Under the pieces are notes generated by a model. The model was not told the origin of the DNA and made no database searches. It was given only the letters and a program-made list of their open reading frames with translations. 64,000 bases of DNA from Mariniphaga sp. Lineage in GTDB: Bacteria; Bacteroidota; Bacteroidia; Bacteroidales; Prolixibacteraceae. The stretch lies in the NCBI GenBank assembly GCA_024636975.1, contig JAGXGA010000055.1, forward strand, positions 62,001-126,000, read 5' to 3'. Each line of letters begins with the position of its first letter. The first letter of the stretch is position 1. Of the stretch, positions 1 to 64,000 are shown one piece after another. A program made the position numbers and the translations under genes.

Positions 1-1
1 A

Positions 2-2101
2 TTCCGGAAAAAGAAAAAAGAAATCTGGCACATTACTGCGGCAACCCATAATTCCAGGTATTCGCAGCGGATGTTCGACAATCATGTTACCAAAGGCGAA
101 CCGGTGTGGCTCTCAGAAAAGGAAGAACTGATAGTAATGGAAACCATTGCCTCAATTGTAAAGTCTGACGAACTGAACATTCTGGAAGTCAATATCTGTG
201 GCGACCACATGCACATGTTGCTTGTATGTACTCAGGAAGAGTTGCCCGGCATTCTGCAAAAAATGAAAAGCATGAGCGCCCGCGAATGCAATATTGCCAT
301 GGGACGCACAGCACCGCAGCAAACACTGGAGCATGCTCCGGCGTCTGTTCACACAGCAGGGGAGCACGCACAGGAACATGCACTGGAGCATGCTCCAGTG
401 TATTCTCCCGTACATTCTCCCGTGCATTCTCCCCTGCGTGGGAAAACACAATTTCACTTGTGGGCACAGAAGTCAGGAAAAAAGCATGTGAATTCCAACG
501 AACAACTGGAAAATACGATGCAATACATCCGAAACAACCGCAAAAAACACCAGCTCCCGGAAATCAAGGCGCTGCAACAAATCATCGCCGGCATGACCTG
601 TTCCCTCGAACATGCCTTCAAAACTGAATATACCGGCGGGTTTGATGTGGTGATTGGAAATCCGCCGTATGTGCAGCTTCAGAAATTGGGAGAAATGGGT
701 AATAAACTTTCAAAATGTAACTACCAGACTTACAATAAATCCGCAGATTTATACTGCCTGTTTTATGAAAAAGGTTGTCAAATACTTAAATCAAAAGGTT
801 ACCTGAGCTATATTACCTCCAATAAATGGTTGCGCGTAAATTACGGAGAGAGTTTGCGGAAATTTCTGACCACCAATATCAATCCAAAAATATTGCTTGA
901 TTTCTCTGGAATTACTGTTTTCCCAGATGCAGTGGTAGATCCTCATATATTAATTTTAACCAATGAACCTTACAAGAAAAAAACCGAGGCATGTGTTATA
1001 AAAACAAGTACTACCGATTTAAAAGCTGTTCTCGAAAAGAACAAAGTCGTCAGGGAATTTTCTTCCGAAAGTTGGACCATCATGTCGTCTGGTGAAGCTA
1101 AAAAGCTGAATCGGATGAAACAAAATGGTACGGAATTGAAGAATTTACCCGTAAACATTAACTACGGAATAAAAACCGGTTTTAATGAAGCTTTTTTTAT
1201 TGATGAAATAATGCGTAAAAAACTTATTGCAGAAGATGCAAAAAGTGAAGAACTTATTAGACCGATGGTCCGAGGTAGAAATATTATTCCTTTTGGTATT
1301 TCAGACAGCGAATATTTAATCAATGTTCATAATGGATTAAAAGAGAAAAATCCACCGTTACCTCCGGTTGAGATTGATGAATACCCTGCAATAAAAAGAT
1401 ATTTGGAGGCATTTTATCGTCAACTCGAAAAGCGTGGAGATAAGGGAGAAACACCTTATAATTTAAGGAACTGTGCATATTTGGAAGAATTCTCTAAACC
1501 CAAAATTCTTTACCCCAACATGACTTCGGTTTTTCCGTTCATGTACGATGAAAGTGGCTTGTTAAGTAACGACAAAAGTTTTATTCTTACCTCAAAAGAT
1601 GATTCAATTTCGTTGTTGTTTCTCACAGCCGTTTTCAATTCATCATTGGCAAAACTCTGGATTTGGTGGAATTGTCCGGAATTAGGAGATAATCGTCGCG
1701 AAATACGAAAAGTTTACTTTGAACATTTCCCGGTTCCAAAGGCAAATAAAGAACAAACAAAAATACTGTCGAAACTGGCACAGGAACGAACGAATTTAAC
1801 TTGTAGTTTAAAGGATGTAATTTCAAAGTTTATACGCTCCATGCAGCGAAAATTTGAACTTGAAAACATGAGCAACAAATTACAGAAGTGGCATTTGCTT
1901 TCGTATCCTGAATTCATAAATGAACTCGGTAAAAAGAAAGTAAAACTAAGTCTTTCGGAAGAAGCCGAATGGGAAGACTATTTCAACGAACAAAAACAAA
2001 AAGCCCTGGCCCTGAAATCCGAAATCGACAAAACCGACCGTGAAATCGACAGTATGGTTTATGAGCTGTATGGTTTAACGGAGGAAATTAAGATAGTCTA
2101 A
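2..2101 (+). CDS. Type IIG restriction-modification enzyme with an in-frame HUH/Y1 (REP-type) transposase domain, 5' partial
   Basis: The reading frame is open from the left edge of the window; the first ATG is at 71 but codons before it (..WHITAATHNS..) fit the start of a Y1 transposase domain, so the gene begins outside. Numbering from the ATG at 71, the first ~165 residues are a Y1/HUH single-strand nuclease: HUH motif H46-M47-H48 and candidate catalytic Tyr152 in QYIRNNRKKH. From residue ~190 the protein is an Eco57I/TaqI-like N6-adenine methylase-endonuclease: motif IV NPPY at 197-200, a RPMVRGRNI-type TaqI-like specificity segment, and a helical C-terminus ending in the usual MVYELYGL. 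Methylase motif I must lie upstream of the window. The Y1 domain therefore sits between methylase motifs I and IV. A linker rich in EHAP/VHSP (residues ~86-121) is encoded by a hairpin. It could be a natural fusion or a transposon that left the frame open. Confidence 0.8.
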   Translation, partial: FRKKKKEIWHITAATHNSRYSQRMFDNHVTKGEPVWLSEKEELIVMETIASIVKSDELNILEVNICGDHMHMLLVCTQEELPGILQKMKSMSARECNIAMGRTAPQQTLEHAPASVHTAGEHAQEHALEHAPVYSPVHSPVHSPLRGKTQFHLWAQKSGKKHVNSNEQLENTMQYIRNNRKKHQLPEIKALQQIIAGMTCSLEHAFKTEYTGGFDVVIGNPPYVQLQKLGEMGNKLSKCNYQTYNKSADLYCLFYEKGCQILKSKGYLSYITSNKWLRVNYGESLRKFLTTNINPKILLDFSGITVFPDAVVDPHILILTNEPYKKKTEACVIKTSTTDLKAVLEKNKVVREFSSESWTIMSSGEAKKLNRMKQNGTELKNLPVNINYGIKTGFNEAFFIDEIMRKKLIAEDAKSEELIRPMVRGRNIIPFGISDSEYLINVHNGLKEKNPPLPPVEIDEYPAIKRYLEAFYRQLEKRGDKGETPYNLRNCAYLEEFSKPKILYPNMTSVFPFMYDESGLLSNDKSFILTSKDDSISLLFLTAVFNSSLAKLWIWWNCPELGDNRREIRKVYFEHFPVPKANKEQTKILSKLAQERTNLTCSLKDVISKFIRSMQRKFELENMSNKLQKWHLLSYPEFINELGKKKVKLSLSEEAEWEDYFNEQKQKALALKSEIDKTDREIDSMVYELYGLTEEIKIV
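323..437. repeat. 12-bp-period inverted repeat (hairpin) inside the Y1 domain coding sequence
   Basis: A perfect 20-bp palindrome, cactggagcatgctccagtg, occupies 381-400. To its right are three 12-bp units of the form cattctcccgtg (401-436). To its left, 12-bp units such as caggaacatgca and ggggagcacgca form the imperfect complement. A half-copy of the palindrome lies at 324-340. The whole block codes for the EHAP/VHSP linker of the Y1 domain. Such a hairpin resembles the REP-type structures recognised by this transposase class. Confidence 0.75.
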
Positions 2102-2123
2102 AACAGTTAAAACAATCTTTGTA

Positions 2124-2279
2124 ATGGCAGAAATAAGTAAAGAATTAGAGGAAAAAATAAAATTACTGGTTAAACAAGGTAAGCCAATTGAGGCAGTTTC
2201 TTTGGTTCAGCAAGAATTACAACTTGGATTAAGAAATTCGAAAGAAATTGTTGATAAATATAGAATCGAGAACAAATGA
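2124..2279 (+). CDS. Small L7/L12 C-terminal-domain-like protein (51 aa)
   Basis: A short ORF of 51 codons beginning MAEISKELEEKI, 22 bp after the R-M gene. The pattern of an amphipathic helix, a short K-x-G-K-x-I-E-A-V turn and a second helix with LRNSKEIVDKYR resembles the ClpS/L7-L12 C-terminal fold found in small stand-alone proteins of the type IEAIKLYRE-x-TGLGLKEAK. Its stop codon overlaps the ATG of the following RhuM-like pseudogene (ATGA at 2276-2279), implying former translational coupling. Function is not known; the fold call is by resemblance only. Confidence 0.5.
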   Translation: MAEISKELEEKIKLLVKQGKPIEAVSLVQQELQLGLRNSKEIVDKYRIENK

Positions 2280-2519
2280 CCAACTCAGTAATACTCCTTT
2301 ACCAAACCCAAGACGGGCAACCCAAAATTGATGTCCGTTTGGAAGATGAAACTGTTTGGCTTTCGCAGGTTCAAATGGCAGAACTTTTCCAGACTACCAA
2401 CAAAACATCAGTTTGCACATTAAAATATTTTTGATGAGGGAGAGTTAGAGGAAAATTCAACTGTCAAGGATTACTTGACAGTTCAAACCGAAGATAAACG
2501 CGAGGTTCAGCAGTTTGAA
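2276..2519 (+). pseudogene. RhuM-family (virulence RhuM / Fic-DOC-associated) gene remnant, frameshifted
   Basis: Translation from the ATG at 2276 gives ILLYQTQDGQPKIDVRLEDE followed by TVWLSQVQMAELFQTT, the characteristic N-terminus of RhuM-family proteins. The frame then breaks and hits TGA at 2432-2434. The family continuation is readable in other frames: NISLHIK from about 2405, then DEGELEENSTVKDYLTVQ from about 2433. At least two frameshifts are therefore present, and nothing of the ~330-residue family C-terminus survives past about 2519. It marks decay at this edge of the island. Bases 2520-2570 encode no recognisable protein. Confidence 0.7.
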
Positions 2520-2570
2520 TGAAGAGGAAGGTTTTCCTAAAACAAAATGGCTGCATGCACCATCCGTTAT

Positions 2571-2900
2571 ACCTTTCCCGAAAATAAAAAATAAAAACAA
2601 CCGCCCGCCAATATAATTCTGCCCCAAAGCATCATTTGTTTAGTAATTCTTTTTTATCTTGCCCTTCAAATTTTAACTGAACCACATGAATAAGAAAAAA
2701 GAACCTGTAAAAACCACCCCATTACATACCGAAGAAAATTTCATAAAGGTCATTTAGTTGTTTTTTAACTTAAAAATATCCGGTTATAAATATTTACTAG
2801 TATTCTAAAATGATTTTTAAGTTGATTTCCTGTATATTATACTTTAAGAGGTAAAGCAGAAATAACTTATAATATAACATACACAAAAGTTGGTGGCAAT
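2571..2900. repeat. Leader repeat copy A (longest of three)
   Basis: This stretch recurs, diverged, at 7515-7690 and 10221-10432. All three share tgtttagtaattctttttt near 2640 followed by a short A+T-rich leader and an ATG opening a Lys-rich reading frame. Copy A encodes MNKKKEPVKTTPLHTEENFI before a stop at about 2757. Its homology with copy C starts further upstream (actttcccgaaaat region), and homology with copy B extends further downstream (agcagaaataa .. cacaaaagtt). A thus looks most complete, with B and C carrying different internal deletions. The remaining bases 2901-3078 before the HerA gene show no further feature. Confidence 0.75.
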
Positions 2901-3078
2901 TTATTATAAAAGACGAGTAATAAAACAAAGATTTAAATTTTTAAAATGTGTGCCATCCCAATTAACTTTATGGACAGAAAAAATCAAATGTTGAGCATGG
3001 TATTAGTCAGACTCAACTAAAAAAATATCATTGTAATGCAAAACAGAATTATATCAATAATCTTAAAATCAGCTATAA

Positions 3079-5196
3079 ATGAGTAATGTCCTAAATCAAA
3101 TTGTCGCCTCTGGAAGTGAATTAGTAAGCTTACTTGGCACTTATAATACATCATTTGTGGGTTATGTTTATGGAATGAGTTTCAACGAAGCTCTTGTTCT
3201 TACGAATGATGATTGGAAACATAGCGTTAATGGCATTCCACATAATTCCTTTCTTGTTGCTGCGGGTTTCAATCCTGCTCGTTTAACAGATGCTGCAGAA
3301 ATAGATAAAGAAGTTGTATTATTACGTGTTCTTGAACCTGTATCCCTTCCCCAAGATAATGACCTTGTGAAAACACGGATTGAACACCACCAAAGACGTA
3401 CATCAGAAGAACAATTCCCAGGAGATGTAAATGATGGACTTGACCCAATAACTGCTGCCGAATTACAATCAGGTGGTCTTCGTTGTAGTATTCTTGGAAC
3501 TTTTTATATGGAAAATGGAGAACTAAGACTGGGAAGTGATATAGAAAATTTCATGACCTTATCAAGAATGAGGGCATATAAACCAACTGAATCGGCTCTC
3601 TCCCTAATTGTAAATCATGTCAATCCTGAAGTAAGGAAAAAAGCTGTAGAAGAAGCTAGAAATGCCGGATTTTTACAAGCACCTTCTCCTATAAATATCG
3701 GCACAATAAGATATACGTCAACTGCAAGAATGCATAGAGGAACTAAACCTTTGGTTGATGTTTTCATTCAACCTACAGATTTCCTAGCTCGCCGTACTGC
3801 TGTTTTGGGAATGACTAGAACAGGAAAATCGAATACTGTAAAGACTACAGTTTCAGCGGTTGCGATAGCTGCTTTAAGAGACAACATTAGAATAGGTCAA
3901 TTGATTTTTGACGTAAATGGTGAATATGCAAATGCAAATCATCAAGATGATGGAAGTTCAATTGCTGAAGTTTTTCCTAAACAAACTATTCGTTATAGAG
4001 CCTTAGAAACCACTGGTTTTGAGGACATACGTCCTAATTTTTATATTGAATGCGCTCAAGCCCTAAATTTAATACAAGCATTATTCAAGAATGATAATTC
4101 ACCATTTAGTGGTCAAGATTTGGACGCTTTTATGTCTACAAATTTGGAAGAACCAGATAAAACAGAAGTTGCCGAGCATACCAGGTGGAAAAGACATAAA
4201 GCGCTTTTTCAATGTATATTATCTCGTGCTGGTTATACAATTCCAACAGGTTTTACTATTGAGGTTCCAATTGCTGCAACACTATTAAACCAAATTAGAA
4301 GGTGGGCACAGGCACAACAGCCTGCAGCTATTATTAACATTCCAACCATTGATAGATTGCCAGCTAGTGAAGCATGTGCTTGGTTTGAACAATTGCGATT
4401 AATTAATATTTCTTTAAAAGAACAACAGCGGAATATTGGTATTCCTCAAATAGGCATTGAGTCGTCCACAAGGGGCTCATCATGGGTAGATCCTACACTT
4501 GAATCATTATTGAATATGTTAGCTAGAGAAAACAGTCGAGGGCAATCATTTGGTGGTTGGAGAGCGATCCAAAAGTATAGACCTTATCATTCCCAACGAC
4601 GAATGGCTGACATTACAAATGAAATAATTGCGCATTTAAATGAAGGACGTATTGTGATCTTGGATTTATCTGTAGGTCCTGTAGAAATACGTGAAGTACT
4701 TTCAAAAAGAATTGCTCATCGAATTTTCGATAGACAAATGGGAGACATGCATGCAGGCAGAGTTCCACAAAATATAGTCTTATATGTCGAGGAAGCTCAT
4801 AATCTGATTGGGAAAAAGGCTGATCTAACAGATACTTGGCCCAGAATTGCAAAGGAAGGTGCTAAGGCTCGGATTGCATTTGTTTATGCAACTCAAGAAC
4901 CTTCTTCAGTACATCCTAATATTTTAGCCAATACGGAAAACTGGTTTGTGACTCATTTGAATAATGATGACGAACTAAGGACATTAGGTAAGTTTTATGA
5001 TTTCAGTGACTTTATTGCATCTTTGAAAGCTGCGCAGGATGTGGGATTTGCAAGAATAAAGACTCTATCAGCACCATTTGTTATACCAACTCAAATTAAC
5101 AGATTTACACCTGCAGCCATCAGGAGACAAATAGAAGAAATTAATTCTAGCATCAAAGGTATTGTTCAAAGTCAGGAGGTTCTCAATGCCTTATAA
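3079..5196 (+). CDS. HerA-type ATPase (DUF87/HAS-barrel), DNA translocase
   Basis: This 705-aa protein has an N-terminal region consistent with a HAS-barrel (residues ~15-100), a Walker A loop GMTRTGKSN around residues 244-252 and a Walker B segment IVLYVEEAHN around 566-575. These are the hallmarks of the HerA/FtsK-superfamily hexameric DNA pump. It starts at ATG 3079 and its last 11 bp overlap the start of the next gene, which encodes a NurA-like nuclease. HerA-NurA pairs act together in DNA end processing in archaea, and HerA-nuclease pairs recur in bacterial anti-phage systems. With the adenine methyltransferase two genes on, a defence role is the likeliest reading, but that is inference. 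Base composition is visibly more A+T-rich than the chromosomal genes after 12.3 kb. Confidence 0.85.
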   Translation: MSNVLNQIVASGSELVSLLGTYNTSFVGYVYGMSFNEALVLTNDDWKHSVNGIPHNSFLVAAGFNPARLTDAAEIDKEVVLLRVLEPVSLPQDNDLVKTRIEHHQRRTSEEQFPGDVNDGLDPITAAELQSGGLRCSILGTFYMENGELRLGSDIENFMTLSRMRAYKPTESALSLIVNHVNPEVRKKAVEEARNAGFLQAPSPINIGTIRYTSTARMHRGTKPLVDVFIQPTDFLARRTAVLGMTRTGKSNTVKTTVSAVAIAALRDNIRIGQLIFDVNGEYANANHQDDGSSIAEVFPKQTIRYRALETTGFEDIRPNFYIECAQALNLIQALFKNDNSPFSGQDLDAFMSTNLEEPDKTEVAEHTRWKRHKALFQCILSRAGYTIPTGFTIEVPIAATLLNQIRRWAQAQQPAAIINIPTIDRLPASEACAWFEQLRLINISLKEQQRNIGIPQIGIESSTRGSSWVDPTLESLLNMLARENSRGQSFGGWRAIQKYRPYHSQRRMADITNEIIAHLNEGRIVILDLSVGPVEIREVLSKRIAHRIFDRQMGDMHAGRVPQNIVLYVEEAHNLIGKKADLTDTWPRIAKEGAKARIAFVYATQEPSSVHPNILANTENWFVTHLNNDDELRTLGKFYDFSDFIASLKAAQDVGFARIKTLSAPFVIPTQINRFTPAAIRRQIEEINSSIKGIVQSQEVLNAL

Positions 5197-6547
5197 TAAG
5201 CAAGCAGCCGGTAAAGGAGGGCATTCAGATTTCGTCCGAAATCCAGATATTCAGAACTTCCTTTCATCATGTGAATATATGAGACCTCCTTCTGAGGGTG
5301 AAGCAAGGGTAATTGCCTCTCAGTTTATTCAAGCACCAGAGGTCAATCCAATAAGATTACCAAAATTTGTTGTTGCATCCGATGCAAGTAAAAACGACAC
5401 ACCAATCAATGATAAGCTTCCTAGCACACAAATTGGTTTTGTTAAAGTAAGCCATGTACTTATAGCAATGGATCGGTATGCTGAACTTATAGATCCAACT
5501 ACGAGATTTGTTGATCCATTTAAAGCTGCTGCTTTGCACCGAAATGCACAACCAATAACTTATGTGCTTCCCGGAAGTAATATAAAATATAAAGGTTCTG
5601 CAACAGTAAAGGATGGTTTTAGACATGCTGTTTATGATCAATTTACTGTAAACCGGCGGGAGGGTACAAGTCGTTTAGTACTCACAGAAACTCTTCTTTT
5701 ATTAAACAATAATAAGTTGACCATTTCTAAATGTCCCTCTTGTTCTTCTAAAATCGATCTTGATTTTTCTTCACAGCAAACTAAACGATCATGCCCTAAT
5801 TGCAAAGTAACTGTATATGCAACAGACTGGCTGCGTCTACATGAGGGCATAAGCGATTTTGGCGATAATACAAGTGCGATGACAAGAATGATGAATGCTG
5901 TAGAGCACCTATTGCTCGGAGCATTTATATTGGAGCTACTCAATAACAGTCTTGCGGCACTTAGTAATATTGCGTTTATTATTGATGGCCCGTTGGCATT
6001 ATTTGGGGAGCCTGCAAAACTGCATATGCGTTTGATGTCACTTATTCATGAAGCAAATAAAAAAATGTCATCCCTAGGTTACGAACCTGTTTTAATTATG
6101 GGGTTACAAAAAACTGGAAATGTGATGGATCATGCTCGATTATTGGAGAATTTTCTGCCTAATGGTGTTATTAAGGTGATTGATGATGTTTACAGACAAA
6201 CTTATATAACTGGATCAGATAAGGTTTCGGAGAATTTTGGGCACGAGACTTATTATGGTCAAGATTTTCTTTTCAAAACAGAAAGGGGCAGAATTTTCAA
6301 CTTTGCTTTACCATATCCCTTTCCTGATAAGGGTTCAAATGGTGGGGCCTTTGCTGTTAGAAAAGTTTTGTTATCCAATTATGGATCATTAATTAAACGT
6401 GCTTGTGACTTGATTAGATATTTTGAACTTGATTTATATGATAATGCTATTGTTCCAGTTGCATTGGCACATAGGCATGCTTCTATAAGTCTTATACCGG
6501 GAGGGAAAGTACTTGATTTGATTGCTAGAGCTGGTCTGACTCGATAA
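5186..6547 (+). CDS. NurA-domain nuclease with an internal zinc ribbon
   Basis: The ATG at 5186 is preceded by a clear AGGAGG (5174-5179) and overlaps the HerA stop by 11 bp, so it is preferred to the upstream TTG at 5162; the product is 453 aa. NurA features are the strand VVASDAS with a candidate metal-binding Asp near residue 66, and a second acidic strand IIDGPLALFG near 265. Strands typical of the RNase H-like NurA fold (VLIMGLQKTG, FALPYPF) follow. Between them, around residues 183-207, sits a CPSC..CPNC zinc ribbon, an insertion not present in archaeal NurA as I know it. It is expected to be the nuclease partner of HerA. The translational coupling supports a 1:1 complex. Confidence 0.75.
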   Translation: MPYNKQAAGKGGHSDFVRNPDIQNFLSSCEYMRPPSEGEARVIASQFIQAPEVNPIRLPKFVVASDASKNDTPINDKLPSTQIGFVKVSHVLIAMDRYAELIDPTTRFVDPFKAAALHRNAQPITYVLPGSNIKYKGSATVKDGFRHAVYDQFTVNRREGTSRLVLTETLLLLNNNKLTISKCPSCSSKIDLDFSSQQTKRSCPNCKVTVYATDWLRLHEGISDFGDNTSAMTRMMNAVEHLLLGAFILELLNNSLAALSNIAFIIDGPLALFGEPAKLHMRLMSLIHEANKKMSSLGYEPVLIMGLQKTGNVMDHARLLENFLPNGVIKVIDDVYRQTYITGSDKVSENFGHETYYGQDFLFKTERGRIFNFALPYPFPDKGSNGGAFAVRKVLLSNYGSLIKRACDLIRYFELDLYDNAIVPVALAHRHASISLIPGGKVLDLIARAGLTR

Positions 6548-6591
6548 TAAAAATTGTTATAATTTTGTAAAAAGGTAATGTCAAGTAAATT

Positions 6592-7476
6592 ATGAATGCA
6601 ACTCCATTAAGATATCCGGGTGGAAAATCTATTATGTCAACATTTTTTGAGGAACTAATAAGGCTCAATTCACTTAGAAATGTGATATACTCAGAACCTT
6701 ATGCCGGCGGAGCTGGCGCTGCTATCAATTTATTACTTAATAATAGCGTCGAAGCAATTCGGATTAATGATGCCTCTAGAGGTGTCTTTTGCTTTTGGGA
6801 TTCATTGATAAATGAAGGGGAAAGATTTTTAGATAAGGTTTATAAGACTGATGTTACATTAAAAGAATGGCAATCTCAAAGATTAATTTTCAAAAATTCC
6901 ACATCTGCAAGTTTTGATTTGGCATTTGCAACTTTTTTTCTTTCGAGGACGAATCGTTCTGGGATACTTGCTGCAGGACCAATTGGTGGGCAAGACGAAA
7001 AAAATCAACAAATTGCTAAGTATAAAATTGATTGCAGATTTAATAAAATTGAGTTGATAAAACGACTTCAAAAAATTATAGATAATAGAGATAAAATATT
7101 TGTTTCAAATTTAGATGCCTTAGTTTTCTTAAAACAAATCCGGGACGAGAATGCTTTTGTATATCTAGATCCACCCTATTACAGTCAAGGTAAAGCACTT
7201 TATTTAAATTATTATAATCATGAAGATCATGTCATGCTAGCAAACTTCTTAAAAAATTCTGCAAACTTTCATTGGGTGTTATCGTACGATAGTGTTCCGG
7301 AAATCCTAGAACTATATTCAGATTTTCATCTTTATGAATTTAAACTGAATTATACAGCGCAGAACTCAAAAAAAGGAACTGAAATACTAACACACTCCTC
7401 AGGTATATCATTCCATCCTATTACGACAATAAAAAAATCAAGTAAAAAAATGAAATTGAGCTCCTTGAAATTTTAA
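6592..7476 (+). CDS. D12-class (Dam-like) DNA N6-adenine methyltransferase
   Basis: A 294-aa protein with the D12 order of motifs: an N-terminal LRYPGGKS, SAM-binding motif I SEPYAGGAG (residues ~34-42), and catalytic motif IV DPPY near 193-196. It should methylate adenine in a short DNA site. The C-terminal ~25 residues are Lys/Ser-rich. The gene lies 44 bp after the NurA-like gene on the same strand, with no terminator between, so the three genes probably form one transcript. A methylase beside a motor-nuclease pair suggests that it marks self DNA or regulates the cassette. An orphan methylase that merely sits here cannot be excluded. Confidence 0.8.
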   Translation: MNATPLRYPGGKSIMSTFFEELIRLNSLRNVIYSEPYAGGAGAAINLLLNNSVEAIRINDASRGVFCFWDSLINEGERFLDKVYKTDVTLKEWQSQRLIFKNSTSASFDLAFATFFLSRTNRSGILAAGPIGGQDEKNQQIAKYKIDCRFNKIELIKRLQKIIDNRDKIFVSNLDALVFLKQIRDENAFVYLDPPYYSQGKALYLNYYNHEDHVMLANFLKNSANFHWVLSYDSVPEILELYSDFHLYEFKLNYTAQNSKKGTEILTHSSGISFHPITTIKKSSKKMKLSSLKF

Positions 7477-7514
7477 ACAATTTAATGTTTTGGAAAATCG
7501 TTCAATTTTTAATG

Positions 7515-7690
7515 ACTAATAAACCAACAAATGTTTAGTAATTCTTTTTTAATCTTACCTCTTAAACTAATCCCCATGAAAACTAAAAAAAAGAAACTGT
7601 AATACCCCAGTACATACCGAAAGAAATTTCATAATGGTCAACGTAGAACAGAAATAAGTTAATTTAATTTCACAAAAGTTACCGCACATA
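7515..7690. repeat. Leader repeat copy B
   Basis: The second copy of the island leader. It shares tgtttagtaattctttttt with copies A and C, then an ATG (7576) opening MKTKKKK before an early stop. It retains the tacataccga..gaaatttcataa..ggtca segment of copy A and the later agaacagaaataa..cacaaaagtt segment, but lacks what lies between them in copy A. It ends immediately before the start codon of the next cassette at 7699. Confidence 0.7.
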
Positions 7691-7698
7691 TTGAAAAA

Positions 7699-8766
7699 AT
7701 GAAATACAGCATTGAGAAAATATATCAAGATTTTGGCCAATTTGATAAGGTTGTAACAATAACCTTTCATTTTGGCAGTCCAACTTTTCAAGAAAACCCA
7801 GAATATATTACTGGAGTTTTTATTTATACACCGATGGAGAGAAAAGAAATGGAAGAATTAATCCAACAAGAAAAAGCCAATGCTGGAAATATTAAGTTTA
7901 AAGAATTACTTAATGAGGTTGATAGTGATAAAAAGGATTTTTTAATAAACCATGGAATTAACTGTGAAGAAATATTTAGCATCTTCGCTTTCCCTGAATT
8001 TAATCAAACAAATGATTTTAATTCAACAGAAACAAGAAAATTAGCAGAACCAAACATTATCGAAGTTGACCTTGATGATGATTTTAATTATGATTCAATC
8101 CTACTAAGTCTAAATGACAGAAAACTTTTAAGGGGTTATAAACTTACCCCAGATGAATCAGCAGAAGATATTGGCACACGAATGAACTATGAGAAAGTAG
8201 ATATCAAAGTGCAGGAAGAATTAAAAGTTCCTATTAGAAAATATTTCTTAAAAACCCGAGAAAGAAACAAAAAAGCGACAGAAGCGGAAATAGATGAATT
8301 ACATTTTTTGGAAACTAAAGAAATTGCGAATAAAATTTCCATCCTGCGTGAAGAAATAAAAAGTGCAGGAATTGCAAAAAAGAATTTTGAAAAAATAAAA
8401 CCACAAATTGAGGAGCTAACTCCTTTTATACTGAAATTTAACGAACGAAGATTGACCCACAAAAAATTCGTGATTTGGTTAAATTACGAAAGGTTTTTGC
8501 ACATATTTCTTGGACATGTTAATGAAGCGAATTTGGGTGGAAAATTTGAGGGTAAAACCAAATTTCAGTATTTAATTGATGACATATTTCGATTAATTGA
8601 AATTGTGCTTGACTTAATTGAAGATGAAATACAAAAACATTTTGCAGAAACACCCGGAAAAAATTTTAAAAGACATGGAGAAATGGCAGTATATTACAAA
8701 GGAGATTACTATGTAATTGCCATTAATACAGACGGTTTGTTAATGACATTTTATAAACGAGAATAA
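7699..8766 (+). CDS. Unrecognised protein, first gene of a two-gene cassette (355 aa)
   Basis: I do not recognise this family. The N-terminal third is acidic with Asp/Glu-rich stretches. Residues ~170-260 are predicted helical and Lys/Glu-rich. The C-terminal ~90 residues look like a compact conserved domain: RFLHIFLGHV, GGKFEGKTKFQYLIDDI, EIQKHF and MAVYYKGDYYVIAI. The paired HxxxGH histidines and the terminal DGLLMTFY are reminiscent of small RNase-like toxin folds, but this is a weak guess. There is no signal peptide or membrane segment. The gene is strongly A+T-rich, starts directly after leader repeat B, and is followed 79 bp later by a gene of almost the same length, so the two probably work together. 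Confidence 0.7.
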   Translation: MKYSIEKIYQDFGQFDKVVTITFHFGSPTFQENPEYITGVFIYTPMERKEMEELIQQEKANAGNIKFKELLNEVDSDKKDFLINHGINCEEIFSIFAFPEFNQTNDFNSTETRKLAEPNIIEVDLDDDFNYDSILLSLNDRKLLRGYKLTPDESAEDIGTRMNYEKVDIKVQEELKVPIRKYFLKTRERNKKATEAEIDELHFLETKEIANKISILREEIKSAGIAKKNFEKIKPQIEELTPFILKFNERRLTHKKFVIWLNYERFLHIFLGHVNEANLGGKFEGKTKFQYLIDDIFRLIEIVLDLIEDEIQKHFAETPGKNFKRHGEMAVYYKGDYYVIAINTDGLLMTFYKRE

Positions 8767-8845
8767 AAATACGTGCGGTAATAAAGTGCAAATCTCATAG
8801 CGGTGTTGATGGTAATTTTAAAACAACTCAGCAAAATTAAAATTT

Positions 8846-9919
8846 ATGGAATTTAACAACTACAACTTTTACTACCCAATCAGGTTTCGTAAAAAAACTA
8901 AAAACTTTGATAATCTTTATATTGAATGGAAAATAATTGAAACTACTTGGGGAAGTGCAAAAAAGCAAGAGAAAGTAATAGACAAGTATTTTGGTAACGA
9001 ATTGTCAGACCAAATTAAAAATTCCAAACTTTTTAGTATTCTGGAATATTGCAGGTTTGAAAAAGCAGGTTCAAATATTTTTCATTTTAAAAAGGAATTG
9101 TTAGAACTACTAGAAAAAACAGATGTATCAGAAATACAAATTGGACAAATTAAATTTCCGTTTCCTAATTTTTATATTTCATTGAGAGAGCTTTCTAAAT
9201 TTTTACCCTCTGATTCTTCTAAAGATGCTATTATTGATGGAATTTACGTTTCAATTATAGATGATTCTGAAGAAGATTTAATTTATAATTATCATGTTAA
9301 CTTTCATATATGTGGATTTTCAGAAAGCCGAAAAGAAGATGAATTCAAACGTAATGAACAAGACATTATGGAACTACCAGCTGGCTTGACTTTTATTAAT
9401 GAAAATTTTACGATTACAGATGCGATTGCCGAAGTTCATAAAATTATGACTGACACTCTTGAAAGCAAAACAAGAAGTAAAAAGGCAGTTGAAAGAGAAA
9501 TTGATTACCAACTTGAAGAATATAACCTCTTAAAGGACAATTTGAATTTAATGGTCAATTGTCTACTTTATCTTTCGTCTGTAAAACCTGATATTGAGAC
9601 AAAATTTGTTGATGGATTGCCTATTCACATTAAAAATAAAATTGAAAAAGTCAATACAAAACATCGGAAAGAAATAGCAGAAAAAGAGGCATTACTTTTT
9701 GGTTATTCTAAAATAAATCTCGTTGGTACTTCTTTTATTAAAGAAAATTCAAATCATCATATAACAGGTGAAATTGCTCCTCATTGGCTTAGAGGACATT
9801 GGAGAAATCAACCATTTGGAAGAAAGTTATCTGATACAAAAATTATTTGGATAAAACCAACTATTGTAAACAAAGAAAAAGGAGAACCACAAAAAGGACA
9901 TATTTACACGAGTGAATAA
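8846..9919 (+). CDS. Unrecognised protein with a C-terminal HWxRGHWR..WIKPT motif (357 aa)
   Basis: A 357-aa soluble protein of unknown function. Residues ~1-200 are mixed alpha/beta and residues ~205-290 form a Lys/Glu-rich helical stretch. The last ~50 residues carry a conspicuous APHWLRGHWRNQPFG followed by KIIWIKPTIV and GHIY. A motif of this shape recurs at the C-terminus of uncharacterised bacterial proteins as I recall, and suggests nucleic-acid or phosphate contact through its His/Arg/Trp residues. It has no membrane segment. It is the second gene of the cassette bounded by leader repeats B and C, and low G+C suggests recent acquisition. Confidence 0.7.
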   Translation: MEFNNYNFYYPIRFRKKTKNFDNLYIEWKIIETTWGSAKKQEKVIDKYFGNELSDQIKNSKLFSILEYCRFEKAGSNIFHFKKELLELLEKTDVSEIQIGQIKFPFPNFYISLRELSKFLPSDSSKDAIIDGIYVSIIDDSEEDLIYNYHVNFHICGFSESRKEDEFKRNEQDIMELPAGLTFINENFTITDAIAEVHKIMTDTLESKTRSKKAVEREIDYQLEEYNLLKDNLNLMVNCLLYLSSVKPDIETKFVDGLPIHIKNKIEKVNTKHRKEIAEKEALLFGYSKINLVGTSFIKENSNHHITGEIAPHWLRGHWRNQPFGRKLSDTKIIWIKPTIVNKEKGEPQKGHIYTSE

Positions 9920-10220
9920 AAAATTGATTCCTATCCCATTAAAAAATTCTTTACACAGTTGAGACTGACAAAAACGGAAACCTTAATTATAGCTATTGAT
10001 GCAGATAAAGGAAATGACTTTTATTATCCGGAGTGCAAATCAGAATTTATTCTTCGAAAATAACTTATCATTAACCTGGAGTTTTTTTTAATTTATTTTT
10101 TTACAAACAATTCCTGCCACGTCCAGCGGATCTTTACACACTGCCAGTTACCAATCAGTATATCCTATTGAACAAACGGGAAGGGGTTCGGGAATTGAAA
10201 AACCATTTGAACGAGCCATA
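9920..10220. other. Non-coding stretch with possible gene remnants between cassettes 2 and 3
   Basis: There is no convincing gene in this 300-bp stretch. A short open frame from about 9926 (ending IDADKGNDFYYPECK..LRK at a stop near 10062) may be the C-terminal scrap of a lost gene; I cannot name it. A T-rich run (10081-10103) follows. The interval 10110-10215 is less A+T-rich than its surroundings but carries stops in the frames I translated. Confidence 0.4.
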
Positions 10221-10432
10221 ATGCTTTTCCATGAAAAAACATAAAACCAACTACCCCCAGCAAGATTCTGCTCAAAAGCACCATATGTTTAGTAATTCTT
10301 TTTTATCTTGCCCCTTAAATTTAAACTGAAACAAATGAATACTAAAAAAGAACCTTATCAGGGTCATATATTCAGTTGTTTTTTTAGCAAAATTATACGG
10401 GTGTAAACGTTTACCAGCGTTTAGAAATGAAC
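10221..10432. repeat. Leader repeat copy C
   Basis: The third copy of the island leader. It aligns with copy A from about 2571 (cttttccatgaaaa region) through tgtttagtaattctttttt, tatcttgcccc and an ATG opening MNTKKEPYQG. It lacks an internal ~45-bp segment of copy A, then resumes at ggtcat..agttgtttttt and runs to a tttactagt/tttaccagc match. Bases 10433-10551 before the next start codon show no other feature. Confidence 0.7.
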
Positions 10433-10551
10433 AAAAAACTAAAGACCAGCGCCTTAATTTTAAAGCAATCAAGGATAAATATATTAACCTGGTGAATATA
10501 ACGTTGGGGACAAATAGAGTGAACCACCTACAATTAAATAACTGATTGAAA

Positions 10552-11019
10552 ATGAAAATATCAATAGGATTAAGAGCAAATCCTAACCAAGTTTGCTACA
10601 GTATAATAAAAAAACAAGAAGATTCTCTTGAGGTGTTTTTAGTTGATAAAATAATCGTTCCTAAATCATTAGAAATTCCCGAACAATTGAAATTTATCAG
10701 AAGTACTTTATTAGATATTATTAATGAAAACAATGTTTCTTTGGCTTGTATTCGTATCTCTGAATCTAGTGCAAGAAAAGTAAACATACCACGAACATAT
10801 CTAGAAGGTGTAGTCCAAGAATTAATAGCAAGTTCTACTATAATAAAATATTACGTCGGGCAAATTTCTAATATAAGTGCGAAATTAGGGATTGAAAGAT
10901 CAGAATTTAAACCATATGCTGAAGGACGAAATGATTTTATGGATTTGGAAATTTGGTCAGAATTAAATCTAGAGGAAAGAGAAAGTATAATGGCTGCTGT
11001 AAGCGCTTTAAATTTGTAA
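10552..11019 (+). CDS. Small protein, possibly RNase H/RuvC-like fold (155 aa)
   Basis: The start is taken at ATG 10552 rather than the TTG two codons earlier. The alternation of a first strand (KISIGLRAN), a second strand (SLEVFLVDKIIVP), a long helix, a central strand SLACIRIS and a following helix is what one sees in RNase H-fold/RuvC-like and DUF3010-type proteins. No clear catalytic Asp lies in the first strand, so if the fold is right the protein may be non-catalytic. It precedes a Hanks-type kinase by 5 bp, so the two are surely co-expressed. Function is unknown. Confidence 0.6.
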   Translation: MKISIGLRANPNQVCYSIIKKQEDSLEVFLVDKIIVPKSLEIPEQLKFIRSTLLDIINENNVSLACIRISESSARKVNIPRTYLEGVVQELIASSTIIKYYVGQISNISAKLGIERSEFKPYAEGRNDFMDLEIWSELNLEERESIMAAVSALNL

Positions 11020-11024
11020 TTAAT

Positions 11025-12074
11025 ATGCCAATAGGATTATATACCGCAGAACTAAATTTTGAGACAATTCGAGAAATAGGACAAGAAGGTCGTAATTCAC
11101 AAGTGTTCTTAGCACATGACAAACAACTTGATGGTGAAATCGTAGTCAAAAAAATTGCGAAAGCACGGTTAGCAAATGAAAACGAATATTATCGTGAATC
11201 TAAAATACTACATGTATCATCTCATTCAAATGTTGTAAGAGTAAATTACGGATGTTCTGATAATGATTATATATATATTGCTATGCCATTCTATAAAAAT
11301 GGCTCATTGAAATCATTAATTGACACAAGACATTTATCAATTAGAGAAGTTATTAGGTACTCTATACAATTTCTTTCTGGATTAAATAATATTCATTCAA
11401 AAGGCTTGATTCATTTTGATGTAAAACCAGACAATATTCTGATTTCAGATTCAAATGAAGCATTGCTCTCAGATTTTGGTTTATCAAAAGCTATGAATAA
11501 TCTTGGATTTGCAAACCCTGATGGAGTATATCGGAAACAAATCCCACCTGAAACATTTTCCAATACAGACAAAACTATAAAGTTTGATATCTATTTAGCA
11601 GGCTTGACATTATACAGGTTACTTAATGGAAATGCTCAGTACTATAGTCAGTTTAACTTTAAAACTCAGCTAGAGTATATTGATGCTATTCAAAATGGGA
11701 ATTTTCCTAATAGGAATAGTTATTTACCTCATATTCCAATAAAATTACAACGGATAGTTAACAAAGCTTTGAATGTAATTCCAGACGATAGACATAAAAA
11801 TGTTCTTGAATTAATTAACGAGCTTAGTGATGTCGATGAAAATCTTGATTTGGTATTCTTTAAGAACGGCAATATTTCAGAATGGAGTCTAAACAAAGAT
11901 GGGCGATTGTATGTTACCACATTAGATAGCAATGATTTAAATAATCAAACGATTGTGACAAATAAAACAATGTTAAATAATAATCGTACAACGAGAGTAA
12001 ATGCATTGTGTCACAATAATTTGACAGCAAGAAACGTTTTATCAAATCTAAAAGCTATATTTAGAGAATTGTGA
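11025..12074 (+). CDS. Hanks-type Ser/Thr protein kinase (349 aa)
   Basis: The start at ATG 11025 lies 5 bp after the previous stop; an in-frame extension further upstream would overlap that gene by 67 bp and is rejected. Kinase motifs are complete: Gly-rich loop IGQEGRNSQV (18-27), Lys42/43 in VVKKI, helix-C Glu58, catalytic loop HFDVKPDN (130-137), SDFG (149-152), PPETF and FDIYLAG. It should therefore be active. The last ~75 residues lie outside the kinase core and have no identified domain. There is no transmembrane segment, unlike PknB-type housekeeping kinases. The tight coupling to a small partner upstream and a 50-aa ORF downstream, in a defence-like island, suggests a phage-response kinase by analogy with Stk2 and kinase-bearing defence systems. 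That role is inference. Confidence 0.85.
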   Translation: MPIGLYTAELNFETIREIGQEGRNSQVFLAHDKQLDGEIVVKKIAKARLANENEYYRESKILHVSSHSNVVRVNYGCSDNDYIYIAMPFYKNGSLKSLIDTRHLSIREVIRYSIQFLSGLNNIHSKGLIHFDVKPDNILISDSNEALLSDFGLSKAMNNLGFANPDGVYRKQIPPETFSNTDKTIKFDIYLAGLTLYRLLNGNAQYYSQFNFKTQLEYIDAIQNGNFPNRNSYLPHIPIKLQRIVNKALNVIPDDRHKNVLELINELSDVDENLDLVFFKNGNISEWSLNKDGRLYVTTLDSNDLNNQTIVTNKTMLNNNRTTRVNALCHNNLTARNVLSNLKAIFREL

Positions 12075-12223
12075 AAATTAAAAATATTACATATAATCCC
12101 AAGGGGCTTAAACGTGCAGACAATGTTGAGAAAGGTAACTGTACTCCAAAGAATGATCTCAATTCTCAGAATATTACCATTACAGTAAAGGATGGTTATT
12201 GGAAAATCTCAAAAAAAATATAA
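12071..12223 (+). CDS. Small protein coupled to the kinase (50 aa, GTG start)
   Basis: A GTG at 12071 overlaps the kinase stop (GTGA) and opens a 50-codon frame rich in Lys and Asn that ends with a strand-like DGYWKISKKI. The overlap argues for translational coupling, so it is probably a genuine third gene of the cassette. No family is recognised. The short sequence makes this call uncertain. Bases 12224-12296 to the next gene contain nothing distinct. Confidence 0.45.
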   Translation: MKIKNITYNPKGLKRADNVEKGNCTPKNDLNSQNITITVKDGYWKISKKI

Positions 12224-12296
12224 CTGTGCCCAATCTGTATATGTCATAGCCGTAAACCACCCGATTCAATGTTTTGTTTGTATTTATAAACCCCCC

Positions 12297-14066
12297 TCAC
12301 CTCTTCGCCAGCGTAAACAAAAACTCGATCCCCCCCTCCGGCTTATTCCTTACCGTGATGTTTCCCTTATGCAGCTGAATGGCATTCTTTACAATGGAAA
12401 GCCCCAGACCAGTGCCGCCGGTTTCACGCATGCGGCCTGAATCGATGCGGTAGAAACGTTCGAAAATGCGTTGCAGGTGTTCCTCGGGAATGCCTATGCC
12501 GTCATCGGAATAAGAAAAATAATGATACTTATTATCTTCCAGGTAATTCTTTATTTCGATGGTTACATTTTCACCGGCATAGTTGATTGAATTTTCTATC
12601 AGGTTCTGAAAAACCGACGATAAAAGGGAATCATTTCCCTTTACAACCACCCCTTCATCGATGTAGAGCTTGCACTTCATATTTTTTACCGCAAGCCTGT
12701 TTTCAAGATTTTCAACTACATCACGAACAATGTTTTTAACTACTACAGGTTTTATTTCAAACAATTCACCCGCATCTTCAATATTATTCAACAGGGAAAT
12801 ATCATTCAGCAACAGGTTGAGGCGCTCAGTCTGACTGTGGGCACGGCTAATGAAATATTTCTGCTTTTCGGCATCAATCCCTGGGTTGTTCATAATCGTT
12901 TCCAGGTAGCCCTTAATTGAGGCCAGGGGGGTCTTCAGTTCATGCGCAATATTTGAGGTTAATTGCTGCTTCAGCAACCTGCGTCTTTCCGGCCGGGTGA
13001 TGTCGGTTATCAGAATCTCAAAGCTTTTATCGGCAAAAATAATACAGAGCAGCTTGAAATATCGCTCATTTTTACTTATTGTATATTCAATCTGCGGCAA
13101 TTCATTCTTGGGAAATTCGATGTCTGAATTAAGGTAATTCTTAAGAAAATTATTGATTTTCTTAAATTCAGGGATTGTAAAAATATGCTCAGCCGATACA
13201 GTTGATGTATGCGAAATCACACTTATGTATTGGATAAAATGACTGTTGGCCAGTATTTTTTCCTTCTGTGAAGAGAAAAAAGAAATGCCTTCATTCAGTA
13301 TGTTCATATGGTTGAAAAACCGTTCTTTTTCCATCTCCAGATCAGTGTGTGTTTTTCGAAGGTTACCATAGATTTTAACAATCTGAGAACCAATCTCACC
13401 CAGCTCATTGCCCGGAAAATCGATGTCGGTGTCAATCGGTTCATTTCTTCCGGCCCTTATCGCAAAATCTTTAAGCTTTGTAATTGAAACGGCCAGCTTT
13501 CGGGTAAAAAAATCTACCAGGAGCCAGATTAAAAGAAAAATAATTACAATGAAAATTATAAAATAGCGTTCAGCTTTCAATAAATTTTCAACCTTTATGT
13601 CATAAATTATTGCTGACCGCACAAAATACCCGTCATAGTATTTGGCAAAATAATAGAATTCCTGGTTTGTAGTACTCGAGCGCCGTACATTTGTACCCGA
13701 ACCTGTGTATAAGGCTTTTTGTATTTCCGGACGCTGAAGGTGGTTTTCCATAGTGGCAACATCAGACACAAAACTATCGTAAAGAACGTTGCCATTCCGT
13801 GCAATGATTGTAATCCGCAGGTTTGGATCGCCAATAAGATAATTCAGCGTATCCGCTTTAGCCAGATTATTCTGTTCAATCAACCGGTAATGTTCAATAT
13901 AATTGCGGGTGATTTCAGTAGCATTCTCCAGCGTATTTTCAAGCTGATTAACTTTATAGCTCTTTTCGCGCTGTAACTGAAAAAACAACACAGCCACAAT
14001 AAAAACAATGAAAACAGTGATAAAGTAAACAAATACTTTTTTCCTAAATGATTTACGTTCCGGCAC
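12297..14066 (-). CDS. phoR: PhoR-like sensor histidine kinase
   Basis: A 589-aa membrane sensor kinase reading from a GTG at 14066; no internal ATG would keep the first membrane helix. Two hydrophobic helices (residues ~10-30 and ~170-192) flank a periplasmic domain. A HAMP region (after TKLKDFAIRAG), a PAS-like linker, the HisKA box IAHELKTPLASIKGY (His near residue 375) and a HATPase core with DDGIGIPEEH and GGTGLGLSIV follow. It is the last gene of the - strand phosphate operon, 17 bp after the response regulator gene. It is thus the likely phosphate-starvation sensor, acting through PstSCAB-PhoU. Confidence 0.85.
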   Translation of the reverse strand: MPERKSFRKKVFVYFITVFIVFIVAVLFFQLQREKSYKVNQLENTLENATEITRNYIEHYRLIEQNNLAKADTLNYLIGDPNLRITIIARNGNVLYDSFVSDVATMENHLQRPEIQKALYTGSGTNVRRSSTTNQEFYYFAKYYDGYFVRSAIIYDIKVENLLKAERYFIIFIVIIFLLIWLLVDFFTRKLAVSITKLKDFAIRAGRNEPIDTDIDFPGNELGEIGSQIVKIYGNLRKTHTDLEMEKERFFNHMNILNEGISFFSSQKEKILANSHFIQYISVISHTSTVSAEHIFTIPEFKKINNFLKNYLNSDIEFPKNELPQIEYTISKNERYFKLLCIIFADKSFEILITDITRPERRRLLKQQLTSNIAHELKTPLASIKGYLETIMNNPGIDAEKQKYFISRAHSQTERLNLLLNDISLLNNIEDAGELFEIKPVVVKNIVRDVVENLENRLAVKNMKCKLYIDEGVVVKGNDSLLSSVFQNLIENSINYAGENVTIEIKNYLEDNKYHYFSYSDDGIGIPEEHLQRIFERFYRIDSGRMRETGGTGLGLSIVKNAIQLHKGNITVRNKPEGGIEFLFTLAKR

Positions 14067-14083
14067 TTTTGCTAATTTTAATA

Positions 14084-14782
14084 TTAAACCGTTTGCTGAT
14101 CCTTAAAACGATACCCATAACCCGATCTTCCCTGTATACAAATACCATAGCTGCCAATCTTCTTTCGAAGCCTGGCTATATTAACATCCACATTTCGTTC
14201 GGTAACTATCACATCATCGCTCCAAATCCGGTTGAGAATTTCTTCGCGGCTGAAAAAATGACCCTTTTGCCTGATAAGCATAACCAGTATTTCAAACTCC
14301 TTACGTGTAAGGTTCACCGGTTCACCATCAATCTGTACCGATTTACTGTTGGTATCCACAACCAATTCATCCGACGACAAATAGTTGTTTTCCAATGAAA
14401 TTGTCTTACCCCGCTTCAACACCGCTCGTACCCTGGCCAGCACCTCTTTAATTGAAAAGGGCTTGGGAATATAGTCATCAGCCCCTACATTAAACCCGGT
14501 AAGGATATCGTTTTCCGTGTTTTTTGCAGTAAGAAAAATAATGGGTACAGTAAGATTCATTTCTTTCCGCATTACCGATGCCATCCTGTAACCGGAGGTA
14601 TCTCCCATCATCACATCAAGCAGAATAAGATCAAAACTTTCAAGGTTTTTCTTTAATGCTGCCTCGGCCGAATGAGCAACTTCAACTTGAAATCCCTCAC
14701 TTGCCAGATTGAACTCCAGGATTTCACATAAATCCCGTTCATCGTCAACCACAAGTATATTATGAATTTTCAACTCGCTCAT
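14084..14782 (-). CDS. phoB: PhoB-like response regulator
   Basis: A 232-aa OmpR/PhoB-class regulator. The receiver domain carries the acidic pair VVDDE (11-15), phospho-acceptor Asp56 in LLDVMM and Lys in IPKPFSIKE. The C-terminal winged helix contains TRKEFEILVMLI and NVDVNIARLRKKIG. It lies between phoU (8 bp gap) and the histidine kinase gene in the phosphate operon, which is the basis for the phoB name. A second PhoB-like regulator exists at 35600, so which one controls the Pho regulon cannot be settled from sequence alone. Confidence 0.88.
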   Translation of the reverse strand: MSELKIHNILVVDDERDLCEILEFNLASEGFQVEVAHSAEAALKKNLESFDLILLDVMMGDTSGYRMASVMRKEMNLTVPIIFLTAKNTENDILTGFNVGADDYIPKPFSIKEVLARVRAVLKRGKTISLENNYLSSDELVVDTNSKSVQIDGEPVNLTRKEFEILVMLIRQKGHFFSREEILNRIWSDDVIVTERNVDVNIARLRKKIGSYGICIQGRSGYGYRFKDQQTV

Positions 14783-14790
14783 ATCTTTTA

Positions 14791-15477
14791 TTATTCTATG
14801 TTTTTAGTGTGTCTGATATCTCTTCCTTCAATGGAATAAACAGCTGCTTCTGCAATGTTGGTGGCATGATCGCCAATCCGTTCGATGTTTGCCACTACGC
14901 CATTCATACTGATAAAACTGTTGAGCAGCTGCTTGTTCTCATCCGAGAGTTTACTTTTTTTGATGGCCTTTTTCATCATCTTATGATTCAGTTCATCAAT
15001 AACGGCATCATTCTTAATGGTCCAGATGGCAAACTCCTTATCATCGGTAGTAAAAGAAACCAGGGCTTTGTTTACCATATTGGAACTTTGAATGTACATA
15101 TTCGACACCACATCGGCCATTCCTGAGTAGATTTCCGGAATTTTGATGTTATGTATTAACCGGACGATGTTTGTCACCCGATCGCCAATCCGCTCAAGGT
15201 TGATAATGATCCGGTAGCAGGAAATAAGCTTCCGTATATCGGAAGCCACCGGCTGGTACAACACAATGGTATTAACAATTTTATCGCTCAGCTTCACCTC
15301 CGACTTGTCGATTTTAGCCTCATTGTCGAAAATCTCATTGTACACTTCCTCGGGTACTATATTTTCGCCCGAAGCAACAATTCTTTCCAGCAAATCGAGC
15401 TGATGCAGTACCAGGTTTGCAAACTCCTCGAAATCGGTCAGAATATTATTTATTGCAACGTCTTTTTTTGATGTCAT
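14791..15477 (-). CDS. phoU: PhoU phosphate-signalling protein
   Basis: A 228-aa all-helical protein with the two PhoU repeats: helices containing NLERIGDRVTNI in the first half and NIERIGDHATNIAEA in the second. These E-x-I-x-D signatures bind metal clusters. PhoU dampens PstSCAB transport and PhoR signalling when phosphate is plentiful. The gene is 30 bp downstream of pstB on the same strand. Confidence 0.93.
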   Translation of the reverse strand: MTSKKDVAINNILTDFEEFANLVLHQLDLLERIVASGENIVPEEVYNEIFDNEAKIDKSEVKLSDKIVNTIVLYQPVASDIRKLISCYRIIINLERIGDRVTNIVRLIHNIKIPEIYSGMADVVSNMYIQSSNMVNKALVSFTTDDKEFAIWTIKNDAVIDELNHKMMKKAIKKSKLSDENKQLLNSFISMNGVVANIERIGDHATNIAEAAVYSIEGRDIRHTKNIE

Positions 15478-15507
15478 TTGTGTTTCTTTTAAGTGGATAT
15501 AAACAAA

Positions 15508-16287
15508 TTAACCGAATTTACCGGTAAGGTATTCTTCAGTACGCCGGTCTTTAGGCCGGGTAAACATATCTTTGGTTTTACCATATTCCACCAATTCGCC
15601 AAGGTACATAAACATCGAATAATCTGAAATACGCGCTGCCTGCGACATGTTGTGCGTGACCATTAATATAGTATAATTTTCCTTTAGCGATACCATCAGG
15701 TCTTCAATTTTCGATGTGGCAACGGGGTCGAGCGCCGAAGTGGGCTCATCGAGCAGAATGACTTCGGGACCAAATGCCAGGGCACGTGCAATGCAAAGCC
15801 GCTGCTGCTGTCCCCCTGAAAGGAATGTCCCTTTTTTATAAAGCCCGTCTTTTACTTCATCCCAAAGGGTAACATCGCGCAGCGAACGTTCAACGATCTC
15901 ATCGCGCTTCGAACGCTTCAGGTGGATCCCGTTTAATTTATAACCAGCTATCACATTATCATAAATGCTCATGGTAGGAAACGGGTTGGGCCGCTGAAAC
16001 ACCATGCCCGTCATACGCCGTAACTGGATGGCAGGCATTTTAAAAATATCCTTGCCGTTCAAATCGATTGAACCTTTTGTTTCAATGGTTTCGTACAGTT
16101 CATGCATGCGGTTCACTGCCCTTAACAACGTGCTTTTCCCGCAACCCGATGGCCCCATTATGGCCGTTACACTGTTTCGTTTGATATCGGCCGAAACATC
16201 GTTCACTGCGTACTTTCCCTTATCGTATGAAACAAAAAGGTTTTTGATGGAAAGGACAGGATCTTTTATAGTTTTTATATTATCCAT
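15508..16287 (-). CDS. pstB: PstB phosphate ABC transporter ATPase
   Basis: The start is placed at the ATG at 16287 (259 aa), since the upstream ATG at 16335 would overlap pstA and adds a non-conserved tail. ABC ATPase motifs are Walker A GPSGCGKST, Q-loop at VFQRPNPFP, signature LSGGQQQR, Walker B VILLDEPTSALD and the H-loop VTHNM. It powers phosphate import with PstA and PstC. It sits between pstA (10 bp) and phoU. Confidence 0.95.
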   Translation of the reverse strand: MDNIKTIKDPVLSIKNLFVSYDKGKYAVNDVSADIKRNSVTAIMGPSGCGKSTLLRAVNRMHELYETIETKGSIDLNGKDIFKMPAIQLRRMTGMVFQRPNPFPTMSIYDNVIAGYKLNGIHLKRSKRDEIVERSLRDVTLWDEVKDGLYKKGTFLSGGQQQRLCIARALAFGPEVILLDEPTSALDPVATSKIEDLMVSLKENYTILMVTHNMSQAARISDYSMFMYLGELVEYGKTKDMFTRPKDRRTEEYLTGKFG

Positions 16288-16297
16288 CGAGGTGCTT

Positions 16298-17188
16298 CTA
16301 TTTTTTACGTTTGGCAATTTGTTTTGATGTAACATTTAAAAAAAGTACCAAAGCCATCAACAACAGGGACGAGCTCCAGATTAAATCAACCATATTCGGG
16401 TCGTTGTAAAACTCCCATATAAGCAGCGGGATGGCGCTAACAGGTTCAGTAATATCCAGATTAATGCGGCTGCTCCCCAACGCCGTAAGTAATAGCGGGG
16501 CAGTCTCACCAAGGATTCTTGAGATACCCAGCAGGATACCTGTCAGCAAACCGCTGAACCCGGTAGGTATCAGAACCCTTAGAAGCACCTTATAATAAGG
16601 AACGCCCAGCGCCAAAGCTGCTTCTTTAATCGATACCGGTATCATTTTCAACGTTTCCTCCGTGGAACGAACAATCATTGGCAGCATCATTATAGCCAGT
16701 GATACACTTCCGGCCAATGCTGAAAACCCGTTGGTAATGTGTTTTACCACCCATAAGTAGGCAATCAGTCCAAGCACAATTGATGGAACCCCCTGCAGTA
16801 TATCGGAAACGTTTCGGGTAAGGCCTGCCAAAAATTTCTTTGGATTCTCATACAGGTAAATGCCGGTTAAAATCCCAACCGGAATGGCCATTGCCGATGC
16901 TACGGATACCATCAGTAAGGTACCGGTTATCCCGTTGGCAATGCCCCCGGGAATTCTTTCCCCCGCGGCCGTTGCAGACATGGCTTCAAAGGAATCAGGG
17001 GGAGTTTGTACCAAAAATTCCAGGCTGATCTGCCCGATTCCTTCCACAACCAGTTTAAAAATGATGAGAATAACCGGCAAAATGGTTATAACAGATAAAC
17101 CAATCATTAAGCCGTGGTAAAACTGATCTTTGCGTTTCCTGCGTGAAACCTGACTTTGAATGCTTTTATTATCGCTGTTACTCATCAT
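16298..17188 (-). CDS. pstA: PstA phosphate ABC transporter permease
   Basis: A 296-aa inner-membrane permease with about six hydrophobic helices and the BPD-transport EAA loop (KEAALALGVPYYKVLLRVLIP). Two adjacent ATGs exist (17188 and 17185). It follows pstC by 3 bp, so translation is probably coupled. Confidence 0.94.
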   Translation of the reverse strand: MMSNSDNKSIQSQVSRRKRKDQFYHGLMIGLSVITILPVILIIFKLVVEGIGQISLEFLVQTPPDSFEAMSATAAGERIPGGIANGITGTLLMVSVASAMAIPVGILTGIYLYENPKKFLAGLTRNVSDILQGVPSIVLGLIAYLWVVKHITNGFSALAGSVSLAIMMLPMIVRSTEETLKMIPVSIKEAALALGVPYYKVLLRVLIPTGFSGLLTGILLGISRILGETAPLLLTALGSSRINLDITEPVSAIPLLIWEFYNDPNMVDLIWSSSLLLMALVLFLNVTSKQIAKRKK

Positions 17189-17191
17189 CTG

Positions 17192-18043
17192 TTAATCCAT
17201 TTTCTTTATAATGAACTTTCCCATGGCATTGATGATTCCGGTAATCACAAACAGCAAAAGCCCGATGGCAATTAAAGCGCTCAGCTTTAGTCCTCCTGCC
17301 TCACCAAACTGATTGGCAATTAAACTGGCCATTGTGTTGCCGGTACTGAAAAGTCCATTGGGAATGATGTTGGCATTCCCTATAAGCATTGTTACTGCCA
17401 TTGTTTCACCAAGCGCCCTTCCAAATGCCAAAATATATCCGGCAATGATGCCCGACCGGGCTGAAGGAACAATAACATTAAATGCAACTTCACTGCGGGT
17501 GGCGCCCAGTGAGTAGGCAGCCTCCTTTAACTCAACCGGAACCATGGAAATGATCTCAGTGCTTAACGAGGTTGCAAACGGAATGATCATAATAGCCAGA
17601 ATAATTCCGGCAGTAAAAACGCCAAAACCCTGATTGGGAACCCCCAGTTCAATCAAAAAAGGACGCAGCACATAAAAACCCCAAAGACCGTAAACGATTG
17701 AAGGAATTCCGGCCAGTAAGTCAACCATGCTGCCCAGAATTTTTGCCATCCGGGTTCCGCGGTAGTATTCCCCTAAAAAAAGAGATGCAGAAAATGAAAG
17801 GGGCAGGCTTATAATTAAAGCAAGCACCGAAGTGATTAAGGTACCTGCAATAAACGGCAATGCGCCATATTCTTCCTCTCCGCTGCGTGGATTCCACTCA
17901 CCGGAAACAATAAACCCAGGGCCAAACTCTCTGAATGCAGGAATGGATCCTTCAACCAGCGAGTAAAACATTCCTCCTGCCAGCAGCAGGATGATAAAGG
18001 AAACCGACTGTAAAACGCCTTTGGTTATTTTATCACTGTTCAT
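17192..18043 (-). CDS. pstC: PstC phosphate ABC transporter permease
   Basis: A 283-aa permease with six predicted membrane helices and an EAA loop (KEAAYSLGATRSEVAFNVIVP). The segment GRALGETMAVTMLIGN is typical of PstC. It overlaps the end of pstS by 11 bp. It forms the membrane channel with PstA. Confidence 0.94.
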   Translation of the reverse strand: MNSDKITKGVLQSVSFIILLLAGGMFYSLVEGSIPAFREFGPGFIVSGEWNPRSGEEEYGALPFIAGTLITSVLALIISLPLSFSASLFLGEYYRGTRMAKILGSMVDLLAGIPSIVYGLWGFYVLRPFLIELGVPNQGFGVFTAGIILAIMIIPFATSLSTEIISMVPVELKEAAYSLGATRSEVAFNVIVPSARSGIIAGYILAFGRALGETMAVTMLIGNANIIPNGLFSTGNTMASLIANQFGEAGGLKLSALIAIGLLLFVITGIINAMGKFIIKKMD

Positions 18044-19130
18044 TCGTTTCTGAAATGTTCAGTAGCGATTCACCCTCCCAGGTTACCGATTGTAAAATAG
18101 CTTTTGCCTTTTCAACCGTAGCGTCAGCAAGCGGGGAATAATGCACTTTTTCAGCCATACCCTGTGCCTCATCACTCACCAGCCAGCTGAGCAATTCAAC
18201 CGTGCCCAGTGCCTGTTCGCGGGTGCGGCTGTTGTAATTTTGTTCCTTATAAATGATAATCCAGGTAAATCCGCTGATTGGATATGCATCCGGATCATCA
18301 GAATTGGTAAGCATTACCCGCGTATCGTCGGGTATGTTGCCTTTGGCGGCTGCACTTACCGATTCAGTGCTGGGAAGTATATATTTTCCTGAACTGTTTT
18401 GCACACTCGCACTCTGTATTTTTTGAGCAAATGCGTATTCTGAACCAATATAGCCAATTGAACCTTCAGTCTGCTTAATGGTACCTGCAACACCGGGATT
18501 GCCTTTTGCACCCATACCAACAGGCCACTGCAATGCTTTTCCTGCCCCTACTTCCTTTTCCCACCGCGGGCTGATCTTTGCCATGTAGTCGCTGAATATG
18601 TGCGTGGTGCCGCTGCCGTCAGAACGATATATGACATTGATTGCCAAATCAGGAAGAGATAAATCAGGATTGTTGTTTTGAATCTCCGGATGATTCCAGC
18701 GGGTGATTTCACCCATGAATATTTTTTCAAGAAGATCATCGGAAAGCTTCAACCCTTCTACATTGGGCAGGTTGTATGCAATTACCACCGCTCCGATAAC
18801 TGTAGGAATATGAACAACCTCAGCAGGCATTTCTGCAAGCTGTTCATCTTCAAGATAGGCATCGGTAGCGCCAAAATCAACCACCCGGTCGGTCAGACTG
18901 CGGATTCCTCCACCTGAGCCAATACCACCGTAGGTTACCTCTGCACCGGTATTCTCAGTGTACTGATTAAATACCATATTGTAGTAAGGCATGGGAAAGG
19001 TGGCCCCTGCACCAGTCAGGCTGATGTCGCTTTCGCCCGATTTTGTTGTTCCCTCTTTTTTGGAAGAGTTTTGGCATGAGCTGAATACCAGAACTGCCAG
19101 AATTATAATCACCCAATTTTTTGTTTTCAT
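18033..19130 (-). CDS. pstS: PstS phosphate-binding lipoprotein
   Basis: A 365-aa solute-binding protein with a lipoprotein signal ending in VFSSC (Cys19), so it is membrane-anchored in the periplasm. PstS hallmarks are LTGAGATFPMPYY, the phosphate-contacting GGIGSGGGI, DFGATDA and YRSDGSGTTHIFSDY. It delivers phosphate to PstCAB. It follows the porin gene by 12 bp. Confidence 0.95.
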   Translation of the reverse strand: MKTKNWVIIILAVLVFSSCQNSSKKEGTTKSGESDISLTGAGATFPMPYYNMVFNQYTENTGAEVTYGGIGSGGGIRSLTDRVVDFGATDAYLEDEQLAEMPAEVVHIPTVIGAVVIAYNLPNVEGLKLSDDLLEKIFMGEITRWNHPEIQNNNPDLSLPDLAINVIYRSDGSGTTHIFSDYMAKISPRWEKEVGAGKALQWPVGMGAKGNPGVAGTIKQTEGSIGYIGSEYAFAQKIQSASVQNSSGKYILPSTESVSAAAKGNIPDDTRVMLTNSDDPDAYPISGFTWIIIYKEQNYNSRTREQALGTVELLSWLVSDEAQGMAEKVHYSPLADATVEKAKAILQSVTWEGESLLNISETNEQ

Positions 19131-19142
19131 ATTGTTTAAAGA

Positions 19143-20147
19143 TTAAAATCGTACTTCACAATTTAAATATACACTGTTGATTGTTGGTAATGAATTGTTT
19201 TCCGGGTTCCACATCCTGTAGTTTGGGGCAAATTTTACACCCCGGACCGGAGAATACTCTACACCAGCTATGATAAGTTGCCCGTCACGATTAATTTGCC
19301 ACGGATCATTTTCACCTTCAAGTGTATTGGAATTCATCTGGTCATACCTGCCAAATATTTTAATGTTCGGGACAGGAATGTAAGTTGTAAAAAAGGAGGG
19401 ACCAAATCTGTCGCGGCCATCCGTCATGCCCACATTTTCCTGATAGTTGTATTCAGCGGCGGCAGTAAAAACATTATCCTCATAGCCCAGAAAACCCGCT
19501 ATTGACTTTTGTTTTACCTCGTCGCCCATGTAATCGGCATAAATTCTTGCTGTTAGTGACTCCAGGGGGTTCAATGTAATTCCGGCAGAAGGACGAAGAA
19601 AATCATCGCTTTGCACCCGTTTATATCCTTCACCATTGAATACAGAAAAATCAGCGCTGATAAAATCAGCAAACCGGTAATCAATTGTAAAGCCTAAATC
19701 TGCACTGGAATTAAATTTGTACATATCCTGGTACGATTTTTCAATGTACCGGTATCCCCAAATGCTTTCCGATACTTTAAACTGGGTAGTGGAAATCATT
19801 CCAAACAAAAACGACAAATTGCTTTTACGGTAACGCACGTAGGCATTTTTCAAAAATGCGGCATATTGATGATCACCTGCCTCCGGATCGCCTACATCAA
19901 GAACAATGTAGCCATCCCATTCAGCACTGAATGCATACTGATAACCCAAATAAGCCCGGGTTATTTCAAATGCCGAAAAAGTGTTGTTGTCAGCATAATC
20001 GTTATGAAAATTTGTAAAAATTAATGCCAGCGGTTTGCCCTGTGGTTTAAAGCCGGTTGTTTCCTGTCCTGAAGCAACTGTTAAAGTTATTGTTGTCAGC
20101 AAAACAATTACAAAAATCTTTCTCATCAATAAGGTTATTTGATTCAT
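19143..20147 (-). CDS. Outer-membrane porin of the phosphate operon (OprP-like)
   Basis: A 334-aa outer-membrane beta-barrel protein. An N-terminal signal peptide ends in TVASGQ; either the ATG at 20147 or the one at 20126 (MRKIFVIVLL) may be used, and the latter gives the more typical signal. Alternating aromatic strands run to a C-terminal VYLNCEVRF that ends in Phe, as beta-barrels do. Position at the head of the pst operon suggests phosphate-selective uptake across the outer membrane, but specificity cannot be read from sequence. The ~90 bp upstream carry no clear TAnnTTTG box. Confidence 0.85.
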   Translation of the reverse strand: MNQITLLMRKIFVIVLLTTITLTVASGQETTGFKPQGKPLALIFTNFHNDYADNNTFSAFEITRAYLGYQYAFSAEWDGYIVLDVGDPEAGDHQYAAFLKNAYVRYRKSNLSFLFGMISTTQFKVSESIWGYRYIEKSYQDMYKFNSSADLGFTIDYRFADFISADFSVFNGEGYKRVQSDDFLRPSAGITLNPLESLTARIYADYMGDEVKQKSIAGFLGYEDNVFTAAAEYNYQENVGMTDGRDRFGPSFFTTYIPVPNIKIFGRYDQMNSNTLEGENDPWQINRDGQLIIAGVEYSPVRGVKFAPNYRMWNPENNSLPTINSVYLNCEVRF

Positions 20148-20247
20148 ATTAAATTATGTTGCAAAATTGTATGTATAAAGTTACACACAGATTACAAAAT
20201 TGTTGCAAAAAGATTAAATTATTACATACGATCACATATGCCTGTTA

Positions 20248-20314
20248 CCCCCAGCTTGAAAGCCCTGGGTAATAACCCCAGCATTTATGCTGGGGGTCTG
20301 AGATCAATCCGACC
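20248..20314. repeat. REP-like element, 'ccccagc' family, deleted copy
   Basis: It begins cccccagcttgaaagc and jumps directly to taataaccccagcatttatg and a ccgacc tail, so it looks like a full element (as at 20372) from which the central ~100 bp were lost. It contains the inverted repeat accccagcat/atgctgggg. Confidence 0.7.
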
Positions 20315-20371
20315 CTCCCCTTTTTACGTTCCTTCCGTGGAGAGCTCGAATGGTTATAGACCCGGAGTAGT

Positions 20372-20548
20372 GGGCTAAAGCCCGGGGATGGTGGTGGCCT
20401 TGCTTGACGTTTCCCCCAGCTTGAAAGCTGGGGTTAGTAAGACCCACCGATGGGGTGCAGTTACTCTCAGAAGCTACTTCCATGGCAGCACCGCACTGGG
20501 TAATAACCCCAGCATTTATGCTGGGGATTTGGGATCAAGCCGACCTTT
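20372..20548. repeat. REP-like element, 'ccccagc' family, full copy
   Basis: A ~177-bp element: gggctaaagcccgggg, then hairpin ccccagctt/aagctgggg, the phrase gttagtaagacccaccg, a central part, then hairpin accccagcat/atgctgggg and a gatcaagccgaccttt tail. The same order recurs at 24875-25052. Such paired palindromes are typical of REP/BIME elements mobilised by Y1 transposases. ORFs that run through it are not genes. Confidence 0.75.
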
Positions 20549-20667
20549 CCCTAGGGTAGTTACCCTGTCGGGCCTGTCTCATGATTACAAAATTGTTACA
20601 ACCTGTCCAAACCAAAGTCAAAAGTGCACAAATCCTTAATTACCTTTCGGAGTTTAATTTTTCATTC

Positions 20668-20675
20668 TATTTTTG
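20668..20675 (+). promoter_or_regulatory. Bacteroidota -7 element TATTTTTG before the DUF5686 gene
   Basis: It matches TAnnTTTG exactly and lies 23 bp before the ATG at 20699, a normal leader length. The -33 TTG is not well matched. Confidence 0.4.
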
Positions 20676-20698
20676 ACAAAAAATACAAATCAGAGTTT

Positions 20699-23323
20699 AT
20701 GCTGTCCCACCGCCAGGTCGTTGTTTTACTTTTATTTCTTGTTGTAATTCCCTTCAGTGTATCGGCCCAGGTCGTTACCGGCCGTATTGTGAATGAACAG
20801 GATGAACCGGTTCCGTTTGCCACACTGTTTATACAGGAATTAAAAGAAGGGACCATTACCAATGCCGACGGGCACTTCCGGATTCGGGCTCCCTATGGAA
20901 ATTACCATTTCATTATCCGGTCGCTGGGATATGCACAAAAGGAAATGCAGGTGAATGTAGATTCCGACAGCATACGCCTCGACCTGGTTATGCAGCGCCA
21001 GGATTTTGAAATTAAGGAAGTACTTGTTTTCCCCGGGAAAGAAGACCCCGCGTATTACATTGTCCGCAGGGCAATGGCCAAAGCGGCCTATTACCGTGAG
21101 AAAATTAAACATTACGAGGCTGATCTTTACATAAAAAGCAACTTTACATTCACCAACATTCCGCGGCTGTATGAAAACAGAATGGAAATCGATGGTAAAA
21201 AGATGAAGGATGTTTTAAAGGAAGGCACCACTTATGTAATGGAGTCGCACAATAAAATAACCTTTGATTACCCGCAGAACTATTCACAGGAGGTAATCAG
21301 CAAAAGGAGTTCGCTGACGGGCTTCGACGAGCCGCCGGTAATGGGCCTGATGACTTCAAGTTTTTACCAGACCCGCCCCAACAATGTAATATCTCCGCTT
21401 GCTCCAATGGCGATGAGCCATTATAATTACCAGTACGAAGGATACATCACCAGCGGCGGTTCCGATGTTTTTAAAATTAAGGTAGAACCCAAACGTAAAA
21501 GCGATGAGCTGGTAGAAGGTTACATGTATATCGTGGATCAGCTCTGGTGCCTTTACAATGTAGATTTCGATACCAGTATAAAATTTTTCGGGTTCAGGAT
21601 AAAACAACAGTATGAAAACCTCGGAAATGATAACTGGCTTCCTGTATCGCATTTAATCGAAGGCGACTTTTCAATCCTTGGGCTGAAAGGTGAATACTTC
21701 TATGGCGCCACCCTGAAGTATGAAAACATTGAAGAGAACTACTTTCCCGGAAACAGGCAGGAAACTGATGAAACCGAAAGGCAGGAAACCAGGGATCCCG
21801 CTGAAAAAGAAGTTGCTCTCCGAAAAGAAGTAGCAGAAATTGTCGCAAAGGACGAACTGACCAACCGCGATGTAAAAAAGTTAGGCAGGCTGAACCGGAA
21901 AATCCTTAAGGAACAGTACCAGGATACAGCATTCGCTTCAGTTCAGCAGGAGAACTATAAACTGGAAGATAAGTCGGACTCAGTGATAACCACCCTGGAA
22001 TACTGGGACACGGTGCGCACCATTCCCCTCTCCCCTGCTGAAATCCGCAGCTATGAAATTACCGATTCGCTAAGAACGCACCAGGAAAAAGCTGAAGATT
22101 CAGGAACTGGAAAAGAAGGACCAGAAAACACCCTGTTATTCAAAATAGTTACCGGGCATTCTGATTTGTGCCCCGATTCGCTCATCCGGTTTGGATACGA
22201 TGGACTGATTTCCCCGGAAAACTATGATTTCAATACAGCAGACGGCTCTAAATACAAACAGGGCTTTCATTTCAGTATAATCCCCGATTCAGGTAAACAA
22301 ATCACGGTAATTCCTGAAGTCGGGTATGCCTTTAGTCGCAAAGCGCTCTTCTGGAGCGTCGAAAATCAGTTTACCAACCTGCTCTGGAATCACAACCAGG
22401 TGGGGCTTGATTTTGGAAAGCTGAGCCGCGATTACAAACCTGAAGGAACAGGCGTAAGTTCAAGCCTGAATTCTATGAGCGCATGGTTTTTTGCAAAAAA
22501 CTACAAAAAGCTGTATGAAACTTCTTTCGTTGAAATGAGCGTTTCACAAAGGGCGACAAAAGACCTGCATGTAAATGCAATGGTTGAATACAACCATTTT
22601 GTACCGCTGAAAAATCATGCAACCTACAACTTTTCGGATAAAAAGGATTATGAACCAAATGTGCCCTATGGTTTTGCAGAAGACCATCCTGCGCTGCTTC
22701 AGCAAAAAAGTTTTGTATTTGGTGCATCAGTCAATTACCGCAGGGTTCAGAGAAAGCCCTGGCTTGAACAATCGGCTTTCCTTTTAATTTCCGACTTCTA
22801 TAACCTGGGACTTTCCTACAGGCAGGGAGTCCGCAATGTATTGTCGTCGGAATCCGATTTCAGCCTGATAGAGGTACAGTTTCATCAACAGGCAAACCTT
22901 TCGCCCGTGGCTGGCATCGAATGGCAAGTTACAGCCGGAACCTTTATCCATGCCAACCAACTGCATTTCTCGCAGTACAGGCATTTCAATACGGCTGAAA
23001 CACCTGTTTCGCTCAAGGCATTCACCCATACCTTTCAGCTTTTAAACGATTACCACCCCTCCACACATCAAAGCTATCTGAATGTTGGGGCAGAGCTGCG
23101 AAGTGAATACGTGCTGCTTCGCTATCTTTCGTTTATAAACCAGCGCACCTGGAGCGAAAGCCTGCATCTGAACTACATTGCAACCCCCGAAATGAATCAT
23201 TACTGGGAAGCCGGCTACAGCATCAACAACCTGTTCTTGATCGGCAATGCAGGAGTGTTTGCCGGGTTTAACGAAACTGCGTTTAAGAGCGTTCAATTTA
23301 AAATATCCCTTTCTATCCTATAA
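20699..23323 (+). CDS. DUF5686/carboxypeptidase-regulatory-like outer-membrane protein
   Basis: The start is set at ATG 20699, just before a signal peptide (MLSHRQ..VSAQ); the ORF continues 25 codons upstream without a signal. The product is 874 aa. After the signal comes a CarboxypepD-reg-like beta domain (VVTGRIVNEQDEPVPFATLF..RSLGY), then a long region of the DUF5686 type (AYYIVRRAMAKAAYYREKI), a charged insertion, and a C-terminal half rich in aromatic beta strands, suggesting an outer-membrane barrel. Such proteins are common in Bacteroidota and their function is unknown. It stands alone between REP elements. Confidence 0.8.
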   Translation: MLSHRQVVVLLLFLVVIPFSVSAQVVTGRIVNEQDEPVPFATLFIQELKEGTITNADGHFRIRAPYGNYHFIIRSLGYAQKEMQVNVDSDSIRLDLVMQRQDFEIKEVLVFPGKEDPAYYIVRRAMAKAAYYREKIKHYEADLYIKSNFTFTNIPRLYENRMEIDGKKMKDVLKEGTTYVMESHNKITFDYPQNYSQEVISKRSSLTGFDEPPVMGLMTSSFYQTRPNNVISPLAPMAMSHYNYQYEGYITSGGSDVFKIKVEPKRKSDELVEGYMYIVDQLWCLYNVDFDTSIKFFGFRIKQQYENLGNDNWLPVSHLIEGDFSILGLKGEYFYGATLKYENIEENYFPGNRQETDETERQETRDPAEKEVALRKEVAEIVAKDELTNRDVKKLGRLNRKILKEQYQDTAFASVQQENYKLEDKSDSVITTLEYWDTVRTIPLSPAEIRSYEITDSLRTHQEKAEDSGTGKEGPENTLLFKIVTGHSDLCPDSLIRFGYDGLISPENYDFNTADGSKYKQGFHFSIIPDSGKQITVIPEVGYAFSRKALFWSVENQFTNLLWNHNQVGLDFGKLSRDYKPEGTGVSSSLNSMSAWFFAKNYKKLYETSFVEMSVSQRATKDLHVNAMVEYNHFVPLKNHATYNFSDKKDYEPNVPYGFAEDHPALLQQKSFVFGASVNYRRVQRKPWLEQSAFLLISDFYNLGLSYRQGVRNVLSSESDFSLIEVQFHQQANLSPVAGIEWQVTAGTFIHANQLHFSQYRHFNTAETPVSLKAFTHTFQLLNDYHPSTHQSYLNVGAELRSEYVLLRYLSFINQRTWSESLHLNYIATPEMNHYWEAGYSINNLFLIGNAGVFAGFNETAFKSVQFKISLSIL

Positions 23324-23380
23324 TTACTGACTCTGGATTTACCTTTAAAATAAATCTAATCGTTATTGATTAATGAGAAC

Positions 23381-23630
23381 GCCCTGAAAAGGCGATTTAA
23401 TTTAACCCAAGGTAACACACTGGGTTATGATGAACCCCATTGAACGTGCGCCCTGAAAGGGCAACTTAAAAAATTTGGATGATTCTTTTAAACAAAATAG
23501 ATTTAATCTGCCCTTTCAGGGCGGGAGGGAAGGTTCTGGCATTGTTTTCCCGGGGCGTTGCCACCGGGCTGAATTAAGTTGGGCTTTCAGCCCGCCTGAG
23601 GACTAGACGGCAATCCTCCTGCATATAAAG
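23381..23630. repeat. REP-like element, 'gccctgaaagggc' family
   Basis: A cluster of palindromes: gccctgaaaaggc (23381), acccaaggtaacacactgggt, gccctgaaagggc (23450), gccctttcagggc (about 23510-23523), cccggggcgttgccaccggg and gggctttcagccc. The last ~85 bp match 52174-52260. Nothing in 23324-23736 looks coding. Confidence 0.75.
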
Positions 23631-23736
23631 CAAGACTCTCAAATTTGCTAAAGCGATTAATTTATTCATGTTATGAATTATATTATACTGCTAAAGCAAT
23701 TTAACTGACTGCTTTCTAAGTGGCAAACAGTTGTGA

Positions 23737-24057
23737 TTAAAAAGCAAATTCAGGATTGTCATCCGTCTCAATCCGTAATTTCACACGGGCTTTCAAAGCT
23801 TGAAAAACTTTAATGATTGTCGAAACAGAAGCGCTGTGGTTTCCATGTTCAAGTTTTGAAATCTGTGACCTTTTAACGCCTATCAACTCTCCAAGCTGCG
23901 ACTGGGTCATATTATTCTGAATCCTTAATTCTTTTATTTTTTCTCCTATAAGCTCCATTTTTAAATCAAACTCATACTCATTCCGCTCCGGGGTTCCTTC
24001 CTTTCCAAAATATTTATCTTCTAAATCCTCAAATCGTTTATATTTTGTTGTTTTCAT
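23737..24057 (-). CDS. higA: HigA-like antitoxin (XRE helix-turn-helix)
   Basis: A 106-aa protein with an XRE-type HTH around residues 45-85 (NNMTQSQLGELIGVKRSQIS, then KLEHG). It lies 12 bp downstream of the toxin gene, the toxin-first order typical of HigBA. It should neutralise the toxin and repress the operon. The first ~40 residues (KRFEDLEDKYFGKEG) are the usual HigA N-terminal extension. Confidence 0.88.
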   Translation of the reverse strand: MKTTKYKRFEDLEDKYFGKEGTPERNEYEFDLKMELIGEKIKELRIQNNMTQSQLGELIGVKRSQISKLEHGNHSASVSTIIKVFQALKARVKLRIETDDNPEFAF

Positions 24058-24069
24058 AAAATATGAGTT

Positions 24070-24414
24070 TTATAATAATCCTTTAAAATATTTTTCCTTA
24101 ATCATTTCAGCTTTTTTAATATCCTGCTTTGGCGTTTTATTGGTTTTCTTAATCAATCCATGGGTGCAAACAATCAGTGTTTCAGTTTCACCTGAAGTAT
24201 CCCAAAAAGCAAAAAGTCTAAAATACTTATTACTATCCTTTACGCGAAATTCAAAAATATCTTTCGAACTTTTTAGCTTATCAAACCAATCTCCATAAAT
24301 CCTCATTTTAGTCTTACGAATTGCATAAAATAATTTCTTCCTGGCAGATTTCTCAATTTTGTCAACGAAATCATCCGCCTCAGGAAGAAGGATAATCTCA
24401 ATTGGTTTAATCAT
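24070..24414 (-). CDS. higB: HigB-like toxin (RelE superfamily, phage Gp49-like)
   Basis: A 114-aa basic protein with the Gp49-like signature FEFRVKDSNKYFRLFAFWD and the C-terminal HGLIKKTNKTPKQDI followed by KKAEMIKEKY. Members cleave ribosome-bound mRNA. The pair is flanked by REP elements on both sides, consistent with a mobile addiction module. All the usual basic and aromatic residues are present, so it looks intact. Confidence 0.88.
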   Translation of the reverse strand: MIKPIEIILLPEADDFVDKIEKSARKKLFYAIRKTKMRIYGDWFDKLKSSKDIFEFRVKDSNKYFRLFAFWDTSGETETLIVCTHGLIKKTNKTPKQDIKKAEMIKEKYFKGLL

Positions 24415-24660
24415 CTTAAATTTTTATACAAAAATACAAATGTGTTTCCAAATACAGAAACATTAATGGGAATATATCCAGGATATAATACCAATTTTCT
24501 TTGTATTTAGCATGTCGCTGACCGAAAACGTTTGAGAGAGCTGACTGCGTCAATAATATCCGTGAACAGAAGACGAACCAGAATCTTAAGCCCGTAAGAA
24601 AAATTATATATAGATGTGGACTGATAAATACCTTTCATAGATATACCTGGTCATAATCAA
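24415..24660. other. Intergenic region upstream of higBA
   Basis: About 245 bp with no coding signal. It presumably carries the higBA promoter, but no exact TAnnTTTG match was seen in the correct orientation. Confidence 0.4.
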
Positions 24661-24757
24661 ATTCGAGGTTAATTCGGGGTTGATTCGGAGTAAACTCGTA
24701 TCAAATTCGCGATTTTTCGAATTTAGTACGAATTAAATGTGAGTTTAATACGAATTA
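24661..24757. repeat. 11-bp-period tandem repeat of attcgnggtna type
   Basis: Six consecutive 11-bp units start at 24661, 24672, 24683, 24694, 24705 and 24716 (attcgaggtta, attcggggttg, attcggagtaa, actcgtatcaa, attcgcgattt, ttcgaatttag). They are followed by inverted-sense forms (tacgaattaaatgtg, gtttaatacgaatta). Period 11 is close to one helical turn, so the units share one face of the DNA. Confidence 0.65.
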
Positions 24758-24874
24758 GGGTCAAATGAAACAGGGTGATGGTATAGCCAATATACTGCCA
24801 TGGAAGGATTAGGTTCCTGATCAGCCATAATCTTTGACCCCGGTGAGGTCGCATGTTTAAAGAATGGGGGTATC

Positions 24875-25052
24875 GGGGCTAAAGCCCGGGAAAAGAGGTG
24901 GTTAGACGGTCGGTTATCCCCAGCTTAAAAGCTGGGGTTAGTAAGACCCACCGTAGTAGTGCAGTTGCTACCCGCAGACACCTCCATTGTTGCACCGCCC
25001 CGGATAATAACCTGAGCTTTCAGGCTGGGGGTTTGGGGTCAACCCGACCTTT
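24875..25052. repeat. REP-like element, 'ccccagc' family, full copy next to glgX
   Basis: The same architecture as 20372-20548: ggggctaaagcccggg, ccccagctt/aagctgggg, ggttagtaagacccaccg, gcagttgcta, then ctgagc..ggctggggg and caacccgaccttt. It ends 6 bp beyond the glgX stop and may double as its transcription terminator. Confidence 0.75.
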
Positions 25053-25058
25053 TTAGTA

Positions 25059-27209
25059 TTACCTTAAATTCCGGAGCAACACAAGCGACCGGTCGCTGAC
25101 TTCGTAAACACCATGAATAATTTTATTCTCTTCCGGTTCTGTTTCATTTACAGTATCTACCAGAACTTCCCAGTCGGGGCCAGGTCCTTCGTGCGGTAAA
25201 GTAAAAGTAACAGGCTCCCAGTAACTGTTAACGAGAATCAATAAAATTTCCTCCTGCCGCCCGTTATCGATGTCTTTTTTGTTCATCATCACGCCGTTCA
25301 ATAGCATGCCCATGCTCCGGTAATACTTTTCGTTCCATTCTTCTTCACTCATGTCAATTCCATCAATATTCAGCCATCGGATATCGAGAATATCTTCTCC
25401 CCTGATACGCCGGTTTTTGAAGTAACGGCGCGGGTGCAGAATGGAGAATTCCTTTCTGATTGAGATTATCTTTTTAGTAAATTCGAAAAGCTTTTTATGA
25501 TTTTCCTTCCAGTCCCAGTTCATCCACGATAGCTCACTGTCCTGGCAATAAACATTATTGTTTCCGTTTTGAGTGCGCCCGTATTCATCGCCGTGGCTGA
25601 TCATAGGGACCCCCTGGCTAAGCAGGAGGGTTCCCAGGAAATTTCTTTTGCGTTTTTCCCTTAAACTCACAATATCGGGGTCATCGGTAGGTCCTTCAAC
25701 CCCGCTGTTCCAGCTTATATTATGGTTTTCGCCGTCGTTGTTTCCTTCCTTGTTGTTGTCGTTGTGTTTTTCATTGTAACTGACCAGGTCGTGGAGTGTA
25801 AACCCGTCGTGTGCAGTTACAAAGTTTATGCTGGAGGAAGGAAGCTTACCGTTATCCTGGTAAAGGTCGCTGCTTCCGCTGAGGCGGTAGGCCAGTTCGC
25901 TCACCTGGCTTTCGTCGCTGCGCCAGAACTTCCTTACCGAATCGCGGTACTTACCGTTCCATTCGGCCCACAGAACAGGGAAGTTCCCCACCTGGTATCC
26001 GCCTTCGCCCAGGTCCCAGGGTTCGGCAATGAGCTTCAGCTGTGAAATTGTCGGATCCTGGTGAATGGTATCAAGGAAAGTAGACAGGCGTCCTACATCG
26101 AACAATCCCCTTGCCAGTGCTGAGGCCAGGTCGAACCGGAAACCATCAACCTGCATTTCAGTTGCCCAGTAGCGGAGACTGTCCATTACCAGCTGCAGGG
26201 TCCGGCTGCTGAGCATGTTCAGGGTATTGCCCGTGCCTGTATAGTCGGTATAGTAAAGCGGCTGTTCCTGTTCGAGCCGGTAGTAATGGTGATTGTCGAT
26301 TCCGCGGAAAGCCAGTGTGGGCCCCAGGTGGTTTCCCTCGGCAGTATGGTTATACACCACATCGAGGATGACTTCAATTCCTGCGCGGTGATAGGCTTTT
26401 ACCATCTCCTTAAACTCGCTTACCTGCTCTCCGTTCTGGCCTGAAGCACTGTATTCGGCATGAGGGGCAAAATACCCGATGGAATTGTACCCCCAGTAGT
26501 TGGTAAGCCCCTTATCGAGCAAAAACTTGTTGTGGGTAAAATGATGAATGGGCATTAATTCAATGGCCGTTACCCCAAGTTCTTTAAAATAATCAATAAT
26601 CACAGGATTTGCCAGTCCTTTATAGGTTCCTCTCTCCTCTTCGGGTATCCCCGGGTGTTTTGCAGTGAATCCCTTTACATGAAGTTCGTAAATAATAGAA
26701 TTGTGCATTGGGGTATCCGGTTTCTTTATCCCCTCCCAGTCAAAACCGGTATCGATGACCACCGATTTGTTAATGTGGGTGGCACTGTCGATACTGCTTT
26801 TCTTAAACTTATCTTTTTTACCGTCATTCTGAAATTCATAGTCAAACATGCTTTCGTCCACTTCAATGCGTCCGCAAATAGCGTAGGTATAGGGATCAAT
26901 CAGAAGCTTCTGCGGATTGAACCGGAATCCCAGTTTGGGCTTGTATTTTCCATATACCCGGTAACCATATAACTGGCCGGGCTTAATTTCGGGCAGGTAA
27001 GCATGCCAGACATAATCGGTTACTTCATGAAAATCGATGTGCGTTGATTCCTGTTGATCATCCGGATTATCAAACAGGTATAACCTTACACCAGTGGCAT
27101 TTTCACTAAAAAGGGCAAAGTTAACGCCCTGGCCGTCGTAGGTTGTTCCTAAAGGATAGGGTTTCCCGGGTAAGACAATTCCATCGTACGATTCTATTTT
27201 GTTACTCAT
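25059..27209 (-). CDS. glgX: Glycogen debranching enzyme GlgX/TreX (isoamylase)
   Basis: A 716-aa GH13 enzyme that hydrolyses alpha-1,6 branches of glycogen. An N-terminal CBM48-like domain (PLGTTYDGQGVNFALFSENA) precedes the TIM barrel, which has VILDVVYNHTAEGN, the nucleophile strand VDGFRFDLAS, the acid/base strand LIAEPWDLGEGGYQ and FVTAHDGFTLHD. It is divergent from treZ-treY, which starts 191 bp away, so it likely supplies linear maltodextrins to that pathway. Confidence 0.92.
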   Translation of the reverse strand: MSNKIESYDGIVLPGKPYPLGTTYDGQGVNFALFSENATGVRLYLFDNPDDQQESTHIDFHEVTDYVWHAYLPEIKPGQLYGYRVYGKYKPKLGFRFNPQKLLIDPYTYAICGRIEVDESMFDYEFQNDGKKDKFKKSSIDSATHINKSVVIDTGFDWEGIKKPDTPMHNSIIYELHVKGFTAKHPGIPEEERGTYKGLANPVIIDYFKELGVTAIELMPIHHFTHNKFLLDKGLTNYWGYNSIGYFAPHAEYSASGQNGEQVSEFKEMVKAYHRAGIEVILDVVYNHTAEGNHLGPTLAFRGIDNHHYYRLEQEQPLYYTDYTGTGNTLNMLSSRTLQLVMDSLRYWATEMQVDGFRFDLASALARGLFDVGRLSTFLDTIHQDPTISQLKLIAEPWDLGEGGYQVGNFPVLWAEWNGKYRDSVRKFWRSDESQVSELAYRLSGSSDLYQDNGKLPSSSINFVTAHDGFTLHDLVSYNEKHNDNNKEGNNDGENHNISWNSGVEGPTDDPDIVSLREKRKRNFLGTLLLSQGVPMISHGDEYGRTQNGNNNVYCQDSELSWMNWDWKENHKKLFEFTKKIISIRKEFSILHPRRYFKNRRIRGEDILDIRWLNIDGIDMSEEEWNEKYYRSMGMLLNGVMMNKKDIDNGRQEEILLILVNSYWEPVTFTLPHEGPGPDWEVLVDTVNETEPEENKIIHGVYEVSDRSLVLLRNLR

Positions 27210-27400
27210 TTATATTTAATTGATTCAGGAATTTCCATTAATTATATGCTCAATACATATAACACAACATAGGATTTATTGTTGAACAATCAGGAACCGT
27301 CTTCTGTTTAAAATACATTCTGTACAAATACATTACCCCTGCCTATGAACCAGAAAAACAAGCATTGAACGACACTAATGGATATAAAACATTCGTACAC

Positions 27401-29233
27401 ATGATCTATAAAACAGTTTTCCCGTTATTTATTGACAAAACTACCTGCAGGTTCAGTGTATGGGCCCCGAAGGCTGAAACGCTCCACCTTATCATTATCG
27501 GGCACGACCAGCCACATAAAATGCACCGCGAAAAATTTGGTTACTGGAATGTCGCAGTTAAAGGCATTTCACCGGGAGTAAGATACAAGTACCTTATAAA
27601 TAAAAAAGACGGTTTTCCTGATCCGGGATCTCTGTCCCAGCCGGAGGGAGTACATGAAGCATCGGAGGCCATCGACCTGAGCGATTTTGAATGGACCGAT
27701 GGCAACTGGAACAACAATCCATTGACCAACATGATTCAGTATGAATTGCATACCGGCACGTTTACCCCTGAGGGGAATTTTCAGGGAATCCGGTCAAAAC
27801 TGGATTACTTGCAGCACCTTGGGATTAACGCCATCGAACTCTTGCCGGTTTCCCAGTTCAGCGGCAACCGGAACTGGGGGTACGACGGGGTATATCCGTT
27901 TGCTGTTCAGAATTCGTATGGCGGGGCTAAAGAACTGATGGCTCTTGTGAACGATTGCCACAACAGGGGGATTGCAGTGATTATGGATGTTGTTTACAAT
28001 CATTTAGGACCTGAAGGAAATTACACTTCGAATTTTGGTCCGTATTTTACTGACACCTATTCGACTCCCTGGGGGCAGCCAATTAATTTCGACGGTGAGC
28101 ATTCCGACGCTGTTCGTAATTATTTTGTGCAAAATGCCCTTATGTGGTTGCGTGATTTTCACATGGACGGGTTGCGTCTGGATGCTGTTCATGCCATTTT
28201 CGATTTCGGTGCAAGGCATATTATGCAGGAACTTACAGAGAAAACAGAAGAACTGAGCATTGAAACCGGCCGGAAGTATTACCTGATTGCAGAATCGCAC
28301 TTAAATGACGTAAAATATGTTTCACCCACCTCGTCGGGTGGTTATGGATTAAATGCCCAGTGGTCCGACGATTTTCATCATACAGTGCACACTCTTGTTA
28401 CGGGCGAAAAAAAAGGGTATTATGTGGATTTTGGAAAGCCACGGCAGTTATCAAAAGCCATTAAAGAAGTATTCGTTTTTGACAATAAATATTCAGAATA
28501 CAGAAAAAAAACATACGGCAACTCAGCCATTAAAAATCCGGGGGAACAGTTTGTGATCTTTTCCCAAAACCACGACCAGGTGGGAAACCGTTTGCATGGC
28601 GACCGCCTTATTTCACTGTCGGATTTCGAAACAGCCAAGGTAATTGCCGGTACGCTGTTTCTTACTCCCAATGTACCCATGCTGTTTATGGGTGAAGAAT
28701 ATGGAGAGCGTAACCCTTTCAATTATTTTGTAAGCCACCTTGACCCGGAGCTTAACCGGCTGGTGAGGGAAGGCAGGAAACGGGAATTCAGCGATTTTTT
28801 TGGCGATACTTCTGATGCTGCTGATCCGGATTCACCTGAAGCCTTTGAAGCATCGAAATTATCGTGGAACATTGAAGACGATAAAGAAAAAAAAGCAATG
28901 TTCGAATTTTACCGGAAATTGATTGAACTTCGTAAAAACCATCCGGTGCTTAAGATTCCGGATAAGGATAACCTCCGCATAACAGAACATGGCAACCTGT
29001 TTATTCTTGAACGGTGGCACGGAGAAAACAGGATTATTGCAAGCATTAATTTCAGCAATCAGACGGAGAAATTAACTATTCCGGCTGACTATAAAACTTC
29101 CCTTAAGAAGTTAATTGATTCAAATGATGAACAATGGAAAGGAACTGGTGAGGTTTGTCCTGATATAATTACAGGAGGTGAAGAGATTCAAATAGATGAA
29201 CGTTCTGTTATTGTTTATTCTACCAAATATTAA
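27401..29233 (+). CDS. treZ: Malto-oligosyltrehalose trehalohydrolase TreZ
   Basis: The start is at ATG 27401 (610 aa); the upstream TTG adds nothing conserved. A GH13 enzyme that releases trehalose from malto-oligosyltrehalose. Visible features are the N-terminal FSVWAPKAETLHLI domain, WGYDGVYPFAVQNSYGG, VIMDVVYNHLGPEGN, nucleophile DGLRLDAVHAI, acid/base LIAESHLND and FSQNHDQVGNRLHGDR. These are TreZ-type rather than branching-enzyme-type. It is followed by treY after 11 bp. Confidence 0.93.
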   Translation: MIYKTVFPLFIDKTTCRFSVWAPKAETLHLIIIGHDQPHKMHREKFGYWNVAVKGISPGVRYKYLINKKDGFPDPGSLSQPEGVHEASEAIDLSDFEWTDGNWNNNPLTNMIQYELHTGTFTPEGNFQGIRSKLDYLQHLGINAIELLPVSQFSGNRNWGYDGVYPFAVQNSYGGAKELMALVNDCHNRGIAVIMDVVYNHLGPEGNYTSNFGPYFTDTYSTPWGQPINFDGEHSDAVRNYFVQNALMWLRDFHMDGLRLDAVHAIFDFGARHIMQELTEKTEELSIETGRKYYLIAESHLNDVKYVSPTSSGGYGLNAQWSDDFHHTVHTLVTGEKKGYYVDFGKPRQLSKAIKEVFVFDNKYSEYRKKTYGNSAIKNPGEQFVIFSQNHDQVGNRLHGDRLISLSDFETAKVIAGTLFLTPNVPMLFMGEEYGERNPFNYFVSHLDPELNRLVREGRKREFSDFFGDTSDAADPDSPEAFEASKLSWNIEDDKEKKAMFEFYRKLIELRKNHPVLKIPDKDNLRITEHGNLFILERWHGENRIIASINFSNQTEKLTIPADYKTSLKKLIDSNDEQWKGTGEVCPDIITGGEEIQIDERSVIVYSTKY

Positions 29234-29244
29234 GCTAAAATACA

Positions 29245-31944
29245 ATGGCAATGGAAACATTTAATCCGGTTTCAACATACAGGCTGCAGTTTAACAAGAG
29301 TTTTACACTGAATGATGCTGAATCTATATTGCCCTACCTGCACAAAACGGGTGTTAAAACCATTTATGCATCGCCTGTTTTAGAGGCTGTGAAAGGAAGT
29401 AACCACGGATATGACGTAACCAACCCACTTAAAATAAATCCGGAAATAGGAACAGCCAATGATTTTGAACGCCTTACAAAAAAAGTTCATGAATATAAAA
29501 TGGGTTGGATCCAGGATATCGTACCCAACCACATGGCTTATTCCACTGAAAACCCCTGGATTTATGATGTGCTGGAAAAAGGCAAAGATTCACCCTATTA
29601 TGAATTCTTCGACATTATTGAAAACCATCACGATCCGGAATTAAAGCACAAACTGATGCTTCCTTTTTTTGGAAAGCCGTTAAACGAGCTGGTCCGGGAT
29701 AATGAATTGTCGGTTGTTTTCAGTCCGGAAGGATTTAAACTGAAATATTTCGATAACGAATTTCCCTTATCTGTTCGTGCTTATTCCACTGTTTTAAAAG
29801 CAGGCGGACAGATTCCACTGCCTGAACCGGCAGCCGCATTTTTAATCGATGAAAATTCTGCAGCGGAGTTCGATACGAATTGTCAAAAGCTTACTGATGC
29901 TCATTCCCAATCAGCTGAATTCAAAGAATACATTAATTCATGCCTGAAAGAAACAAACAGTAATCCCGCCCAATTAAAGAAAGTACTTGATGAGCTATAC
30001 TATTTTCCATCTTTCTGGCGTGATACAGAAACTAAAATTAACTACCGGAGGTTTTTTACAATCAACAGCCTGATATGCCTGAACATTCAAAATGAAAAGG
30101 TTTTCAAAACATGTCATCAGCTTGTAGATGAATGGATAAAAGGCAACATGATAGACGGACTCCGCATCGATCACATCGATGGATTGTTTAATCCAACCGA
30201 ATACCTTGGGCGGTTGCGTGAGTTAGTTGGTGAAGGTGTTCCCGTTTATGTGGAAAAGATACTTGAAGAAGAAGAAACCCTTCCGGGCCACTGGCCAATA
30301 GAAGGTTCAACCGGTTATGACTTTCTGAGCCTTGTAAACAACCTGCTTACAAACAGGGATACCGGCCCGGTATTCAATTCCTTTTACAGCGACTGGATAA
30401 AAAAACCAGTTGATTACGATAAGGTTTTTTACAATAAAAACCGGTTTATCCTGTACAAACGGCTTTCGGGTGAACTGGATAACCTCACTAAAAAATGCCT
30501 CACATTAAATTCGATACTCCGGCACGAATCCGATGAACAAAAAATCAGGGCAGCCATTGGTGAATTCCTGGTAGCCTGCCCGGTTTATAAAGTATATAAT
30601 GCACCTTCCATATTTATGGAGCAGGATGCCGGAATGGTAAAAATGATTGGTGATACAGCCATGAAAAAAAACCCGGACAATAAGAATACCCTAAAAACGT
30701 TAGTGGATTTGTTCCTGCTGAAACTTCCCGGGAGCAGGAATGAAGTGCAACAGGTGGATGCATTCTTCAGGCGCTGCATGCAGTTTGCCGGTCCGCTGAT
30801 GGCCAAAGGAATTGAAGACACTGCTTTTTATTCCTTCAATCCATTCATTGGTCACAATGAAGTAGGCGATTCTCCGGGTTATTTTGGAATTAGCTCTGAT
30901 AAATTTCACAAGGCAATGGAGGAACGTTTAAAAACTATGCCTCTGTCGATGAACACACTATCGACACATGATACCAAACGCGGGGAAGATGCCCGGGCAA
31001 GATTGAATGTTCTGAGCGACATGCCTGTTAGCTGGATGGACGAAGCCAGGCAGTGGAGGGAGAATAACAGGATTTATAAAAAACATATTGAGGACCGGGA
31101 AATACCTACACCCAACGACGAATATTTAATTTACCAGGTTGTATGTGCCCATTTACCAATGAATGCCAAAGCAGATGAATCATTTATTGACCGCCTTCAG
31201 GAATATCTTATAAAAGCAATGCGGGAGGCCAAAGTAAACTCATCGTGGAGCAACCCCGATGAAGACTATGAAAATGAAACACTCAATTTTGTACAAAAAA
31301 TATTTACACCCGATTCTGCTTTCCCCGGCTGGTTAGCTGAATTTATGGAAGAGCTGATTCCTCATGGAATCGTCAATTCAATTACACAGGTAATTCTTAA
31401 AAATACAGTTCCCGGAGTACCCGACACATTCCAGGGAACGGAAGACTGGAACCTGAGTTTTGTTGATCCCGATAACCGTCGTCCGGTCGATTACCTCAAT
31501 CTGTTGAAGAATATTGAAGAATTGGAACAGGCTTATGCCGATGATCCTGCTGACCTGGCAGAAAGGCTCTTTAGTAACCCACTATCAGGCAAGCTTAAAC
31601 ATTGGGTATCGTGGCTGACTCTTAAGGAACGAAACCGCTTCCCCGACCTTTTTCTGAAGGGCAGCTATATTCCGCTGAAGGTAATCGGGAAATACCATAA
31701 AAGAGTCATTGCTTTTTACCGCAGCTACCACAATCAGCATTTGGTTGTTGTTCTGCCGTTAAGTACTGCTACGCTTGAAGGTGATTACCTATGGGAAGAT
31801 ACTCAAATCAGACTGCCCGAACCCTTGCCTTCAGGTATGAAAAACCTGTTGACAGGCCAGCCTGTTGAGTCAGCCAAATCACTGTTCCTCGAAGATGTAT
31901 TTGACATTGTACCTTTTGCTTTATTGAGAAATGACGCTCCTTAA
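29245..31944 (+). CDS. treY: Malto-oligosyltrehalose synthase TreY
   Basis: An 899-aa GH13 intramolecular transglucosidase that converts the reducing-end alpha-1,4 bond into alpha-1,1. Hallmarks are STYRLQFNKSFTLNDA at the N-terminus, KGSNHGYDVT, DIVPNHMAYS, the catalytic strand DGLRIDHIDGL, VEKILEEEETLP and NTLSTHDTKRGEDARAR. With TreZ it makes trehalose from glycogen, probably for osmotic or desiccation protection. Confidence 0.94.
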   Translation: MAMETFNPVSTYRLQFNKSFTLNDAESILPYLHKTGVKTIYASPVLEAVKGSNHGYDVTNPLKINPEIGTANDFERLTKKVHEYKMGWIQDIVPNHMAYSTENPWIYDVLEKGKDSPYYEFFDIIENHHDPELKHKLMLPFFGKPLNELVRDNELSVVFSPEGFKLKYFDNEFPLSVRAYSTVLKAGGQIPLPEPAAAFLIDENSAAEFDTNCQKLTDAHSQSAEFKEYINSCLKETNSNPAQLKKVLDELYYFPSFWRDTETKINYRRFFTINSLICLNIQNEKVFKTCHQLVDEWIKGNMIDGLRIDHIDGLFNPTEYLGRLRELVGEGVPVYVEKILEEEETLPGHWPIEGSTGYDFLSLVNNLLTNRDTGPVFNSFYSDWIKKPVDYDKVFYNKNRFILYKRLSGELDNLTKKCLTLNSILRHESDEQKIRAAIGEFLVACPVYKVYNAPSIFMEQDAGMVKMIGDTAMKKNPDNKNTLKTLVDLFLLKLPGSRNEVQQVDAFFRRCMQFAGPLMAKGIEDTAFYSFNPFIGHNEVGDSPGYFGISSDKFHKAMEERLKTMPLSMNTLSTHDTKRGEDARARLNVLSDMPVSWMDEARQWRENNRIYKKHIEDREIPTPNDEYLIYQVVCAHLPMNAKADESFIDRLQEYLIKAMREAKVNSSWSNPDEDYENETLNFVQKIFTPDSAFPGWLAEFMEELIPHGIVNSITQVILKNTVPGVPDTFQGTEDWNLSFVDPDNRRPVDYLNLLKNIEELEQAYADDPADLAERLFSNPLSGKLKHWVSWLTLKERNRFPDLFLKGSYIPLKVIGKYHKRVIAFYRSYHNQHLVVVLPLSTATLEGDYLWEDTQIRLPEPLPSGMKNLLTGQPVESAKSLFLEDVFDIVPFALLRNDAP

Positions 31945-31966
31945 GCAGGTCAAACGCTTTATTAAG

Positions 31967-34252
31967 CTATTTTTTTCTACCCGTGGGCATTTGTTTCCTT
32001 GATACAATAATAAAATCGCGGTGTGACTTAATCAGATTGATGGCATGAAGCAACATGTTTTTGGTTTCGGTGATTATATTAAAATACAGAACAGCATTTC
32101 TTGTATTCACATCACGGACCTTAATACGTTTAATTTGTGCCACTTCCATTCTCTCCAGATTTACCACTATCTGATTGCGCTGTTGTATGAGATTTTCGAT
32201 TTCGCTGAACTTATTTTCCCTGACAAGGTGGATTGCAAAATTAAAAAATGCATCAATTTTTTCTTCCAGGTCTGCTAACTCTTCAAATTGTATGGGAATG
32301 AAGGGTTTATGGTTGTTGTTTACATGTTCATATAACGGTTCAACAAAGAAATTCAGCGAATGCGCCATCTCACGCTGATAATCAATCATCTGTACATAAA
32401 AATGTCCTGAATCGACTGCTTCTTCTATTTTTGAAATCGTATTAAGGACTTTATTTTTTTGCTTTTTAGATTTTTTATTCAGGTTATCTTTCATTGAAAG
32501 GGCTTCTTTTAGCTGTAAGCGCTCCTCCTTAAGAAAACTATCGATACTCACCGAATAAATCTGATTGGCCAGCATAATGGATCGTACGACCTGCTTTCTG
32601 CTTTTCTCCATAACCTTTTCGGTCTCATCTGTTTCCGATATGGCATCATCCTCCTCAATCAGCGCCAATTCATTTCTCCTTTTAAAGATAAAATGGGTCC
32701 TGACAACCATAAAAATAGCCACTGCCAGAAAAACAAAGATCATGAATTTTCCACCTATAGAGATAATCCAGGCAATAAATGCTGCTACAGAAAATGCAAT
32801 GATGGCCGTCAGAAACCAGCCTCCTATAACAGCAAATACACCCGATATACGATAAACGGCGCTTTCACGCCCCCAGGCCTGATCGGCCAGCGAAGTGCCC
32901 ATAGCTACCATAAATGTTACATACGTAGTTGATAGGGGCAATTTCAAAGATGTGCCAATGGCAATTAATATACTTGCAACCAAAAGGTTAACTGATGCTC
33001 TGATTTTGTCAAATGCCGGTGTATCCGGATGATCAGGCGGCCCCAGGGGAACGGGTGCAAACCGACGAGATATTACCTGGTTTACACGGACCGGGATTAA
33101 CCGCGTAACAGACCGGTTAAAATTTATGGAACCGCGAACCATCAGGCGGGCAATCAAAGAAGATCCAAAACGTTCGATTCCATCATTCTGCCTTGATAAA
33201 TTAACCTCTGTATTAATAACAGATTGCGCCTTTTTTGATGTAATTAAAGTTATAATCATAACCAGCCCCGCAATGAGCAACATATAGGTTGGTGTGCTTA
33301 CCTCGCCGGCCAGCATCTCCATTGAAAATTCATCCGGAGCAATATTTTCAGAAGCAATCCAGCTTTTATAGGATGAATAACCTGCAAGCGGAACTCCAAT
33401 AAAGTTTACAAGGTCGTTTCCGGCAAATGCCATTGCAAGTGCGAAAGTTCCTATTAATACAGTAAGTTTCAGTATTTTTATATTAAACACCCATCTTAAC
33501 AGCTGTATAATAATTACCCACGAGAAAAAGCTGTACATCAGCAAAGTCATAGTATGGCCGGTAACCCAGTCATCCAACCGTTCACCGTTTGCTACCCTGA
33601 TTCCTGCAAATGCTGAACCGTCAATTCCTTTAATAAGTATGAAATAGGTAATGGCAGTAATGGCGATTCCGCCAAATATAGACCCAAAATATTTCATGTT
33701 TTTCCGGTAGTTAAAGGAAAAAACCAGACGTGTAAGGTATTGTACCAGGGCCCCAATGGTGAATGCAATAACCACAGATATCAGAATACCTGTAATAATG
33801 GCAAGGGCTTTCTCTGAATTTATGTACGTGGATAGTTCCGCGAGTGGTTTCCCAAGTGCCTGAAGTTTCACAAGAGAAACAGCCACAGCAGAACCCAGCA
33901 GCTCAAATACTATTGAAACTGTAGTGGACGTTGGCATCCCAAGGGTATTGAACATGTCGAGCAGTATGATATCGGTAATCATTACTGCCAGAAAGATGAC
34001 CATGATTTCGGAAAACATAAACATATCGGGATGAAATATCCCTTTCCGGGCAACTTCCATCATGCCGCTTGAAAATGTAGCGCCAATTAAAACTCCCAGA
34101 CCTGCCATCAGAAATATAAGCCATTTGGGAGCTGCTTTTGACCCGAAAGCTGAATTCAGGAAATTAACGGCATCGTTGCTCACACCTACTACTAAATCAG
34201 AAATCGCTAATGCAAAGAGGATAACGACAACGATAAGATAGAAATTTTCCAT
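31967..34252 (-). CDS. PiT-family phosphate transporter fused to a PhoU-like domain
   Basis: A 761-aa inner-membrane protein. Two PiT repeats carry GVSNDAVNFLNSAFG near residue 25 and AGNDLVNFIGVPLAG near 280, and a PiT-type LSTTYVTFMVAMGTSLAD lies further on. About ten or more hydrophobic helices extend to residue ~535. The remaining ~220 residues are charged, helical and PhoU/DUF47-like (KKQKNKVLNTISKIEEAV, FFNFAIHLVRENKFSEIENL). It is convergent with treY and divergent from a PhoR/PhoB-like pair, which may control it. It is a low-affinity phosphate importer, complementing the Pst system at 15-19 kb. Confidence 0.9.
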   Translation of the reverse strand: MENFYLIVVVILFALAISDLVVGVSNDAVNFLNSAFGSKAAPKWLIFLMAGLGVLIGATFSSGMMEVARKGIFHPDMFMFSEIMVIFLAVMITDIILLDMFNTLGMPTSTTVSIVFELLGSAVAVSLVKLQALGKPLAELSTYINSEKALAIITGILISVVIAFTIGALVQYLTRLVFSFNYRKNMKYFGSIFGGIAITAITYFILIKGIDGSAFAGIRVANGERLDDWVTGHTMTLLMYSFFSWVIIIQLLRWVFNIKILKLTVLIGTFALAMAFAGNDLVNFIGVPLAGYSSYKSWIASENIAPDEFSMEMLAGEVSTPTYMLLIAGLVMIITLITSKKAQSVINTEVNLSRQNDGIERFGSSLIARLMVRGSINFNRSVTRLIPVRVNQVISRRFAPVPLGPPDHPDTPAFDKIRASVNLLVASILIAIGTSLKLPLSTTYVTFMVAMGTSLADQAWGRESAVYRISGVFAVIGGWFLTAIIAFSVAAFIAWIISIGGKFMIFVFLAVAIFMVVRTHFIFKRRNELALIEEDDAISETDETEKVMEKSRKQVVRSIMLANQIYSVSIDSFLKEERLQLKEALSMKDNLNKKSKKQKNKVLNTISKIEEAVDSGHFYVQMIDYQREMAHSLNFFVEPLYEHVNNNHKPFIPIQFEELADLEEKIDAFFNFAIHLVRENKFSEIENLIQQRNQIVVNLERMEVAQIKRIKVRDVNTRNAVLYFNIITETKNMLLHAINLIKSHRDFIIVSRKQMPTGRKK

Positions 34253-34272
34253 TATCTAAGTTTTTCGGGCAG

Positions 34273-34280
34273 CAAATATA
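34273..34280 (-). promoter_or_regulatory. -7 element TATATTTG before the PiT gene
   Basis: An exact TAnnTTTG match on the - strand, 20 bp before the start codon at 34252. No clear -33 TTG lies at the expected 19-bp spacing. Confidence 0.4.
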
Positions 34281-34476
34281 TATTTTAACATCTCTTTAAC
34301 ATCGTGCTAAAATATTAAAAAATCATTAAGGAACCATCAAATTACTGTTAATGATCTGTTGCAATTGACTGACACATTGAAAAATAATTGATCTTGCACA
34401 TTGGTAACTAAACATTTAAAATAAATTGAATATTTAAAAGAACACATTATTTATATCCAAAATATATAACAATCGA

Positions 34477-35517
34477 ATGAAAACATATTCTTCGCGACAG
34501 TTGACAGCTTATATTGCTGTTTTACTAACTTCATTAGCTGCGTTGTTTATTCTGCTCACATGGTGGTTGTCGCCGGGAATTTTTCTGGTTGTGGTTTTTA
34601 TTGCTCTTTTTTTTATTGCCTCCTACTTTTACATAATGTTTGTTATAAACAAATATATTTCGGACAAAATAAAGCCGGTGTATAAAACAATCAAAGACCT
34701 TCCATTAAGTGGGAAAAAACTGGCAGAAAAATCATCCGATTCGACCAACCTTCTTTCCAATGTAAAATTTGAGGTAGAAGAATGGGCAAAAACTCAGATG
34801 AAGGAAATTGAGCGGTTAAAGGAACTTGAACGATACAGAAAAGAGTTTGTAGGCAATGTGTCACATGAATTGAAAACTCCCATCTTTAACATTCAGGGCT
34901 ACATTCTCACCCTTCTTGAGGGAGGTCTGGATGATCCCAAGATTAACCTGCTTTACCTTAAACGCACAGAGAAGAGCATCGACAGAATGATATCGATAGT
35001 AGAAGATCTGGAATCAATTACCAAGCTTGAATCGGGTGAACTCAAGCTAAATATGATTCGGTTTGATATAGTTCAATCGGTGAAAGATGTATTTGAAATG
35101 GAACAGTGGCAAGCCGATGAGCGAAAGATATCACTTGAAATACAAAGCCTTCCCCAACGACCTGTTTATGTTAAGGCCGATCGTAACCGTATCCTTGAAG
35201 TTCTTACAAACTTAATTGTAAATGGAATAAAGTATGGCAGGAAAAATGGATTTGTACAGGTATCTTTCCACGATCTCGATGAAAACATCATGGTAGAAGT
35301 TACCGATAACGGCATCGGTATCGAAAAAAAATTCCTCCCACGCGTTTTTGAACGTTTTTACAGAGTTGACAAATCCCGATCGCGGGAACAAGGAGGCACC
35401 GGACTGGGACTTTCCATTGTAAAACATATTATTGAAGCACATAACCAGTCAATAAATGTCAGAAGCGTTGTTGATCAGGGAACAACTTTTAATTTTACAC
35501 TTGAAAAAGCCAAATAA
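34477..35517 (+). CDS. PhoR-like sensor histidine kinase, second system
   Basis: A 346-aa kinase with two adjacent membrane helices at residues ~8-28 and ~32-55 and almost no periplasmic loop. A short linker, HisKA box GNVSHELKTPIFNIQGY (His130) and a HATPase domain with NLIVNGIKYG, DNGIGIEKKFLPRVFERFYR and GGTGLGLSIVKHI follow. It is paired with the regulator 82 bp downstream. Its closeness to the PiT transporter makes phosphate or envelope sensing plausible. The lack of a sensory loop argues for sensing within the membrane or through a partner. Confidence 0.88.
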   Translation: MKTYSSRQLTAYIAVLLTSLAALFILLTWWLSPGIFLVVVFIALFFIASYFYIMFVINKYISDKIKPVYKTIKDLPLSGKKLAEKSSDSTNLLSNVKFEVEEWAKTQMKEIERLKELERYRKEFVGNVSHELKTPIFNIQGYILTLLEGGLDDPKINLLYLKRTEKSIDRMISIVEDLESITKLESGELKLNMIRFDIVQSVKDVFEMEQWQADERKISLEIQSLPQRPVYVKADRNRILEVLTNLIVNGIKYGRKNGFVQVSFHDLDENIMVEVTDNGIGIEKKFLPRVFERFYRVDKSRSREQGGTGLGLSIVKHIIEAHNQSINVRSVVDQGTTFNFTLEKAK

Positions 35518-35569
35518 TAAAATTGTATTAAAAACTAACGATTTGCATTCTTTTTGCAACGATAACTGC

Positions 35570-35577
35570 TACCTTTG
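35570..35577 (+). promoter_or_regulatory. -7 element TACCTTTG before the second response regulator
   Basis: An exact TAnnTTTG match 22 bp before the ATG at 35600. It suggests the regulator can be transcribed separately from the kinase gene upstream. Confidence 0.4.
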
Positions 35578-35599
35578 TTGAGTGTAAAAATATTTACCG

Positions 35600-36301
35600 A
35601 TGAACGATAATAAATTAAAAATTTTACTGGTCGACGATGAGGTCGACATTCTGGAGTTCATAAGCTACAACCTTGAAAAAGAAGGGTACGTGGTTTATAC
35701 CGGAAAGAATGGACTGGAAGCTATTAAGCTTGCTGAAATACACCAGCCTAACCTGATAATCCTCGATGTAATGATGCCTGAAATGGACGGGATTGCTGCA
35801 TGTGAGGAAATACGAAAAATTCCTTCACTCAACAATACAATGATTGCCTTTCTTACAGCACGGGGGGAGGATTATTCTCAAATAGCCGGTTTTGAAGCCG
35901 GTGCCGATGATTACATCACAAAACCGGTACGGCCCAAAGTTCTTATCAGCAGGGTAAAAGCACTTCTTAAACGAACTGGCGACAGTCCTGCTCCTGTTGC
36001 ATATCCCGAAAACCCCGGAACAGTTTCAATTGGTAACCTCATTATCGATAAAGAGCGTTACCTGATTCGTATGGATGAAAAAGAAATGATTCTGCCCCGT
36101 AAAGAATTTGAATTGCTGTCGCTGTTGGTTTCCAAACCCGGTAAGGTTTTTACCCGCGAGGAAATCTATGCCACAGTATGGGGTGAAAATGTTGTGGTAG
36201 GCGACCGGACCATCGATGTTCATATCCGCAAGCTACGGGAAAAAATAGGTAACGATCACATTAAAACGCTGAAGGGTATTGGCTATAAATTTGTGGAGTA
36301 A
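35600..36301 (+). CDS. PhoB/OmpR-class response regulator, second system
   Basis: A 233-aa regulator: receiver with VDDE (11-14), Asp56 in LDVMMPEMDG and ITKPVRPKVL, then a winged-helix domain with LPRKEFELLSLL and TIDVHIRKLREKIG. Cognate to the kinase at 34477 by position. It is convergent with the next gene, from which it is separated by a single base. Confidence 0.9.
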   Translation: MNDNKLKILLVDDEVDILEFISYNLEKEGYVVYTGKNGLEAIKLAEIHQPNLIILDVMMPEMDGIAACEEIRKIPSLNNTMIAFLTARGEDYSQIAGFEAGADDYITKPVRPKVLISRVKALLKRTGDSPAPVAYPENPGTVSIGNLIIDKERYLIRMDEKEMILPRKEFELLSLLVSKPGKVFTREEIYATVWGENVVVGDRTIDVHIRKLREKIGNDHIKTLKGIGYKFVE

Positions 36302-36302
36302 A

Positions 36303-36908
36303 TCAGATAAAATAAATAGTAAGGTATAAAAAAGTAAAGCCCATAGCATATCCTGCCTCCAAATGCCATAATTTATTCTTCCCCAGCATAAGTTGTGCTG
36401 TGCCGGTCAGGCCAGATGCTATAATTACCGTTATTATGGCCCATGCAGGATATATGCCAGTGCGAAAAGAAAGGGCAAGTAAAATTCCGGTCAGTCCACC
36501 CAACGCAGCCATATGGCTTGATATCCTCCATTTGAGCGATACCAGCAATAGCCCCAATACTACCAGTACCGAAGCAATCATTACTATTTTCAGCACAGGA
36601 AATGCATTTAGCCGGTTGAGCAGCATGTAGCCCAGATAATAAAATATCGATGAAAACAATAAAGGAAGTGCCCGTTGGTTGCCGGTCTCAAATGAAAGTT
36701 TAAACCTTGGGTTTATTGCAAGCACCGACATGGCCAGCATGGGCAATATGGCGGTAGAAAAAAGTACAACCAGCAAAACCAGCCTTTTGGCCTCCCAATT
36801 AAGAAATGAAAAATAGAATCCTGAATTTAAGAGCAGATAAAAACCTAATGTAGGTAATAACACCGGGTGAAGTATAACAGAAATTATTTGTGCCAGTTTA
36901 CGGGCCAT
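36303..36908 (-). CDS. PAP2-like integral membrane protein
   Basis: A 201-aa protein with about six hydrophobic helices. SLKWRISSHMAALGG and a later GTAQLMLGKNKLWHLEAGY echo the second and third motifs of PAP2 lipid phosphatases (S-x-H and H-x3-E/D). The first motif is not clear, so activity is uncertain. It follows rpoN by 2 bp on the same strand and is probably co-transcribed with it. Confidence 0.65.
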   Translation of the reverse strand: MARKLAQIISVILHPVLLPTLGFYLLLNSGFYFSFLNWEAKRLVLLVVLFSTAILPMLAMSVLAINPRFKLSFETGNQRALPLLFSSIFYYLGYMLLNRLNAFPVLKIVMIASVLVVLGLLLVSLKWRISSHMAALGGLTGILLALSFRTGIYPAWAIITVIIASGLTGTAQLMLGKNKLWHLEAGYAMGFTFLYLTIYFI

Positions 36909-36910
36909 AC

Positions 36911-38365
36911 CTATAGTTCTTTACGCAGACGGGCCACAGGTATATCTAATTGTTCGCGATATTTTGCCACTGTCCGGCGGGCAATATTATATGATTTCTC
37001 CTTTAAAATTTTTGTAAGCTTTTCATCGGTAAGCGGCTTGAGTTTATCCTCATTTTCGATGCATTCTTTCAGTATTTTTTTGATTTCCCGTGTAGAAACC
37101 TCCTCACCGCTCTCTGTTTGCAGTCCTTCCGAGAAAAAATACTTCAGGGGAAAAATTCCGAAATGAGTTTGTATGTACTTGCTGTTCGAAACCCTTGATA
37201 TGGTAGATATATCAAGTCCTGTTCTTTCTGCAATATCTTTAAGGATCATCGGACGAAGTCTCGCCTCATCCCCCTCTTTAAAATACTCTTTCTGGAAATT
37301 AATAATTTCGGCCATTGTTATCAGCAAAGTATGGTTTCTTTGCCTTATGGCATCAATAAACCACTTTGCAGAATCAACCTTCTGTTTCACAAATACAAGG
37401 GCATCCTTTTGGTTCTTGTTTTTCTGCCTTGATTGCTTTGCCAGGGCATGCATCATGTCGAGGTAGGTGTCGTTAATCTTCAATTCAGGCATGTTTTGCT
37501 GGTTCAGCGAAAGATTAAGCTCACCATCGAGGTTGTCTAAAATGAAATCGGGAATTATATGTTGGTTCGACCTGTTCATAGGGTTACTGTATGATCCGCC
37601 AGGCTTGGGATTCAACTTTAAAACAATGTCGATTCCCTCCTTTAGCTCCTCGTCCGATAACTCCAGCTTTTTCTTTATCTTATCGTAATGTTTACGGGTA
37701 AATTCCTCAAAAAAATCTTTTACAATTGTTTTGGCCAATTCATAAGTATTCCCATGTTTCCTGTTAAGCTGCAAAATCAGACATTCACGTAAATCACGTG
37801 CTCCTACTCCTGCAGGGTCGAATTGTTGCACAATGTGAAGAATCTCCTTCAGCTTTTCTTCCGAAACCTCCATATTAAGGTTAAAGGCAAGGTCATCACT
37901 TACCGAAAGTAAATCCCGCCGCAGATAACCATCGTCATCAATGTTGCCAATAATATATTCTGCCAGTTGCCGGTCGGGATCGTCAAGAGTAGTCATTCCC
38001 AGCTGATCGTACAAACTTTCGTGAAAAGAAATGCCTGCGGAAAATGGTATATCAACATACTTTTCATCTTTTGAGTAGTTGTTTGTGTTGGTTTTATATG
38101 AAGGCACATCATCTTCTTCATTCAGGTAATCATCAAAAGAGAATTCTTCATTGTCAGCATCACTTTCCTGTTCCTGCTCATTATTGTCGGTTTGTTCAGC
38201 ATTTTCACTCTCCGACTCCATCTCCAAAACAGGATTTTCCTCAAGTTCCTTTTTAATACGTTGTTCGAGTTGCATAGTAGGGATTTCCAAAAGCTTAATC
38301 ACCTGTATTTGTTGAGGCGATAGCTTTTGTAGTAATTTTTGCTGTAATGAAAGTCTTTGATCCAT
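36911..38365 (-). CDS. rpoN: RNA polymerase sigma-54 factor RpoN
   Basis: A 484-aa sigma factor. The N-terminal region I (LQQKLLQKLSPQQIQVIKLL) is Gln/Leu-rich, region II is very acidic (residues ~48-90), the core-binding domain contains QQFDPAGVGARDLRECL, and the RpoN box ARRTVAKYRE lies near the C-terminus. It directs transcription from -24/-12 promoters with AAA+ activators, none of which is encoded in this window. Confidence 0.95.
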   Translation of the reverse strand: MDQRLSLQQKLLQKLSPQQIQVIKLLEIPTMQLEQRIKKELEENPVLEMESESENAEQTDNNEQEQESDADNEEFSFDDYLNEEDDVPSYKTNTNNYSKDEKYVDIPFSAGISFHESLYDQLGMTTLDDPDRQLAEYIIGNIDDDGYLRRDLLSVSDDLAFNLNMEVSEEKLKEILHIVQQFDPAGVGARDLRECLILQLNRKHGNTYELAKTIVKDFFEEFTRKHYDKIKKKLELSDEELKEGIDIVLKLNPKPGGSYSNPMNRSNQHIIPDFILDNLDGELNLSLNQQNMPELKINDTYLDMMHALAKQSRQKNKNQKDALVFVKQKVDSAKWFIDAIRQRNHTLLITMAEIINFQKEYFKEGDEARLRPMILKDIAERTGLDISTISRVSNSKYIQTHFGIFPLKYFFSEGLQTESGEEVSTREIKKILKECIENEDKLKPLTDEKLTKILKEKSYNIARRTVAKYREQLDIPVARLRKEL

Positions 38366-38422
38366 AATCCCTAATGTTTCTCCGTAAAAATACTACTTTT
38401 TTAAAGGAGTTCAAACTACTTC

Positions 38423-39859
38423 TTAGAATTCTGCGTTTTTAGGTGTCCGCGGAAAAGCAATAACATCGCGGATATTTCCCATTCCTGTAATGAACAGTAT
38501 AAAACGTTCGAAACCAAGGCCAAAACCACTGTGAACTGCGCTTCCAAACCTCCTTGTATCGAGATACCACCACATCTCTTCGGCAGGAATATCCATCTCC
38601 TTCATTCGCGACAGCAGTTTCTCAAGATTTTCTTCACGCTGTGAGCCTCCGATTATTTCCCCTATCTGGGGAAACAATACATCCATTGCACGAACGGTTT
38701 TATTATCGTCGTTCTGCTTCATGTAGAAGGCTTTAATATCCCTTGGATAATCGGTTAAAATTACCGGACATTTAAAATGCTTTTCAACAAGGTATCGTTC
38801 GTGTTCACTTTGCAAATCAATACCCCAATCCACCGGGAACTGAAACTGGTTCTTTTTATAAGGTTTCGAATTTTTCAGTATTTCAATAGCCTCGGTATAC
38901 GTAAGCCTGATAAAACTACTGCTTTGAACAAATTTAAGCTTTTCAATCAGGTTCATTGAACGCTGGTCCTGAGGTTTGTTTTTCTCTTCCTGTTCCAGTC
39001 TGGATGCAAGAAACTGCAGATCATCGCTGCAGTTATCCAATGCATAGCCGATAAGGTATTTCAGAAAATCTTCAGCCAGATCCATATTATCTTTCAGATC
39101 GTAGAATGCCATTTCCGGTTCAATCATCCAGAATTCAGCAAGGTGACGGGCGGTATTAGAGTTTTCGGCCCTGAATGTAGGACCAAAGGTATAAATCTCG
39201 CCTAGTGCCATTGCACCCAGTTCGCCTTCAAGCTGCCCCGAAACCGTTAAATTGGTAGCCTTTCCAAAGAAATCTCTGCTGTAATCAGGTTTCTTATCCT
39301 CAGTAAGCGGTGGGTTGATGGCATCAAGCGTTGTAACGCGGAACATCTGCCCGGCACCTTCGGCATCGCTGGCAGTAATGATCGGTGTATGCAGGTAGTA
39401 AAAGCCTTTCTCATTAAAATAGTGGTGTATGGCATAAGCCATTGAATGCCTCAGGCGGAAAACTGCCCCAAATGTATTGGTACGAAAACGCAGATGTGCA
39501 TTTTCACGAAGAAATTCAAGTGTATGCTTCTTGGGCTGAATGGGATATTTTTCGGGATCAGCGCCACCAAGTAATTCAATTCTTTCAGCCAACAGTTCCA
39601 CATTCTGCCCGCTACCTTTCGATTCGGTGAGAGTTCCTTCAACAGCAAGAGCCGCACCGGTATTTATTTCGCGTAATAATTGCTCATCGAATTGGGTAGT
39701 GTCGGCGACCACCTGCAGGTTGTTTATTGTTGAACCATCGTTCATTGCAATGAAATGAACGTTTTTACTCCCCCGCCTTGTTCTTACCCAGCCTTTAATT
39801 AAAGTTGCAGTTCCGGGTTTGCCGTTTTTCAGAATCTCTTTAATCTTCAATCTTCTCAT
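38423..39859 (-). CDS. asnS: Asparaginyl-tRNA synthetase
   Basis: A 478-aa class IIb synthetase: N-terminal OB-fold anticodon-binding domain ([20 protein letters not shown]), then motif 1/2 and the ATP/Asn site ([28 protein letters not shown]) and motif 3 [15 protein letters not shown]. Residue AEGAG at the amino-acid pocket is typical of AsnRS rather than AspRS. Confidence 0.95.
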
Positions 39860-39906
39860 GTTACAACTGCTTTATTTTCTAGCTATTTATCCTGTTAAAA
39901 AACTTA

Positions 39907-39914
39907 CAAAAGTA
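39907..39914 (-). promoter_or_regulatory. -7 element TACTTTTG before asnS
   Basis: An exact TAnnTTTG on the - strand, 47 bp before the asnS start. No TTG at the ideal spacing. Confidence 0.35.
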
Positions 39915-39983
39915 AATTTTTATGTCAACATTCATCCGGCAGGCCTTCAAATTTTCCGAATTTGAAGAAATATTAAAATTTAA

Positions 39984-40011
39984 AAGCCATTTACCTTAAG
40001 GCAAATGGCTT
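39984..40011 (-). terminator. Hairpin terminator after the Gfo/Idh/MocA gene
   Basis: A 9-bp perfect stem aagccattt/aaatggctt with a 10-nt loop, followed on the - strand by a T-rich tract (ttttaaatttt). It lies 29 bp past the stop of the 40041 gene. Confidence 0.65.
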
Positions 40012-40040
40012 CTAAAATACTATAATAAATGCCGGTAAAT

Positions 40041-41390
40041 TTATTCGTCGGTACCCGGTACAGGTACTTTTGCTCCTTCAGCATAACCAATATTACCCAT
40101 AATGTAAGTATCAGGCCCCAGTTTCATATCTGAGTTCATCATTTCATCGAAAGTAACTTCTTTACCCGTATAGGCCGAAACCCTTCCCATAATAGCCACC
40201 ATGTTTGAAATAGCTGTCTGTTCTGCTTCATTAAATGGAATATTCTGACGGATGCAGGTTACCATGTTAATATGCTCCTGAACGTACGGACTGGTTTCCG
40301 ATCCTTCGGCAGCAAACAATTCATTGCCTGTTGCATCAACAATACGGAGATTGCCTGCAGTAGTTGCAATGGCTTTTGTTCCGTGGAAGATTTCATAAAC
40401 TGCATTTGCAGTACCGTTAATCTGACGGCACATACTGTGCACATGGCGCCCGTCTTCGTATACATAGTCAATGCTGAAGTTATCATATTGGTCTCCGGTT
40501 ACCCTGCGGTGCCGTGAACCGAACCCTACAGCTTTTACAGGATGTGTTCCGATAAACCAGTTGGCTACATCAATATTATGAACATGTTGCTCTACAATAT
40601 GGTCGCCTGAAAGCCATGCCCAGTTAACCCAATCACGGATCATCCATTCCATTTCAGTCCAGCTGGGGTTATTCTGACGGTACCATAGCTGGTTTTGGTT
40701 CCAGTAAACATTCGCTGATACTATCTGGCCAATGGCATTGTTGTTAATTTCCTTCATCAGGTTAATGTAGTTGTGCTGGTGCCTTCTCTGGGTACCGGTA
40801 ACAACTACCAATCCTTGTGATTCGGCCATTTTTGCGGTTGCAATTACCTGACGGATACCAACCGGATCAACTGCAAGAGGTTTTTCCATAAAAACATGCT
40901 TACGCGCTTTTACAGCTGCCTCAAAATGCTCTGCCCTGAATTTTGGCGGTGTAGCCAGGATTATAATATCAACACCGGAATCAATTACTTTCTCAAAAGC
41001 ATCGAATCCAACGAATTGATTTTCCTGTGGAACTTCAACTCCCTTTTCAGTTTTAATTTTATTGGCACAATCTTTTACCCTGTCTTCAAACACATCACCT
41101 AAGGCAGTGATGGTAAGATTGGGTCCGGCATCAAGAAAGTTGATTGCAGCACCTGAGCCACGTCCTCCACAACCAATGACTCCGGCTTTAAGTACCGGTC
41201 CGTCGGGCGCGATATCAAGCATTGGAGGAAGATTTAATTCTCTTGTCTGAAAGTCGTAAGCTCCGGCATTACCTGAACTTTCGCTATTGCCTGCACACGA
41301 TGACAAAGTACCTACTCCCATTACACCGGCAGCACCTGCAGCAGCAGCACCGGCTAAAAATTTACGTCTTGAAAAACTATTATTACTCAT
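40041..41390 (-). CDS. Gfo/Idh/MocA-family oxidoreductase with a Tat signal
   Basis: A 449-aa NAD(P)-dependent dehydrogenase. The N-terminus has a twin-arginine signal SRRKFLAG followed by a hydrophobic Ala/Gly run and a possible lipobox LSSC, so the folded enzyme is exported. Rossmann fold AGVIGCGGRGSGAA (~70-83), the conserved EKPLAVDP and a C-terminal alpha/beta domain follow. Such Bacteroidota proteins often act on sugars or cyclitols. It lies 39 bp downstream of the cytochrome-SUMF1 gene, so the two exported redox-type proteins probably share a transcript. Confidence 0.88.
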   Translation of the reverse strand: MSNNSFSRRKFLAGAAAAGAAGVMGVGTLSSCAGNSESSGNAGAYDFQTRELNLPPMLDIAPDGPVLKAGVIGCGGRGSGAAINFLDAGPNLTITALGDVFEDRVKDCANKIKTEKGVEVPQENQFVGFDAFEKVIDSGVDIIILATPPKFRAEHFEAAVKARKHVFMEKPLAVDPVGIRQVIATAKMAESQGLVVVTGTQRRHQHNYINLMKEINNNAIGQIVSANVYWNQNQLWYRQNNPSWTEMEWMIRDWVNWAWLSGDHIVEQHVHNIDVANWFIGTHPVKAVGFGSRHRRVTGDQYDNFSIDYVYEDGRHVHSMCRQINGTANAVYEIFHGTKAIATTAGNLRIVDATGNELFAAEGSETSPYVQEHINMVTCIRQNIPFNEAEQTAISNMVAIMGRVSAYTGKEVTFDEMMNSDMKLGPDTYIMGNIGYAEGAKVPVPGTDE

Positions 41391-41429
41391 AATCAGAAAA
41401 TTGATATTAGTTGAATTCAGGTCTCTAAA

Positions 41430-42965
41430 TTAATTATTTTTTCCGGTTTTTTCATCAAATTCACAAATTACTCTGAACCCTACGCAATTACAATCTGATA
41501 ACCACCAAATACTCTTTGGCATCTGCGGGTCGGTACGCATCCAATCCTCCATACGAGTATGATCCCTGGCAGCACTGCGTACTTCATCTACAGGACTTCT
41601 GAATGATCCCCCTCTGACCACCCGTTCCTCACCGGTAGCAGGCCCTGTGGGGTCTGTAACACCAGCAGGCATTATTTCATAAGCATCTTCAGAATACCAG
41701 TCGGAGCAGTATTCCATCACATTACCCAACATATTCTTCAGTCCATAAGGATTGGGTTCCACAACTTCAGGCAGTTCCGATTTGCCCTGGCTGTTATTTG
41801 CATATACAACATACTGATCAATCAGGTCACTTTCCTGTCCGAACAATTTACCAAAAAATCCTTTTTGTGAAAAATCCTTAGGTCTTCCTTCAAAGAAGAA
41901 AGGCGTCTGTGTTCCACCCCTGACCGCATATTCCCATTCAGCTTCAGTGGGAAGCCGGTATGTTTTTCCTGTAACCTGCGAAAGCCACCTGCAATAGGTT
42001 TCAGCAGCATAGAAAGTCATAGTAATAGCTGGCCGGTCGCCCATACCCCAGTTTTGGTCGGGCTGGCCATACGGTGGCGTGGGGCCTGAAATAGCATCAA
42101 CATCACCCAGTAATCGGGCCCCTTCGGTATCGGTTGAACGACCTTCAGTTGCTGTAGCTCCATAAAATGCCAGGTATTCATTCCAGGTCACCTCAACCTC
42201 TGCCATATAAAACGAACTTATTTTAACCTCTTTTTGTGGTCCCTCATCAGGGTCACGCAACTGTTCATCTTCAGGACTGCCAATTGTAAATGAACCACCT
42301 GGTATAGCTTTCATATTAAATGAAAGGGTAGTATTAGGAATTGTTTCCGTAAAATCTTCATGTGCTGTAACCACTGCCGGCTCTGTAAATACATCTGCCT
42401 TTTCCGAGCTAACCATACCAAAATCTACATTGGCAGCATGCGTGGCGTTTGGGTCGTAATGGCCTACATTCAAATGACAGTTGATGCACCTGAGTTCATC
42501 TTCATTCTGGGTGTAATAAAGATGAGCATCCTGCCCTTCCTTAGTCAGCGTAAGCGGAAACAGGTTATGGTGACAGTTCAGGCAGGAAACTTTAAATACG
42601 TGGTGCTTGGCTTCTTCCAATGTTGACTTGAGTTCCCAGTTGTAATCGGCACTATCCTTAAAAACTAATCCGTACACATCACGTGCCGCAGCTTTCATTT
42701 TTTCAGGAAGGTAACCCTGTCCTTTAGGCGGAAGATGACAATCGACACACCTTGCACGAAAACCGGAGGAGTTATTATAGTGGGTTGATAAACGCCACGA
42801 ATCAAATACATGCGGATGAACATGACACATATTGCACGATTCGTTGGTAGAAGTATATTCAAGAAGTTTATTGGTATATATTGTAGCCAGTAAACCTACC
42901 ACGAAACCGATAAAAAGTACCAGGAGCAGGTTCTTCCTAAGGTGGTATAACAATTTCTTAAGCAT
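41430..42965 (-). CDS. Tetraheme NapC/NirT-type cytochrome c fused to a SUMF1 (FGE-like) domain
   Basis: A 511-aa membrane-anchored periplasmic protein. A single membrane helix (residues ~12-31) is followed by four CxxCH haem sites: C44-H48, C73-H77, C128-H132 and C160-H164, the NapC/NirT/NrfH pattern. From residue ~215 the protein is a formylglycine-generating-enzyme-like domain (IPGGSFTIGSPEDE, YRLPTEAEWEYAVRGG, GLKNMLGNVMEYCSDWY, VVRGGSFRSPVDEVRSAARD, GFRVIC). The paired catalytic cysteines of true FGE, expected just after the RGGSF motif, are absent. The SUMF1 part is thus likely a binding or structural module, while the cytochrome takes electrons from quinol. The partner is unknown. Confidence 0.9.
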   Translation of the reverse strand: MLKKLLYHLRKNLLLVLFIGFVVGLLATIYTNKLLEYTSTNESCNMCHVHPHVFDSWRLSTHYNNSSGFRARCVDCHLPPKGQGYLPEKMKAAARDVYGLVFKDSADYNWELKSTLEEAKHHVFKVSCLNCHHNLFPLTLTKEGQDAHLYYTQNEDELRCINCHLNVGHYDPNATHAANVDFGMVSSEKADVFTEPAVVTAHEDFTETIPNTTLSFNMKAIPGGSFTIGSPEDEQLRDPDEGPQKEVKISSFYMAEVEVTWNEYLAFYGATATEGRSTDTEGARLLGDVDAISGPTPPYGQPDQNWGMGDRPAITMTFYAAETYCRWLSQVTGKTYRLPTEAEWEYAVRGGTQTPFFFEGRPKDFSQKGFFGKLFGQESDLIDQYVVYANNSQGKSELPEVVEPNPYGLKNMLGNVMEYCSDWYSEDAYEIMPAGVTDPTGPATGEERVVRGGSFRSPVDEVRSAARDHTRMEDWMRTDPQMPKSIWWLSDCNCVGFRVICEFDEKTGKNN

Positions 42966-43002
42966 TATAACAGGTTTATTAAAGAAGATTTTGTTAAAAA
43001 CT

Positions 43003-43010
43003 CAAAAATA
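43003..43010 (-). promoter_or_regulatory. Possible -7 element TATTTTTG before the cytochrome-SUMF1 gene
   Basis: An exact TAnnTTTG on the - strand, 37 bp before the ATG at 42965. There is no good -33 element. Confidence 0.3.
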
Positions 43011-43178
43011 ATAATTTATTGAAGGCCTTAAGAGCAATTAATACATTTATATGCTTATTTAGAACCAGTCAAACATTCTCATCCCATAATTTCAAAATTT
43101 TGTTGCAACTGAATATACTTCACTTACGCAATGACACTACCTCATTTAAATCCTTTTTTCAAACACGGGGTAAAAATT

Positions 43179-43208
43179 TTGCATGTTTGAGAAAAGTAAT
43201 TATATTTG
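43179..43208 (+). promoter_or_regulatory. Bacteroidota-type promoter of tRNA-fMet
   Basis: TTG at 43179-43181, exactly 19 bp, then TATATTTG at 43201-43208: a full match to the Bacteroidota sigma-ABfr consensus TTG-N19-TAnnTTTG. It lies 43 bp before the tRNA. Confidence 0.8.
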
Positions 43209-43251
43209 CAGCCTCGTTCTGAAAAATTAGTAAAAAAACTATACAATATAT

Positions 43252-43324
<73 letters not shown>

Positions 43325-43341
43325 CTTTTAGATGCAAATAT

Positions 43342-43374
43342 AACCTGATAATTAGAAAGTTATCAGGTTTTTTG
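43342..43374 (+). terminator. Terminator of tRNA-fMet
   Basis: A 10-bp perfect stem aacctgataa/ttatcaggtt with an 8-nt loop, followed by a run of T. It lies 17 bp after the tRNA end. Confidence 0.85.
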
Positions 43375-43614
43375 TTTTTAAATGGTACAGTAAAAGTGTT
43401 AAATAATAGATTCATGTGACACTTTTTTGTTTTAGGGAATCGAAGGTATTTGATTTTGACTGAATTTACTTATTCTGATAATGACCGGATTCAGCAACAA
43501 TTAGCACCATTTATTCATGATTCAGCGGTTTCGATTTTAATTGAAATTATTTAATAGCTATAAAATATTGACATTCTGAGCTTAAACAGGTAAATTTCCG
43601 TAATTATACAAAAC

Positions 43615-43655
43615 AAAGGCTTCCAAATCCAGTACGTATTCAGAAGCCTTTTTAG
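43615..43655 (-). terminator. Hairpin downstream of the T9SS-cargo gene
   Basis: A 9-bp perfect stem aaaggcttc/gaagccttt with T/A runs on both sides. It lies 52 bp past the stop of the 43707 gene and could serve either strand. The rest of 43375-43706 shows no coding signal. Confidence 0.5.
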
Positions 43656-43706
43656 CATATTACATGACTTGTTAAGTAATATTACAACCTGATAACGTGT
43701 TGCTTT

Positions 43707-44906
43707 TTATTTTTGCACCATCATTTTCCTGGTTTCCTTGTAATTTCCTGCTGAAATCGTATAGAAATAGATGCCAGCCGGTTCATTTTGAACATTCCAG
43801 CGAACTGAATATTCTCCGGGTTGTAACTTTTTGCTCAACAGTGTTGCAATTTGTAAGCCATGTATATTATAAACTTTCAATGTAACCCTTTCACTTTTCT
43901 CTGTTGAAAACCTTATTTCAGTAGAAACTTTAAATGGGTTAGGATAGTTCTGCTCCAGTTTTAATGAAGAATTATAAATATCATTCACAGCTGTTACTTC
44001 CTCAATCATAACCACCGGACAGTTTACAATGGCTATACCTGATGCGATAATATCAGCCTTTTCTGCCGTAGCCAAATCATGCACCATGTCAAAAGCAGCA
44101 TTATCGTATGCACTCACCAGCCACAATGGCGAATAATCCTCATCTTCGGGAAGTGTGGCGGTTACATTATGCGTCCTGCCGGTGGATGGCTCAGTAACAA
44201 ACCCTGATGGCGGTCCGCCTCCTTCCATATCAGGGTTAATGTTAAAGGTTACAAAAATGGGTGATGTTGGAACCATGCCCATTTCGTTTACCATTAACGC
44301 TTTCTCGGAGAAATTAAAGTAATAAACTACCATTCCTTTATACCATCCCTTTGTAAGTTCCGGACTTTCTCCACCCAGCCTCAGCTGAGCAGTTGATCCC
44401 TCAGGTACAACCGGACAGTTTACCACAGTCGGAGTTGCTTCAACAGCGTATTCCGCTTCCATAATTTCCTGCCAGCTGGTTACTGCATTGGCAACATAGT
44501 CCATGGGTACTGTTACTTTGTGGACATGCCAGAAATCATTGTAAGCCGTATCGCCCGGAACCACATCGATGATGTTCATCTGACCTTCTACAGGGCTGTC
44601 TTCTCCTTCATGGAATAACACATAGATAGGAGCCGGGACCGTGGGCTGAACGTCGAAATTGTAATACGCAATTAATTCGCCACCGGGACCCAAGCCTTTG
44701 GTAATAAAAGGTTCCATATCAAAATCAACGGGTTCATTTGGTTCCGGCAATCCATTTTCTTCATTCCTGATGTAAAGATTCCCGGCCTCCATACTGAAGC
44801 GGTCGATGCTGACCACCTGTGCTGTATCAGGATTTACCTCAGCATTTGTAAAAGCCGATATGCCAACTAAAGATACCAGCACTAACCATGTAAAAATTGT
44901 TTTCAT
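43707..44906 (-). CDS. Secreted protein with a T9SS type A sorting domain and a duplicated repeat
   Basis: A 399-aa protein with a signal peptide (MKTIFTWLVLVSLVGISAF..) and a C-terminal ~75-residue T9SS type A domain: LEQNYPNPFKVSTEIRFS, VYNIHGLQIATLL, PAGIYFYTI. It should be exported to the surface or medium through the PorV/PorU machinery. Between these lie two related blocks, roughly residues 90-165 and 220-300, each starting with PI(Y/F)V-x-F and ending VNCPVV, a clear internal duplication. The repeat family is not recognised. No enzymatic motif is visible. Confidence 0.85.
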   Translation of the reverse strand: MKTIFTWLVLVSLVGISAFTNAEVNPDTAQVVSIDRFSMEAGNLYIRNEENGLPEPNEPVDFDMEPFITKGLGPGGELIAYYNFDVQPTVPAPIYVLFHEGEDSPVEGQMNIIDVVPGDTAYNDFWHVHKVTVPMDYVANAVTSWQEIMEAEYAVEATPTVVNCPVVPEGSTAQLRLGGESPELTKGWYKGMVVYYFNFSEKALMVNEMGMVPTSPIFVTFNINPDMEGGGPPSGFVTEPSTGRTHNVTATLPEDEDYSPLWLVSAYDNAAFDMVHDLATAEKADIIASGIAIVNCPVVMIEEVTAVNDIYNSSLKLEQNYPNPFKVSTEIRFSTEKSERVTLKVYNIHGLQIATLLSKKLQPGEYSVRWNVQNEPAGIYFYTISAGNYKETRKMMVQK

Positions 44907-44976
44907 AACACATTGTTTTTAGTAATGAAACATTAAAGAATTGCAATTCAGAGTCTGCTTTCAACTCCTTATTATT

Positions 44977-44984
44977 CAAATTTA
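44977..44984 (-). promoter_or_regulatory. -7 element TAAATTTG before the T9SS-cargo gene
   Basis: An exact TAnnTTTG on the - strand, 70 bp before the start. A TTG lies upstream at 16 rather than 19 bp. Confidence 0.35.
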
Positions 44985-45170
44985 TGCCTTTAATATTGTG
45001 CAATTATCACGCAATTATCACAAAATCATAACAATGTGGATTTTTACGAATTATCTAATATAATCTTACATTGATCATATTAATAATAAGAAGACAACCG
45101 TCAGACAAACCTTACCAAATAAAAGAGGTTTTTAACCGTCTACCCTCAAATGGGTCTTTAGCATGCAAAT

Positions 45171-45206
45171 CCCCGAAAGCAGCGTTGTTGCTTTCGGGGT
45201 GCTTTT
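45171..45206 (+). terminator. Strong orphan terminator on the + strand
   Basis: An 11-bp perfect stem ccccgaaagca/tgctttcgggg with a 7-nt loop, followed by a T tract (tgcttttta). The T tract is only on the + side, yet no + strand gene lies upstream within 1.8 kb other than tRNA-fMet, which has its own terminator. It may end a small RNA from about 45050. The rest of 44985-45485 is A+T-rich without coding signal. Confidence 0.7.
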
Positions 45207-45485
45207 TAATATAAAGCCGAACTTTGTGGAATACATCAACATACATTGGACAATTCCCCAGCCAACGAATTTTTTACCCTAAAATTCAATTTTTTGGAAT
45301 GAACCAAACAAAACATCTAATAATCAAAAGATTAAATAACCTATTGTACAAGAATGGAATTTTTGGCAAGGTTATTCGAAAGTCCCTTCGTTGTTAAGTT
45401 CCCTAACCACATTAAATATGGTTACCGAACACATAATAAATTAGAAAAATAGTAAACATTAGTAAAAATTTAAAGAAGAAAACAT

Positions 45486-46280
45486 ATGAAAACAATTGCT
45501 TTAATAATTTCAGGAATCATGGCAATGTCGCTTTATTCGTGTAACAATGATGAAGACACTATCACCGATCCGGTGGGAGATGAAGGTGTTGAATTAACTT
45601 ACGATTTTGAATCAGATGATGAAGGTTGGAATGCCGCCCTTGCAGAATATCCGATCGATGAAGAAGACCTGTATGAATTTGAGGTAGAACAAACCACTTC
45701 TCCTGTTGATGATGAAGAAGGAGCATTATTGCTTTCGGCTTCAAATCCGAACGGTAATTTGTTTATTTATGCAAGCAAACAAATTTCCGGACTGGAGCCA
45801 TCGACACAATACGAGATTAGTTATTCACTAAACGTAGCATCAAGTGTGGTAATAGATACAACAGGATTTGTAATTGATTCAACAGGGGTTGATACCGACA
45901 CTACTGGTATTGATACCGATACTACCGATGTAACCGGTGATAATGACGGCTTGTTAACTAACCTGAACGATACAGTGGTCATTAAAGCAGGTGTAGTATC
46001 GGAAGAACCTGTTACACAGGCAAATCAGGATAACTTTCTGAAGCTTATCGGAATCGGTATTGGTGAACCAGGTTTCGATGGTGCCGATCTTAAAGTAATT
46101 GGCACATTTGCTGCCGATACAACTGATACAGGTTTCACCGAACAAACTGTTTCAACCACCTCACCAATTTTGGTTATTACAAACGAAGATGGAGATTTAT
46201 GGCTGCTTGTCGGTACTGAAACATTTGGTTCACAAACGGAAATTTATTTGAACAGCATTAATGTAGTAATTGAGCGTTGA
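45486..46280 (+). CDS. Lipoprotein of unknown function with Thr/Asp repeats
   Basis: A 264-aa protein with a lipoprotein signal ending MSLYSC (Cys19) followed by acidic residues (NNDEDT). Residues ~37-110 look like a beta-sandwich carbohydrate-binding-like domain (YDFESDDEGWNAAL). A low-complexity stretch of DTTG/DSTG units at ~122-150 interrupts it before the fold resumes (FLKLIGIGIGEPGFDGADL). The protein is highly acidic and is expected on the cell envelope. No catalytic motif is seen. Confidence 0.75.
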   Translation: MKTIALIISGIMAMSLYSCNNDEDTITDPVGDEGVELTYDFESDDEGWNAALAEYPIDEEDLYEFEVEQTTSPVDDEEGALLLSASNPNGNLFIYASKQISGLEPSTQYEISYSLNVASSVVIDTTGFVIDSTGVDTDTTGIDTDTTDVTGDNDGLLTNLNDTVVIKAGVVSEEPVTQANQDNFLKLIGIGIGEPGFDGADLKVIGTFAADTTDTGFTEQTVSTTSPILVITNEDGDLWLLVGTETFGSQTEIYLNSINVVIER

Positions 46281-46538
46281 TAAAATCAGCGGTACTACAT
46301 TAAATTGAAATTACTCCCGCTCACACCAGGAGGAGAAAAACCTGATTCATTATGCGAGGACCAATAGATGATTTTGGTTAGCATAAAAGTATCAGAAGTT
46401 TTTTCCTCCCTTTTTTTATCTCTTTAATACAGCTTCCGGTTCCTAAGAATTCATTTTATTGCTTTGTATAACTGTAAAAAAATGGATACCTTTCAGCCAA
46501 ATATTAAATTTTCAGTTTAACCGGTAACTCTATTAAAA

Positions 46539-47525
46539 ATGAATTACAATCCAATAGATTCACGTTACGACCTGATGACTTACAACCGATGCGGGAAATG
46601 GGGACTTAAACTACCGGCAGTATCTCTTGGCCTTTGGCATAATTTCGGAGGTATTGATGTGTTTGAAAATGCCCGTGCTATGCTGCACCATGCGTTCGAT
46701 ATGGGCATTACACATTTCGATCTGGCAAATAATTACGGGCCACCTCCCGGGTCAGCAGAAGAAAACTTCGGACGCATATTGAAACAGGATTTCAACAGTT
46801 ACCGCGATGAACTGATTATCTCTTCCAAAGCAGGTTACCTGATGTGGCCTGGTCCCTATGGTGAATGGGGAAGCAGGAAATATGTCCTGTCGAGCCTCGA
46901 TCAAAGTCTGAAAAGGATGGGACTTGAATATGTGGATATATTTTACTCGCATCGTCCCGACCCCGACACACCCCTTGAAGAAACCATGATGGCCCTCGAC
47001 CAGGCAGTACGGTCGGGCAAAGCGCTTTACGTGGGGATCTCAAATTATCCGGCCGATATGACCAGGGAAGCTTCCAGAATTCTGAAGGAACTTGGAACTC
47101 CATGCCTGATTCATCAGCCCCGTTATTCAATGTTTCAACGATGGGTAGAAGATGAGCTCCTCGATGTTCTGGAAGAAGAAGGCATCGGATGTATACCTTT
47201 CTCTCCGCTGGCACAGGGATTACTCACAAATAAGTACCTGAAAGGTATCCCTGAAGGATCACGGGCCACCCGTGAGGTGTTCCTTACCAAAGTAGATGTG
47301 GAAGCAACGCACAATAAGGTGGTGGCTTTAAATGAAATTGCCCTTCAGAGAGATCAGTCGCTGGCGCAAATGGCCCTGGCATGGGTATTACGCGATAGGA
47401 GAATTACCTCAGTTTTAATTGGAGCAAGCTCGGTAAACCAAATCGATGATAATGTTGAAATGCTTCGGAAAAAGGAGTTCACAGCGGAAGAACTCGAAAA
47501 AATACAAACCATTCTGAATAAGTAA
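46539..47525 (+). CDS. Aldo/keto reductase, YghZ (glyceraldehyde-3-phosphate reductase) type
   Basis: A 328-aa NADPH-dependent reductase. The AKR14/YghZ signature is visible: Asp and Tyr of the tetrad in HFDLANNYGPPPGSAEENFG, Lys in ISSKAGY, His in IFYSHRPDP, and the NADP pocket near PFSPLAQGLLTNKYL and VLIGASSVNQIDDN. Substrates in the family are small aldehydes such as methylglyoxal. It stands alone. Confidence 0.9.
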   Translation: MNYNPIDSRYDLMTYNRCGKWGLKLPAVSLGLWHNFGGIDVFENARAMLHHAFDMGITHFDLANNYGPPPGSAEENFGRILKQDFNSYRDELIISSKAGYLMWPGPYGEWGSRKYVLSSLDQSLKRMGLEYVDIFYSHRPDPDTPLEETMMALDQAVRSGKALYVGISNYPADMTREASRILKELGTPCLIHQPRYSMFQRWVEDELLDVLEEEGIGCIPFSPLAQGLLTNKYLKGIPEGSRATREVFLTKVDVEATHNKVVALNEIALQRDQSLAQMALAWVLRDRRITSVLIGASSVNQIDDNVEMLRKKEFTAEELEKIQTILNK

Positions 47526-47743
47526 ACAAAAAAGTATTTATACGACGATATAAACTTTAAAATGTTAATATCTCATTTTAATATTGACTTATTTCCTCTT
47601 TTACAAGAAATTTAAGATGCATGCTATAAACATATGTAATAAAGTTAATATCTCAGTTAAGAAATAAATACGAAAAACTCTTCATTCGCTTTCAAATCAA
47701 AAAAAATAATCTTTACTTTATGGCGCACTAAATATTTTTGCGG

Positions 47744-48148
47744 ATGAAACTTAATGGCTTTTCTTCATTATTAAATGGAGATTCAGAATCCCAAAGCAGA
47801 GAGGACAATAAGATAGAGCTGCTTGGATGCCCTTTTGGTGGTAATAATTGCAAAAAGCAACTTGCTGTAATCAACAACAGCTATACTGATTCAGCAAAAT
47901 ATCAGAATGAAAAGAATTACCAAAAAGCGATAGAACTGTTAAAAAGTGCCTATTACAAAACACACGAGTTGCAAAAAACGAGCTGCGTAAAATGTGCGGG
48001 TTTGTTTCGGACAACCATTACCAAATCTCTGGAAGATATGCATAAGGAACTTGAACGCATGTCGACAGGGATTTTCCGTAACAAACGGTATTACGGAGTT
48101 TACGTTGAGGCAGGCAATGCCTTAAAAGAGCTAAGTCAACAAGATTAA
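47744..48148 (+). CDS. Hypothetical protein with four conserved-looking cysteines (134 aa)
   Basis: Starts at ATG 47744; the earlier TTG is less likely. It has no signal peptide. After a Ser/Asp-rich N-terminus, a LLGCPFGGNNC segment is followed by helices that look TPR-like (YTDSAKYQNEKNYQKAIELL), then a CVKC pair. The four cysteines (two pairs) might bind a metal. Family unknown. Confidence 0.65.
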   Translation: MKLNGFSSLLNGDSESQSREDNKIELLGCPFGGNNCKKQLAVINNSYTDSAKYQNEKNYQKAIELLKSAYYKTHELQKTSCVKCAGLFRTTITKSLEDMHKELERMSTGIFRNKRYYGVYVEAGNALKELSQQD

Positions 48149-48200
48149 GCCGGATTCAATTCTTCCCGCACAAATTCCTGTTCAGATACAATTTGCTAAT

Positions 48201-48365
48201 TTACAGATTGAACAGGATTTCGATTCCCCAGAATAAACTAAAAATAGCAGCTACTCCTGCAATCGCTCCGGCTGCCAGTGAAACCAGAAGGTTAAAGGGG
48301 ATTTTCTGCTTGTTACTTTCCCTATCGGTAGTAATAACAATCTGGTGGTGGTGTTTCTTCTCCAT
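48201..48365 (-). CDS. Small single-pass membrane protein (54 aa)
   Basis: A 54-codon frame with ATG at 48365 starting MEKKHHHQIVITTDRE and continuing into a hydrophobic helix LLVSLAAGAIAGVAAIFSLF (residues ~26-45). The HHH near the N-terminus and a cytoplasmic basic segment are notable. A competing longer + strand frame over the same bases is less protein-like. Function unknown. Confidence 0.6.
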   Translation of the reverse strand: MEKKHHHQIVITTDRESNKQKIPFNLLVSLAAGAIAGVAAIFSLFWGIEILFNL

Positions 48366-48538
48366 ATTTAAATTCTTTTGCGTTAAAAGGACAACACTGT
48401 TAACTCCTCATGGCAAATGTTATACCAACTTGAAACTAAAACATTTCAAAAATGATTTTGTTTTATGAGTGATTTTTTAATACAGTAAAAAAAACGGTAG
48501 AAATATGCAAAACACCAGTTATGCCTGGCATTAAAATA

Positions 48539-48575
48539 AAAAAAAGTTCTGCCTATCGGCAGAACTTTGATATTT
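48539..48575 (-). terminator. Terminator after the 48590 gene
   Basis: Stem aagttctgcc/ggcagaactt with a 4-nt loop, followed by a run of eight T on the - strand. It lies 15 bp past the stop. Confidence 0.85.
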
Positions 48576-48589
48576 ACTCCAAACCAAAT

Positions 48590-49183
48590 CTATTTTACAA
48601 TATTGTAAGAAAATTCTTTATCTGGCGAATTCAAAATAATACTGTATGAACCATTTTCCAACTTCGACAGGTCAAATCCAGTTATTACATTAAATTCCTT
48701 TCCGAGATTTTTTTCATAAACCAACCCATTATTGCTGTAAATGAGCAATTTCAAATTCTCCTGATCAAAATTGAGATAGGAAAATTTCAGTTCATTATTT
48801 TCAAAATTGAAATACGGATCATAACTAACTTTGTTCTGTCCAACCTTTATTCCGGTTCCGGTAACTTCAAAATCTTTGGTAACTTTTGTATCGTTAACTT
48901 TCAATGACAATAGGTATTTGCCTTGGGCAAGATTTGTAAAATCATATACCCTTCTGTAATCCTTCAACTGCTCATTTGTTCGCTTGTAATATACCATTTC
49001 TCCGTATAAAGTATAAATACCAAGCTCGAAATATGCGGCATTCTCATTTTTTACCGATAAAATAGCTTTTTCGTTATCAACAGGTATAAGACTTACTTCT
49101 GGTCGTTCTACTGCTGTTGCAGTAATTGCAACTGCCATTAGTGCGGCTGCAACTGTTAATTTAATTGTTTTCATGTTTCTCAT
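48590..49183 (-). CDS. Secreted protein with two T9SS-sorting-like beta domains (197 aa)
   Basis: A signal peptide (MKTIKLTVAAALMAVAITATA; start at 49183 or 49174) precedes two similar beta units: residues ~50-107 (FELGIYTLYGEMVYYK, NLAQGKYLLSLKV) and ~143-197 (LKLLIYSNNGLVYEKN, LENGSYSIIL). Each resembles the core of a type IX sorting domain or DUF3244-like fold, but neither carries the usual NYPNPF lead. It is probably periplasmic or surface-exposed; function unknown. Confidence 0.75.
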   Translation of the reverse strand: MRNMKTIKLTVAAALMAVAITATAVERPEVSLIPVDNEKAILSVKNENAAYFELGIYTLYGEMVYYKRTNEQLKDYRRVYDFTNLAQGKYLLSLKVNDTKVTKDFEVTGTGIKVGQNKVSYDPYFNFENNELKFSYLNFDQENLKLLIYSNNGLVYEKNLGKEFNVITGFDLSKLENGSYSIILNSPDKEFSYNIVK

Positions 49184-49242
49184 TTTTAATTGTTCAAAAG
49201 TTTTCTATGTAAGTCGTTAAGCTTAACTACAATTTGTTGGTA

Positions 49243-49250
49243 CAAACATA
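49243..49250 (-). promoter_or_regulatory. -7 element TATGTTTG before the 48590 gene
   Basis: An exact TAnnTTTG on the - strand, 59 bp before the start codon, giving a leader of about 50 nt. Confidence 0.4.
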
Positions 49251-50097
49251 CAGGGAATAAAAAAATATGCTGCATAACATGCATTAATACTACATCAAAT
49301 AAATGTAAAGTAAGCGTTAAGGAAAATTAACAGACTTAATATAGTACATAATTGTCTAACTTACAGATACATGCATGTTAATTTAATGTTTAAACAAATA
49401 TTATACCTTAAAATTCATAAAATATGCTTAACAAGTCATCTCTTACCTATATTTTGATATGAGCTAAATCCTACTAAGTTTTACAACCTAAGAAAACACC
49501 GGCGACACTCATTCAAACGACTGATTAATTCACTGAACCTCAATAGTTAAACCAATTAATACAAGTATTCATATTATTTATAATTTCCGATGCTCTAATA
49601 ATACCAGCATGAACAGTATTGCATTAACCAAATGTTAACCTATCAAAACCTGGTTATTAATTCTGTCAAAACATTTATTTTATTAAAAGCACCTGGGATA
49701 AAAATCATCATGCACGGAATATAAATATCCTAAAGCTGGACAAATTGTCCTGAATTGAACAATTAATAATATCTGCAACTGCATAAACTATTACCTTTTT
49801 CCCAATCAAACTTCATATTAATTTGGGATTTAACTCAGACTGAAATCATCCTTTTAAAAAAAATCATTATTCCTATTCACCTCCCGGATGATCAACTTAA
49901 TAAAAAGCAAATATTTATTTATAATTCCGGATTTTAATTATTCAAAAATATTAAGAAGATGCTTTGTATCCGGGACTTTTTGGCTATTTTCATGCCTGCT
50001 TTTGTAGGTCATTAGGTTAACTGTGAATTAAGCACACCAGCAAAAAGAGTCACTATGTTATATCCTCATGATATGATTTTTCATTAATATAGAAGAA
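49251..50097. other. Long A+T-rich intergenic region
   Basis: About 850 bp without a coding frame, tRNA, or clear repeat on either strand. It separates divergent genes and must hold the comB promoter, but no full consensus was recognised. A short near-palindrome ggacaaattgtcc lies near 49738. Confidence 0.5.
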
Positions 50098-50790
50098 ATG
50101 AATATAGAAATATTGCATTTACTTGAAGGTGCAAGAAAAGCGAAGGGACTGACGGTGATTATAGATGTATTTCGGGCTTTTTCAACGGCATGTTACGCTT
50201 TTGATTCCGGGGCAGAAAAAATTATCCCGGTGGCCCTCATTGATGAAGCATTCAGGTTAAAGGAGCAAAATGCAGATTATGCTTTGATGGGCGAGCGAAA
50301 TGAGATTAAACCCGAAGGTTTCGATTATGGCAATTCCCCTTCACAGCTGCCTGCCGAGGGGCTGGAAGGCAAAACCATAGTGCATACAACCAGTTCAGGC
50401 ACCCAGGGCATAGCAGCTGCCACCAATGCCTATGAAATAATCACGGGAAGTTTTGTTAATGCAGGAGCCATCACAAAATATATCAGGAGTAAAAACCCTG
50501 AGCAGGTTTCGCTTGTTTGCATGGGATATGCCTGTGAGTATCCCACCGATGAAGACACGCTTTGTGCAGAATATATACGGAGCAAGCTCCTGAAGCTGCC
50601 TTCAGGCTTTAGCGAAATGGTGGAAATTATCCGTAATGGTTCCGGAGCCAGGTTTTTTGATGAATCGAAACAGGATTGGGCGCCACGCGAAGATTTCGAC
50701 CTTTGCCTAAACCTTAACCGGTTTGATTTTGTACTCAAAGTGGAACAGGATTCTTCAGGAAGATATCTTCGAAAATTGATACCATCCTAA
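50098..50790 (+). CDS. comB: 2-phosphosulfolactate phosphatase ComB
   Basis: A 230-aa Mg-dependent phosphatase of the ComB family: IIDVFRAFSTACYAF, MGERNEIKPEGFDYGNSP, HTTSSGTQGI and CMGYACEYPTDEDTLCAEYI are the conserved blocks. In methanogens it acts in coenzyme M synthesis; in bacteria it is linked to sulfolactate-type sulfonates. No comA or comC is in the window. It is followed 32 bp later by a PLP enzyme of sulfur metabolism type. Confidence 0.88.
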   Translation: MNIEILHLLEGARKAKGLTVIIDVFRAFSTACYAFDSGAEKIIPVALIDEAFRLKEQNADYALMGERNEIKPEGFDYGNSPSQLPAEGLEGKTIVHTTSSGTQGIAAATNAYEIITGSFVNAGAITKYIRSKNPEQVSLVCMGYACEYPTDEDTLCAEYIRSKLLKLPSGFSEMVEIIRNGSGARFFDESKQDWAPREDFDLCLNLNRFDFVLKVEQDSSGRYLRKLIPS

Positions 50791-50822
50791 TAAAATGAAT
50801 AAAACAGAGTATTGAACTTACT

Positions 50823-52010
50823 ATGAAAAAATACGATTTCGATGAGATAATACTTAGAGAAGGCACTAACAGCATCAAGTACGATGCACGTGAACGTTAT
50901 TTTGAAAAAGGCGATATCCTCCCTCTGTGGGTAGCCGATACCGACTTCAGGACTCCTGATTTTATTTCGCATGCTGTACAAAAAAGGGCAGAGCATGAAA
51001 TTTATGGCTATACGTTTCAACCGGATTCATATTTTTATGCCATAATTGGCTGGATGGAACGCCGTCATAACTGGACGGTAAACAGAGAATGGATTTCATT
51101 CAGCCCGGGTGTGGTAGCGGGGATAGTATTTGCCATTGAAACGTTTTCGAAACCCGGGGACAGTATAATTGTGCAGCCGCCTGTTTACTTTCCTTTTTTT
51201 GAAGTGGTAAAAGGAACCCGGCGAAAGCTGGTGGAAAACCCGCTAAAACTGGTTAATAACCGTTACACGTTTGATTTCGATGATTTAAAGGCAAAAATTG
51301 ATGCCGGTACAAAGTTGCTGTTGTTATGCAATCCCCAGAATCCCGGAGGTATGGTTTGGTCGCGGGAAGAACTGGAAGAACTTTCGGCCATTTGCCAGGA
51401 AAAGGACATACTTGTTATCTCTGATGAAATCCATTCTGATCTTATTTACACGAACCACCGGCACATTCCATTTGCAACCCTTTCGGAAGATGCAGCAAGC
51501 AATTCAGTTATTTGTATGGCTCCCAGCAAAACGTTCAATGTAGCCGGGCTGGCCTCATCGGTGGTTATAATCCCCGACAGGCAAAAACATGCACGGTATG
51601 AGCGCGTGCTGAGTGTAGGGCATTTTGGAATGGGAAATTTATTTGGGTCAGTAGCCATGGAAGCGGCCTATACTCATGGTGACCAGTGGCTTGAACAACT
51701 GCTTGAATATCTGTGGGAAAATTACCTGTACCTGAAAGATTTTATTAGCAGACATCTGCCCAGGGTGAAAGTGATGAAGCCGGAGGCAACTTACCTGATA
51801 TGGCTCGACTTCCGAGATTACGGCATGAGCGATAAGAAACTCAACAAATACATTGTTGAGGAGGCTGGCGTAGGGTTAAACAACGGAGCACGATTTGGAA
51901 GCGGAGGAGAGGGCTGGATGCGGCTGAACACAGGCTGCCCGCGAAGTGTTCTTCAGGAAGGACTGGAAAGGCTAAAAACTGCATTTGATAAATTAGAATC
52001 CGTTGCCTGA
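50823..52010 (+). CDS. MalY/PatB-type PLP aminotransferase (cystathionine beta-lyase-like)
   Basis: A 395-aa fold-type I PLP enzyme. Typical PatB features are the N-terminal LPLWVADTDFRTPDFI, the NPQNPGGMVWSREEL motif, SDEIHSDL and the PLP Lys in APSKTFNVAGLASS. It probably cleaves cystathionine or cysteine conjugates (C-S beta-lyase). It is likely co-transcribed with comB. Confidence 0.9.
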   Translation: MKKYDFDEIILREGTNSIKYDARERYFEKGDILPLWVADTDFRTPDFISHAVQKRAEHEIYGYTFQPDSYFYAIIGWMERRHNWTVNREWISFSPGVVAGIVFAIETFSKPGDSIIVQPPVYFPFFEVVKGTRRKLVENPLKLVNNRYTFDFDDLKAKIDAGTKLLLLCNPQNPGGMVWSREELEELSAICQEKDILVISDEIHSDLIYTNHRHIPFATLSEDAASNSVICMAPSKTFNVAGLASSVVIIPDRQKHARYERVLSVGHFGMGNLFGSVAMEAAYTHGDQWLEQLLEYLWENYLYLKDFISRHLPRVKVMKPEATYLIWLDFRDYGMSDKKLNKYIVEEAGVGLNNGARFGSGGEGWMRLNTGCPRSVLQEGLERLKTAFDKLESVA

Positions 52011-52173
52011 ATTGATGCAGGAAGAAAAAGCGCCGATGACAGTTAATCGGTAATCGAGGTTTTGAACAATCGTTATATCTGCCCTACCCATTAAATATGT
52101 CGGAAAATAGCGGCGCATGGAAAGGAGGTATTTCAAACCCAGGTTGGCAGTTGCACCGCGAGGGCTGGTTGGC

Positions 52174-52260
52174 ATTTTTACCCGGAGCGTTGCTTCGGGC
52201 TGAATTAACTTGGGCCTTCAGCCCGCCGGAGGGTTACATGGAATTCCTCCTGCATCTAAA
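52174..52260. repeat. REP-like element, 'gccctgaaagggc' family, partial
   Basis: It matches the right-hand end of the 23381-23630 element: cccggagcgttgcttcgggctg, then gaattaacttgggccttcag, then cccgcc and a tcctcctgcat tail. The rest of 52011-52461 has no coding signal. Confidence 0.7.
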
Positions 52261-52461
52261 TCACGTCTCTCCAGTTTACTAAGATGGTCAACTTACACAT
52301 GATAATTTTTATACTGTATTGCCCGGGCAATTAAAGGTACTGCCTAACTTCCTCCCACCGCTATTGACTTTTCCTGCCAACTACTGACTATAGCTATCCT
52401 CTTTTACTCCTTTGCCTCTGCCTTTGCCTGTGTCTCAAATACTTTCCCCTTCGTTGGCACA

Positions 52462-53436
52462 TCATGATTTTTGTTCCTTAAACCACCTTAGTGTTTCCAG
52501 GATGGATTCTTTTGCAGGAACTACAGGAAAATCAAGTTCCCTCACTGCTTTGGCAGGGGTGTAATAATTTCCCAGACAAAGCATACGGGCATTTACATAA
52601 GTCAGCTGGACTGGTTTATTCAAAAATCTTTCACTAAAATCACCAGCCCTGCCTATCAGTTTAAGTATGAAACAGGGAATCGGTATCATCAGGGGGCTCC
52701 GTCCGGTATAGCCTGTTACAATTTTATAGAACTGCCTGTACGATAAATTTTCCCCTGCGAGCAAATAGGATTCACCCCTCCTGCCCTTTTCCATTGCGCT
52801 GACCACTCCGGTGGCTGCTGCACCTGCGTCGACGAAGTTCTTTCCTCCTGGGGGATGAAAAGCAATTTTTCGGTTCAGTACAAAATCAAATATTTTACCA
52901 CCGCCGGGTTTTACATCTTTACCAATAATAAATGTAGGATTTACAACCACGGCATTAAAATTCCCTGCTCTTACTTGATCGAGGACCAGTTGCTGGGCAA
53001 GGTATTTACTGTAAGCATATCCCGACTTTTTCATCCAACCCGGAAACAAGCCTTTTTCGGTACCGGGATCTGATTTTGAACCGTTTTCAAAACAGTTGGC
53101 AGTACTAACGTATACCATTCGTTCAACACCTGATTTTTTGCATGCTTCTGTTATATAGCGGGTACTATCGATGTTTATCTTTCGAAAAGCATCCAGCCGT
53201 GTAGGCTTGTGTATAGCAAGAGCTGCCACATGGATAACATGGGCACATCCCGCCACTGCTTTCTCAACATCCTTCTGAAGGGTAAGCTGTCCCATAAAAT
53301 ACTCAACAGGTAACCCTTTAAGAGCAGCTAAGTTGCTCTCTGGCCGGACCATTACACGAACTTTGTAGTACCGTGCCAGTAGTTCTTTGACTACATATGA
53401 TCCAAGTAATCCGTTTGCACCAGTTACCAGTACCAT
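52462..53436 (-). CDS. NAD-dependent epimerase/dehydratase (extended SDR)
   Basis: A 324-aa extended short-chain dehydrogenase: TGANGLLGSYV (5-15), active-site YAYSK and an HVAALAIHKPT segment. It resembles dihydroflavonol-reductase/3-beta-HSD-like SDRs. It lies 4 bp downstream of another SDR gene on the same strand, so the pair may carry out consecutive steps. Substrate unknown. Confidence 0.85.
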   Translation of the reverse strand: MVLVTGANGLLGSYVVKELLARYYKVRVMVRPESNLAALKGLPVEYFMGQLTLQKDVEKAVAGCAHVIHVAALAIHKPTRLDAFRKINIDSTRYITEACKKSGVERMVYVSTANCFENGSKSDPGTEKGLFPGWMKKSGYAYSKYLAQQLVLDQVRAGNFNAVVVNPTFIIGKDVKPGGGKIFDFVLNRKIAFHPPGGKNFVDAGAAATGVVSAMEKGRRGESYLLAGENLSYRQFYKIVTGYTGRSPLMIPIPCFILKLIGRAGDFSERFLNKPVQLTYVNARMLCLGNYYTPAKAVRELDFPVVPAKESILETLRWFKEQKS

Positions 53437-53440
53437 TTTT

Positions 53441-54271
53441 TTAATCGGGGATTAGTTCAGGAGCCGGGACTTTTTTTGTCCTCTTGCGGAGTTCCTTTTT
53501 AAACAGGCCCCGCATATACGCGAGGCTAATGGAAAGCGGCATAACTTTCAGCAGCAGCCAATACAATTTATTAAAGAATCCCGGAATAATTATTTTTCTT
53601 CTTTTTAACAATCGGCTGATGCATATCTGGGCAACCCTTTGAGTTGAGAGGGTGGCAGACTGAATGAATTTGCTGTGTTTTTCAATTCGAAGTGATACTT
53701 CGGCATTGGTTTTCATGCCTCCCGGATGGGCAACGCTTACTGAAATTCCGGTGCCCTTAAGTTCTGCATTCAGTCCACGGGAAAAAGAATATACGAATGC
53801 TTTTGATGCAGGGTAAACTGTTTTGTAGGGCATTGGACTAAATGCAGCAAGGCTGGCAATATTAAGAATGTAAGCCTTCTCCTGTCTGTTCAGGTTCGGC
53901 AGCAAAAGCCGGGTGAGCATAACCAGGGCATATGTGTTTAGAAGGATAATATTTCCGATGTATTCCGGATCGGCTTTCAAAAAAGATTTTGCTCCGCCCA
54001 AACCGGCATTATTGATAAGCATATCCACTTCATACGATTCATTAATAATTCTGGCCAGTTCTTTTATTTCTGTGGTTTTGGTCAAATCAGCCTCAAATCC
54101 GACTACTCTTATGTTGAATTTTTGCGCCAGTTGTTCGCCCAAAGTTTTTACATTTTCACCCGGCAAAGCTGTAAGCAGCAAATTTCTGCCCCTGCGGGCA
54201 CACTCAGTAGCGAACTCCCACCCAAGGCCGCAACTGGCTCCGGTAATGAGGGTGTATTTACGGGTATTCAT
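53441..54271 (-). CDS. Short-chain dehydrogenase (classical SDR)
   Basis: A 276-aa classical SDR: cofactor loop TGASCGLGWEFA, NNAG (LINNAGLGG), Ser in NIASLAAFS and YPASKAF. The C-terminal ~60 residues carry a basic hydrophobic tail (NKLYWLLLKVMPLSISLAYM), suggesting membrane association, as in DltE-like or retinol-type SDRs. Substrate unknown. Confidence 0.87.
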   Translation of the reverse strand: MNTRKYTLITGASCGLGWEFATECARRGRNLLLTALPGENVKTLGEQLAQKFNIRVVGFEADLTKTTEIKELARIINESYEVDMLINNAGLGGAKSFLKADPEYIGNIILLNTYALVMLTRLLLPNLNRQEKAYILNIASLAAFSPMPYKTVYPASKAFVYSFSRGLNAELKGTGISVSVAHPGGMKTNAEVSLRIEKHSKFIQSATLSTQRVAQICISRLLKRRKIIIPGFFNKLYWLLLKVMPLSISLAYMRGLFKKELRKRTKKVPAPELIPD

Positions 54272-54305
54272 ATAATTTTGAACTTTACACTAAACAATAT
54301 AATCA

Positions 54306-54339
54306 AAAGCTTAATAAGGAACATAACATATTGAGCTTT
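54306..54339 (-). terminator. Possible terminator after the atpD-atpC-glycosyltransferase operon
   Basis: A 10-bp stem aaagcttaat/attgagcttt (one G-T pair), followed on the - strand by tttgatt. The T tract is weak. Confidence 0.4.
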
Positions 54340-54368
54340 AAATTGTGTTCAGTCTGTAACGACAAAAA

Positions 54369-55364
54369 TTATTCCTCAGTGGTAAAATTTCGATTTATCC
54401 AGTTAATGGCTTTATCAATATCCTGGTTTTTCATACATCCGAAATGTCTTCTGGGACACGACCTGTAGCCCAATTTGGAGCATGGCCGGCATTTAAGATC
54501 CTGCACCTCCATTAGTTCTGAATCAGGATGAGCAAGGTATGGTGACATACCAAACTGTGGGACAGTATTTCCCCAAAAAGAAAGGATTTTCTTTCTGAAA
54601 GCAGCAGCTATATGCATCAGGCCCGTATCGTTTGTAAGCACCAGTTTTGCGCCCCGAACCAGGCTGGCCGATTGATTCAGGCTTAATTTCCCGGCCAGGT
54701 TAAAAACATTGCCTTTCGATTGCCTGTGGATTTCTGTTCCCGTTTCTTCTTCACTTTTACCCCCAAGCAACACCACAGGGTGGTCAATCCGGTTACAGAT
54801 TTCGGCTACCTTATCGGAAGGAAGTTTTTTAGTGCTCCATGTTCCGGCAATTACAAAGGCGATGTAACCGCTTCTAAAATGCTCCGGCAGGCTCTCAACA
54901 TCAAAATTTTCCTCTTCAGGTATAAAAAAATCAAGTCCTTTTTCATCATTATTTACATCAAACACCCGCAGTGTTTTCATGTAACGATCTACAACATGCT
55001 CATTGGGTAACCTGTTAATTTTGAAATTTACATAAAGAAATTTTTGAATATTCAGCTTTTGAAAAGCAAAGGTGTTAACCCTGAGTTGGTATTTAATACG
55101 GTTACTTCGAAAATTATTATGCAGGTCAATAATATAATCGAACTTTTCGGCCTGTAGCTCCTCATACAGTTCACTTATGTTACCCGAGAATAGATGAACT
55201 TTATCGACATAAGGATTTGATGCAACCAACGAGGCGAATTTGCGTTTAGTAACAAAATGTACTTCAGCTCCTTCCACCTGTTGCTTTAAGCAGCGTACCA
55301 CCGGGGAAGTAAGCACAATATCGCCGATGGAACTAAATCGTATGATCAGGTACCTGACCTTCAA
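54369..55364 (-). CDS. Glycosyltransferase family 9 (heptosyltransferase-like), TTG start
   Basis: A 331-aa GT9 enzyme of lipopolysaccharide core assembly type: N-terminal KVRYLIIRFSSIGDIVLTSP, donor-site LTNDTGLMHIAAAF and a Cys-rich CRPCSKLGYRSCPRRHFGCM near the end that may bind zinc. The only plausible start is TTG at 55364, whose bases overlap the atpC stop (TTGA), since the family begins right at this Lys-Val-Arg-Tyr. It is thus translationally coupled to ATP synthase genes. Confidence 0.88.
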   Translation of the reverse strand: MKVRYLIIRFSSIGDIVLTSPVVRCLKQQVEGAEVHFVTKRKFASLVASNPYVDKVHLFSGNISELYEELQAEKFDYIIDLHNNFRSNRIKYQLRVNTFAFQKLNIQKFLYVNFKINRLPNEHVVDRYMKTLRVFDVNNDEKGLDFFIPEEENFDVESLPEHFRSGYIAFVIAGTWSTKKLPSDKVAEICNRIDHPVVLLGGKSEEETGTEIHRQSKGNVFNLAGKLSLNQSASLVRGAKLVLTNDTGLMHIAAAFRKKILSFWGNTVPQFGMSPYLAHPDSELMEVQDLKCRPCSKLGYRSCPRRHFGCMKNQDIDKAINWINRNFTTEE

Positions 55365-55603
55365 ATTGATTCCAGTAATACAATGATTTTATTGTCCTTG
55401 TTTTCCACAATACCTCCATTTACTTTAAAAGTAAGGCTCTGGTTATTATTATCGATTACACGAATGATTCCCTTTTCCAGCGTAGAAATAATGGGAGCAT
55501 GGTTATTCAGGATTTCAAACAAGCCATTGCTTCCCGGGAGCCTGACTCGTTTAACTTCATCCTGGTAAATCTTTTTATCGGGTGTGATAATTTCAAGAAA
55601 CAT
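55361..55603 (-). CDS. atpC: F1 ATP synthase epsilon subunit, short form
   Basis: An 80-aa protein with the epsilon N-terminal beta-sandwich (EIITPDKKIYQDEVKRVRLP, LFEILNNHAPIISTLEKG). It lacks the C-terminal helical hairpin of the ~135-aa E. coli subunit, as is usual for Bacteroidota, so that form of ATPase inhibition should be absent. It follows atpD by 14 bp. Confidence 0.92.
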   Translation of the reverse strand: MFLEIITPDKKIYQDEVKRVRLPGSNGLFEILNNHAPIISTLEKGIIRVIDNNNQSLTFKVNGGIVENKDNKIIVLLESI

Positions 55604-55617
55604 GGCTGTTCACTTAG

Positions 55618-57228
<1,611 letters not shown>

Positions 57229-57301
57229 TCAGGCAGCTAACAATACAGAACGATTTGTTTTTCAATAACAAATATAATCATTTGCAAAAACAATTTTTTG
57301 A

Positions 57302-58285
57302 TTAATGGCTGCGTTTTTGCATGCTGTTTACCAGGTCGAAAAGCTGTTGTTTGCGGGAATTATCAACCTTTATACTTTGCAGTATTGCAGTTGCATTGGA
57401 AAATAGTGATCCGGTTTTATCCAGCGCAAGTTCCCTGATCTCCAGTTGGTTGTATATCCGGATAACAGACTTTATTTTTTCTTCGGCATAATAATTACCG
57501 GCATTAAGCCATTTTACAAGGTCCTCCTTAACGCTACCTTCTGCTTTTTCAAGTGCTTTAACAAGTAACCAGGTTTTTTTTCCAGCCAGAATATCACCTC
57601 CGATCATTTTACCAAAAGCCTGCTGGGTTCCAAATGTATCGAGCCAGTCGTCCTGTACCTGGAAAGCAAGCCCAAGGTTTATGCCTGTTTCATATAGCTG
57701 ATCAGCAATTTCATCAGGGGCATTTGCCAGCAAAGCCCCGGCTTTGAGGCTGCATCCCAATAGAACAGCTGTTTTCAGCTTTATCATTTCAAGATACTCC
57801 GGTTCCGACACATCCATGCGCGCTTCAAAATCCATATCGTATTGTTGACCCTCACATACCTGCAGCGCCGTTTTTGTGAATAAGTCTATCACATCGAAAA
57901 GCCTTTCCGAACGGCATTCCAAAAGGTACTGATATGAAAGAAAAGCCATTGCATCGCCTGATAGAATAGCATTGTTTTCACTGAATTTCACATGAACAGT
58001 AGGCTTGTTCCGCCGAACCTCTGCCTTATCCATTATATCGTCGTGAAGCAGTGTGAAGTTATGAAAAACCTCTGTAGCAATAGCTGCAGGCATGGCAGGA
58101 GCGATCTCTTCTGAAAATAGGTTATACGACATGAGCAACATAAGGGGTCGCAGTCTCTTCCCGCCTACCTCAAGTGAATAACTGACCGGTGAATAAAGTT
58201 CAGCAGGCTGAAGAGTATTTATATCACCACTCCGCCTTTCAATTTCTTTATTTACTCTGTTCTGAAGTTCATCGATTGCATACAT
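57302..58285 (-). CDS. Polyprenyl (trans-isoprenyl) diphosphate synthase
   Basis: A 327-aa all-helical synthase with both Asp-rich motifs: first, LLHDDIMDKAEVRR, and second, FQVQDDWLDTFG. It builds isoprenoid chains (farnesyl/geranylgeranyl or longer). It follows an MMPL transporter by 5 bp, so the two are co-transcribed. Chain length cannot be set by eye. Confidence 0.9.
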   Translation of the reverse strand: MYAIDELQNRVNKEIERRSGDINTLQPAELYSPVSYSLEVGGKRLRPLMLLMSYNLFSEEIAPAMPAAIATEVFHNFTLLHDDIMDKAEVRRNKPTVHVKFSENNAILSGDAMAFLSYQYLLECRSERLFDVIDLFTKTALQVCEGQQYDMDFEARMDVSEPEYLEMIKLKTAVLLGCSLKAGALLANAPDEIADQLYETGINLGLAFQVQDDWLDTFGTQQAFGKMIGGDILAGKKTWLLVKALEKAEGSVKEDLVKWLNAGNYYAEEKIKSVIRIYNQLEIRELALDKTGSLFSNATAILQSIKVDNSRKQQLFDLVNSMQKRSH

Positions 58286-58290
58286 GGGTA

Positions 58291-60684
58291 TTATTTGTTA
58301 GAATTATTTTCCAAAATCTTTAGGTCATCCAGTTCAATATCCTCCTCTTCATCGTATATAGAAAGAAGGGGTTCTTTAAAAGAACGTGTAGTAGTGAGCC
58401 TGTCAAGAGAAGTCAGCAGGGAGGGCAGCAATATTAAATTGGAGGTAACCGCTACAAGAAGGGTAAGTGATACCAACACCCCCAACGCCTGTGTACCACC
58501 AAAACCAGAGAGTGCAAATATTCCAAACCCAAAGAACAGAACTACAAATGTATAAAACATGCTAACCCCGGTTTCTTTAAGTGCAAGCACTACCGATTTT
58601 CGTATATTCCATCCTGTTACTTTCAATTCCTGCCGGTACTTGGCAAGAAAATGAATTGTATTATCGACGGAAATACCGAATGCAATACTAAACACCAAAA
58701 TGGTGGATGCCTTTATGGGGATTCCTGTATAACCCATTATTGCTGCAGTAAATATCAATGGAAATATGTTTGGGGTAAGCGACAATAATACCATCCTCCA
58801 GGATGAAAACATAACAGCCATAAAAACAGCAATAAGTAATATTGCCAATCCCAGACTGGTAAACAGGCTCCTTAACAAATATTGAGTTCCCCGAAAGAAA
58901 GTAATGCTTGAACCGGTAACCGTTACATTGTATTTGTCGGAAGTAAAGACAGAATCAATATCGGCATTAAAGCTTGTATATAACTCCTCCATGCGGGTGG
59001 TACCCACGTCCTTCATGCGAATACTTATTCGGGTAATCTGTTGGGCACTGTCGATAAACGAATGCAGGAGGTCGGCATCGGATTCATTGCTGCCGGCATA
59101 TTGCAGAATGAAGTTTTTTTCGCGGTTGTTAGGCAGGCTGTAATATCGTTCATGCCCGTTATAAAATGCCTGCTTTGAGAATTTCAACAGATTAAGCAGA
59201 GATAATGAGGAGGATAACTCAGGATAGTCAGTAAGCCGTTGTTCCAATTGATCAATTTTATCAAAAGTAACCAATTGCATTACTCCACCTGGCTGCTTGG
59301 TATTGATCATGATTTCCAGTGGCATTAAACCATCGAAGTTGGCTTCAAAAAACTTCAGGTCTTTATAAACCGGATCATCTTTTGGAATATCATCAACCAT
59401 ATATCCTGAGCTTTTTATAAGTGTAATGCCATAAATGCCCAGACCCAATATAACCACTGCAACAGCATACACAGTTTTCCGGTGGTACCTTGTAATATGA
59501 ATTAAACGTTGAATAATCGCTGAAACAAACCGGTTGTTCAGATGGCTTACATGTTTTGTTGATGGAGGTTCAATAAAACTGAATATTATTGGGATCAGCA
59601 ACAACGATAAGAAAAACAACCCCATGATATTAAGGGAAGCCACTATGCCAAATTGCCTCAGCGTCTCGCTTTTAACAATTATAAATGTGGCAAATCCTGA
59701 AGCCGTTGTGAGATTGGTTAAGAAAGTTGCATTCCCTATTTTACTTATCACCCGCTGAAGGGCTTTAACTTTGTTGCCATGCCGTGCAAATTCATAATGA
59801 AATTTGTTCAGCATATAAATGCTGTTTGGAATGCCAATTACAATTAGTAATGGCGGAATCATTCCTGAAAGGATTGTAATTTTAAAGTCGAAGAAGGCCA
59901 GCATCCCCAAAGCCCATACCACACCTGTAATTACAATGATTACAGGAACGAACACTGCTTTAAACGAACGAAAGAATATAAACAGAACAACAATGCATAT
60001 AGCCAAAGCCAAAGCACTGAAAAAATACAGCTCCTTCCTGATCTTAATCGAATTCACTACTCTTATGTAGGGAAGACCCGAGTAATGTAAATCAATGTTT
60101 TGTTCCTGTTCGAAAGAGCGGCCAATTTTCTGGATGGCCCCTACCATGTTTTCACGTTCGCTGGTGTGCATTTTATCTTTGTTCACCGTAATGGCAAGCA
60201 GGTAAATATCCTCATCCTGATTGTACAACAAATTCCGGTAAACAGGCAATGTTCTGAATATTTCCGCGCGTCGGTCAAGCTCTGCCTGTGTTGAAATGGT
60301 GTCAGGAAATATTTCCATTATTTCGAAGCGGCGGTCTTCAGTATTCTTTACCATATTATAGGCATTTGAAACCGACAACAGGTCTTCTACCCCTTCAACC
60401 TCTGAAAGTTGATTGCCCAGCTCTTCCCATTTTCTGAAACGGTCAATCTGAAAAAAGGCCGAATCCTGAATGCCAATAATAATAAGGTTTCCCTCCTCCC
60501 CAAAAACCTCTGTAAAATTCTGGTAATCTTTATAAGCAGCGTCTTTTTTAGGAAGCATTGAAAAAATTTCGTACGACATCTCAACATTCCTTGCATGATA
60601 ACCCCAGAAAAGGGTTATTGCTGCCAGAATACATAATAACAGTATTTTATTTCGCAGGATAATGCCCGAAACCTTCAGCCACAT
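58291..60684 (-). CDS. MMPL/RND-family transporter
   Basis: Starts at ATG 60684 (797 aa), just ahead of the first membrane helix; the longer frame adds a non-conserved tail. The RND two-half design is clear: a helix (~10-28), a large periplasmic domain, five to six helices (~215-385), then the same again. The MMPL signature is visible in ILVFSIAFGISVDNTIHFL. Members of this HAE3/MMPL group export lipids or hopanoids, and its coupling to the prenyl synthase gene suggests isoprenoid or lipid transport. That is inference. Confidence 0.87.
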   Translation of the reverse strand: MWLKVSGIILRNKILLLCILAAITLFWGYHARNVEMSYEIFSMLPKKDAAYKDYQNFTEVFGEEGNLIIIGIQDSAFFQIDRFRKWEELGNQLSEVEGVEDLLSVSNAYNMVKNTEDRRFEIMEIFPDTISTQAELDRRAEIFRTLPVYRNLLYNQDEDIYLLAITVNKDKMHTSERENMVGAIQKIGRSFEQEQNIDLHYSGLPYIRVVNSIKIRKELYFFSALALAICIVVLFIFFRSFKAVFVPVIIVITGVVWALGMLAFFDFKITILSGMIPPLLIVIGIPNSIYMLNKFHYEFARHGNKVKALQRVISKIGNATFLTNLTTASGFATFIIVKSETLRQFGIVASLNIMGLFFLSLLLIPIIFSFIEPPSTKHVSHLNNRFVSAIIQRLIHITRYHRKTVYAVAVVILGLGIYGITLIKSSGYMVDDIPKDDPVYKDLKFFEANFDGLMPLEIMINTKQPGGVMQLVTFDKIDQLEQRLTDYPELSSSLSLLNLLKFSKQAFYNGHERYYSLPNNREKNFILQYAGSNESDADLLHSFIDSAQQITRISIRMKDVGTTRMEELYTSFNADIDSVFTSDKYNVTVTGSSITFFRGTQYLLRSLFTSLGLAILLIAVFMAVMFSSWRMVLLSLTPNIFPLIFTAAIMGYTGIPIKASTILVFSIAFGISVDNTIHFLAKYRQELKVTGWNIRKSVVLALKETGVSMFYTFVVLFFGFGIFALSGFGGTQALGVLVSLTLLVAVTSNLILLPSLLTSLDRLTTTRSFKEPLLSIYDEEEDIELDDLKILENNSNK

Positions 60685-60816
60685 AACTTCTTTTAAAAAC
60701 GAGATGCGAAAATAAGGGAAATAATTGAGAATGCAGGACAAAAAACTTTGTTTCCCTGAAACAAACGGAGGCTTTAAATTCAGGTTAACTGGTTTAATTT
60801 AAATATGCCAGATGGC

Positions 60817-62163
60817 TTAGGATTTTAGTTTGGAAATCCCATACAAATGGTTCCTGGTTCTGATGATGAGGTAATTTTTGGATATAGCTGGTGTCGACAT
60901 GATTTGCCCGTTTAGGATGTTTTCTTCCATTAACCTGAACTGAGGACCAGCTTTCACAGCATATACCTTTCCATCATTGTCTGCAATGAAAATAACTCCG
61001 TCGGAAGCAACAGGCGATGCGGTATAGCTATTCCCGTCGCCTACTTTTTCCGAATACAACTCATCGCCGGAATGGGCATCGTAACAGGTGAGTTTACCAT
61101 TCCAGGCAGCGTTATACAAATACCCGTTATACAAAAGCATCGTTCCCATATATGAGCCACCACGCAATTTACCCCATTTAATATATTCACCCTCTTCGGC
61201 CATTTCCATATTTCCCCGGGCATTGTTTTGAATAGCTAATATAGGAGAGACTTTCCCATGTGCACTGTTAAAAAAAATAGTGTTGTTACCGACTACAGGA
61301 GTTGGTATGGGTATATCTCCCCCACCCTCCATTTTCCATACCTCTTCACCCGTTAGAAAATCGTATCCCCCCCGGTGCTTATAGCCATTAACTGCAATTC
61401 GTGTATTAGCTCCATCGTAATAAATATTGGGAGTACACCATCCGGGCAATTCATCCCGCTGCATTTTCCAGATTTCCTTGCCTGTATTTATATCGAAAGC
61501 TGCCAGAAAAGAATTCTCCAGCACATCACACTGTATTATAACTACATTTTCATGTACCAGAGGGGAACTTGCAAATTCCCATTCAGCCGTTTCAGCAAGA
61601 AAAAATGCAGATTTGAGTTCACCAAAATCATGCTTCCATACCAGCTCTCCCTCATTAGTGAAACAATACAATCCTTCTGAGCCAAAAAATGCAACCACAT
61701 ATTTGCCATTTGTTGCAGGGGTACAATTGGCATGGGATGACATGGGATGCCTCTTTTGATCCGGAATTCCTTTATGGCAGGTTTGCTTCCAGTTTATGTT
61801 TCCGGTTGTTTTATCGATGCAATACAGCATCCATTCATGTGCCGAAGAATCATTCACAGGTTCAATAGAACCATAAATTCCGGTTTTAAGATCATCATTC
61901 CCATTATGACTGACAGCTGTGGTTACATAAATATTATCTTCCCAGATTACCGGTGAAGAATGACCTAAACCAGGAATTGCAGTCTTCCAGGCAATGTTTT
62001 CGCCAGTACCGGCATTCCAGGTATGGCATAAATTGGCATTATCAAGATAACCACTTGCATAATGCCCGCGGAACATGAACCACTGCTGGTCGGTAACGGT
62101 TTCCTGTGCTGTTACTGCTGTAAATACAAACAGAAGAAGGATTTGAATAACAATTGATTTCAT
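60817..62163 (-). CDS. PQQ-like beta-propeller repeat protein, exported
   Basis: A 448-aa protein with a signal peptide (MKSIVIQILLLFVFTAVTAQ) and repeated PQQ-like blades (GENIAWKTAIPGLGHSSPVI, TGKEIWKMQRDELPGW, GDELYSEKVGDGNSYTASPV). No dehydrogenase active site is seen, so it is probably a scaffold or binding protein. Confidence 0.85.
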   Translation of the reverse strand: MKSIVIQILLLFVFTAVTAQETVTDQQWFMFRGHYASGYLDNANLCHTWNAGTGENIAWKTAIPGLGHSSPVIWEDNIYVTTAVSHNGNDDLKTGIYGSIEPVNDSSAHEWMLYCIDKTTGNINWKQTCHKGIPDQKRHPMSSHANCTPATNGKYVVAFFGSEGLYCFTNEGELVWKHDFGELKSAFFLAETAEWEFASSPLVHENVVIIQCDVLENSFLAAFDINTGKEIWKMQRDELPGWCTPNIYYDGANTRIAVNGYKHRGGYDFLTGEEVWKMEGGGDIPIPTPVVGNNTIFFNSAHGKVSPILAIQNNARGNMEMAEEGEYIKWGKLRGGSYMGTMLLYNGYLYNAAWNGKLTCYDAHSGDELYSEKVGDGNSYTASPVASDGVIFIADNDGKVYAVKAGPQFRLMEENILNGQIMSTPAISKNYLIIRTRNHLYGISKLKS

Positions 62164-62226
62164 ATTTCCGGTTTTTAATCAAAAATATAGAAAAGAACAA
62201 TGCAGCGGCCTAAATCAGCAAATAAA

Positions 62227-62931
62227 TCAATACCTGGTTCCTGTAGAATCGATCATTGGAACAAAGCGTACCGGTAATATCCGTTCTTCCCTTATCTTTC
62301 CCCTCTTTTTTTTAAGGAGTACCAAATGCTGCACAGGGTCACTGCCTACCGGAATAATCATTCTCCCCCCTTCAGCAAGCTGTTCTTTCAGAGGTTCAGG
62401 TATTTTTCCCGGAGATGCAGTAACAATTATTGCATCAAAGGGTGCGTAATCAGGCCATCCTTTATAACCATCCCCGACTTTTGAAATTATGTTATTGTAC
62501 CCCTGCCGGTTAAAAATCTCCCTTGCTTTTTTTCCCAATGTCTCATGAATTTCTATTGTAAAAACCGAATCGCAGATTTCCGCTAGTATTGCCGCCTGAT
62601 AGCCTGATCCTGTGCCGATCTCAAGCACCTTATCGTTCTGTTTTAAATCCAGGGCATCAGTCATGAATGCCACAATATATGGCTGCGAAATAGTCTGACC
62701 TTCCTCTATGGGCAGTGGCGAATCGTTATAGGCATACGGAATGTATTCATTGAGTACGTATTTATGCCGTTCAACCTTCCGAAATGCTTCAAGCACTTCA
62801 TTATCGGTAATTCCGCGGCTTTCAATTTGGATTTCAACCATCCGGTTCCTTAAGGCATAAAATGGGTCGGCATTTTGGCCGCACGATAAGAAGGAAAAAA
62901 AAATCAACAACAAGCTCACCGGTACTTTCAT
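62227..62931 (-). CDS. pcm: Protein-L-isoaspartate O-methyltransferase, lipoprotein form
   Basis: A 234-aa SAM methyltransferase repairing isoaspartyl residues: PLPIEEGQTISQPYIVAFMT, motif I VLEIGTGSGYQAAILAE and FDAIIVTASPGKIPEPL. Unusually it begins with a lipoprotein-type signal, LLLIFFSFLSCGQ (Cys17), which would place it in the periplasm or outer membrane, where SAM is scarce. It lies 63 bp upstream of the PQQ-like gene on the same strand. Confidence 0.9.
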   Translation of the reverse strand: MKVPVSLLLIFFSFLSCGQNADPFYALRNRMVEIQIESRGITDNEVLEAFRKVERHKYVLNEYIPYAYNDSPLPIEEGQTISQPYIVAFMTDALDLKQNDKVLEIGTGSGYQAAILAEICDSVFTIEIHETLGKKAREIFNRQGYNNIISKVGDGYKGWPDYAPFDAIIVTASPGKIPEPLKEQLAEGGRMIIPVGSDPVQHLVLLKKKRGKIREERILPVRFVPMIDSTGTRY

Positions 62932-63011
62932 AATTAATCCTTTTGCTTAACTATACGGGCAAATAGAGGATGAGTTACCCGTTCATTCAAAAGGAGTAAA
63001 CAAACAGTTAA

Positions 63012-63060
63012 AACAAAAAAAATTCCCGCAGTGAATGAATTGCCACTGCAGGAACTTTTC
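63012..63060 (-). terminator. Terminator after the 63079 gene
   Basis: An imperfect stem ttcccgcagtg/cactgcaggaa with an A-rich side on the + strand, i.e. a run of T on the - strand. It lies 19 bp past the stop. Confidence 0.75.
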
Positions 63061-63078
63061 AAAAATTAATAACTAAAA

Positions 63079-64000
63079 CTATTCTATTGCTGTTTCTTCC
63101 TCGCGCATTGTAAGGCCTTCGGGTTTCATTTCCCAATACTTGCCAACCATTTCCCTGTCGTAGGTATTTGTAACATTCTCCACGTCATAAATGATATCAA
63201 CCATTTCCTCATCCAGATAAATGCTTTTCCCTTCAGGTACTTTCAGGGTGATGAACAGTTGTTGGTCACGCCATTTATCTCCCTCTTTAAGAAAGAAGTA
63301 TGGGTCGAACATTAATACCGAATCGTTCAACTGAAAAGTATATTCCAGGTCATCGGCATGATCTCTTGCAAGTTCACGGCTACGGCCTTTTGAAGTTTTT
63401 CTTAATGACACCACGAACTCGTCGCCCCCCGCTTTTTCAATATCCAGTTGTGGTGTTCCCAGCATGATCTTTTCACTTCTTATCTGCATAACTTTCAGAT
63501 GGTTCAGGTCCCAACTGTGTGCAGCATAGCCTTTGTAAGTATCTTCTGCCAGCTCAAGGTAAAGGACCTGGCACGTATCGCAGGGAACATTCTTATTAAC
63601 AACTACCGTTGATTCGTTCCGGAAGTTACGAAGCTGGCTGGCGAATAAAACAAATAAAACAATAAGTGCTATCAGCCAGATACCGGCCATTCCAAGGCCT
63701 ACAACAGTATTGTTCGACTTATAACTAAAAACTAATTTCGAACCTATGTAGAGCATGGCCAGCATAGGTATACCGGCAAGGAAGCCTATTGTAATTACCC
63801 CCAGGGAAACTGTCCCTGCATCAACAAGGTATTTAAGCACGTCGGGGAAGTGAATTTCAGGGCCCCAGGCAAGCGGCATTCCCTGAACCAGTGACTCACC
63901 TAATGTAAGAGTTGAAATCAGCCCCAATAAGCCCAGAATTCCGGAAATAACAAGAACAACTCCCAGTATAACTACAGTAATCTTCAACAAGAGCTTGAGT
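63079..64000 (-). CDS. Membrane protein, probably the C-terminal part of a PspC-domain protein, 5' partial
   Basis: The frame is open to the right edge (..LKLLKITVVILG); the TTG at 63990 is not a real start. At least 306 residues are seen: three hydrophobic helices (~1-25, ~57-80, ~93-115) and then a soluble periplasmic domain without catalytic motifs (TVVVNKNVPCDTCQ, LDEEMVDIIYDVENVTNTYD). In Bacteroidota this arrangement follows an N-terminal PspC domain, which would lie outside the window. That assignment is inference. Confidence 0.7.
   Translation of the reverse strand, partial: LKLLLKITVVILGVVLVISGILGLLGLISTLTLGESLVQGMPLAWGPEIHFPDVLKYLVDAGTVSLGVITIGFLAGIPMLAMLYIGSKLVFSYKSNNTVVGLGMAGIWLIALIVLFVLFASQLRNFRNESTVVVNKNVPCDTCQVLYLELAEDTYKGYAAHSWDLNHLKVMQIRSEKIMLGTPQLDIEKAGGDEFVVSLRKTSKGRSRELARDHADDLEYTFQLNDSVLMFDPYFFLKEGDKWRDQQLFITLKVPEGKSIYLDEEMVDIIYDVENVTNTYDREMVGKYWEMKPEGLTMREEETAIE

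Follow-up and report, generated by a model that had tools for sequence, protein, structure and literature searches.

The window analysed here is a 64,000-nucleotide stretch of the Mariniphaga sp. genome (5.76 Mb in 67 contigs), corresponding to bases 62001–126000 of contig C14, and near its left end three forward-strand units are each preceded by a copy of one leader sequence. The stretch begins with a likely remnant, an ORF (71..2101, +) joining an IS200-like Y1_Tnp fragment to the 3′ half of a type IIG restriction-methylase, and with a RhuM fragment (2276..2434, +), recognized from its own sequence and from its match to other RhuM copies nearby, that lies just 5′ of leader copy A. Copy A (2516..2890, +) is the fullest and comprises the tail of a second repeat, M1, a promoter-like core, M3 (2608..2697, +; 85.4 bits against profile R1), a probably vestigial ORF opening with ATG, and an AT-rich tail. 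It precedes a HerA-led unit (2903..7514, +) that encodes a HerA/DUF87-type ATPase (3079..5196, +; Pfam DUF87, 7.1e-15, the NCBIfam and PADLOC HerA models being below cut-off or weak), a partner gene (5186..6547, +) designated NurA in the preliminary description, which has one weak PHROG match of unknown function and 0 matches in Pfam, NCBIfam and PADLOC, and a D12-class adenine methyltransferase (6592..7476, +; PADLOC PD-Lambda-5_B). Leader copy B (7515..7682, +) contains the core (7510–7587, 40.7 bits in the profile search) without M1 and shows an internal loss relative to A. It is followed by B1 (355 aa; 7699..8766, +), which has no Pfam, NCBIfam, PADLOC or PHROG match and two distant homologues in 394 other genomes of the class, and by B2 (357 aa; 8846..9919, +), which has no named match and one PHROG match (E 0.0046) of unknown function. 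Leader copy C (10175..10430, +; core at 10257–10346, 82.1 bits in the same search) includes a degenerate M1, assigned by eye and from an alignment of six copies, and heads C1, a RuvC-like resolvase family protein (10552..11019, +; phrog_3875, 8.7e-31), C2, a Ser/Thr protein kinase related to PD-T4-6 and mad6 (11025..12074, +), and a 50-aa ORF at the right edge without a Pfam match (12071..12223, +).

That the three copies are related had been proposed from the sequence alone, and pairwise alignment places their similarity far above chance: the local alignment scores of 109 for A/B, 140 for A/C and 65 for B/C compare with shuffle means of 22.5, 22.9 and 21.7, and none of 300 dinucleotide shuffles scored as high for any pair. 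Identity is 77% across 130 columns for A/B and 81–83% across 121 nt for A/C. The shared word tgtttagtaattctttttt and the Lys-rich starts at a downstream ATG, both noted in the preliminary description, are present as described there, and its statement that the flanks pair A with B and A with C over unequal lengths holds as well. The A-B tail match lies at 2851–2891 (equalled in 1 of 500 shuffles) and the A-C tail match at 2756–2813 (equalled in 0 of 500), and no match was found between the tails of B and C, for which 483 of 500 shuffles were equally good. Because the tails pair A with B and A with C in different segments, the leader looks best preserved in A, with B and C appearing as forms that underwent different losses.

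The preliminary description counted three copies and took the leader to be fixed in place; a DNA search combined with a profile search of the whole genome revises both points, since A, B and C are three of 12 copies, seven of which lie in a ~36-kb island on contig C14, four on contig C52 and one on contig C17. The 12 copies score 40.7–85.4 bits against a next-best match of 16.9 bits in the 5.76-Mb genome, although their high scores arise partly by construction, profile R1 having been built from these same copies. All 12 face a gene or remnant on the same strand, at a distance from profile match to gene start, as taken here, of −8 to 381 nt. In the island, the copies head a DUF1016 gene (C14:47083), a RhuM fragment (C14:50287), a type IIG tail (C14:56756), a second DUF1016 gene (C14:58714), HerA (C14:64608, copy A), B1 (C14:69510, copy B) and C1 (C14:72257, copy C); elsewhere they head a CBS protein (C52:47920), a small membrane protein (C52:50421), a GH9-like protein (C52:54198), an unassigned protein with a weak PDC-S11 match (C52:59958), and a small ORF followed by a radical SAM protein (C17:609). 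By our count, 11 kinds of mostly unrelated genes stand behind the 12 leaders. The genes headed by two of the 12, both in the island, are truncated: the RhuM sequence at C14:50483 shows no usual start codon when followed upstream as far as the next stop, and the leader at C14:56756 ends 8–9 nt ahead of a 415-bp duplicate of the IIG tail. The junctions are thus not uniform, which counts against a clean site-specific system and against the earlier proposal of the leader as a dedicated target of recombination; some junctions would instead be later deletions or illegitimate joins. Among the genomes searched, the leader is private to its source: the best matches were 21–22 bits in four of 139 other genomes of the family and 24 bits in two of 392 other genomes of the order, as against 40.7 bits for the weakest copy, in searches whose stricter filters and few scored candidates per genome could let weak copies escape. 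A DNA search of 99 relatives returned only short, chance-like pieces, and the leader pattern had 0 matches in genome_contigs and viral_contigs, from which records near the source genome were possibly excluded.

The ~36-kb island extends from a TonB-type receptor gene (ending at C14:37995) to phoR (C14:74297) and contains SoFic, VapBC-like pairs, DUF1016, RhuM, HigBA, MqsA/Panacea, the IIG remnant, HerA, the kinase, and a Gp49-like toxin gene with an HTH partner. No such island was seen on the 3′ side of phoR in genomes G007, G003 and G005 (identities judged by eye; none is a close relative). Repeat M1 has 15 matches in the genome, all within C14:45965–64602 and all in + orientation, where it also punctuates toxin-antitoxin and defence units, and most island leaders extend upstream into it (in A from about window position 2516). 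M1 was tried as a protein end and rejected (0 of 59 other genomes). Repeats M2 and M4 are also present in the island; M2 is a palindrome-rich repeat of ~150 nt with seven copies (L047, C14:45735–53607). For 60 island ORFs, the 25 Pfam families listed, out of 35, include no recombinase; given the RuvC-like family of C1 and the Y1_Tnp fragment in the ORF at 71–2101, recombination-related genes are not wholly absent. Rfam gave 0 matches in five loci, a tRNA insertion site was rejected (0 in six loci), and no DUF1016 match was confirmed in viral_contigs. Megablast against plasmids returned a single 60-base Fic match for L047 and none for window positions 1–12300. A KefB-like gene at C14:40493–42472 is 90% identical to a gene in a genome of another family, compared with 36–44% in its own family, and on this comparison was likely acquired laterally.

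The most conserved part of the six aligned island copies is the core of ~60 nt, where windowed conservation is 0.77–0.88, compared with 0.54–0.75 upstream and with 0.69, falling to below 0.5, after the ATG. PMC7366714 gives the Bacteroidota promoter as TAnnTTTG near −7 and TTTG near −33. In the leader, TAYCTT occupies the −7-like place in 11 of 12 copies, with the final TG of TAnnTTTG missing, and TTTG occupies the −33-like place in 6 of 12, so that the core is similar to a promoter of this phylum and may act as one. In one C52 copy, codon 3 of the ORF is a stop; this stop and the drop in similarity after the ATG indicate that the Lys-rich ORF is probably vestigial. In the C52 and C17 copies, similarity begins at profile positions 4–7 and mostly fades past the core, with remnants of the ORF region retained in two C52 copies. 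A promoter followed by a start codon fits the earlier suggestion that the leader might be the 5′ end of a lost gene.

The limits of one unit are fixed by an outside relative. Locus L135, from a Bacteroidota MAG, matches window positions 2903–7514 at 87% identity, and a second local alignment gave the same ends; with softer scoring, the right end was unchanged and the left end drifted into AT-rich sequence. These ends adjoin the edges of the leaders, as A ends at ~2890–2900 and B starts at 7515, and the A-B tail homology stops near 2891, where the HerA unit starts. The leader was not found in L135 or in 30 other loci (best score 10.9 bits). Since the homology is bounded at 2903 and 7514 and L135 lacks the leader, the HerA-led unit is, as judged from these alignments, a discrete insert that adjoins leaders at both ends and is present elsewhere without one. 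It has its own upstream region and therefore need not depend on the leader. Relatives of HerA were found at 29 loci, with a homologue of the partner gene beside HerA in 26 and a methyltransferase in 17, a recurrence that spans phyla; within the flanks covered, B1, B2, C1 and C2 were beside none of the 29, several of which are short contigs. The boundaries of the HerA unit and this lack of co-occurrence support the earlier description of three separate cassettes, each led by a leader copy, rather than one set that always travels together. The HerA unit is the only one for which an outside relative is close enough to fix both ends. When the 20-kb array stretch was searched in the L135 genome, three genes matched at 66–68%, and no leader was found. 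A GTTGG-type boundary motif (window position 2887, L135:8782) was rejected because no consistent pattern was seen by eye in 1.1 Mb of DNA, and inverted repeats at the unit edges were treated as chance, similar-quality 12-mers being abundant in the same region.

These observations are best accommodated, at about even confidence, by a reading in which foreign units were stacked beside a promoter-bearing leader that was duplicated by ordinary recombination. The leader (M1, the promoter-like core M3 and the vestigial ORF start) would be a resident segment that was copied in front of one foreign unit after another in a co-oriented stack beside phoR, most likely through homologous recombination between leaders or duplicative insertion of a leader together with its unit, after which only the promoter core would have been kept. 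If only the core was conserved after copying, the leader-headed units probably share expression. The order of events, the recombination route and promoter activity are parts of this reading that we infer. The 91% duplication of a VapBC segment together with its upstream repeats, and the lack of a comparable island beside phoR in the three relatives, speak for it. The absence of M1 from B, the truncated genes behind two of the leaders, the presence of TTTG in only half of the copies, a −7-like box without the final TG, the separate upstream region of the HerA unit and the availability of an outside relative for a single unit count against it. Of the earlier idea that cassettes were added successively beside a fixed leader, the stacking is thus supported by the HerA unit and the fixed position is not. 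A bolder version, rather doubtful on present evidence, is an integrase-independent stacking platform in which a captured defence unit inserts where a leader ends and a fresh copy of the leader is made, with this happening at more than one genomic locus; each new unit would then arrive with a ready promoter. For the wider question of how defence islands acquire and express further systems when no recombinase is known, a private leader heading successive units, one of them with externally fixed ends, offers a concrete place to seek duplicative insertion and co-expression of stacked defence genes.

Two rival explanations are each unlikely. The copies might be no more than regulon sites with a shared promoter, kept or copied without any role for leader recombination in the stacking; the core is indeed their best-conserved part, and the similarity of the C52 and C17 copies, which precede ordinary genes (CBS, GH9, radical SAM), shares one starting point and is mostly lost beyond the core, but homology among the island copies extends past any promoter to take in M1 and the vestigial ORF, remnants of the ORF region persist in two C52 copies, and the L135 unit ends exactly at two leader copies. 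Alternatively, a leader-plus-gene unit could have been repeatedly duplicated in tandem, with its genes later replaced or deleted. In favour of this, a VapBC segment of 1,061 columns including its upstream repeats is duplicated at 91%, 415 bp spanning the IIG tail and the RhuM start are duplicated at 88%, and there are two DUF1016 genes and several RhuM copies or fragments; against this account, the headed genes are mostly unrelated, and leaders occur on two other contigs.

The single orientation and toxin-antitoxin content of the array, together with the Arr, RibD_C reductase and glyoxalase genes on C52, recall a degraded integron (CALIN) whose attC sites would be unusual, yet this is highly improbable: GTTRRRY/RYYYAAC occurs at any aligned column in at most one copy of the 15 M1, 7 M2 or 12 M3 sequences, five of seven folded M1, M3 and M4 sequences had z of at least −0.6 (one M1 −1.4), two folded M2 copies gave −3.2 and −1.3, and the best TIGR02249 match reached 121.6 bits against a cut-off of 265 in a genome that is 95% complete, with weak matches in 14 of 14 controls too. 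The integron reading was rejected, as neither attC boxes (in M1, M2 and M3) nor an integron integrase above cut-off was found. Xer/dif modules or REP/RAYT-driven spread are very improbable as well; a Y1_Tnp fragment is present and one M2 copy folds strongly, but the transposase is a fused fragment, M2 was seen only in the island among three contig stretches searched, and the best dif score of 18/25 in the island equals that in an equal-length control. Without an excess of dif-like sites over the control stretch, the dif-module reading was also rejected.

The closest known idea is the "mobile promoter", a term reportedly used by Matus-Garcia in 2012 and van Passel in 2014 for homologous promoter-like sequences that precede non-homologous genes in one genome. 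In this respect the 12 copies before 11 kinds of gene are alike; the array differs in that most copies head defence or toxin-antitoxin units in one co-oriented stack and in that the leaders are joined to a second repeat, and its setting would be an unusual one. The mobile-promoter papers are cited in PMC8049555. Integron arrays and CALINs, as described in PMC9024848, likewise consist of co-oriented toxin-antitoxin and accessory units separated by repeats, whereas here attC boxes and an integron integrase were not found and the repeat bears a promoter-like core ahead of the unit. Acinetobacter plasmid dif modules (PMC13141974) are stacks of units, in many cases toxin-antitoxin pairs, with short repeated sites between them; there the sites are 28-bp pdif sequences, and here the repeat is a longer leader without a dif-like match. 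The array layout was not found in the literature searched, most subscription papers lying outside its scope.

Several further features accompany these loci. A second leader-headed cluster at C52:47920–60040 (L049, L050) contains Arr, RibD_C, SnoaL-like, DUF4256, glyoxalase, GH9 and GH3 genes. In this genome as in that of L135, pst/phoU genes are found close to the HerA-led unit (L135:1989–6551; window positions 12297–19130), and among the 29 HerA loci only L135 has a pstC-pstA-pstB-phoU cluster. In both of the viral contigs in which a relative of the C2 kinase was found (L166 and L167), a C1-type RuvC-like protein is encoded directly 5′ of the kinase, and the pair at window positions 10552–12074 is a candidate two-gene system.
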